Below, in pieces: positions 1 through 33,430 of a stretch of 33,430 nt of DNA. Origin of the DNA: Candidatus Nanopelagicales bacterium (GTDB lineage: Bacteria > Actinomycetota > Actinomycetes > S36-B12); assembly GCA_017854795.1 (NCBI GenBank), contig JAFMHB010000005.1:74143-107572 (forward strand). The letters are read 5' to 3'. Below the pieces are notes generated by a model. That model ran no database searches, was not told where the DNA came from, and saw nothing but the letters and a program-made list of their open reading frames with translations. A program made the position numbers and the translations under genes. Within the stretch, counting starts at the first letter, position 1. Every line of letters begins with the position of its first letter.

Positions 1-722
1 GCCTCACACAGTGCCTTGATGAACTTCTTCGAGGCATCAAGACCTTCTGCGACAACTTCCTCGGTTGGAGCGGTCGCTCCTCCTGCAACAAGTTCAATAG
101 TTCGTTCTGTCGCCTCAGCTTCTACCATCATGATTGCGACGTCATCACCTGCAATACGACCAGCAACAACCATGTCGAAGACTGCTTCTCCAAGTTGTTC
201 ATGAGTAGGAAATGCCACCCATTGACCGCTGATTAATGCGACGCGGACACCGCCAATTGGTCCACTGAAAGGCAACCCACTGAGCTGGGTTGAGGCCGAA
301 GCCGCATTGATTGCGAGTACGTCGTAGAGATCCTTTGGATTGAGGGACATGACCGTAACAACGACCTGCACTTCATTACGCAAACCCTTTTTGAATGTTG
401 GGCGAAGTGGTCGGTCAATCAAGCGACAGGTCAGAATCGCATCTTCACTGGGGCGACCCTCACGACGAAAGAATGAACCCGGGATCCGGCCCACCGAGTA
501 CATACGTTCTTCAACGTCAACGGTAAGTGGAAAGAAATCGAATTGATCCTTTGGCTGCTTGCCTGCTGTTGTCGCGCTGAGCAGCATTGTATCTTCATCG
601 AGATATGCGCAGACGGATCCTGCGGCTTGCCGAGCGAAGCGCCCAGTCTCAAATCGAATTGTTCTCGTACCAAAAGAGCCGTTATCAATCACGGCACTTA
701 CAGATGCAATATTTGACTGCAT
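1..722 (-). CDS. pnp: Polyribonucleotide nucleotidyltransferase (PNPase), N-terminal 240 residues; C-terminus lies outside the window
   Basis: PNPase is a phosphorolytic 3'-5' exoribonuclease of the cytosolic mRNA-decay machinery. Reading the minus strand from the ATG at 722 gives an open frame to the window edge. It begins [15 protein letters not shown] and contains the first RNase PH-like core, with [40 protein letters not shown] and [16 protein letters not shown]. These are typical PNPase/GpsI motifs, including the phosphate-site FFRREGR segment. The start is fixed by an AAGGAG Shine-Dalgarno (731-736 on the plus strand) about 8 nt upstream. The gene lies downstream of rpsO in the same direction, the classic rpsO-pnp arrangement. 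The second PH core and the KH and S1 domains are not visible because the window ends. Identity is very secure. Confidence 0.96.
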
Positions 723-937
723 TGGGGTGTCTCCTTACATTGGTTGAGACACTTCTGCACTGCCGCCATGTTCGGCGGTCTTCGATCGAGATTTGCGGGG
801 TCATTCACCCGAAAACCACTACCGAGGACCGACATCCGCGGTGCACTTAAAGTGTCTAATTGGTTTCGTTATTTATTTAAATTGCCATAGCTGCATAACG
901 TAATGTGGCGGCATTATTAATGCCGCCACATGCGCAG
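723..937 (-). other. rpsO-pnp intercistronic region / pnp leader
   Basis: This 215-base stretch separates rpsO from pnp and holds no credible ORF. It contains the strong rpsO-proximal stem-loop (904-930, listed separately). Closer to pnp is a short GC hairpin, CCGCC (763-767) pairing with GGCGG (774-778) around a 6-nt loop. In other bacteria the pnp leader folds into a stem processed by RNase III and used for autoregulation. Whether this shorter structure plays that role is inference. I do not see a convincing -35/-10 pair. Confidence 0.45.
904..930 (-). terminator. Stem-loop just downstream of rpsO (12-bp stem, 3-nt loop)
   Basis: Positions 904-915 (TGTGGCGGCATT) and 919-930 (AATGCCGCCACA) are perfect reverse complements, separated by ATT. 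The structure begins 7 bases after the rpsO stop codon in the minus-strand direction. The following bases on the minus strand are only mildly U-rich, so it could be an intrinsic terminator of limited efficiency or a 3'-end stabilising hairpin. Partial termination between rpsO and pnp is known in other bacteria. The function here is inferred from position. Confidence 0.7.
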
Positions 938-1207
938 TTATCGACGTAGACCGAGCCGCTCAATGATTGAGCGATACCGGTTGATATCAGTTTTTGTGAG
1001 GTAATTGAGAAGCCGACGACGCTGACCAACCATGATCAAAAGACCACGGCGGCTGTGATGGTCGTGCTTATGGGTCTTAAGGTGGCCGGTCAGATCCTCG
1101 ATCCGACGGCTAAGCATCGCAATCTGGACCTCGGGTGAACCGGTATCTCCGGGCTTGGTGCCGTATTTAGCGATGATTTCTTGCTTCACTTCAGTGTCGA
1201 GTGACAT
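938..1207 (-). CDS. rpsO: 30S ribosomal protein S15
   Basis: S15 is a primary 16S rRNA-binding protein of the small-subunit platform. The 89-residue product matches the usual family length. It shows the expected sequence from end to end: [20 protein letters not shown], then [20 protein letters not shown], then [19 protein letters not shown] and [14 protein letters not shown]. The ATG at 1207 is preceded by GAGAGGA at good spacing. It sits alone between ribF (142-bp gap) and pnp, and a strong stem-loop follows its stop codon. In E. coli S15 represses its own translation by binding its mRNA leader. I could not identify such a fold here. Confidence 0.97.
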
Positions 1208-1349
1208 TTATTCCTCTCGGGCGCGCCATGTGAACCACTAGAGATGGTCGCCATGGGCATTGATTTCATGGACACGAATCTGGAAGCGCCCGCCTCCAAA
1301 CCGTCTGGGCCATGATCCTAGCAGTGAACCAAGATTCCCCACACTTCGG

Positions 1350-2243
1350 CTATAAACTCAGAATCCGCGTAATATCGGCCACGTCGATGGCGATTTGAGT
1401 TAAATACTCGTCCAAACTGGCAAAAACTTCCTGAGGACGAATTAAATCTACAAATTCCACTCCGATTTGCGCCCCGTAGAGTTCAAGATCGTTTCGATTC
1501 AAGACATATGCTTCGACCCGCTGGGTGTTTCCTGCAAATTGTGGGTTTGTTCCCACTGAAATAGCTGCTGGTAGTCGGTCCCCTTCTACGTTGACGTAAC
1601 CGGCATAAACACCGTCCGCGGGAACAATGAGGCACCCATCCCATTCCAGATTCGCCGTTGGATAGCCCAATTCGCGACCACGTTGGTCACCCTTAACAAC
1701 CAGTCCACTCAGAATAAAATTTCGTCCCAGCAGCACTGCAGCTTCTGCTACCTGACCCAATAGGAGAAGCTCGCGAATCCTCGTTGAGGAAATCGTGCCA
1801 TTAGCTTGAACTAAATCAAATACCTTGACCGTGAAACCTAGCTGGTTTCCATCTTCTGCGAGCGTCTTCACGTCACCACTAATCTGTCGCCCGTAAGTAA
1901 AGTTTTTACCAACAACGACCGTCTGGGCATTTAGCCGGTCTTTGAGGTAATCCTGGGCAAACTCCCGTGGCGTGAGACTAGCGAATTCTGGAGTGAAGGC
2001 GACGACCTCAACATGATTAACGCCATTTTGGAATAGTAATTGCTTTCGCTGTTCAATGTCTCCGATCAGTTTGGGAGCTTGCTCGGGTCTTACGACCAGA
2101 TTCGGATGTGGGTCAAATGTGCAAATGGTCAGCCCGAGCCCGGATTCATGGGCGAAATCCTTCGCCGTCGAAATTAGCGCCTGATGACCTCGGTGAACGC
2201 CGTCAAAGATCCCGATGCAGACCAATGACCCAGATGACCTCAC
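1350..2243 (-). CDS. ribF: Bifunctional riboflavin kinase / FAD synthetase
   Basis: RibF converts riboflavin to FMN and then FMN to FAD. The 297-residue protein has the N-terminal nucleotidyl-transferase domain with CIGIFDGVHRGHQALI (HxGH-like motif), FDPHPNLVV and the SSTRIRELLLLGQV motif. It is followed by the flavokinase domain with GDQRGRELGYPTANLE and DGVYAGYV. Length is typical, about 300-330 residues. The start is GTG at 2243 and the upstream truB stop overlaps it in a GTGA junction (2240-2243), implying translational coupling. The link to truB is conserved in many bacteria. Its FMN/FAD products are needed by the flavoenzymes further along the window, but this is a housekeeping gene rather than part of those pathways. 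Confidence 0.95.
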   Translation of the reverse strand: MRSSGSLVCIGIFDGVHRGHQALISTAKDFAHESGLGLTICTFDPHPNLVVRPEQAPKLIGDIEQRKQLLFQNGVNHVEVVAFTPEFASLTPREFAQDYLKDRLNAQTVVVGKNFTYGRQISGDVKTLAEDGNQLGFTVKVFDLVQANGTISSTRIRELLLLGQVAEAAVLLGRNFILSGLVVKGDQRGRELGYPTANLEWDGCLIVPADGVYAGYVNVEGDRLPAAISVGTNPQFAGNTQRVEAYVLNRNDLELYGAQIGVEFVDLIRPQEVFASLDEYLTQIAIDVADITRILSL

Positions 2244-3181
2244 GAGCGTAGATTACTTGGTGATCGCACTCCGCCGGGAAAGACCGCGATATACGAGCAC
2301 GATGAATCACGCCTTTCACTAAGGGCCGCGAGCTCACCTTCCGAGTCAATCAAGGCGATTACTGGTTGGGAGAATGCTTCCGGCCACGAGATCCGTTGCC
2401 CCATTCGCACGGCCATGGATTCTTCAGCGGTCAGCGTGAAGACCTGCCAAATCATCTCAGCAATCTCGGCAAGAGGCAGGACATCAACCCAAGGGTTACT
2501 TAGGGCCTCCAAGCCTTCCAAGTTATGGCAGGTTGCTTCGTTAAATGGGCCAATTGCTGTCCTGCGCAACGACGTTAGGTGTCCACCCACTCCCAGAGAC
2601 TCCCCCAAGTCACGGGCAATGGCGCGAATATAGGTTCCCGAGGAGACCTTCGTGCAAATATCAATGTCCATGAATTCGCCAGCCGACGTAATGCCGACCA
2701 CATCGAGTTCATATACCGATACTTTTCTTTCCGGAAGTTCCACTAATTGACCATCACGCACCCGAGCGTAGGCGCGTTGACCGTTTACTTTGATGGCGCT
2801 TACCGAACTCGGACGTTGCATAATTTCACCGCGAAGCGATACAAGCACCTCTTCGATCGCCTCAGGACTCACGTAACTCGAATCGCTCACCAGACCCAGT
2901 TCACCCTCCCGGTCATCGGTCGAGCTTGCCGCACCCAGTCGGATTGTCCCAACGTAACTCTTATCCGCGAGGCTTAAATGTCCGAGCAATCGGGTCCCCG
3001 CGTTTACTCCCAACACCAAGACACCCGTAGCCATTGGATCCAACGTTCCTGCATGACCAATTTTGCGGGTCCCAAAAATTCGCCGCGCTCGAGCCACAAC
3101 ATCATGTGATGTCATACCTGCTGGCTTGTCAACTAACAGAAAGCCAGCCGGCGCCTTAATCCCTTCGGCACTCGTTGCCAT
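2240..3181 (-). CDS. truB: tRNA pseudouridine(55) synthase
   Basis: TruB makes pseudouridine at position 55 in the T-loop of tRNAs. The 313-residue protein opens with GFLLVDKPAGMTSHDVVAR, followed by HAGTLDPMATGVLVLGV, which carries the catalytic aspartate at about residue 48 (GTLDP). SSVSAIKVNGQRAYARVRDG and CTKVSSGTYIRAIARDLGE are the next family blocks. The C-terminal part is the actinobacterial-type extension. The start is ATG at 3181, 6 nt after the rbfA stop, and the end overlaps ribF by 4 nt, so it is part of a tight operon. Confidence 0.95.
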   Translation of the reverse strand: MATSAEGIKAPAGFLLVDKPAGMTSHDVVARARRIFGTRKIGHAGTLDPMATGVLVLGVNAGTRLLGHLSLADKSYVGTIRLGAASSTDDREGELGLVSDSSYVSPEAIEEVLVSLRGEIMQRPSSVSAIKVNGQRAYARVRDGQLVELPERKVSVYELDVVGITSAGEFMDIDICTKVSSGTYIRAIARDLGESLGVGGHLTSLRRTAIGPFNEATCHNLEGLEALSNPWVDVLPLAEIAEMIWQVFTLTAEESMAVRMGQRISWPEAFSQPVIALIDSEGELAALSERRDSSCSYIAVFPGGVRSPSNLRS

Positions 3182-3187
3182 GAGTCA

Positions 3188-3613
3188 CTAAGCGCCTTCA
3201 GATTCACGATATGGATTAACGTCACCAGCATATTTTGCATCTTTCGCCTGGGCATGCACCCTGGCATCGGCCTCCGCTGCATCCCTGAGCAACTGCTCAA
3301 CGTGCGCCGCATTTTCTGGGATCGCATCAAGGATGAATTCCAAGGTGGGCGTGAATTTAACGCCGGTTCCTTTGCCTACCTCAGTGCGCAACATGCCCTT
3401 GCTCGACGCCAAAGCAGCAGCAGTTGAGACTCGCTCCTCCTCGGTACCAAGCACCGTGTAAAAGATGCTGGCATCGCGCAAGTCTGCGGTAAGACGAACA
3501 TCAGTGATCGTGATGAAACCCAATCGAGGATCTTTGATTCGCATGTCTAGAGTTTGCGCAACAATAACCTTGATTCGATCTGCCAATTTTCGTGCTCGCG
3601 CTTCACTTCCCAT
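3188..3613 (-). CDS. rbfA: 30S ribosome-binding factor A
   Basis: RbfA is a KH-type factor that helps mature the 5' end of 16S rRNA in the small subunit. The 141-residue product has the typical N-terminus (ARKLADRIKVIVAQTLDMRI) and the hallmark KDPRLGFITITDVRLTADL segment, then an IFYTVLG strand and a FTPTLEFILDAIPENAAHVE segment. The C-terminal 25 residues are acidic/alanine-rich and variable, as is usual. The ATG at 3613 has AGGAG upstream. The gene starts 16 nt after the infB stop and ends 6 nt before truB, so it is co-transcribed with both. Confidence 0.95.
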   Translation of the reverse strand: MGSEARARKLADRIKVIVAQTLDMRIKDPRLGFITITDVRLTADLRDASIFYTVLGTEEERVSTAAALASSKGMLRTEVGKGTGVKFTPTLEFILDAIPENAAHVEQLLRDAAEADARVHAQAKDAKYAGDVNPYRESEGA

Positions 3614-3629
3614 GGTGATTCTCCTTGGA

Positions 3630-6383
3630 CTACTTGCGTGGTTTCTCGCGCATTTCGAATGTTTCGATTACGTCATCGACCTTGACATCCTGATAGGAAC
3701 CGAGATTAATTCCGCATTCGAATCCTTCACGGACCTCGGTTGCATCGTCCTTGAATCGCCGAAGTGTCGCAATGGACAGATTGTCTGCGACCACAACACC
3801 GTCACGCAACAACCTTGCTTTACTGTTGCGGCGCACAATGCCGCTGCGAACCAAACAACCCGCAACAGTTCCGAATTTAGATGACTTGAAGACGTCGCGA
3901 ACTTCTGCCGTACCCAGTTGCGCTTCTTCGAACTCAGGCTTAAGCATGCCCTTAAGCGCCGACTCAATTTCATCGATTGCCTGGTAGATGATGCTGTAGA
4001 AACGAACATCAACACCTTCATGGGCTGCAAACTCAGCAACCTTGCCTTCTGGTCGAACATTGAATCCGATGATGATTGCCTTTGATGCACTCGCCAAAGT
4101 CACGTCATTCTTTGTGATAGCGCCCACACCGCGGTGTATCACGCGGAGAGAGACTTCATTGCCGACATCAATCTTGAGCAGTGCGTCCTCGAGAGCTTCA
4201 ACTGAACCAGAGACGTCACCTTTGAGGATCAAAGTCAGTTCTGAGACTTCCCCACGCTCAATTGACTCCAAGAAGTCTTCCAGAGAACGCTTAACTCGGT
4301 TCTTCGCGAGCATTGCATTTCGCTCGCGCGCCTGACGAGTTTGGGCAATTTGACGGGCAATCCGATCCTCACTGACTACCAAGAAGCTGTCTCCTGCCCC
4401 TGGCACCGATGTCAAGCCGAGCACCTGAACCGGTGCTGAAGGGCCTGCGATGTCAACCGTATTGCCTTTATCGTCGAGCATGGCTCGAACACGACCATAG
4501 GCATCTCCTGCAACAATTGAGTCGCCGGGGCGCAAAGTTCCGCGCTGAACCAACACTGTTGCAACAGGCCCGCGACCGCGGTCCAAATGGGCTTCGATCG
4601 CCACGCCTTGGGCATCCTGATGTGGATTTGCTCGAAGGTCCAACGCTGCATCAGCTGTAAGCAGCACGGCTTCCAAAAGTTCATCGATTCCCAGATTATT
4701 TTTAGCGGAGACATCGACAAACATCGTGTCGCCACCAAAATCTTCGGCAACCAATCCGTACTCGGTGAGTTGGCTACGCACCTTGGTTGGATCCGAACCC
4801 TCTTTATCTATTTTGTTCACCGCAACGACAATCGGCACACCCGCCGCTTGGGCATGGTTAAGAGCCTCAATGGTTTGCGGTTTGACACCGTCGTCAGCCG
4901 CTACAACCAATATTGCGATGTCGGTGACTTCGGCGCCACGAGCACGCATGGCCGTAAATGCCTCATGGCCTGGAGTATCAATAAATGTAATGGGACGCTC
5001 GCCTGCGGGCGACTGTGCGATTACCTGATAGGCACCAATGTGCTGGGTAATCCCACCGGCTTCACCTGAAAGGACGTTTGTCTTTCGGATTGCATCAAGG
5101 AGCCGAGTTTTACCGTGATCAACGTGACCCATGACCGTTACGACGGGTGGGCGCGCCTCAAGATCCGTATTTTCACCCTCGTCCTCACCGAATTCGAGGT
5201 CAAATGTTTCCAAGAGTTCTCGGTCTTCGTCTTCAGGTGACACAATTTGAATCACAAAATTGAGTTCGGTACCCAACAAGCGCAACGTGTCGTCGTCAAT
5301 CGACTGGGTTGCCGTAACCATCTCGCCCAGGCCAATGAGAACCTTCACCAAATCTGCCGAGGACGCATCAATCTTTTCAGCGAAGTCAGTCAGGCTTGCG
5401 CCACGCGGAAGTCGGACACTGTCGCCATTTCCTCGCGGTAGGCGCACACCGCCCATCGAGGGTGCTTCCATATTGTCAAACTCTTGACGCTTGGCTCTCT
5501 TGGATTTGCGGCCACGTGAAGGACGACCACCTGGCCTTCCAAACGCACCGGCCGTTGTTCCGCGTGCGCCTGGGCGACCTCCGCCTGGGCGACCTCCGCC
5601 AGGACCGCCAGGGCCCCCTGGACCACCGGGTCCACCCGGACCTCCAGCTCCACCGGGTCCACCAGCACCACCAGGTCGTGCAGGACGGTTCGTGAAGCCG
5701 CCGGGACCACTAGGCCTACCTGCGCCGCCAGGACCACTAGGCCTACCTGCGCCGCCGGGACCGCTAGGTCGTCCGGGACCACTAGGACGCTGAGGGGCAC
5801 GGGCGGCGGGCATCATGCCTGGATTGGGACGAGGTGCACCTGCAACACCACCGGGGCGAGGGGCAGCTGGGCGATCGGTAACCGGTGAACCAAACGGATT
5901 ATTGCCAGGACGAGGCGATGGCTTGGGCATACCGGTACTTCCGCCGAATGGATTATTTCCTGGTCGGGGTCCTGCTGGCTTCGGACTCGGTGTTGACATT
6001 GGCGTCGCTGAGGGTGCCTCGTCGGTGGAGGTTGTGGAAGCATCTGCTGTCTCTGACACCGGTGGTCTTGTCGAGGCATCTGAAGCCACTGCGGCTGGTG
6101 ATGGAACAGCTTTCATGGCCAATGCTTCAGCCGTTTCAGAGGATTCCCCTACTTGCTCGGGTGCTGCGGCCTTCTTGACGGCCTTTTTGGCCACCTTCTT
6201 GGCGGGCTTCTGCTCACCCTCAGGGACGGCAGGGAGCGCTTCCTTGAGCCTTCGTGCTACTGGGGCCTCAATTGTCGAAGAGGCAGAACGAACAAACTCG
6301 CCCATGTCTTGGAGTTTGGCAAGGACAGTCTTGCTGTCCATTCCCAATTCTTTAGCGAGTTCATATACCCGGACTTTTGACAC
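3630..6383 (-). CDS. infB: Translation initiation factor IF-2
   Basis: IF-2 is the GTPase that brings initiator fMet-tRNA to the 30S subunit and promotes subunit joining. The 917-residue protein has an N-terminal IF2-N module ([20 protein letters not shown]). A long low-complexity Pro/Gly/Arg linker follows (about residues 120-300). The G domain has G1 GHVDHGKT (about 419-426, followed by RLLD as in other actinobacteria), G3 DTPGHEAF and G4 NKID. Domain II and the C-terminal initiator-tRNA domain are present. The start is GTG at 6383 with AGGAG about 5 nt upstream. The linker encodes short DNA repeats (listed separately). The gap to ylxR upstream is 208 bp and contains an odd chain of minicistrons. 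Confidence 0.97.
5704..5757 (-). repeat. Tandem 27-bp repeat inside infB linker
   Basis: Two copies of a 27-base unit starting GGACCACTAGGCCTACC lie head to tail at 5704-5730 and 5731-5757 and differ only in the last base. They encode a repeated nine-residue PSGPGGAGR-type unit. A second short tandem, GCCTGGGCGACCTCC, occurs at 5568-5582 and 5583-5597. Both lie in the disordered Pro/Gly linker of IF-2, where slippage-driven length change is expected to be tolerated. Confidence 0.85.
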
Positions 6384-6422
6384 AACTCTCCTGTCTTGGC
6401 CCGGGCTTTACTTACCGGACCG

Positions 6423-6491
6423 TTACTGGGCGCTTAGCATTTTCATGCGGACACGCTCATGCGAAGGCCTTCATTGAGAAGCGCTCATCAT
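6423..6491 (-). other. Chain of four overlapping minicistrons upstream of infB
   Basis: On the minus strand four tiny ATG frames follow each other, each stop overlapping the next start as ATGA: 6491-6471 (MMSASQ), 6474-6457 (MKAFA), 6460-6443 (MSVSA) and 6446-6423 (MKMLSAQ). The segment also contains a direct repeat of CGCATGA. The chain ends about 40 nt before the infB GTG. No strong ribosome-binding site precedes the first frame, so this may be chance in a leader. Nothing else recognisable occupies the 6384-6591 gap. Confidence 0.3.
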
Positions 6492-6591
6492 TTTGTTCAC
6501 GGTCAACCTCTTATGTCTTGATGGGACTTATCTTGATCACAAACCATGATGTGAGAGACGATTGCCGTCGACGTACGCACTTGGATTCGCC

Positions 6592-6867
6592 TTATTTCGA
6601 CTGCACCAGCGCGCGCAAACTCACCCATGGTTCACTAACAGAGGTCCAATCTACCGTGCCAGGGATCCGCAGCGCCCCGCGGACCCGCCGTTGCCCCTTT
6701 TCAAGGCATTGAAGTCTCAGATGAAGATAAGCACCGCGACCCTCAAGGCACTTGTGCGAATCAACCGTGACCGCACTTAAATCCTCTTGCCACACCAGCC
6801 TGATCAATTCATTTTTCGTCGCTGTCTGGCGGCAACCGATACAGGTGCGTTGGGGCTCTTGGATCAA
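6592..6867 (-). CDS. ylxR: YlxR family RNA-binding protein (DUF448)
   Basis: YlxR is a small basic protein conserved between nusA and infB. It has been implicated in RNA binding and, in Bacillus, in interaction with RNase P. The 91-residue product has the signature RTCIGCRQTATKNELIRLVW near its N-terminus and the GRGAYLHLRLQCLEKG block, with the final third being variable. The start used is TTG at 6867, 12 nt after the nusA stop, with AGTAGG upstream as a weak Shine-Dalgarno. No better start precedes the CIGCR motif. Identity by motif and position is firm, and its function in actinobacteria is not settled. Confidence 0.88.
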   Translation of the reverse strand: MIQEPQRTCIGCRQTATKNELIRLVWQEDLSAVTVDSHKCLEGRGAYLHLRLQCLEKGQRRVRGALRIPGTVDWTSVSEPWVSLRALVQSK

Positions 6868-6879
6868 TTCCAGACCTAC

Positions 6880-7941
6880 TTACGCTTCTGGTGTGGAAGG
6901 AGTTTCCCTAGTCGACTCCTGGGATGGCTCCTGGGATGGCTCCTGGGATGGAGCGGAGTCGCTCCGAATATCAATGCGCCATCCCGTCAATCGAGCAGCC
7001 AACCGAGCATTCTGGCCTTCACGCCCAATTGCCAGCGAAAGTTGGTATTCGGGCACCAGTACTCGGGCGCTTTTGAGATCAGCGTCGATCACGGTAACCG
7101 AGGTAACCCTCGCCGGAGAAAGTGCTTGAGCAATCATCTCGGCCGGGTCGTCGCTGTGATCAACGATGTCAATTTTTTCTCCGCCCAACTCACTCATGAT
7201 TTGACGAACTCGCTGGCCCTGTGGACCGATACAGGAGCCTTTCGGGTTCACTTCAGGTTTGTGTGAACGAACGGCAATTTTAGAACGGTGACCCGCTTCT
7301 CGAGCTATTGCAGTTATCTCCACCGTTCCATCGGCAATCTCGGGGACTTCCAATGCGAATAGTTTACGGACAAGATCAGGGTGACTGCGTGAAACCGTGA
7401 CAACCGGACCTTTGAATCCTTTCCGAACACCGGTGACCAAACATTTGATTCGAGCACCGTGCGGATAGCTTTCGCCGGTTGCCTGTTCTTCCGGTGGAAG
7501 ATTCGCTTCAATTTTTCCAATATCAACTCGGACCATGCGCGGGTTCGTGTTCTGCTGAATGACCCCGGAAACCAAGTCCCCTTCGCGGCCAGTGAATTCA
7601 ACTAGTGTCGCTTCACCTTCAGCTTCACGGAGCCGACCCAGTAGGACTTGGCGAGCGGTGCTTGCTGCAATTCGACCGAAACCGTCGGGAGTGTCATCAA
7701 ATTCGGGACTGAAACTCGCAATTTCTCCAGCAGCAATTGCCTCAGGAGTTGTCAGAGCTTCTTGAGCCCACACCGTCACGTGGCCACTTTTTCGGTCAAG
7801 CTCAACTCGAGCCTTTTCACATGAACCATCGGTGCGGTGATAAGCGACGAGAAGGGCAGCCTCAATGGAGTCGACCAAAAGCTCCAAGGACATATTGCGT
7901 TCCCTTACAAGCGCCTTAAGTGCGCTGATATCAATATCCAC
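6880..7941 (-). CDS. nusA: Transcription termination/antitermination factor NusA
   Basis: NusA binds RNA polymerase and nascent RNA and modulates pausing, termination and antitermination. The 353-residue protein has the N-terminal polymerase-binding domain (MDIDISALKALVRERNMSLE), an S1 domain around GREGDLVSGVIQQNTN and two KH modules. The KH signatures are SCIGPQGQRVRQIMSELGGE and SLAIGREGQNARLAARLTGW. Length fits the short actinobacterial form without the C-terminal acidic repeats of enterobacteria. The tail carries a small SQEP repeat encoded by a 12-bp tandem. It follows rimP by 2 nt and precedes ylxR, the classic rimP-nusA-ylxR-infB order. Confidence 0.96.
   Translation of the reverse strand: MDIDISALKALVRERNMSLELLVDSIEAALLVAYHRTDGSCEKARVELDRKSGHVTVWAQEALTTPEAIAAGEIASFSPEFDDTPDGFGRIAASTARQVLLGRLREAEGEATLVEFTGREGDLVSGVIQQNTNPRMVRVDIGKIEANLPPEEQATGESYPHGARIKCLVTGVRKGFKGPVVTVSRSHPDLVRKLFALEVPEIADGTVEITAIAREAGHRSKIAVRSHKPEVNPKGSCIGPQGQRVRQIMSELGGEKIDIVDHSDDPAEMIAQALSPARVTSVTVIDADLKSARVLVPEYQLSLAIGREGQNARLAARLTGWRIDIRSDSAPSQEPSQEPSQESTRETPSTPEA
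6917..6952 (-). repeat. Three tandem 12-bp units at the 3' end of nusA
   Basis: The unit TCCTGGGATGGC is repeated at 6917-6928, 6929-6940 and 6941-6952 (last copy ends in A). On the coding strand it gives a four-residue SQEP repeat in the disordered NusA tail. Such short in-frame tandems can change length by slippage without shifting frame. Confidence 0.85.
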
Positions 7942-7943
7942 GT

Positions 7944-8408
7944 CTACTCCTCACGGTTGAATTCAATTTGGATAACTGCCTTGTCCACTTCGGGGACTTT
8001 GAACGACACAGCATTTTCTTTTGCATCGGTGCCCTTTACTTGATCACCCTCAACCTCGTGAACACGGATCAACAGATCATCCCGATCCTCTGCGAAAGAC
8101 ACATTCACTAGCCGACTAATCGCCCGACGCCAATGGCGAATCTCGGTCAAAGGACGATCGGTACCCGGTGAGGAGACCTCCAAAACAAAGGGGTGCTCTT
8201 CAAGCTCTTCGATGGCGTCGAGTTCCTCCGAGATGGCAAAACTGATCCGCGCAATTTCATCGAGGTCGATACCACCGTCTTTGTCAACTATGACCGTTAC
8301 AACTTCGCGTCTACCGGCCTGCTTTATTGAAAAATCCTCAAGGTCGACACCCATGGTGGTGCACACAGATTCCGCGGTACCGCGTGCGCGCCCAAGTGGT
8401 ATTCCCAT
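7944..8408 (-). CDS. rimP: Ribosome maturation factor RimP
   Basis: RimP assists 30S subunit assembly. The product shows the family blocks LGRARGTAESVCTTMGVDLE, VTVIVDKDGGIDLDEIARIS and the central LEVSSPGTDRPLTEIRHWRR signature, with a C-terminal Sm-like barrel. I chose the ATG at 8408 (154 residues) because GGTGAG lies 5 nt upstream. A longer frame from a TTG at 8429 would add seven residues but has no visible Shine-Dalgarno. It is the first gene of the nusA-infB cluster, separated from nusA by 2 nt. Confidence 0.93.
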   Translation of the reverse strand: MGIPLGRARGTAESVCTTMGVDLEDFSIKQAGRREVVTVIVDKDGGIDLDEIARISFAISEELDAIEELEEHPFVLEVSSPGTDRPLTEIRHWRRAISRLVNVSFAEDRDDLLIRVHEVEGDQVKGTDAKENAVSFKVPEVDKAVIQIEFNREE

Positions 8409-8469
8409 AGTTCTCACCGCGATTTCCAATTGTGGTTGGTCAGTTGTGCCTCGTAGTCTACATCTAGAG

Positions 8470-9246
8470 CTAGGGCCAAAGATCCCACGCTAATCGGACA
8501 ATGAGAATTGCCGTAATTCCCAGAAAGACAAAGCGCACAAATGGGCTACCCCTCCGAATGGCGGTCCGCGCCCCAAAATAGGCACCCCCGATGTTGCAGA
8601 CCGCCATGACGATACCCAGAGTCCATAAAATCGAGCCGGTGAATCCAAAGACAATCAGCGCGGCCGCATTTGTTCCGAGGTTCACGATTTTCGCCGTCGA
8701 AGAGGCTGAAAGGAATGAATACCCCAACAAACTAACGAGTGCGATGAGAAGAAACGACCCTGTTCCCGGGCCGAAAATTCCGTCATAGAAACCGATGACT
8801 GACCCCACGCCAATTGCCGCAAGATAATGTCGTCTCGATCCACCCCAACGCATGTTGCTCGTAGCGCCCATAAGTGGGTTAACAAGCGTCCACACCCAAA
8901 CCAGGACAAGTGCGATCAGGATTCCGACGCCAAAGTATTCAGTCGGAATCACATGGGTCGTAGCCGCTCCCAGTGCAGAAAATACAAATGCAACACCTGC
9001 CATCGGCAGTGCAGTTTTCCAGTCAGGATTCAGATGTTTCACGTATGTTCGCGCCGCGGTACCGGTCCCAAAAAAACTAGAGAATTTATTAGTGGCCAGA
9101 GCGTTGACTTCGCTGCCTGCTGGGAGCGCTATAAAAAGTGCAGGTAATTGCAGGAGGCCTCCGCCGCCACTTACTGCATCAACCCAGCCAGCCGCTCCTG
9201 CAGCGATAGCCAAGAGCAGGAACGTCCATAGAGTTAGGTCGTGCAT
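8470..9246 (-). CDS. TSUP family membrane permease (TauE/SafE-like)
   Basis: This is a 258-residue polytopic membrane protein of the sulfite exporter TauE/SafE (TSUP) family. Family members move sulfur oxyanions or organic anions, and the substrate here is unknown. The N-terminus contains the characteristic [20 protein letters not shown] glycine-rich loop following the first membrane helix. The second half repeats the pattern with [20 protein letters not shown], the usual internal duplication. About seven to eight hydrophobic segments are visible. Its start codon overlaps the end of proS by 13 nt, so it is probably co-transcribed with proS. It is an unusual insertion in an otherwise translation-related block. 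Confidence 0.88.
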
Positions 9247-11012
9247 ATTTGGTGCACTGTTGCAATTGCATCTTGGATTGCAATGTCAACTCGCTCACCG
9301 GTCGCGCGATCCTTCAATTCAATCACACCGTTTTCCAAGCCTTTCCCAACAACGACGATTGTTGGCACACCAATTAATTCGGAGTCATTAAATTTCACCC
9401 CAGGGGAAACACCCACCCGGTCGTCAAAAATTACACGGAGCCCCATGGAATCCCAGACCGCTGCAAGCTCTTCGGCTTTGGCGCTAACTTCCTCGGACTT
9501 GCCCGCTGCAATCAGGTAGATGTCTGCCGGAGCTACTTCACGCGGCCAAACCAAACCCTTTTCATCATGGTGCGACTCGGCAATGACAGCAACGGCACGT
9601 GAAACACCAATCCCATAGGAACCCATGGTCACTGTAACGAGTTCACCATTTTCATCGAGGACCTTCAAACCGAGAGCTTCAGCGTATTTTCGGCCTAGTT
9701 GAAAAATATGCCCTATCTCGATGCCGCGAGCCAGGCTCACACTTCCACCGCATGCAGGGCATGGATCTCCGTCGAATACCTCAGCTACGTCAATGACTCC
9801 GTCGGAATTAAAGTCACGCCCAAAGACAAGGTCATAAACATGTTTGCCTTTTTCATTCGCGCCTGTGATCCAACGGGTTCCACGCACCACTCTCGGGTCG
9901 GTCAAGAATTCGATACCACTGTCAGAATTTTCTCCCAAAACACCTGGACCTATATATCCCTTTACGAGTGAAGGGTGCTTCTCAAAATCTGCCTCCTCAA
10001 AAGGGCGGGCGACTCTTGGGTACAAGGCAGCCTCAAGTCTGCGGATCTCAATCTCTCGATTTCCTGGCAAGCCAATCGCCAGCGGCGTTTCACTTTCATC
10101 AGCGTTTGTCACAATCATCAAAATATTCTTCAACGTGTCTGCATCGGTCCACGCACGATCAGACCTAACTAAATCTTTTCGCTCATTGGACAAACTCACA
10201 AGTGAATCAATGGTTGGTGTGTTGGGAGTCTGCTCTGCATGGGCTATCGGTGCATCGTGATGAGCATCTGAGGCGAGATCAAAGGCCGATTGTGCAACAT
10301 GAAATGCTTCCACATTGGCTGCGAAGCCACAATCACATCGCACATAGGTGTCCTCACCGAATGCATTGTTCGCAAGAAACTCTTCACTGCGCGAACCTCC
10401 CATGGCCCCTGCCATAGCGGTGACAATCACATAATCCAACTTGAGCCGATCAAAAGTGGAGATGTAAGCATCACGATGTTTCTTGTATGAGACATCCAAA
10501 CCTGCGTCATCGACATCAAATGAATAGGAATCTTTCATAACAAACTCTCGACCGCGAAGGATTCCGGCACGGGGTCTAGCTTCATCGCGATACTTCGTTT
10601 GAATCTGATAAATCGAAAGAGGTAGGTCACGGTATGAAGAAAATTCACCTTTAACCATTAGCGTAAAGACTTCCTCATGCGTTGGACCAAGGAGAAAGTC
10701 ATTATCTTTCCGGTCCTTCAATCGGAAAAGATTATCGCCGTATTCGGTCCAGCGTCCCGATATTTCATAGGGCTCGCGAGGAAGCAGTGCAGGAAAATGC
10801 ACTTCTTGGAAGCCCGCCTGATTCATTTCCTGGCGGATGATTTCTTCAACGTTGCGAAAAACCTGATAACCCAGTGGCAGCCATGAAAAAATACCGGGCG
10901 CAAGCCTTCGAATATAACCGGCACGAACCAGGAGTTTGTGACTGGGGACTTCGGCGTCGGCCGGATCCTCGCGCAATGTCCGCACAAAAAGAGTTGACAT
11001 ACGTTGAATCAC
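9234..11012 (-). CDS. proS: Prolyl-tRNA synthetase (bacterial type, with insertion domain)
   Basis: ProS is a class II synthetase that charges tRNA-Pro. The 592-residue length fits the bacterial form with an editing (INS) domain. Visible landmarks are [20 protein letters not shown] at the N-terminus, [20 protein letters not shown], the motif 2 region [20 protein letters not shown], the motif 3 region [17 protein letters not shown], and a C-terminal anticodon-binding domain. I keep the GTG at 11012 as start because GAGG lies 5 nt upstream. An ATG four codons in (11000) would leave the ribosome-binding site too far away, and the IQRMS start resembles other actinobacterial ProS proteins. The upstream 102-bp gap presumably holds its promoter, but no clear hexamers were found. 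Confidence 0.96.
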
Positions 11013-11114
11013 AATTACCTCAATTTCACTTATTCAGCTGTTTCAGACCTATAACTTGATATTGCCCTTGACGGTAGAAGAATAGTGGCCAAACACGTAG
11101 ATATATCGGAGAGG

Positions 11115-11987
11115 CTAAAACAACACGGTTGCAAATGTTGCCATTTGCTTGAAACCCAGTCGCTCATACGTTTTTCGAGCCGGGATATTGAAATCATTCA
11201 CATAAAGGGTCACGATCTTCGCGAATGACGAACGGATCTCAACAATTGCGGCGGCCAACGCTGGCCCTGCCAAACCTTGTCCCCGGACACTGGGGTTGAC
11301 CCACACGCCTTGAAGCTGCGCTATGTGATTTGTCGCGAAACCTACCTCCGTCTTGAAGAGAACGCGTCCGCCTTCGATAACAGCCAGTGCCATTCCCGAA
11401 TCAATAACTTCCGCAATCCTTCTCTTGTATTGATGTTCTCCACCATTTGCGATCGGGGATACGCCCACCTCTTCAGTGAACATATCAACACACGCAGGGA
11501 ATAACAGATCGAGTTCACTTGGCAAAACCCTTCGAACTCTCGTGTCCAAGGCGCACATCGGATCACTATCAATGTGCATGAACGGTTGGTTTTCACGGAC
11601 AGCCCGAGCCTGACCCCAAAAGGTCTCCAATCCCTGCCATAAGTCACGAACCTGAAGCGATTCACCAAGAATCGATGAACTTCTTCGCCCGGCCCTGATG
11701 AGCTCAGATGCAAAGGCATTGCGTGCTGAGGCATCGGTATTGACCGGGACAATATTGGCACCCACAAATAGCATGCTGTGAAGGTGATCCCCGATAAAAA
11801 ATCCCCATAGAGCTCCACCAAGTCGCCAATGGTCTATCAGCGCGGCTTCTATCCGACTGATGACAAAACCATTAACCGATGGGTTCCTGCTGGCCAAAGC
11901 AAGGGCCTGAGGCAATTCGCGTTGGGTGACGTTGCGGACCACCCCGGGACGAAAGGCCAAGGTTCTTTCACGTTCAACGATTGTCAT
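11115..11987 (-). CDS. GNAT family N-acetyltransferase with N-terminal DUF4081-like domain
   Basis: The 290-residue protein has an actinobacterial N-terminal domain (about residues 1-130) including FISRIEAALIDHWRLGGALW, which resembles the DUF4081 family. The C-terminal GNAT fold has the acetyl-CoA binding motif in GVWVNPSVRGQGLAGPALAA and a terminal YVNDFNIPARKTYERLGF segment typical of GNAT enzymes. Substrate is unknown. It starts 9 nt after the ispG stop and is therefore in the dxr-protease-ispG operon. The same neighbour order is known in mycobacteria (the Rv2870c to Rv2867c block), which supports orthology but not a function. It could modify a protein or a small amine. Confidence 0.85.
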   Translation of the reverse strand: MTIVERERTLAFRPGVVRNVTQRELPQALALASRNPSVNGFVISRIEAALIDHWRLGGALWGFFIGDHLHSMLFVGANIVPVNTDASARNAFASELIRAGRRSSSILGESLQVRDLWQGLETFWGQARAVRENQPFMHIDSDPMCALDTRVRRVLPSELDLLFPACVDMFTEEVGVSPIANGGEHQYKRRIAEVIDSGMALAVIEGGRVLFKTEVGFATNHIAQLQGVWVNPSVRGQGLAGPALAAAIVEIRSSFAKIVTLYVNDFNIPARKTYERLGFKQMATFATVLF

Positions 11988-11996
11988 GAAAGTCCG

Positions 11997-13151
11997 CTAC
12001 GCCGTAACGACGGTAGGTTCACCTTTGGTTTCCATTGATTCCGCAAGTTTCATAGCTTCTTCGATCAAGGTTTCCACGATCTGTGACTCGGGGACAGTTT
12101 TAATCACTTCCCCTTTGACAAAAATCTGACCCTTACCATTGCCTGATGCCACACCAAGGTCGGCCTCTCGTGCTTCACCTGGCCCGTTAACAACGCATCC
12201 CATCACGGCAACGCGAAGCGGAACGTCGAGGCCCTCAAGGCCCGCAGTGACCTGCTCAGCGAGTGTGTAAACATCGACTTGGGCACGACCGCACGAAGGG
12301 CATGAAACAATTTCCAGACCACGTTGCCGCAGGTTCAAGGACTCCAAAATTCCAATGCCCACTTTGATTTCTTCCACTGGTGGCGCCGATAACGACACTC
12401 GAATAGTGTCGCCGATTCCACGGGAAAGTAGCCCGCCGAAGGCAACGGCCGACTTAATGGTTCCTTGAAAAGTTGGGCCTGCCTCTGTCACTCCCAAATG
12501 AAGTGGATAGTCACATTGCTCGGAAAGAAGCATGTAAGCCTTCATCATGATCACGGGATCGTGATGCTTGACCGAAATCTTGATGTCACCGAAACCATGT
12601 TCTTCAAACAGCGAAGCCTCCCACAACGCTGATTCCACCAGGGCCTCGGGCGTTGCCTTGCCATATTTCTCCAAGAGTCGCGGATCGAGTGATCCAGCAT
12701 TTACCCCAATGCGAATCGGAGTCTTGGAATCCAAGGCGGCTTTCGCGATCTCACCCACCTTGTCATCAAATTTTTTGATATTTCCTGGATTAACACGAAC
12801 GCCAGCGCAACCAGCATCGATTGCGGCAAAAACGTACTTCGGTTGGAAATGAATATCAGCGATCACCGGAATTCCCGACTTTTTCGCTATTTGCGCCAGC
12901 GCATCTGCATCATCTTGGCTTGGCACCGCGACTCTGACAGCCTCACAGCCTGCAGCCGTTAGCTCAGCAATTTGTTGAAGTGTGCTGTCAACGTCCGCCG
13001 TCAACGTGGTACACATTGACTGGACACTGACGGGTGCGCCACCTCCCACAGCGAGCGGCTTCGCATGGTGTTTGAGGATCAACTGCCGGGTCTTGCGCCT
13101 GGGTTCAACAATCATTGGTGGGGGCGCAGGAAGTCCTAGATCAATGCTCAC
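11997..13151 (-). CDS. ispG: 4-hydroxy-3-methylbut-2-en-1-yl diphosphate synthase (IspG/GcpE)
   Basis: IspG is the penultimate enzyme of the MEP isoprenoid pathway, a 4Fe-4S enzyme making HMBPP from methylerythritol cyclodiphosphate. The 384-residue protein shows [35 protein letters not shown] and [12 protein letters not shown]. The iron-sulfur ligands are C284, C287 ([11 protein letters not shown]) and C319, with E326 in [10 protein letters not shown]. The frame starts at GTG 13151. A purine-rich GGGGGA lies immediately in front, closer than usual, so the exact start is less certain than the identity. It follows the site-2 protease by 23 nt and precedes the GNAT gene. Confidence 0.96.
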
Positions 13152-13174
13152 TCCCCCATTATCGGCCCTAAGGA

Positions 13175-14497
13175 CTAACCCAGCGAGATGGGCTTAACCA
13201 AATCTGCCCAAATCACGATGACCCCCATGGCCAACAGCACACCGGCGACCACGTAAGCGACCGGAAGCAGTCGGGCAGTATCAACCGGTCCTGGGTCAGC
13301 CTTCCCCCTAAACCGTGCCCACTTGCGCTTGATTCCTTCATATAACGCACCGGCGACATGTCCACCATCAAGGGGAAGAACGGGGATCAAATTAAATAAG
13401 AAAAGGAAAAGATTCAATGATGCGGCTAACCCAAGGAATGTGGCCACTTTGGAGGTGATCGGGGAATCCATACTTGCAATCTCGCCGCCTAACCGACTCG
13501 CGCCCACCACTGAGACCGGACCATCCAACGCCCTTTCTTGGCCACCAATTAACGTTTCGCTCACCAGTTCGTACAGTCGCACAGGCAGCGAAATTAAGGC
13601 CTCAACAGATCGAACCGTGATGTCCCACATGAAACCTGGAACAGTTGTTATTGATTGCCGAACATATTCAAATGTCGGGCGCAGGCCCAAGAATCCCACG
13701 GTTTGACTTTCACCCGTTTCCGCACCATTTTCGTCGTAGACGGGGCGCGTCACTTCAGCGACCGCAAGGGGAAGGGAAACCTGTCCTTCACCTCGGTTGA
13801 CAACGAGTGTTGTCTCGACATTTGGGTTAACCAATATCCAATCAGTCACGTCTTCCCACGTGGTCGCTCTTTGGTTGCCAACCGAGACTATTTCGTCACC
13901 TGCAAGTAACCCTGCCTGAGCCGCTGGAGTTGCCGCGGTTCCCTCCGGGCAGACACCCGAAGGCAGTGAGTCGCCCGTGGGTTGCAGCATCGTTGGTGTG
14001 CAAGGTACGACTGCGGCCACTGTCAAAGAAGGCTGCGGCAAACCAATTCCCACCAAGACAATCGTGAATAGAAAGAATGCAAGTGCAAGGTTCATAAACG
14101 GGCCACCAAGCATGATGATCACCCGCTTATGGACGGGTAACTTGTAGAACAGTCGATTTTCGTCACCCGGAAGCATCTCATCAAATGAGGCTTCCCTCGC
14201 CTGAGCGACCAATGTTGCAAACCGACCGGTCGACATGGAGCGGGATCGACCCTCTGGATCGTCTTTCGCAGGTGGGAGCATTCCCACCATCCTGATGTAA
14301 CCACCTAATGGGATTGCTTTAATCCCATAACGTGTTTCGCCGCGCACCTTTGACCAGATTGTTGGACCAAAACCCACCATGTAGTCCGGAACGCGAAGCC
14401 CAAATTTCTTTGCCGGGACAAGGTGGCCAACTTCATGTAAGGCGATTGAAAGACCAATGAGCAACGCAAAAAGGAGAATTCCAACTACTTCCAGCAT
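13175..14497 (-). CDS. Site-2 intramembrane zinc metalloprotease (RseP/Rip1 type)
   Basis: This M50-family protease cleaves transmembrane substrates within the bilayer, commonly anti-sigma factors. The protein (440 residues from ATG 14497) has the zinc motif HEVGH at residues 21-25 in the first membrane helix. A PDZ-like region lies around [20 protein letters not shown], and the distal metal ligand motif [16 protein letters not shown] is in a late helix. A GTG two codons upstream (14503) is possible, but it abuts the AGGGAG Shine-Dalgarno, while the ATG has proper 5-nt spacing. It lies between dxr and ispG exactly as rip1 does in mycobacteria. The substrate is not encoded in this window. Confidence 0.93.
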
Positions 14498-14533
14498 GCT
14501 CACTCCCTTTCACTCAATGTCGGTCGACCAAGG

Positions 14534-15790
14534 TCAGTTATTCAGGCGTTGCTCCCGCGCCCAACTATCTGCAGCTAGGACGTCTTCCAGTGTAAGCACG
14601 TTCCCTGACACGTAGGCACTTCCCGGCCCATCTTGGCTTGAACCCGCTAAATGTGACTGAAGGATCCGTTCAATGTGGACGACAATTGACGTGAATGAAA
14701 TCTCACCTGCTAAGAATGCGGCAACGGCACTTTCGTTTGCGGCGTTAAAGACGGCCGGTGCTGTGCCACCTGCTTCCCCTGCTGCTCTGGCGAGTCCGAC
14801 CGCCGGGAAAACCAGTTCGTCGAGTGGCATAAACTCCCAGGTTGCGGCACTCTTCCAATCGCATGCGGGCGCTACATCGGCCACCCGAAACAGATCTCGG
14901 CCCGCAGACAAACCCCACGCGATGGGAATTCGCATGTCCGGTGGACTTGCTTGGGCAATCGTTGAGCCGTCGACAAACTCCACCATGGAATGGACCACTG
15001 ATTGCGGGTGAACTGTGACTTCAATGTTGTTAAAGGCGATGTCAAACAGTAGGTGAGCCTCGATAACTTCCAAACCTTTATTCACCAAAGTTGCAGAGTT
15101 GATGGTGACCAGGGGACCCATCTTCCAAGTGGGGTGTGCAAGTGAATCGGCAATACTTACCTCTTCCAACTCCAAGGCACTTTTCCCGCGAAATGGGCCA
15201 CCACTGGCGGTGATAATCAGTTTTCGAACTTCGGATCTTTTCCCCGCGAGCAAACATTGCGCGATCGCCGAGTGTTCAGAATCAACGGGAACAATCTGGC
15301 CTGGGAAGGCGATATTTTTCACCAGATCCCCGCCAATAATGAGGGACTCCTTATTCGCCAGTGCCAACTTGTTACCCACTGAAAGGGTTGCCAGTGTGGC
15401 TTGAAGCCCAGCAGCGCCCGCGATCGCGTTGAGCACAATGTCCGCATCCATGCGCGCCAATTGCTCCGGGGCATCAGGCCCGATCACCAGTTCAGGGATC
15501 CTGCGTTCCCCTTGGGAAAATCCACGATTTTGAGCGCCTGCAAGTAAATGCATCTGCACGTCCTGGGCGCAGGTGCCTAGAGTCACACCAATAACTTCCA
15601 CGTCAAAATCAAGGGCGGCTTGAGCTAAGTGTTGAGCATTCGCACCTGTTGCGCACAATCCGACGACGGTGAAACGGTCTGGATTGCGTGCAATTATGTC
15701 CAAGGCTTGCACCCCAATGGAACCCGTGCTACCTAGAATCACGACGCGAATGGGTCGAGTCGGTTCTGTGTAGGACTTAATCACAACCAC
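14534..15790 (-). CDS. dxr: 1-deoxy-D-xylulose 5-phosphate reductoisomerase
   Basis: Dxr makes 2-C-methyl-D-erythritol 4-phosphate from DXP with NADPH, the first committed MEP-pathway step. The 418-residue protein carries the NADPH loop ILGSTGSIGVQALDI, the ANKESLIIGGDLV segment, the metal/substrate region PVDSEHSAIAQCL, and ASGGPFRGKSALELE with HPTWKMGPLVTINSATLVNK. Length is typical. The annotated start is GTG at 15790. I see no Shine-Dalgarno in front of it or of the nearby in-frame GTG at 15784, so a leaderless or slightly shorter start is possible. It is the first gene of the dxr-protease-ispG-GNAT operon and is divergent from the aminotransferase gene. Confidence 0.96.
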   Translation of the reverse strand: MVVIKSYTEPTRPIRVVILGSTGSIGVQALDIIARNPDRFTVVGLCATGANAQHLAQAALDFDVEVIGVTLGTCAQDVQMHLLAGAQNRGFSQGERRIPELVIGPDAPEQLARMDADIVLNAIAGAAGLQATLATLSVGNKLALANKESLIIGGDLVKNIAFPGQIVPVDSEHSAIAQCLLAGKRSEVRKLIITASGGPFRGKSALELEEVSIADSLAHPTWKMGPLVTINSATLVNKGLEVIEAHLLFDIAFNNIEVTVHPQSVVHSMVEFVDGSTIAQASPPDMRIPIAWGLSAGRDLFRVADVAPACDWKSAATWEFMPLDELVFPAVGLARAAGEAGGTAPAVFNAANESAVAAFLAGEISFTSIVVHIERILQSHLAGSSQDGPGSAYVSGNVLTLEDVLAADSWAREQRLNN

Positions 15791-15880
15791 AGTTTAGAAG
15801 GTCATCAATGTCATGGACGCGGATTCACCCCTATGCTGGGAGTTTAGTGTCGATAGCAACCACCGATCAGAGGAAAATCA

Positions 15881-17230
15881 ATGACCATCGCCGCCGAACG
15901 AGTAATCAATGGAGTTGTTCAAGAGCGCAATTTGATCACTGAGTTGCCTGGTCCTCATTCGTTGGCACTGTTGGCTCGCAAAGAGAACGCTGTCTCCTCC
16001 GGCGTGGGTATTGGCCTCCCTGTTTTCATTACCAAGGCCGGCGGCGGAATTCTTGTTGACGCGGATGGCAACTCACTTATCGACATGGGCTCAGGCATAG
16101 CCGTCACCACTGTTGGTAATGCAAACCCAGAGGTGGCCAGCCGAGTCGCAGCACAGGTTGCGAACTTCACGCATACCTGCTTCATGGTCACTCCCTATGA
16201 AGGATACGTCGAAGTATGTGAAGTACTCAACCGACTCACCCCCGGGGATCACGAGAAGCGCAGTGCACTTTTTAACTCGGGCGCCGAAGCCGTTGAAAAT
16301 GCCGTAAAAATCGCACGTGCATTCACTGAGCGTCAGGCTGTTGTTGTTGTTGAACATGGGTACCACGGACGTACCAACCTCACAATGGGGATGACGGCCA
16401 AGAACATGCCCTATAAACACTCTTTTGGCCCATTCGCTCCAGAAATTTATCGAGTCCCCGTCTCCTACCCATTCCACGATGGTCCGCATGGTGGCGCAGA
16501 AGTTGCCGCATGGGCTATCTCTCGCATGGAGAAAGAAATTGGTGCCACAAATATTGCGGCAATCGTGATCGAGCCAATTTTGGGTGAGGGTGGTTTTATC
16601 GTCCCCGCTCCTGGTTACTTCAAGGCCGTGGCTGATTACGCGCAGGCAAATGGAATTGTTTTCGTTGCCGACGAGATCCAATCTGGATTCGCTCGCACCG
16701 GTGATTGGTTTGCTAGTGAATTCGAAGGCGTTGTGCCGGACCTGATCACCACTGCCAAGGGAATTGCCGGCGGCATGCCGCTTGCCGCAGTTACTGGCCG
16801 CGCGGAGATCATGGACTCGGTACATGCTGGCGGATTGGGTGGTACCTATGGCGGAAATCCAGTTGCCTGCGCCGCAGCACTTGGGTCAATGGCGTGGATG
16901 CAAGAACATGATGCCTGTCAAATCGCTAGGGATATTGAAGCAATCATGTTGCCACGACTTGCCGACATGCAAATAAACCATCCAACTATTGGAGATATTC
17001 GCGGTCGAGGGGCCATGATCGCGATTGAACTCGTTAAGCCCGGCACGCTGGAACCCGATGCAGCCAGAACCGCCGCACTCAACAAGTACTGTCACCAGCA
17101 CGGTGTGGTCACACTCACTGCCGGAACTTACGGCAACGTATTTAGATTCCTACCCCCATTAACGATTCCAATTCCACTTTTAGAAGAGGCCCTAGGAATT
17201 CTTGAGGCAGCATTCGAAGCAACGGCCTAA
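15881..17230 (+). CDS. gabT: Class III PLP aminotransferase, 4-aminobutyrate (GABA) transaminase type
   Basis: The enzyme is predicted to move the amino group of GABA to 2-oxoglutarate, giving succinate semialdehyde. GABA transaminases often also accept beta-alanine. The 449-residue protein has ALFNSGAEAVENAVKIAR (cofactor phosphate region), ADEIQSGFARTGDWFASE with the pyridine-binding Asp264, and the Schiff-base Lys293 in TTAKGIAGGMPLAAVTG. A GGTYGGNPVACAAAL block follows. The ATG at 15881 follows AGAGGAAAA. It converges on the ureohydrolase gene with only 14 nt between stops. Its position between polyamine genes supports a GABA role, and the pyrimidine-type operon further on would also need a beta-alanine aminotransferase, so dual use is plausible. 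Confidence 0.88.
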   Translation: MTIAAERVINGVVQERNLITELPGPHSLALLARKENAVSSGVGIGLPVFITKAGGGILVDADGNSLIDMGSGIAVTTVGNANPEVASRVAAQVANFTHTCFMVTPYEGYVEVCEVLNRLTPGDHEKRSALFNSGAEAVENAVKIARAFTERQAVVVVEHGYHGRTNLTMGMTAKNMPYKHSFGPFAPEIYRVPVSYPFHDGPHGGAEVAAWAISRMEKEIGATNIAAIVIEPILGEGGFIVPAPGYFKAVADYAQANGIVFVADEIQSGFARTGDWFASEFEGVVPDLITTAKGIAGGMPLAAVTGRAEIMDSVHAGGLGGTYGGNPVACAAALGSMAWMQEHDACQIARDIEAIMLPRLADMQINHPTIGDIRGRGAMIAIELVKPGTLEPDAARTAALNKYCHQHGVVTLTAGTYGNVFRFLPPLTIPIPLLEEALGILEAAFEATA

Positions 17231-17244
17231 CCGGAAATCTTCAG

Positions 17245-18270
17245 TTACTCCCCTGGAATCCGACCATCTAACAACGGCTGGGCAGGATCCCACGTTGTTC
17301 CATCCCGTTGATCCTTGCGGCGCCGAGCAATTGCACTGAGGGCCTCCAGAACCACACGATTACCCAGAAGTGCCGTGATGTCGGCATGGTCAAATGGTGG
17401 GGATACTTCAACAATATCCATGCCAACAACTGGAAGTTCGTAGCAAATCCTGCGAACCGCGTCGAGTAATTCTCGCGCGCTGAGACCGCCGGGCTCAGGA
17501 GTGCCGGTCCCTGGTGCATGCCCTGGGTCACACACATCAATGTCAACACTGAGAAAAATCCCATCACAATCAGCCATTGCGATCTCAAACGCCTGTGTCA
17601 GACATTCATTGAGTCCACGAGTAACGATTTCCGTCATCTCGTAGGAGCGCATTCCTTGCTCAGCCATCCAACCGAGTGTTGCCGGTTCGGGCCAATAACC
17701 TCGCAATCCAATTTGCAGGAACCTATCTCCACGAACCGCCCCTGATTCAATCAGTCTGCGCATTGGTTGACCGTGTCCAATTAACGAACCAAAAGTAATA
17801 TCACCGGTGTCAGCATGTGCATCAAAATGAATCACTCCAATTCTTCCCCAACCATGAGCCCGAGCCACACCTGTTGCATCAGGCCAAGTAATCGTGTGGT
17901 CACCGCCAAGCACAATCGGGATAGCCCCGGTCCGCGCAATTTTCTCGATTTCGACTTCAAGGTCGACACATGAACGGGCCGCATCCCCGCTGTACAACTC
18001 GACATCGCCTGCATCGACAACCTTCAAGTCCGTCAAACCATCAACCCTCATTGCAAGTGATGGCCTGCTGCCGTCATGTTCCAAATAACAGGCCGCCCGC
18101 AGCGCCTGCGGACCAAAACGCGCACCCGCCCGATATGACGTCCCACCGTCGAATGGTGCACCAACTATGACAACATCGGCGTCGGCAAAACTCGTGAGCT
18201 CATCAAGATCGCACTCAGGCACACCCAAGAAGGTGTAGTTGGGACCAAATTGACTTCCGTATCTCGTCAT
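17245..18270 (-). CDS. Agmatinase-family ureohydrolase
   Basis: This is a manganese (or nickel) dependent ureohydrolase that releases urea from a guanidino compound. Agmatine to putrescine is the likeliest reaction given the neighbours. The 341-residue protein has all metal-binding motifs of the arginase/agmatinase family: GGDHTI (H125), FDAHADTGD (D150, H152, D154) and SVDIDVCDPGHAPGTGTPEP (D243, D245). The ATG at 18270 has GGTGAG upstream and lies 15 nt after the stop of the FAD oxidase gene, so it is the last gene of the pot operon. Guanidinobutyrase, guanidinopropionase or a guanidine hydrolase cannot be excluded from motifs alone. Confidence 0.85.
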   Translation of the reverse strand: MTRYGSQFGPNYTFLGVPECDLDELTSFADADVVIVGAPFDGGTSYRAGARFGPQALRAACYLEHDGSRPSLAMRVDGLTDLKVVDAGDVELYSGDAARSCVDLEVEIEKIARTGAIPIVLGGDHTITWPDATGVARAHGWGRIGVIHFDAHADTGDITFGSLIGHGQPMRRLIESGAVRGDRFLQIGLRGYWPEPATLGWMAEQGMRSYEMTEIVTRGLNECLTQAFEIAMADCDGIFLSVDIDVCDPGHAPGTGTPEPGGLSARELLDAVRRICYELPVVGMDIVEVSPPFDHADITALLGNRVVLEALSAIARRRKDQRDGTTWDPAQPLLDGRIPGE

Positions 18271-18285
18271 AAACTCACCCTACTC

Positions 18286-19698
18286 TTAAGAATCGAAGCC
18301 AAGGCCGAGTGAATCAAGTAAACGTAACCACAGATTACGCTTCCCCTTTTCTCGGTCTGCCCTCTGCAAAGATTTGGTGGTCCACGAAATTACCCAACTG
18401 CGAAATGGTTCCGGCGGAAATGGCAGTGGCTTTGTCTTGACCATTCGGAGTTTTGTTCGTGCGGTTTCTCGCCCCTGAAGGAGATCCAGTGACGTCAGCG
18501 CGGCAAAACGCGAAGCCCCCACCCCTAGCCCGGTAAATCCCGCGACGTACACAGTTTTGCCCCCATGGGCTTTTCCCCAGAAGGCACTAAATCGTGAACA
18601 GGTGTCGATCGCACCTCCCCAGCCGTGAGAGAAATTTACATCGGCCAGTTGTGGGAATGTCTGCACAAAATGATCGGCTAACCGTGCGAATGAGTCAAAA
18701 TCTGTATCGAACTCGGGCTTAACGCCGGCTTTGCCGTGATAAAGCGCGTCATATCCTCCAAATAGTATGCGACCGTCTTCGGTGACTCGGTAGTAATGAA
18801 ATTGATTGCCGCTGTCACCCACACCCTCGCGATTCAACCAGCCAATTGATGCCCGCTGCTCGGTGCTGAGTGGTTCGGTTACCAAGACGTAGTCGTAAAC
18901 CGGCACTATTAAGTGTTTGAGTCTTTTCAGTAATGGTGGATAGGCATTCGTTGCCAAAACAACCAAGCGACCTGTGACGTCATGACCACGCACCTTTACA
19001 AGAACGGAATTTCCCGAATCTTGCAATTGATCAACTTCTGAGTCCTCGAAAATTTCTACGCCCAAACGCTCAAGTTCCCGGGCCAACCCCCAGGCCAACC
19101 GAGCCGGATCCACCACCGCAACTTCGGGGTCGAAAAGTGCTCCCTGGTAAATCGGAGAGTTGATTCTTGATCGAATCTGATCTGACGTTAAGTATTGAGA
19201 ACTAACCCCCAAATCATTCATTGCATCATGGACCTCTTGCAACTCTCGTGCTTGATAATCCTGTGTTGCCACATCAATCTCACCGGAGACAAGCCAATCG
19301 CACTCGATCTTCAATTGACTTATTCGGGCATCGATCTCAGTCAAATTTTGTGATCCCAATCGAAGTAGTTCCGGCATTTCATCTGGCCAGCGTGCAAGGC
19401 CGTTACTAAAACCGTGTGTCAGCGAGGCAGCGACAAAGCCACCGTTTCTACCCGTAGCTCCACTCGCAATGCGATCACTTTCGAGAACGACAATCTTCCA
19501 GTGCGGATTCTCCAGTACAGCCTCAAGCGCTGACCAAAGACCGGTAAAGCCTGCTCCAATAACAACCAGGTCGGCTTCAATGTCTTGATTGACAGGAGGC
19601 ATTGCAGCGGGTCGCTGCAAATTATCCAACCAGAAACTTTCATGCCGGAGGGACTTGGTTTTGGTATAACCATTTTGTGAGGGTATTTCACTAAACAC
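18286..19698 (-). CDS. FAD-dependent amine oxidoreductase, PuuB/DadA-like
   Basis: This is a DAO-family flavoprotein predicted to oxidise an amine, most likely putrescine or a gamma-glutamyl derivative, to an aldehyde. The 470-residue protein has the FAD-binding Rossmann motif VVIGAGFTGLWSALEA (about 45-60), followed by ASGATGRNGGFVAASLTHG typical of PuuB-like oxidases. The C-terminal flavin region includes GYDALYHGKAG, HGWGGAIDTCSRF and VAGFTGLGVGASRFAALTSL. A basic tail of about 50 residues follows. The start is GTG at 19698 with AAGGA 6 nt upstream. It lies 157 bp after potC and just before the ureohydrolase. No gamma-glutamylputrescine synthetase (PuuA) is in view, so it may act on free putrescine, but this is inference. 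Confidence 0.82.
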   Translation of the reverse strand: MFSEIPSQNGYTKTKSLRHESFWLDNLQRPAAMPPVNQDIEADLVVIGAGFTGLWSALEAVLENPHWKIVVLESDRIASGATGRNGGFVAASLTHGFSNGLARWPDEMPELLRLGSQNLTEIDARISQLKIECDWLVSGEIDVATQDYQARELQEVHDAMNDLGVSSQYLTSDQIRSRINSPIYQGALFDPEVAVVDPARLAWGLARELERLGVEIFEDSEVDQLQDSGNSVLVKVRGHDVTGRLVVLATNAYPPLLKRLKHLIVPVYDYVLVTEPLSTEQRASIGWLNREGVGDSGNQFHYYRVTEDGRILFGGYDALYHGKAGVKPEFDTDFDSFARLADHFVQTFPQLADVNFSHGWGGAIDTCSRFSAFWGKAHGGKTVYVAGFTGLGVGASRFAALTSLDLLQGRETARTKLRMVKTKPLPFPPEPFRSWVISWTTKSLQRADREKGKRNLWLRLLDSLGLGFDS

Positions 19699-19707
19699 GC
19701 GGGGTCC

Positions 19708-19750
19708 TTACGTCGAAGTTAACGTAATGAGTCAGACCGAGCGCCTGACT
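19708..19750 (-). promoter_or_regulatory. Paired inverted repeats in front of the FAD oxidase gene
   Basis: Two perfect 6-bp inverted repeats lie back to back just upstream of the GTG start: TTACGT (19708-19713) with ACGTAA (19722-19727), and AGTCAG (19730-19735) with CTGACT (19745-19750). They sit in the only sizeable gap (157 bp) of the pot operon. They could be an operator, a small RNA hairpin or chance. No clear -35/-10 pair was found next to them. Confidence 0.35.
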
Positions 19751-19855
19751 TTCCCACCAATCCCTTCGGACCTAACATCTAGTTGACTTAAATATTTTAC
19801 TCAATCACTTTTGCACCCGATTAAAAAGGCTTTTCAATTGTGAAACGGTTTCAGA

Positions 19856-20698
19856 TTAACTCTTAGGAAGAAGCGCGTCAATATTTACTGGGTTCTTTGA
19901 GATGTCATTTTCCAACGCCTTCCGCCTGCGGCTTCCCACAAACTGGCTAATGAGGACGATCAGCAGTGCGATCACGAATACGAGGGTCGCTAGAGCGTTA
20001 ACCTGTACTGGAATTCCTCGCTGCGCGGCCCCCCAGATGTAGATCGGAAAGGTCACAACAGTCCCCGCGTTGAAGAAACTGATTATGAAGTCATCAAATG
20101 ACAGTGAGAAGCCCAACAGCGCCGCACCGGCAATGCCAGGGGCCACGAGTGGGAGGGTGACATAGCGAAATGCTGCCCGAGGACCGGCGTACAAATCACG
20201 GGCCGCTTCTTCAAGTCTGGGATCCATTCCCTGTAGCCGAGCCTTAACGGTCACGACAACAAATGAAATCGTGAACATGATGTGGGCGATTACGATGGTG
20301 ATTTCACCCAATGGAAACCGCAAATTCAAGAACAAGGCAAGAAGGCTGGCACCCATAACCACTTCCGGTGTAGTCATGGGAAGAAAAATCAGGAGATTGG
20401 TGGAAGAGCGTCCGCGAAACCTGTACCGCACGAGAGCAAACGCAATCATGGTTCCCAAAATCGTAGCGATCAGAGTTGAAACTAGGCCGATTCGAATGCT
20501 GATCATGAACGAATCGCACACGCCTGGAACTCCACAAATATTCTTCCAACCATCCAATGAAAAGGTATTCCAACTGGTGTTGTATTTGCCCTCCGGCTTA
20601 TTAAAACTCAACACGGCAACGACAGCAATGGGTATGAATAGGTAAACCAAAACCGCGACAGCGACAACCCCAAGTAAGTTGCGACGAATCCAGCGCAT
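19856..20698 (-). CDS. potC: Polyamine ABC transporter permease (PotC-like)
   Basis: This is one of two inner-membrane permeases of a spermidine/putrescine-type ABC importer. The 280-residue protein has an N-terminal membrane helix (VVAVAVLVYLFIPIAVVAVL) followed by five more hydrophobic segments. The conserved cytoplasmic EAA loop reads EEAARDLYAGPRAAFRYVTL and contacts the ATPase. The SLSFDDFIISFFNAGT segment is a PotC/PotI hallmark. Its ATG overlaps the potB stop by one base (TAATG at 20696-20700), giving translational coupling. It ends before a 157-bp gap and the amine oxidase gene. Confidence 0.9.
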   Translation of the reverse strand: MRWIRRNLLGVVAVAVLVYLFIPIAVVAVLSFNKPEGKYNTSWNTFSLDGWKNICGVPGVCDSFMISIRIGLVSTLIATILGTMIAFALVRYRFRGRSSTNLLIFLPMTTPEVVMGASLLALFLNLRFPLGEITIVIAHIMFTISFVVVTVKARLQGMDPRLEEAARDLYAGPRAAFRYVTLPLVAPGIAGAALLGFSLSFDDFIISFFNAGTVVTFPIYIWGAAQRGIPVQVNALATLVFVIALLIVLISQFVGSRRRKALENDISKNPVNIDALLPKS

Positions 20699-21588
20699 TA
20701 AACCAGATCCTCCGTTCCAGCCCGGCGAATATAGGTGAATACCAACACGAGAATCGAGGCCATCAACACGAATGACAGGGCACTAGCCGTTGGGTAGTCT
20801 CGGAATTCGATGAAGTTGGTTTGGATCACGTTACCGATCATTCGGTCTTGAGTGGAACCCAATAATTCAGAGTTGATGTAATCACCGGTCGCAGGAATGA
20901 ATGTCAGCAAAGTTCCCGCAACGACACCCGGCAATGAGAGCGGCCAAGTCACCTTACGAAATGTTGTGAATGCTGATGCGTAGAGGTCATTTGACGCCTC
21001 TAATAAGCGTGGATCGATTTTTTCCAAAGCTGCATAGAGTGGCAGGATCATAAATGGCAGAAAATTGTAAGTAAGTCCTGCGATGACAGCGATTCCCGTG
21101 TTAAGAATTCGATCATCAGGTAGCAAATGCAAGTAATTGAAGAATGACGTGATGAATCCTTCGTCTGCGAGAATCGTCTTCCATGCGTAGGTTCTCAACA
21201 AGAATGATGCAAACGACGGTGCAATAACAAGAACAAGCATGAGTGCCCGCCACCGACCGGCCTTGAAAGCAATGAAATAGGCCAAGGGGTACGCGATAAG
21301 AAGCGCGAGTCCTGTCGCGATACCTGCGTATACAAATGAGCGAAGAAATTGTGGCCAATACTCCACTAATGCATCAGAGTAATTACTTATTTGAAAGGCC
21401 GGGACGTACTGTCCTGATTGTCCCGCTACAGGAGCTTGCAAACTGGTTAAAAACAATGTCACGAACGGTATGGCAAAGAAGATCGCCAACCAGGTCATGC
21501 CGGGAAGTAACAAAAAATAACCGGTACGAGATTTTCTCTGACCGACTACACCACTTGTGCTACCTGTTGAGGGAAGAACCGCAACCAC
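20698..21588 (-). CDS. potB: Polyamine ABC transporter permease (PotB-like)
   Basis: This is the partner permease of PotC in the polyamine importer. The 296-residue protein has six predicted membrane helices, starting with LLPGMTWLAIFFAIPFVTLF. It has an EAA loop at LLEASNDLYASAFTTFRKVT followed by WPLSLPGVVAGTLLTFIPAT, the PotB/PotH pattern, and a GDYINSELLGS segment. It starts 2 nt after the potA stop and overlaps potC by one base, so potA, potB and potC are one tight transcription unit. Confidence 0.9.
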   Translation of the reverse strand: MVAVLPSTGSTSGVVGQRKSRTGYFLLLPGMTWLAIFFAIPFVTLFLTSLQAPVAGQSGQYVPAFQISNYSDALVEYWPQFLRSFVYAGIATGLALLIAYPLAYFIAFKAGRWRALMLVLVIAPSFASFLLRTYAWKTILADEGFITSFFNYLHLLPDDRILNTGIAVIAGLTYNFLPFMILPLYAALEKIDPRLLEASNDLYASAFTTFRKVTWPLSLPGVVAGTLLTFIPATGDYINSELLGSTQDRMIGNVIQTNFIEFRDYPTASALSFVLMASILVLVFTYIRRAGTEDLV

Positions 21589-21590
21589 GC

Positions 21591-22742
21591 TCAGGCTCCT
21601 GCTGCCATCGCTTGCACCGTCGTGGCCAGAAGCGTTTCCCCACCAGCAAGACCAAAAGTATGCTCGGGAGCCCAGTGCACCAGCACCCTGTCACCTACAC
21701 TGGAGCGATCTCCCACAATCACATTCTGTTCAAAGACTGTGATGTTTTGACCCCAGGGCACCGTGATCAAATATTGAGTGGACACCCCAGCATATGAGAC
21801 GTCGACTACTGTCCCCTCCAAAATGTTATTGCCGGTTGGGATTTTCTCGCGGTCCGGAATGTCAAGGACTGTCATTTTCTCAGGGCGAATGCCAACAATT
21901 ATTTCGTCGCCTGTAGCCGAGTTGCGTTGCACCGGAACTAAAAATTTAATTCCATTCGCTAGGACTTCAATCATGTTTGAATCACTAGCAATCCGTGTGC
22001 CAGCGAATAGATTGGACTGACCTAGGAAATTCGCCACGAAAACAGTCTTGGGTAATTCATAGATTGAGGCAGGGTCACCCAGTTGCTCAATACGGCCAGC
22101 GTTCATGACAGCGATCGTGTCAGCCATAGTCATGGCCTCTTCCTGATCATGGGTCACGTGAACGAATGTAGTTCCCACTTCCGTTTGAATCCGCTTCAAT
22201 TCAATTTGCATCTGGCGGCGCAGTTTGAGATCAAGAGCACCCAAAGGTTCATCCAGTAGTAGAACATCAGGCTCATTAATTAGTGCTCGGGCAACGGCAA
22301 CGCGTTGTTGTTGCCCGCCGGAAAGTTGGGTTGGTTTGCGCCTTGCCATGGGCGCTAGTTCAACGAGTTCCAACATGGCGTTCACTGCAGGCTCAACATT
22401 CTTGATGCCACGACGACGCAACCCAAAGGCGACATTCTCGAAAATATCCAAATGCGGAAATAACGCGTACGACTGGAAAACCGTATTGACCGGTCGCTGG
22501 AATGCGCGAAGCGAGGTAATGTCTGATTCACCAATCGAGATACGACCCGACGTTGGATCTTCTAATCCGGCGACCATACGCAGAGTAGTCGTCTTGCCAC
22601 ACCCAGAAGCTCCCAAGAGTGCGAAGAATGAACCTGCAGGGATGGTCAAGGTGAGGTCGTCCACAGCAGCAACGTCACCGAACATCTTGGTGAGATTTGA
22701 TAGGTGCAGATCCTCCACATTGCGTTCGCGATCGTGAACCAC
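21591..22742 (-). CDS. potA: Polyamine ABC transporter ATP-binding protein (PotA-like)
   Basis: This is the ATPase that powers polyamine import. The 383-residue protein has Walker A GASGCGKT (residues 44-51), the signature LSGGQQQRVAVARAL, Walker B VLLLDEPLGALD, and an H-loop in FVHVTHDQEEAMTMA. The C-terminal TOBE domain (about 250-370) is characteristic of PotA/PotG and related MOI-type ATPases. The start is GTG at 22742 with AAGGGG about 7 nt upstream, and a second GTT codon follows. It lies downstream of potD behind a strong stem-loop and immediately upstream of potB. Confidence 0.92.
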   Translation of the reverse strand: MVHDRERNVEDLHLSNLTKMFGDVAAVDDLTLTIPAGSFFALLGASGCGKTTTLRMVAGLEDPTSGRISIGESDITSLRAFQRPVNTVFQSYALFPHLDIFENVAFGLRRRGIKNVEPAVNAMLELVELAPMARRKPTQLSGGQQQRVAVARALINEPDVLLLDEPLGALDLKLRRQMQIELKRIQTEVGTTFVHVTHDQEEAMTMADTIAVMNAGRIEQLGDPASIYELPKTVFVANFLGQSNLFAGTRIASDSNMIEVLANGIKFLVPVQRNSATGDEIIVGIRPEKMTVLDIPDREKIPTGNNILEGTVVDVSYAGVSTQYLITVPWGQNITVFEQNVIVGDRSSVGDRVLVHWAPEHTFGLAGGETLLATTVQAMAAGA

Positions 22743-22778
22743 CAGCCGCCCCTTCAGGTTGAATATTTGAGAGAATTT

Positions 22779-22806
22779 GAGGGGATCGAATCACTTCGAT
22801 CCCCTC
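22779..22806 (-). terminator. Intercistronic stem-loop between potD and potA (12-bp perfect stem, 4-nt loop)
   Basis: GAGGGGATCGAA (22779-22790) pairs perfectly with TTCGATCCCCTC (22795-22806) around a 4-base loop. On the minus strand it begins 9 bases after the potD stop codon. It is not followed by a U tract. The likely role is partial attenuation or protection of the potD mRNA 3' end, giving more binding protein than membrane components, as described for other ABC operons with the binding protein first. The role is inference. Confidence 0.7.
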
Positions 22807-22815
22807 GAGAAAAAC

Positions 22816-24021
22816 CTAGTTCCCGGTCGCCTTTTGGAATAGTCGTTCATAAGCTTCATTCTGCTCGGCGGAAAGTTCCATAAAGACGTATGCCGAATCA
22901 AGTATCTCTGTGGATGGGAAAATCCACTCACTTGTCGCTAATTCGGGATCAATATTTTCCATGGCCGCCTGTGCGCCTTCTACGGGACACAGATAGTTGA
23001 CCCAAGCAGCAACCTCAGCCGCCACTTCAGGTTCGTAGTAATAGTTCATTACTTTCTCGGCATTTTTCTTGTGCTGAGCCAACGAAGGAATCAGCATGTT
23101 GTCCGTCCACAACGTGCCGCCACTTTCGGGCAAACTGAATCCGAAATCCTCGCCAAGCGCAATAACGTCTCCCGACCATCCAATAACGGCTATGACATCA
23201 CCGCTATCCAGCGCGCCAATGTAGTCATTTCCCGTTACCTGGCGAATTTGACCGTTATCTACCTGCTGTGTTAGGGCCGCAATAGCTTCTTCGAATTCGG
23301 CGTCCGTGAAGTCTGATGGGTTGTAACCCAGCCAGGCCAGAATGCACCCCATCGTGTCCCGCATTTCTGAAAGTACCGTGATTCTTCCCTTTAACGCGGG
23401 GTCAAAAAGTTCATCGAGTGAGACGAGCGCGTCCTTACCCGTTGCAGACTTAAGAGCGGGGACGTTATATCCCAATCCAGCAAAGCCAGACTGCCATGGC
23501 AAGGTGTAGTCGCGGTTGATATCGAATTCCACCGCTGAAAGCCGAGGGATCAGATTCACCGAATTCGGGATGCTCGCTTTGTCAAGTTTCTGAGCGTACC
23601 CGTTTTGAATCCACAGTGCAGCCATCCAGTCGGTGAGGACAACAATGTCGCGGCCAATATCGCGTCCCTGTTCTAGTTGGGTACGCACTTTGGCAAAAAA
23701 CTCATTGTTGTCGTTGACATCTTCCGTATAGGTGACATCGATTCCCGTTGCGGATTTGAACTCTTCCAGAGTGGGGTACGTGCCAGTCTCTTCATCTGTA
23801 TCCAAATAAGACGGCCAGTTGGACCAATTGACCAGCATTTCCGTGTCGGACATGTCTTCAGCAGCGGACGCTTCCGTGGAATCGCCCGAACTTGTGCCAC
23901 AAGCGGTGGCGAGCATTGCCGCTCCACCAATCCCGGCGGCTTGGAGCAACCTCCGGCGTGACACTGAAGATCGCATACCTTGGGCTATTGCTGCAATTGC
24001 TTCTGGACGGTGTGAATTCAT
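22816..24021 (-). CDS. potD: Polyamine ABC transporter substrate-binding protein (PotD-like), Tat-type lipoprotein
   Basis: This is the extracytoplasmic receptor of the polyamine importer. From the ATG at 24021 the protein is 401 residues and starts with a twin-arginine lipoprotein signal: SRRRLLQAAGIGGAAMLATAC, split here as SRRRLLQ and GGAAMLATAC, with the lipid-bearing cysteine at position 41. The mature part has the family-typical MLVNWSNWPSYLDTD and WLGYNPSD regions and ends with an NEAYERLFQKATG segment like PotD/PotF. I prefer this start because GAAGGGA lies in front. A longer frame beginning at 24129 adds 36 residues with no signal-like character. First gene of the pot operon. Confidence 0.9.
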   Translation of the reverse strand: MNSHRPEAIAAIAQGMRSSVSRRRLLQAAGIGGAAMLATACGTSSGDSTEASAAEDMSDTEMLVNWSNWPSYLDTDEETGTYPTLEEFKSATGIDVTYTEDVNDNNEFFAKVRTQLEQGRDIGRDIVVLTDWMAALWIQNGYAQKLDKASIPNSVNLIPRLSAVEFDINRDYTLPWQSGFAGLGYNVPALKSATGKDALVSLDELFDPALKGRITVLSEMRDTMGCILAWLGYNPSDFTDAEFEEAIAALTQQVDNGQIRQVTGNDYIGALDSGDVIAVIGWSGDVIALGEDFGFSLPESGGTLWTDNMLIPSLAQHKKNAEKVMNYYYEPEVAAEVAAWVNYLCPVEGAQAAMENIDPELATSEWIFPSTEILDSAYVFMELSAEQNEAYERLFQKATGN

Positions 24022-24235
24022 TGGGATTCCCTTCGTGCGCTCGTGAGTAATGCGATTCTCTTTTCGTGCCATTAATTTCCGTACTATGGCGCTCATGCTA
24101 TTGCATGGGCTATTGAATGGGACACACATTATGGTCTTCCGAGTCTATCTAGATTGACCTAATGTTTACCCCATCTTCGCCCCATTCCGAAAAAAAGTAC
24201 GGACAAAAGTCTCTAAATAATACAAGCGCATCACA

Positions 24236-24245
24236 GTTATATAAC
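24236..24245. promoter_or_regulatory. 10-bp palindrome GTTATATAAC, possible operator
   Basis: GTTATATAAC is a perfect palindrome lying about 40 bp upstream of the candidate -35 box of the plus-strand operon and in the middle of the divergent region. A second short palindrome, GTATAC, follows at 24266-24271. Its position fits a repressor or activator site serving either operon, but short AT-rich palindromes also occur by chance. Confidence 0.3.
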
Positions 24246-24282
24246 AAGGTGGAAATAATATGCCTGTATACCCGTAAACTAT

Positions 24283-24313
24283 TTGACTTGGAGATGCATT
24301 CCGGTTGTAGCAT
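24283..24313 (+). promoter_or_regulatory. Candidate sigma-70 type promoter of the pyrimidine-type operon
   Basis: TTGACT at 24283-24288 matches the -35 consensus at five of six bases. A weak -10 follows: TGTAGC at 24306 after 17 bp, or TAGCAT at 24308 after 19 bp. Transcription would begin about 20-25 nt before the ATG at 24343. The -35 is good and the -10 is poor, which would suit a promoter that needs activation. Confidence 0.4.
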
Positions 24314-24342
24314 TCTTTAAATCACTCGAGATGGAGTTGTAA

Positions 24343-25179
24343 ATGAGCATTGTTCGTGCTGCCCTAGTTCAGACTGACTGGACCGGCGACAAAGAGTCCA
24401 TGATTGTTAAGCACGAACAATACGCACGAGAGGCGGCGGCGGCAGGCGTAAAAGTTATCTGTTTCCAGGAACTTTTTTATGGGCCCTATTTTTGCCAGGT
24501 TCAAGATGCCGAATTTTACGCCTACGCTGAAGCCATTCCCGGCCCGATCACTGAGCGCTTTCAAGCACTTGCTCGTGAACTCGAGATGGTCATGGTTTTG
24601 CCCATGTATGAAGATGCGGGTCCGGGCTTTCTTTACAACACTGCAGCGGTCATTGATGCCGATGGAAGTTACCTCGGCAAGTACCGCAAGCAACACATTC
24701 CGCACGTCAAGGGCTTCTGGGAGAAGTTTTACTTCCGCCCAGGCAATGGTGGTTACCCAGTTTTCGACACAGCCGTAGGCAAAATTGGTGTTTACATTTG
24801 CTACGACCGCCACTTCCCCGAAGGTTGGAGGGCCCTTGGCCTTAATGGCGCACAAATAGTCTTCAACCCTTCAGCCACATCTCGTGGACTATCCGAGTAC
24901 CTGTGGAGCATTGAACAACCAGCTGCAGCCGTCGCCAATGAGTATTACGTGGGAGCAATTAACCGCGTAGGTATCGAAGATCTCGGTGATGACGACTTCT
25001 ACGGACAGTCATACTTTGTCGACCCAGAGGGTAGTTATGTCGGAGAAAAAGGCGATCCTTTCAAGTCGGAACTCATCATTCGCGACCTTGATTTGGAATT
25101 AATTACCACGGTGCGGACCCGCTGGCAGTTCTACCGCGACCGCCGCCCCGATGCTTATCAGGATCTCACCCGCCCATAA
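24343..25179 (+). CDS. N-carbamoyl amidohydrolase of the nitrilase superfamily (beta-ureidopropionase-like)
   Basis: Predicted to hydrolyse an N-carbamoyl amine, most likely N-carbamoyl-beta-alanine to beta-alanine, CO2 and ammonia. The 278-residue protein has the complete Glu-Lys-Cys triad: E43 in CFQELFYGPYF, K116 in GKYRKQHIPHV and C153 in GVYICYDRHFPEGWR. The ATSRGLSEYLWSIEQPAAAV stretch and NEYYVGAINRVG resemble ureidopropionase-type enzymes found with dihydropyrimidinases. The ATG at 24343 follows GGAG. It is the first gene of the operon and lies 28 nt before dihydropyrimidinase. Because a polyamine operon is divergent from it, N-carbamoylputrescine amidase is the main alternative, and the gene's own operon argues for the pyrimidine role. 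Confidence 0.85.
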   Translation: MSIVRAALVQTDWTGDKESMIVKHEQYAREAAAAGVKVICFQELFYGPYFCQVQDAEFYAYAEAIPGPITERFQALARELEMVMVLPMYEDAGPGFLYNTAAVIDADGSYLGKYRKQHIPHVKGFWEKFYFRPGNGGYPVFDTAVGKIGVYICYDRHFPEGWRALGLNGAQIVFNPSATSRGLSEYLWSIEQPAAAVANEYYVGAINRVGIEDLGDDDFYGQSYFVDPEGSYVGEKGDPFKSELIIRDLDLELITTVRTRWQFYRDRRPDAYQDLTRP

Positions 25180-25207
25180 AACTCGCCGTCCAGACGGAAG
25201 GATTGTC

Positions 25208-26626
25208 ATGACAATTTTGATAAAGAATGGCCAAGTTGTCTCACCACAGGGAGCCATTGCGGCAGACGTTTTGGTTGACGGGGAAAAGATTGTAGCCGTT
25301 TTCTCACCAGGTGATACGTCTATGGGAAATGAATTGGCTTCGAGCGCCGACACGGTAATTGATGCCGCAGGAAAATACGTTATCCCCGGTGGTGTTGACG
25401 CACACACCCATATGGAATTGCCCTTTGGTGGGACTTTCGCCTCCGACACCTTTGACACAGGCACACTGGCTGCCGCATGGGGTGGTACTACCACCATCAT
25501 CGATTTTGCTGTTCAAAAAACTGGAGAAAGGGTGCAAGACTGTTTGGCCGCTTGGCATGAAAAAGCCAGCGGAAACACCCATATTGATTACGCGTTTCAT
25601 CAGATCCTCGGCGGAGTAGATGACGAATCGCTCAAGGCTATGGACGAGCTCGTCAACGAAGGTATAACTAGTTTTAAATTATTTATGGCATATCCGGGTG
25701 TCTATTACAGTGATGACGGCCAAATATTGCGGGCCATGCAAGCTGCCTCCAACAACGGCAGCATGATCATGATGCACGCTGAAAATGGAATAGCGATCGA
25801 CGTATTGGTGGCCCAAGCACTTGCTGAAGGCAAGACCGACCCCAAGTACCACTCCCTCACCAGGCCATGGGAAACCGAGGCCGAAGCTACGAATCGGGCG
25901 ATCATGCTCTCCCGAATTACGGGCGCACCTCTGTATATCGTTCACATGTCAGCCAAACAGGCCGTGCAAGTTTTACAGTCGGCCAAAAATGAAGGTTTGA
26001 ATGTCTTCGGTGAAACCTGTCCACAATATCTTTACCTCTCACTAGAGGAACAACTTTCACAGCCAGGATTCGAGGGTGCCAAGTGGGTATGTTCCACTCC
26101 CCTTCGTTCACAGGCTGAAGGTCACCAAGAAGAACTTTGGAAATATCTTCGAACAAATGATCTGTCCATCGTCAGCACCGACCATTGCCCATTTTGCTTC
26201 AAAGAGCAAAAGGAATTAGGCCTGGGGAACTTCGCCGCGATCCCTAATGGAATTGGCTCAGTTGAGCATCGCCTTGATCTTCTCTATCAGGGTGTGGTCA
26301 ATGGACACATTTCGCTTGCCCGGTGGGTGGAAATCTGTTCTACAACTCCGGCCCGCATGTTTGGCCTTTACCCCCAGAAGGGTGTGATCGCCCCCGGATC
26401 GGATGCAGACATTGTCATCTACAACCCAGCGGGTCGAACTGAAATTGGCTTCCATAAGACACACCACATGAACATGGATCACTCAGCGTGGGAGGGGTTC
26501 AATATTGATGGTCACGTTGATACTGTCATTTCACGAGGCAAAGTCGTTGTCGACAACAACACTTACCTTGGCCACAAGGGGCACGGTAAGTTTCTCAAGC
26601 GGGGACTCAGCCAGTATCTGATTTAG
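25208..26626 (+). CDS. hydA: Dihydropyrimidinase / D-hydantoinase
   Basis: This cyclic amidohydrolase opens dihydrouracil or dihydrothymine (or hydantoins) to the N-carbamoyl amino acid. The 472-residue protein has the metal-binding DAHTH motif (H66, H68), the lysine that is carbamylated in this family (K157 in TSFKLFMAYPG), and later ligands in HAENG, VHMSAKQAV and STDHCPF. It has the C-terminal beta-sandwich strands with GSDADIVIYNP. I chose the ATG at 25208 with GGAAGGA upstream. A longer frame from 25151 overlaps the preceding gene and adds 19 residues without family similarity. It is flanked by the carbamoyl hydrolase and mmsA, which supports reductive pyrimidine breakdown. Confidence 0.92.
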   Translation: MTILIKNGQVVSPQGAIAADVLVDGEKIVAVFSPGDTSMGNELASSADTVIDAAGKYVIPGGVDAHTHMELPFGGTFASDTFDTGTLAAAWGGTTTIIDFAVQKTGERVQDCLAAWHEKASGNTHIDYAFHQILGGVDDESLKAMDELVNEGITSFKLFMAYPGVYYSDDGQILRAMQAASNNGSMIMMHAENGIAIDVLVAQALAEGKTDPKYHSLTRPWETEAEATNRAIMLSRITGAPLYIVHMSAKQAVQVLQSAKNEGLNVFGETCPQYLYLSLEEQLSQPGFEGAKWVCSTPLRSQAEGHQEELWKYLRTNDLSIVSTDHCPFCFKEQKELGLGNFAAIPNGIGSVEHRLDLLYQGVVNGHISLARWVEICSTTPARMFGLYPQKGVIAPGSDADIVIYNPAGRTEIGFHKTHHMNMDHSAWEGFNIDGHVDTVISRGKVVVDNNTYLGHKGHGKFLKRGLSQYLI

Positions 26627-26675
26627 TCCCTTTTAGTTGTCCAACACATGCCACATGAGAATCAAGGAGATACAG

Positions 26676-28163
26676 ATGCACACTATTCCCCATTGGATCA
26701 GCGGCCAAGAGGTAGTACCGACCTCAGGAAATTTCGGACCAGTCTTCGATCCTTCAACGGGGGAACAGCAAGCGCAGGTAGGTCTTGCCAGCACTGCGGA
26801 GATGGATGCTGCTATAGCCACAGCAAAAGCAGCTTTTCCCGCGTGGCGCTCCACCTCCCTCTCACGCAAGTCGGAGATTCTGTTTCGTTTCCGGGAGTTG
26901 GTTGTTGCCAATAGGGATGAAATTGCCCGACTCGTCTCTATTGAACATGGCAAGGTCCCCAGCGATGCAGCGGGTGAACTAGCTCGGGGAATCGAGAACA
27001 TTGAGTTTTCCTGCGGTATCCCTACTCACATGAAGGGTGGGTTCAGCGAGCAAGTTTCCGGCGGTATTGATGTTTACTCCATCAAGCAACCCCTCGGCGT
27101 TGTTGCCGGGATCACCCCCTTCAACTTTCCAGCGATGGTTCCTCTCTGGATGTTCACGAATGCAATTGCTACAGGGAACACCTTTATTCTAAAGCCCAGC
27201 GAAAAAGATCCCTCCGTCACCGTGTTTATGGCCAAGTTACTTAAAGAAGCAGGCCTACCTGACGGAGTCTTCAATGTCGTTCAGGGAGACAAGGTTGCAG
27301 TAGATGCCATCCTGAATAACCCGGACATCGCTGCCGTGAGTTTCGTTGGCTCAACCCCAATCGCCAAGTACATTTATTCGACGGGAACCGCGAATGGAAA
27401 GCGAGTTCAAGCACTTGGCGGGGCCAAGAACCACATGATTGTGCTGCCAGACGCCGATATCAACATGGCCGCCGATGCCTCCGTCAGTGCCGGCTTCGGA
27501 TCTGCTGGCGAGCGCTGCATGGCAATTTCCGTCGTCGTGGCCGTCGGTGATATTGCTGATCCTTTGATTGAAGCGATTTCGGCGCGCATTCCGGCCTTGA
27601 AAGTGGGACCAGGTACTGATCCCGAGAACGAGATGGGCCCACTGATTACTGGAGAACACCGCGACAAGGTTGCCTCGTATATCGACGGTGCTGCTTCGGA
27701 AGGCGCCACCGTAGTTGTTGATGGTCGCGAAGGACCACTCCCGGAAAAGGGCTACTTCCTTAACCCATCACTCATTGATCATGTTCGGCCAGGTATGAAA
27801 GTGTATGACGAAGAAATCTTCGGTCCTGTCCTCTCGGTCATTCGCGTTGATACATACGACGAAGCCGTGACGCTGATCAACGACCATCAATACGGAAACG
27901 GCACGGCAATCTTCACCCGCGACGGTGGAGCCGCCCGCCAATTCCAATTTGACATTCAGGTGGGAATGGTCGGTATCAACGTTCCCATACCCGTACCAGT
28001 GGGCTACTACAGCTTTGGTGGCTGGAAGGCTTCAATTTTCGGTGACGCCAACATGTATGGACCTGCCGGAATTGAGTTTTACACCCACACCAAAACCGTC
28101 ACTTCTCGGTGGCCAGATCCGTCGACAAGTTCTGTCGACCTGGGATTCCCTCAGACTCGTTAA
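26676..28163 (+). CDS. mmsA: CoA-acylating (methyl)malonate-semialdehyde dehydrogenase
   Basis: MmsA oxidises malonate semialdehyde or methylmalonate semialdehyde with NAD and CoA to acetyl-CoA or propionyl-CoA. The 495-residue protein has IPHWISGQEV at the N-terminus, GVVAGITPFNFPAMVPLWMF, FVGSTPIAKYIYSTG, the nucleophile C281 in SAGERCMAISVVV, and the MmsA-type ending FYTHTKTVTSRWP. I chose the ATG at 26676 because AAGGAGA lies 5 nt in front. A TTG at 26637 would add 13 residues without a ribosome site. Following dihydropyrimidinase, it would handle the malonate semialdehyde derived from beta-alanine (from uracil), or methylmalonate semialdehyde (from thymine). Confidence 0.92.
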   Translation: MHTIPHWISGQEVVPTSGNFGPVFDPSTGEQQAQVGLASTAEMDAAIATAKAAFPAWRSTSLSRKSEILFRFRELVVANRDEIARLVSIEHGKVPSDAAGELARGIENIEFSCGIPTHMKGGFSEQVSGGIDVYSIKQPLGVVAGITPFNFPAMVPLWMFTNAIATGNTFILKPSEKDPSVTVFMAKLLKEAGLPDGVFNVVQGDKVAVDAILNNPDIAAVSFVGSTPIAKYIYSTGTANGKRVQALGGAKNHMIVLPDADINMAADASVSAGFGSAGERCMAISVVVAVGDIADPLIEAISARIPALKVGPGTDPENEMGPLITGEHRDKVASYIDGAASEGATVVVDGREGPLPEKGYFLNPSLIDHVRPGMKVYDEEIFGPVLSVIRVDTYDEAVTLINDHQYGNGTAIFTRDGGAARQFQFDIQVGMVGINVPIPVPVGYYSFGGWKASIFGDANMYGPAGIEFYTHTKTVTSRWPDPSTSSVDLGFPQTR

Positions 28164-28201
28164 ACATATCGAGAACTATTCGCTGACGAAAGGTTAAAGC
28201 C

Positions 28202-29221
28202 ATGGATTTTGGTGTGGTAATGCAATGCACTCCCCCGGCTGCACGGGTTATTGATCTTGCGCGCAAGGCGGAAACATACGGTTTCAAATATGTCTGGACC
28301 TTTGACTCACACATTTTGTGGGAAGAGCCATACGTTATCTATAGCAAAATTCTCAACGAAACACGCAACATCACCATTGGACCAATGGTTACGAATCCGG
28401 CTACTCGGGACATAACAGTCACAGCATCAGTGTTTGCGACATTGAACGAGATGTACGGAAACCGAACCGTGATCGGAATTGGTCGAGGTGATTCAGCCGT
28501 TCGAGTAACCAATGGCAAGCCCGTAACCGTGGCCGAACTTCGGGAAGCCGTTGTTAACCTCAAAGGGCTGGTTAATGGCGAGTCCATTGATTACAACGGC
28601 AATGACATTCGTCTCCCATGGGCGGCTGAAAGCCGCACCCCAGTATGGGTTGCTGCCTACGGTCCAAAAGTACTTGCGTTAACGGGTGAGGTGGGCGACG
28701 GATTCATCCTGCAACTCGCCGACCCTTCCATCGCTGAATGGACCATTAAAGCAGTAAAAGACGCCGCCAAGGCCGCTGGACGAGATCCAGACGCCGTGAA
28801 AATTTGCGTTGCTGCTCCTGCCTACGTCACCGAAGATGTTGCTCATGCCCGCGACCAACTCCGCTGGTTTGGTGGAATGGTCGGTAATCACGTGGCTGAC
28901 ATTGTCGACCGATACGGCGAGGGCGGTGGAGCCGTTCCGCAGGCACTCACCGACTACATCAAGGGTCGAAAAGGCTATGACTACAACGATCACGGCCAAG
29001 CGGGAAACACCCATGCTGATTTCGTCCCCGACGAAATTATCGACCGTTTTTGCATCATAGGTCCGGTAGAGGAGCAGATTCGACGCCTAGAGGAGCTCAA
29101 GTCACTAGGCGTTGACCAGTTCGCCCTGTACCTCCAGCATGACGACAAAGATCACACTATGGCCGAGTATGGAGAAAAAGTGATTCCAGCTGTATCAGAG
29201 AAGCGCAAAGCAAAAGAGTAA
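28202..29221 (+). CDS. Luciferase-like (LLM) flavin/F420-dependent oxidoreductase
   Basis: A 339-residue TIM-barrel enzyme of the LLM class, which uses FMN or F420. Family signs are VIDLARKAETYGFKYVWTFD, GIGRGDSAVRVTNGKPVTVA, PVWVAAYGPKVLALTGEVGD and the late EEQIRRLEELKSLGVDQFAL. It most resembles, from memory, the TIGR03842 (CPS_4308) group, which I cannot verify here. Length is near the LLM norm and somewhat shorter than the uracil monooxygenase RutA, another LLM protein. It follows mmsA by 38 nt with AAAGG before the ATG and precedes the transporter genes by 2 nt. No dihydropyrimidine dehydrogenase gene is present, so an entry-step role in pyrimidine catabolism is inferred. Cofactor and substrate are not determined. 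Confidence 0.82.
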   Translation: MDFGVVMQCTPPAARVIDLARKAETYGFKYVWTFDSHILWEEPYVIYSKILNETRNITIGPMVTNPATRDITVTASVFATLNEMYGNRTVIGIGRGDSAVRVTNGKPVTVAELREAVVNLKGLVNGESIDYNGNDIRLPWAAESRTPVWVAAYGPKVLALTGEVGDGFILQLADPSIAEWTIKAVKDAAKAAGRDPDAVKICVAAPAYVTEDVAHARDQLRWFGGMVGNHVADIVDRYGEGGGAVPQALTDYIKGRKGYDYNDHGQAGNTHADFVPDEIIDRFCIIGPVEEQIRRLEELKSLGVDQFALYLQHDDKDHTMAEYGEKVIPAVSEKRKAKE

Positions 29222-29223
29222 AG

Positions 29224-30093
29224 ATGGCCTCAACTCGTGATCGAATCTCCAATGGATTTGTATCTTTTTTATGGGCCCTCGCAGGCATCGCAATCATTGG
29301 ACTCATGTGGGAGCTCACAAAACTAATTGGCACGATCATCGATCTTCCTTTTAATACATCCAATCAAGCAATGCCCCACATTTGGACCATGTTTTCGGCC
29401 TTTTCTCTGCCCGAAGTGAGGGGTTCAGACACGACGGTATTTCAAGCTGTCCTTGCCGCTTCAACCTACTCATTGACGCTAGCACTCGGTGGGTTTGTAA
29501 TTGGAGTCTCTGTTGGTCTGCTCCTCGCGATAATCATGCAAAGGTTTTTGTTTTTTGAGCGCGGCCTCCTGCCATTCGTGATCGCCTCGCAAACCGTGCC
29601 TCTTATTGCCCTCGCCCCACTGATTGTCGGGATTGGAAATCAAATTAGTTTTGGACCAATTCAGTGGTCAACGACGTATTCTGTGATGTTTATTGCCGCG
29701 TATCTGGCTTTTTTCCCACTGTCTGTTGGTGCACTTCGTGGCTTGCAAGCGCCAAGTTCCACATCGCTTGAACTGATGCGCTCATACGCTGCAACAAACA
29801 ACAAAGTTTTATGGAAATTACGCTTTCCAGCAAGTATTCCCTACCTTGTACCCGCTCTCAAAGTTTCAGCTGCAGCTGCGGTGGTCGGCACAGTCGTTGC
29901 CGAGATCTCAACAGGAGTTCGAGGTGGGATCGGAAGACTAATGGTCGAATACGCACGCGAAACCACATCCCAGCCAGCGAAAGTTTATGTAGCAGTTTTT
30001 GGCGCAATTTTGTTGGGACTTGTTGTCGCAGCCGCAATTACCGCAGTTGATGTATTGCTCACCCGGAATCTTCCTAAGAAAGGCCTCGCATGA
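29224..30093 (+). CDS. ABC transporter permease (SsuC/ThiX/RibX-like)
   Basis: This is the inner-membrane permease of an importer with an NMT1/THI5-like receptor. The 289-residue protein has a first helix around FLWALAGIAIIGLMWELTKL, then five more hydrophobic segments. The conserved coupling loop is LELMRSYAATNNKVLWKLRF, followed by PASIPYLVPALKVSAAAAVV. It starts 2 nt after the LLM stop with only a weak upstream purine run, and its stop overlaps the ATPase start (ATGA at 30090-30093), so translation is coupled. A second, different permease follows the ATPase, implying a heterodimeric channel. Confidence 0.88.
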   Translation: MASTRDRISNGFVSFLWALAGIAIIGLMWELTKLIGTIIDLPFNTSNQAMPHIWTMFSAFSLPEVRGSDTTVFQAVLAASTYSLTLALGGFVIGVSVGLLLAIIMQRFLFFERGLLPFVIASQTVPLIALAPLIVGIGNQISFGPIQWSTTYSVMFIAAYLAFFPLSVGALRGLQAPSSTSLELMRSYAATNNKVLWKLRFPASIPYLVPALKVSAAAAVVGTVVAEISTGVRGGIGRLMVEYARETTSQPAKVYVAVFGAILLGLVVAAAITAVDVLLTRNLPKKGLA

Positions 30094-30914
30094 CAACCAC
30101 CTTTGATACAGGTAGCGCACTTGCGATTTCCAATGTTTCAAAAGTATTCAACAAGGGCAATGAGAATGAAGTGATTGCGCTCTCTGACGTGAACTTAAAC
30201 GTTCACACTGGAGAATTCATTTCACTTATTGGCCCTTCAGGGTGTGGTAAGAGCACTCTCCTTCGGGTCATTGGGGACCTCACTGGTTTTGACTCGGGCA
30301 GTGTCCAAGTTTCTGGGAAGTCTCCCGAAGACGCTCGCAAGGAGCGCCTTTACGGCATTGCTTTCCAACAGGCGGCCCTCTTTGACTGGCGAACAGTGAG
30401 TAAAAATATTGAACTACCCTTAGAGCTCGCGGGCTGGGATAAGTCCCAGCGTGAAGTGAGATCAGCGGAACTACTCGAGATGGTGCAGCTTTCTGAATTT
30501 GGTAATCACCGTCCTTGGGAACTTTCCGGAGGCATGCAACAACGTGTTGCCATCGCTCGATCACTCGCTGTTGACCCACCCTTACTGCTCATGGATGAAC
30601 CATTTGGTGCACTCGACGAAATGACCCGTGAACGTATGCAGAATGAACTGTTACGCATCCGCCTGGACACTGGCAAGACAATTGTTTTTGTCACTCACTC
30701 AATCCCCGAAGCGGTATATCTCTCGGATCGGGTGGTCGTAATGTCACCTCGACCAGGTCGAATCACCGCGGAAATAAACGTTGACCTGGGGGAACGGACT
30801 GAAACAACTCGGGAATCCGATCACTTCTTCCATTGCGTGACATCAGTGCGTGAAGCCCTGCGTCTCCACGACACGTCAGGAACATCCACTTCTTCATTCC
30901 GGGGTGAAGTCTGA
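30090..30914 (+). CDS. ABC transporter ATP-binding protein (SsuB/TauB-like)
   Basis: The ATPase subunit of the importer, 274 residues. Walker A is GPSGCGKS (48-55), the Q-loop is GIAFQQAALFDWRTV, the signature is LSGGMQQRVAIARSL, Walker B is LLLMDEPFGALDE, and the H-loop is VFVTHSIPEAVYLSDR. These are typical of the nitrate/sulfonate/taurine/thiamine-precursor subfamily. It overlaps the upstream permease by 4 nt and the downstream permease by 1 nt (TGATG), so the three genes are tightly coupled. Confidence 0.92.
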   Translation: MTTTFDTGSALAISNVSKVFNKGNENEVIALSDVNLNVHTGEFISLIGPSGCGKSTLLRVIGDLTGFDSGSVQVSGKSPEDARKERLYGIAFQQAALFDWRTVSKNIELPLELAGWDKSQREVRSAELLEMVQLSEFGNHRPWELSGGMQQRVAIARSLAVDPPLLLMDEPFGALDEMTRERMQNELLRIRLDTGKTIVFVTHSIPEAVYLSDRVVVMSPRPGRITAEINVDLGERTETTRESDHFFHCVTSVREALRLHDTSGTSTSSFRGEV

Positions 30915-31687
30915 TGAATTCGAAGCTGAGTTATCTGTGGCCACCGATCTTGATTGCTGCACTGTTTCTCGGCGCCTGGCAACTCCTCGTGGTCGTTCAG
31001 GACCTCAAGCCATTCCTACTTCCCGCTCCAAGCCTGATCGCTTCCGAATTCTCCAATGGCGCAACCCTCATGTGGGGTGCAGCTTTTTACACTGGCACGA
31101 CAGCATTTTTGGGTCTGTTATTTGGCACAATTGCGGGGCTATTTATGGCCCTGCTTGCGCAGAGGTTCATCACAGTCAACAAACTGGTGACACCACTCGC
31201 CGCTGGATTGGCAACGGTACCGATTATTGCTTTAACTCCAATCTTGAACAACATGTTTAACATCACGAGTCGCACCCCACGTGTATTGGTTACCGCCATA
31301 ATTGTGCTGTTTCCCATTTTCGTGAATGTGATGCGTGGCCTCATTCAAGTCAATCCCCTTCAAGTTGAACTCATGCGCTCACTCAACGCGGCTCCGAGAA
31401 CCACACTTAGAATCCTTCGCATCCCGAACGCCATTCCATTTTTCTTCACCGGCCTCAAAATTGCTGCGCCGTTGGCAGTGATTGCGGCATTGGTTGCCGA
31501 GTATTTTGGGGGTCCCCAAGAGGGCCTCGGTAGTCGAATAGCGAGCGCTGCCGCAAACACCGCTTATGGTCGGGCTTGGGCATACGTATTGGCTGCGATT
31601 ATCACGGGTTTGATTTTCTATTTAGCCATAATTGCCATCGAGCGCCTCGTGACGCCTCGCAGTGCGCAACTGCACGTAAAGGCTTAA
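30914..31687 (+). CDS. Second ABC transporter permease (SsuC/ThiX/RibX-like)
   Basis: The partner permease of the importer, 257 residues with about six hydrophobic segments. It begins YLWPPILIAALFLGAWQLLV. The coupling loop is VELMRSLNAAPRTTLRILRI, followed by PNAIPFFFTGLKIAAPLAVI. The loop shares its first residues with the other permease but the rest differs, so these are diverged paralogues rather than a recent duplication. It starts in a 1-nt overlap with the ATPase gene, and the binding-protein gene follows after 34 nt. Confidence 0.88.
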   Translation: MNSKLSYLWPPILIAALFLGAWQLLVVVQDLKPFLLPAPSLIASEFSNGATLMWGAAFYTGTTAFLGLLFGTIAGLFMALLAQRFITVNKLVTPLAAGLATVPIIALTPILNNMFNITSRTPRVLVTAIIVLFPIFVNVMRGLIQVNPLQVELMRSLNAAPRTTLRILRIPNAIPFFFTGLKIAAPLAVIAALVAEYFGGPQEGLGSRIASAAANTAYGRAWAYVLAAIITGLIFYLAIIAIERLVTPRSAQLHVKA

Positions 31688-31721
31688 ACCACACACCGGA
31701 AAATCAAAAAAGGTAGAAATA

Positions 31722-32912
31722 ATGAATAGAGGAAAAAGTTGGATTCGCGTCGCAGCAGTCGCTGCCTCGGGTCTCCTGTTTCTGACTGCGTGTAGCAGTA
31801 GCGACGAAACCGCATCTGAAACAACAGATACAGCAACCACCGAAGAAGGCGCCACAGAGGAAGCCGCTGCTGAGTGCACGGAACTCACTCCCGTCTCACT
31901 TCAACTGCAGTGGTTTGTTCAGGCTCAATTCGGTGGCTATTACGCGGCTAAAGACTTGGGCTACTACGAAGAGCAATGCCTCGACGTAACCATCCTTGAG
32001 GGTGGCGTTGACATCGTTCCGCAGACTGTCCTTGCACAGGGTGGCGCAGACTACGCGATTTCATGGGTACCAAAAGCTCTCGCCTCACGTGAGCAGGGTG
32101 CAGGAATCGTTGACGTCGCTCAGGTGTTCCGCACATCCGGAACACTTCAGGTCTCATGGGCAGACTCCAACATCACAACAGCAGCGGACCTTAAAGGTAA
32201 GAAGGTTGGTAACTGGGGATTTGGAAACGAATACGAACTTTTCGCTGGCATGACCAAGGCCGGACTTGATCCAGCCAATGATGTTGAATTGGTACAACAG
32301 CAATTCGACATGCAAGCACTTCTCAATCGCGAGATTGATGCAGCGCAGGCCATGACCTACAACGAATACGCTCAGGTATTGGAAACAGTAAACCCTGATA
32401 CCGGCGAGCTCTACCAGCCAGCAGACTTCAATGTCATCAACTGGAATGACGAAGGCACCGCGATGTACCAGGATGCAATCTGGGCATCAGAAGAGCGTCT
32501 CGCTGACGCTGCCTACCAAGACACAACCCAGCGTTTTGTTACCGCATCACTCAAGGGTTGGATCCAGTGTCGCGATAACGCGCAGGAATGTGCTGACATC
32601 ATCACGGCAAATGGTTCCAAGCTTGGCGCAAGCCACCAGCTTTGGATGATGAACGAGGTCAACAAGTTGATCTGGCCATCAGCCACGGGTATCGGCGTCA
32701 TTGAGCCAGAACTGTGGGCACAGACGGTAAGTGTTTCCCTGAACACAAAGAACCTCGAAGGGGCAACAATTATCACGGCTGAGCCACCAGCAACGGCATA
32801 CACAAACCAGTACGCGGAGGCCGCAAATGCAGCGCTCACCGCTGAAGGTTTGAATACGACCGGAGATGCTTATGCTCCGATCGAGGTTACCCTCAATGAG
32901 GGTGGCAACTAA
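31722..32912 (+). CDS. NMT1/THI5-like ABC substrate-binding lipoprotein
   Basis: The extracytoplasmic receptor of the importer. The 396-residue protein has a Sec lipoprotein signal ending in LFLTAC, with the lipidated cysteine at position 24, followed by a Ser/Thr/Glu-rich linker to about residue 48. The binding domain begins VSLQLQWFVQAQFGGYYAAK and includes ISWVPKALASREQGAGIVDV and LKGKKVGNWGFGNEYELFAG, the ThiY/RibY/NMT1-like pattern. Related receptors bind pyrimidine and other flat ring compounds, so a pyrimidine substrate is inferred. AAAAAAGGTAG precedes the ATG. It is the last gene of the operon, before a long stem-loop. Confidence 0.88.
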   Translation: MNRGKSWIRVAAVAASGLLFLTACSSSDETASETTDTATTEEGATEEAAAECTELTPVSLQLQWFVQAQFGGYYAAKDLGYYEEQCLDVTILEGGVDIVPQTVLAQGGADYAISWVPKALASREQGAGIVDVAQVFRTSGTLQVSWADSNITTAADLKGKKVGNWGFGNEYELFAGMTKAGLDPANDVELVQQQFDMQALLNREIDAAQAMTYNEYAQVLETVNPDTGELYQPADFNVINWNDEGTAMYQDAIWASEERLADAAYQDTTQRFVTASLKGWIQCRDNAQECADIITANGSKLGASHQLWMMNEVNKLIWPSATGIGVIEPELWAQTVSVSLNTKNLEGATIITAEPPATAYTNQYAEAANAALTAEGLNTTGDAYAPIEVTLNEGGN

Positions 32913-32922
32913 CAGTTAGAAA

Positions 32923-32969
32923 CATAAGTGTGGGGCAGGAGCGATATTTGCTCCTGCCCCACACTTATG
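32923..32969. terminator. Strong bidirectional stem-loop between convergent genes (20-bp perfect stem)
   Basis: Positions 32923-32942 and 32950-32969 are perfect reverse complements over 20 bp (CATAAGTGTGGGGCAGGAGC and its complement), with a 7-base loop, GATATTT. It starts 10 bases after the binding-protein stop and ends 26 bases before the stop of the convergent aldehyde dehydrogenase. The plus-strand side lacks a T tract, and the minus-strand side is followed by a short run of Ts (TTTCT). It is best read as a shared terminator or mRNA 3'-end protector. Confidence 0.85.
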
Positions 32970-32995
32970 CTCATTCCCAATGGAATCGGAAATAC

Positions 32996-33430
32996 TTAAC
33001 TCTCCAAATTTGCCATTACGTGCTTGATCCGCGTGTAATCTTCGAATCCATACATTGATAAATCTTTGCCATACCCAGAGTGCTTGAAACCACCGTGAGG
33101 CATTTCAGCGACAAGTGGGATGTGCGTATTGATCCACACACAACCAAAATCAAGTCCCTTTGCCATGCGCATTGCACGACCAAAGTCTTTTGTCCAAACC
33201 GATGATGCAAGGCCGTAATTCACGCCATTGGCGTATGCCAATGCCTGCGCTTCATCGGTAAATTTTTGGATAGTGATTACCGGACCGAATATTTCATTTT
33301 GAATCATCTCGTCGTCTTGTTGAAGTCCCGCGATTACAGTCGGCGGAATGTAGAAGCCGCGATTACCCTGTCGAGAGCCACCAGTTACAACTTTGGCGTG
33401 ATGGGGAGCGCGCTCAATGAAGCCGAGTAC
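32996..33430 (-). CDS. Gamma-aminobutyraldehyde dehydrogenase-like protein, C-terminal 144 residues (start lies outside the window)
   Basis: NAD-dependent aldehyde dehydrogenase fragment, open to the window edge. It contains GGSRQGNRGFYIPPTVIAGL, EIFGPVITIQKF with the conserved general-base region, and NYGLASSVWTKDFGRAMRMA. It ends GFKHSGYGKDLSMYGFEDYT followed by RIKHVM. That ending closely resembles E. coli PatD (YdcW), which oxidises 4-aminobutanal to GABA. The catalytic cysteine region is outside the window. It converges with the pyrimidine-type operon. Functionally it fits between the amine oxidase (18286-19698) and the GABA transaminase, so the polyamine island probably continues beyond this window. 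Confidence 0.88.
   Translation of the reverse strand, partial: VLGFIERAPHHAKVVTGGSRQGNRGFYIPPTVIAGLQQDDEMIQNEIFGPVITIQKFTDEAQALAYANGVNYGLASSVWTKDFGRAMRMAKGLDFGCVWINTHIPLVAEMPHGGFKHSGYGKDLSMYGFEDYTRIKHVMANLES

Follow-up and report, generated by a model that had tools for sequence, protein, structure and literature searches.

A luciferase-type protein of the TIGR03842 family as a candidate F420H2-dependent uracil/thymine reductase in actinobacterial pyrimidine breakdown

The window, by which we mean the whole stretch of 33,430 nucleotides analysed here, comes from the genome of a Candidatus Nanopelagicales bacterium and carries on its plus strand an operon that spans positions 24343-32912. Its genes are separated by short gaps or overlap, and they follow one another in the order bup-hydA-mmsA-LLM-permease-ATPase-permease-lipoprotein binding protein, where LLM stands for a gene of the luciferase-type LLM class. 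The features of the operon are as follows.

24343..25179, plus strand: N-carbamoyl-beta-alanine amidohydrolase (bup; beta-ureidopropionase type, nitrilase superfamily), step 3; PF00795, 228 bits
25208..26626, plus strand: dihydropyrimidinase (hydA), step 2; TIGR02033, 548 bits, cut-off 393
26676..28163, plus strand: CoA-acylating (methyl)malonate-semialdehyde dehydrogenase (mmsA); TIGR01722, 700 bits, cut-off 448
28202..29221, plus strand: LLM hydride transferase of the TIGR03842 family, the proposed F420H2-dependent uracil/thymine reductase, step 1; TIGR03842, 575 bits
29224..30093, plus strand: ABC importer permease; PF00528
30090..30914, plus strand: ABC importer ATPase of the taurine/nitrate type; PF00005, SaoA/TauB models closest
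30914..31687, plus strand: second ABC importer permease; SaoP/NtrB-like permease matches
31722..32912, plus strand: lipoprotein substrate-binding protein, NMT1/THI5-like; PF09084, 124 bits

The structures in the PDB nearest to the bup product are the Drosophila beta-alanine synthase (2vhh) and the human beta-ureidopropionase (8pt4/6ftq), and its score against the N-carbamoylputrescine amidase model, 243 bits, falls below the cut-off of 410. The closest structures to the hydA product are of the dihydropyrimidinase/D-hydantoinase type; the open reading frame opens at 25151, and its start was set at 25208 because the profile matches begin there. That of mmsA opens at 26637. The operon thus holds a dihydropyrimidinase together with an N-carbamoyl-beta-alanine hydrolase, the pair by which the Pyd pathway is recognized from homology and gene order. 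A preliminary description of this DNA had seen here the later steps of pyrimidine breakdown along with an importer, which the profile scores and the PDB and Pfam matches bear out. It had also placed the LLM gene between mmsA and the importer, and rightly so: the LLM reading frame (339 aa, ATG start) lies 38 bp downstream of the end of mmsA, and the first permease gene begins 2 bp past its stop.

The binding protein of the importer matches 3ix1, a ThiY-type pyrimidine-binding protein, and by this resemblance its ligand is probably a pyrimidine. The likeness to proteins for thiamine-pyrimidine derivatives (3ix1, THI5), together with the fact that enzymes of the hydA family act on hydantoins too, gives some footing to a different reading of the operon, in which the LLM enzyme would be F420-dependent and part of the pathway while its natural substrate would be a different heterocycle leading into hydA, for instance a precursor of a hydantoin or a pyrimidine that is modified or derived from thiamine. 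We consider this unlikely, as mmsA and the beta-ureidopropionase-type genes suit the products of uracil and thymine; the plasmid loci described below speak against it as well.

Back to back with the pyrimidine operon lies a polyamine uptake and breakdown island (window 15881-24129), with a GABA transaminase on the plus strand and an agmatinase, an FAD-dependent oxidase and a PotABCD-type importer on the minus strand. The transaminase of this island may also serve beta-alanine. At the left end of the window there is an Actino-pnp RNA (RF01688, 58 bits) at 774-833 on the minus strand.

The step for which the operon has no conventional enzyme is the first one. No PreT, PreA or RutA was found in the window operon or in the 80 related loci listed, in line with the preliminary description, which had noted an operon devoid of a PreT/PreA-type dehydrogenase. 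The whole genome (2.36 Mb, 99.5% complete) gave the same answer: no PreA-type dihydropyrimidine dehydrogenase exceeded the cut-off of 335 bits on NF006183, the best match reaching 111 bits. The gene behind that match (G000:C22) is a dihydroorotate dehydrogenase, its 348 bits exceeding the cut-off of 269, and was rejected as a dihydropyrimidine dehydrogenase. The genes of F420 biosynthesis, on the other hand, are there, in the form of fbiC (FbiC, a CofGH fusion), fbiB (FbiB, CofE) and fbiA (FbiA, CofD), and the bacterium accordingly counts as a host that makes or salvages F420, a feature by which an F420-dependent luciferase-like hydride transferase (LLHT) is recognized. Two further LLM-like proteins are encoded in the genome, belonging to TIGR03559 and TIGR03617, and neither is RutA. 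As the pathway is represented from step 2 onward but lacks its entry step, the gap counts in favor of the LLM protein as the reductase.

The LLM protein is a member of TIGR03842 by a score of 575.4 bits (cut-off 295.45) over profile positions 1-329 of 329, and it stays below the cut-off of every other LLM family listed in the profile search; the Pfam match is to Bac_luciferase (PF00296, 213 bits). Its AlphaFold model has a pLDDT of 86.9. The best 16 Foldseek matches of this model are all F420 enzymes, with Mer at the top (TM about 0.8), followed by fHMAD, Adf and FGD, while flavin monooxygenases rank lower; the fold is thus a luciferase-type TIM barrel most like those of F420 enzymes, likewise a mark of an LLHT. 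A sequence search also puts Mer first (8qpm, 119 bits). In comparison with the Mer of M. jannaschii, the protein keeps the aspartate that contacts the pterin (D97, equivalent to jMer Asp96) and the valine of the non-prolyl cis-peptide (V63). Glu6, however, which is catalytic in Mer and whose change to Gln drops the kcat to 0.4% (PMC11094777), is replaced by Val6, a residue invariant in 35 sequences, and the score on the Mer model is only 136 bits against a cut-off of 349. A Mer activity was rejected on account of the absent catalytic glutamate and the low model score. The protein thus resembles the F420 hydride transferases of this fold, yet it is not a Mer. Positions 221-264 form a conserved block specific to the family, with the motifs RWFGGMVGNHVADIV and RxGYDYxxHG, and this block may make up the substrate pocket. 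Going by invariance, the candidate proton donors are N229, H230, R256, Y259, D260, Y261 and H264, all in the 229-264 segment, and D97.

FMN is the cofactor of some LLM enzymes, and one LLM protein, RutA, acts on uracil. A flavin enzyme, for instance a uracil monooxygenase like RutA or a reductase that depends on FMN, therefore has to be weighed against the F420-dependent reductase. The protein gave no match to the RutA model (TIGR03612) at E<=1e-5, a model on which E. coli RutA scores 726 bits as a control. The operon is also devoid of a RutB-type gene, and breakdown by way of RutA would go around the conserved hydA. RutA-like chemistry was rejected on these grounds, the missing model match, the missing partners and the conservation of hydA, and with the distribution of F420 genes set out below we regard an FMN enzyme of either kind as quite improbable.

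When 84,980 species genomes were scanned, at least 80 close relatives of the LLM protein emerged, at 65-99% identity (the nearest, L006, is 99% identical), and no relative was found on viral contigs. The neighborhoods were counted in the 70 loci, among the 80 relatives listed, that have at least 3.5 kb of upstream sequence: hydA adjoins the LLM gene in 69 of them and bup in 66. An arrangement of hydA and LLM kept in 69/70 is therefore not a matter of chance. Two loci (L053 and L075) have a non-homologous N-carbamoyl hydrolase of the Zn type in place of bup and still retain the LLM gene; mmsA and the importer recur often but can be missing; and one locus (L044) keeps mmsA-LLM-importer but has no hydA upstream. 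Because the carbamoylase can be swapped and mmsA and the importer dispensed with, the LLM gene is linked to the dihydropyrimidine steps and not to one particular neighbor. In the 47 genomes behind these loci, the window genome included, 33 have CofG, 46 have CofE and none has PreA; the sole genome without CofE is a draft and has CofG. The absence of CofG from 14 of the 47 first seemed to count against F420, yet all 14 have CofE, and several of them carry genes for an F420-0 importer.

The same association holds well beyond the close relatives. Of 296 Actinomycetota genomes sampled evenly, 62 have TIGR03842, and hydA occurs in 59 of these 62 compared with 28/234 of the others (Fisher p 1e-36), CofE in 59/62 compared with 104/234 (p 1e-14); the p-values count each genome as an independent observation, which does not hold for related ones. 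The three TIGR03842 genomes without CofE are drafts, 81-96% complete. Where TIGR03842 and hydA are on one contig, they lie within 10 kb of each other in 46 of 49 genomes. The preliminary description had looked to the co-occurrence of this LLM clade with hydA in genomes that have no PreA, and the linkage is indeed tight (69/70 loci; 59/62 genomes). PreA was found in 0/62 of the TIGR03842 genomes. It is, however, rare in the phylum anyway (2/296), so that its absence alone is weak evidence. In the one sampled actinomycete that has both hydA and PreA (G447), preT-preA and a carbamoylase adjoin hydA, and TIGR03842 is absent. There are also 27/296 genomes with hydA and neither TIGR03842 nor PreA, and with no obvious reductase partner; their dihydropyrimidinase-family genes may be hydantoinases, or these genomes may use yet another uracil reductase.

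It could be argued that the function of the LLM protein is read from context alone, and that the gene is nothing but a neighbor, a general F420 enzyme that shares a transcript with the operon and stands outside the pathway. This we find barely credible: the gene stays linked to hydA in many actinobacterial lineages, with two types of carbamoylase and in several gene orders, and TIGR03842 is seldom seen without hydA (3/62 genomes of the Actinomycetota sample).

The family Microbacteriaceae, in which F420 is patchy, offers a sharper view of the cofactor. Among 200 genomes sampled there, 93 have TIGR03842; CofE is present in 93/93 of these compared with 19/107 of the others (p 2.5e-38, again with genomes treated as independent). 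The LLM gene and cofE are also physically linked: of the 72 genomes that have both on one contig, 65 have them no more than 35 kb apart, and this linkage supports the same conclusion as the p-values. In Microbacteriaceae islands bup-hydA-LLM adjoins cofC, cofD, cofE and an ABC importer, which corresponds to the putative F420-0 transporter of NCBIfam (TIGR03868, 475 bits, cut-off 392; TIGR03869, 494 bits, cut-off 437; the TIGR03873 subunit, at 350 bits, is below its cut-off of 372). In one such locus the genes of the F420-0 type importer are at L104:6018-8891, followed by cofD (8888-9850) and cofC (9887-10486), and loci L102-L109 of the family are alike. The F420 cluster of Salinibacterium includes an FGD gene, at a distance from hydA. 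CofG, the FO synthase domain, is present in only 38/93 of the TIGR03842-bearing genomes and absent from 55/93, so most of these bacteria would depend on salvage or on the import of a precursor. This suggests a widespread scavenging of FO or F420-0 that runs pyrimidine breakdown.

The proteobacterial side rests on plasmid records. On a Leisingera plasmid, the genes cofG-cofH-cofD-cofC-cofE-npdG-LLM form a run with TIGR03842 as its last member. Next comes a RutR-like regulator, whose 194 bits fall short of the RutR cut-off of 368; the other flank has PntAB, an omega-aminotransferase, a Zn carbamoylase, hydA and an NCS1 nucleobase symporter. RutR responds to uracil and thymine, and the presence of a RutR-like regulator and a nucleobase symporter in this operon argues against the reading in which the LLM enzyme serves some other heterocycle. 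Loci L002 (6510-13861) and L114 (Leisingera caerulea plasmid) show such a plasmid-borne, self-contained module of pyrimidine catabolism with full F420 biosynthesis, together with PntAB, the NCS1 symporter and the RutR-like regulator. The F420-LLM operon recurs on a Paracoccus plasmid, where an NMT1-type importer comes after it; hydA was not found on this plasmid. The proteobacterial and actinobacterial LLM proteins form one clade with a support of 97/97, which a distant Rhodococcus LLM also joins on a long branch. A truncated remnant of TIGR03842 (L005:8001-8396) is seen on a Caballeronia plasmid, where its neighbors are a Zn carbamoylase, a gene for alanine dehydrogenase and a transhydrogenase subunit. 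It should be pointed out that most F420 operons on proteobacterial plasmids are without TIGR03842, and one of these, borne on a Paraburkholderia plasmid, has another LLM gene nearby; pyrimidine reduction would thus be one role of F420 and not the only one. As for the cofactor of the LLM enzyme, the presence of CofE in nearly every genome that has the gene (46/47, 59/62 and 93/93) and the position of the gene at the close of F420 operons in two Alphaproteobacteria favor F420 over FMN.

The LLM gene travels with the pyrimidine operon and with the F420 genes, and thus most likely performs the missing first step. We put the probability at roughly four in five that the protein is an F420H2-dependent uracil/thymine reductase which replaces dihydropyrimidine dehydrogenase. 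The proposal of the preliminary description, an entry enzyme dependent on F420H2 or FMN, is thereby supported through the absence of PreA, the F420 genes and the linkage to hydA. Both cofactor and substrate, as well as a hydride transfer in the direction of reduction, are what we infer from this context. In the proposed mechanism, the NMT1/THI5-type ABC importer would take up the pyrimidine, and FGD or NpdG would supply F420H2. F420H2 would pass a hydride to the double bond in the ring of uracil (or thymine), with a proton from a protein side chain, to give dihydrouracil (or dihydrothymine). The dihydropyrimidinase hydA would then open the ring, the beta-ureidopropionase would take off the carbamoyl group to leave beta-alanine (or beta-aminoisobutyrate), a transaminase would produce the semialdehyde, and MmsA would convert the latter to acetyl-CoA (or propionyl-CoA). 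Luciferase-like F420 enzymes that reduce C=C bonds are known, among them the dehydroalanine reductase LxmJ and the 4-alkyl-proline reductases (PMC8498797), which makes the proposed reduction of uracil and thymine plausible.

The TIGR03842 family, the models of the F420-0 importer and the Pyd pathway are already known; the reaction and the link to this pathway proposed here for TIGR03842 were not found in the open-access literature. A text search of a 2021 review of F420 found no mention of uracil and no role of F420 in a pyrimidine reductase, and the same review lists as an unanswered question why Proteobacteria and Chloroflexi make F420 (PMC8498797). On balance, we lean toward the broader view that TIGR03842 is a further uracil/thymine reductase without flavin or Fe-S, that it is the usual entry to the pathway in Actinomycetota, and that it explains why several lineages retain the F420 pathway, import it as in Microbacteriaceae, or bear it on plasmids as in Rhodobacterales. 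A testable reaction is thus offered for a widespread family (62/296 Actinomycetota species, 93/200 Microbacteriaceae), one that would close the gap at the start of pyrimidine breakdown in a phylum that hardly ever has the known enzyme (2/296). If true, pyrimidine reduction would be a reason for some bacteria to make F420, and a concrete physiological role of the cofactor in them, some Proteobacteria included, without covering all F420 makers.

Several known systems invite comparison. TIGR03842 itself (F420_CPS_4043, LLM class F420-dependent oxidoreductase) is a hypothetical equivalog to which NCBIfam assigns no reaction, and the reaction and the pathway are what is proposed here. RutA shares with the LLM protein the superfamily and a place in uracil catabolism; the LLM protein differs in having no TIGR03612 match, none of the downstream enzymes of the Rut operon, and a different predicted chemistry. 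The dihydropyrimidine dehydrogenases, namely PreT/PreA, the eukaryotic DPD and the clostridial PydAc, catalyze the reaction proposed here for the LLM protein, uracil to dihydrouracil, at the same place before dihydropyrimidinase, with variants that take their electrons from NAD(P)H or from ferredoxin (PMC7332683). The LLM protein, in contrast, has an unrelated fold, a single luciferase-type barrel of 339 aa, without the FMN/Fe-S domain of PreA or a sequence match to it. Alike in idea, though it may belong to another family, is the putative F420/LLM yanthine reductase proposed in 2025 in uric acid clusters of Chloroflexota (PMC12507026): there, too, an LLM F420 enzyme would replace an Fe-S/flavin reductase in the reductive breakdown of a nucleobase, in a purine pathway and in another phylum.
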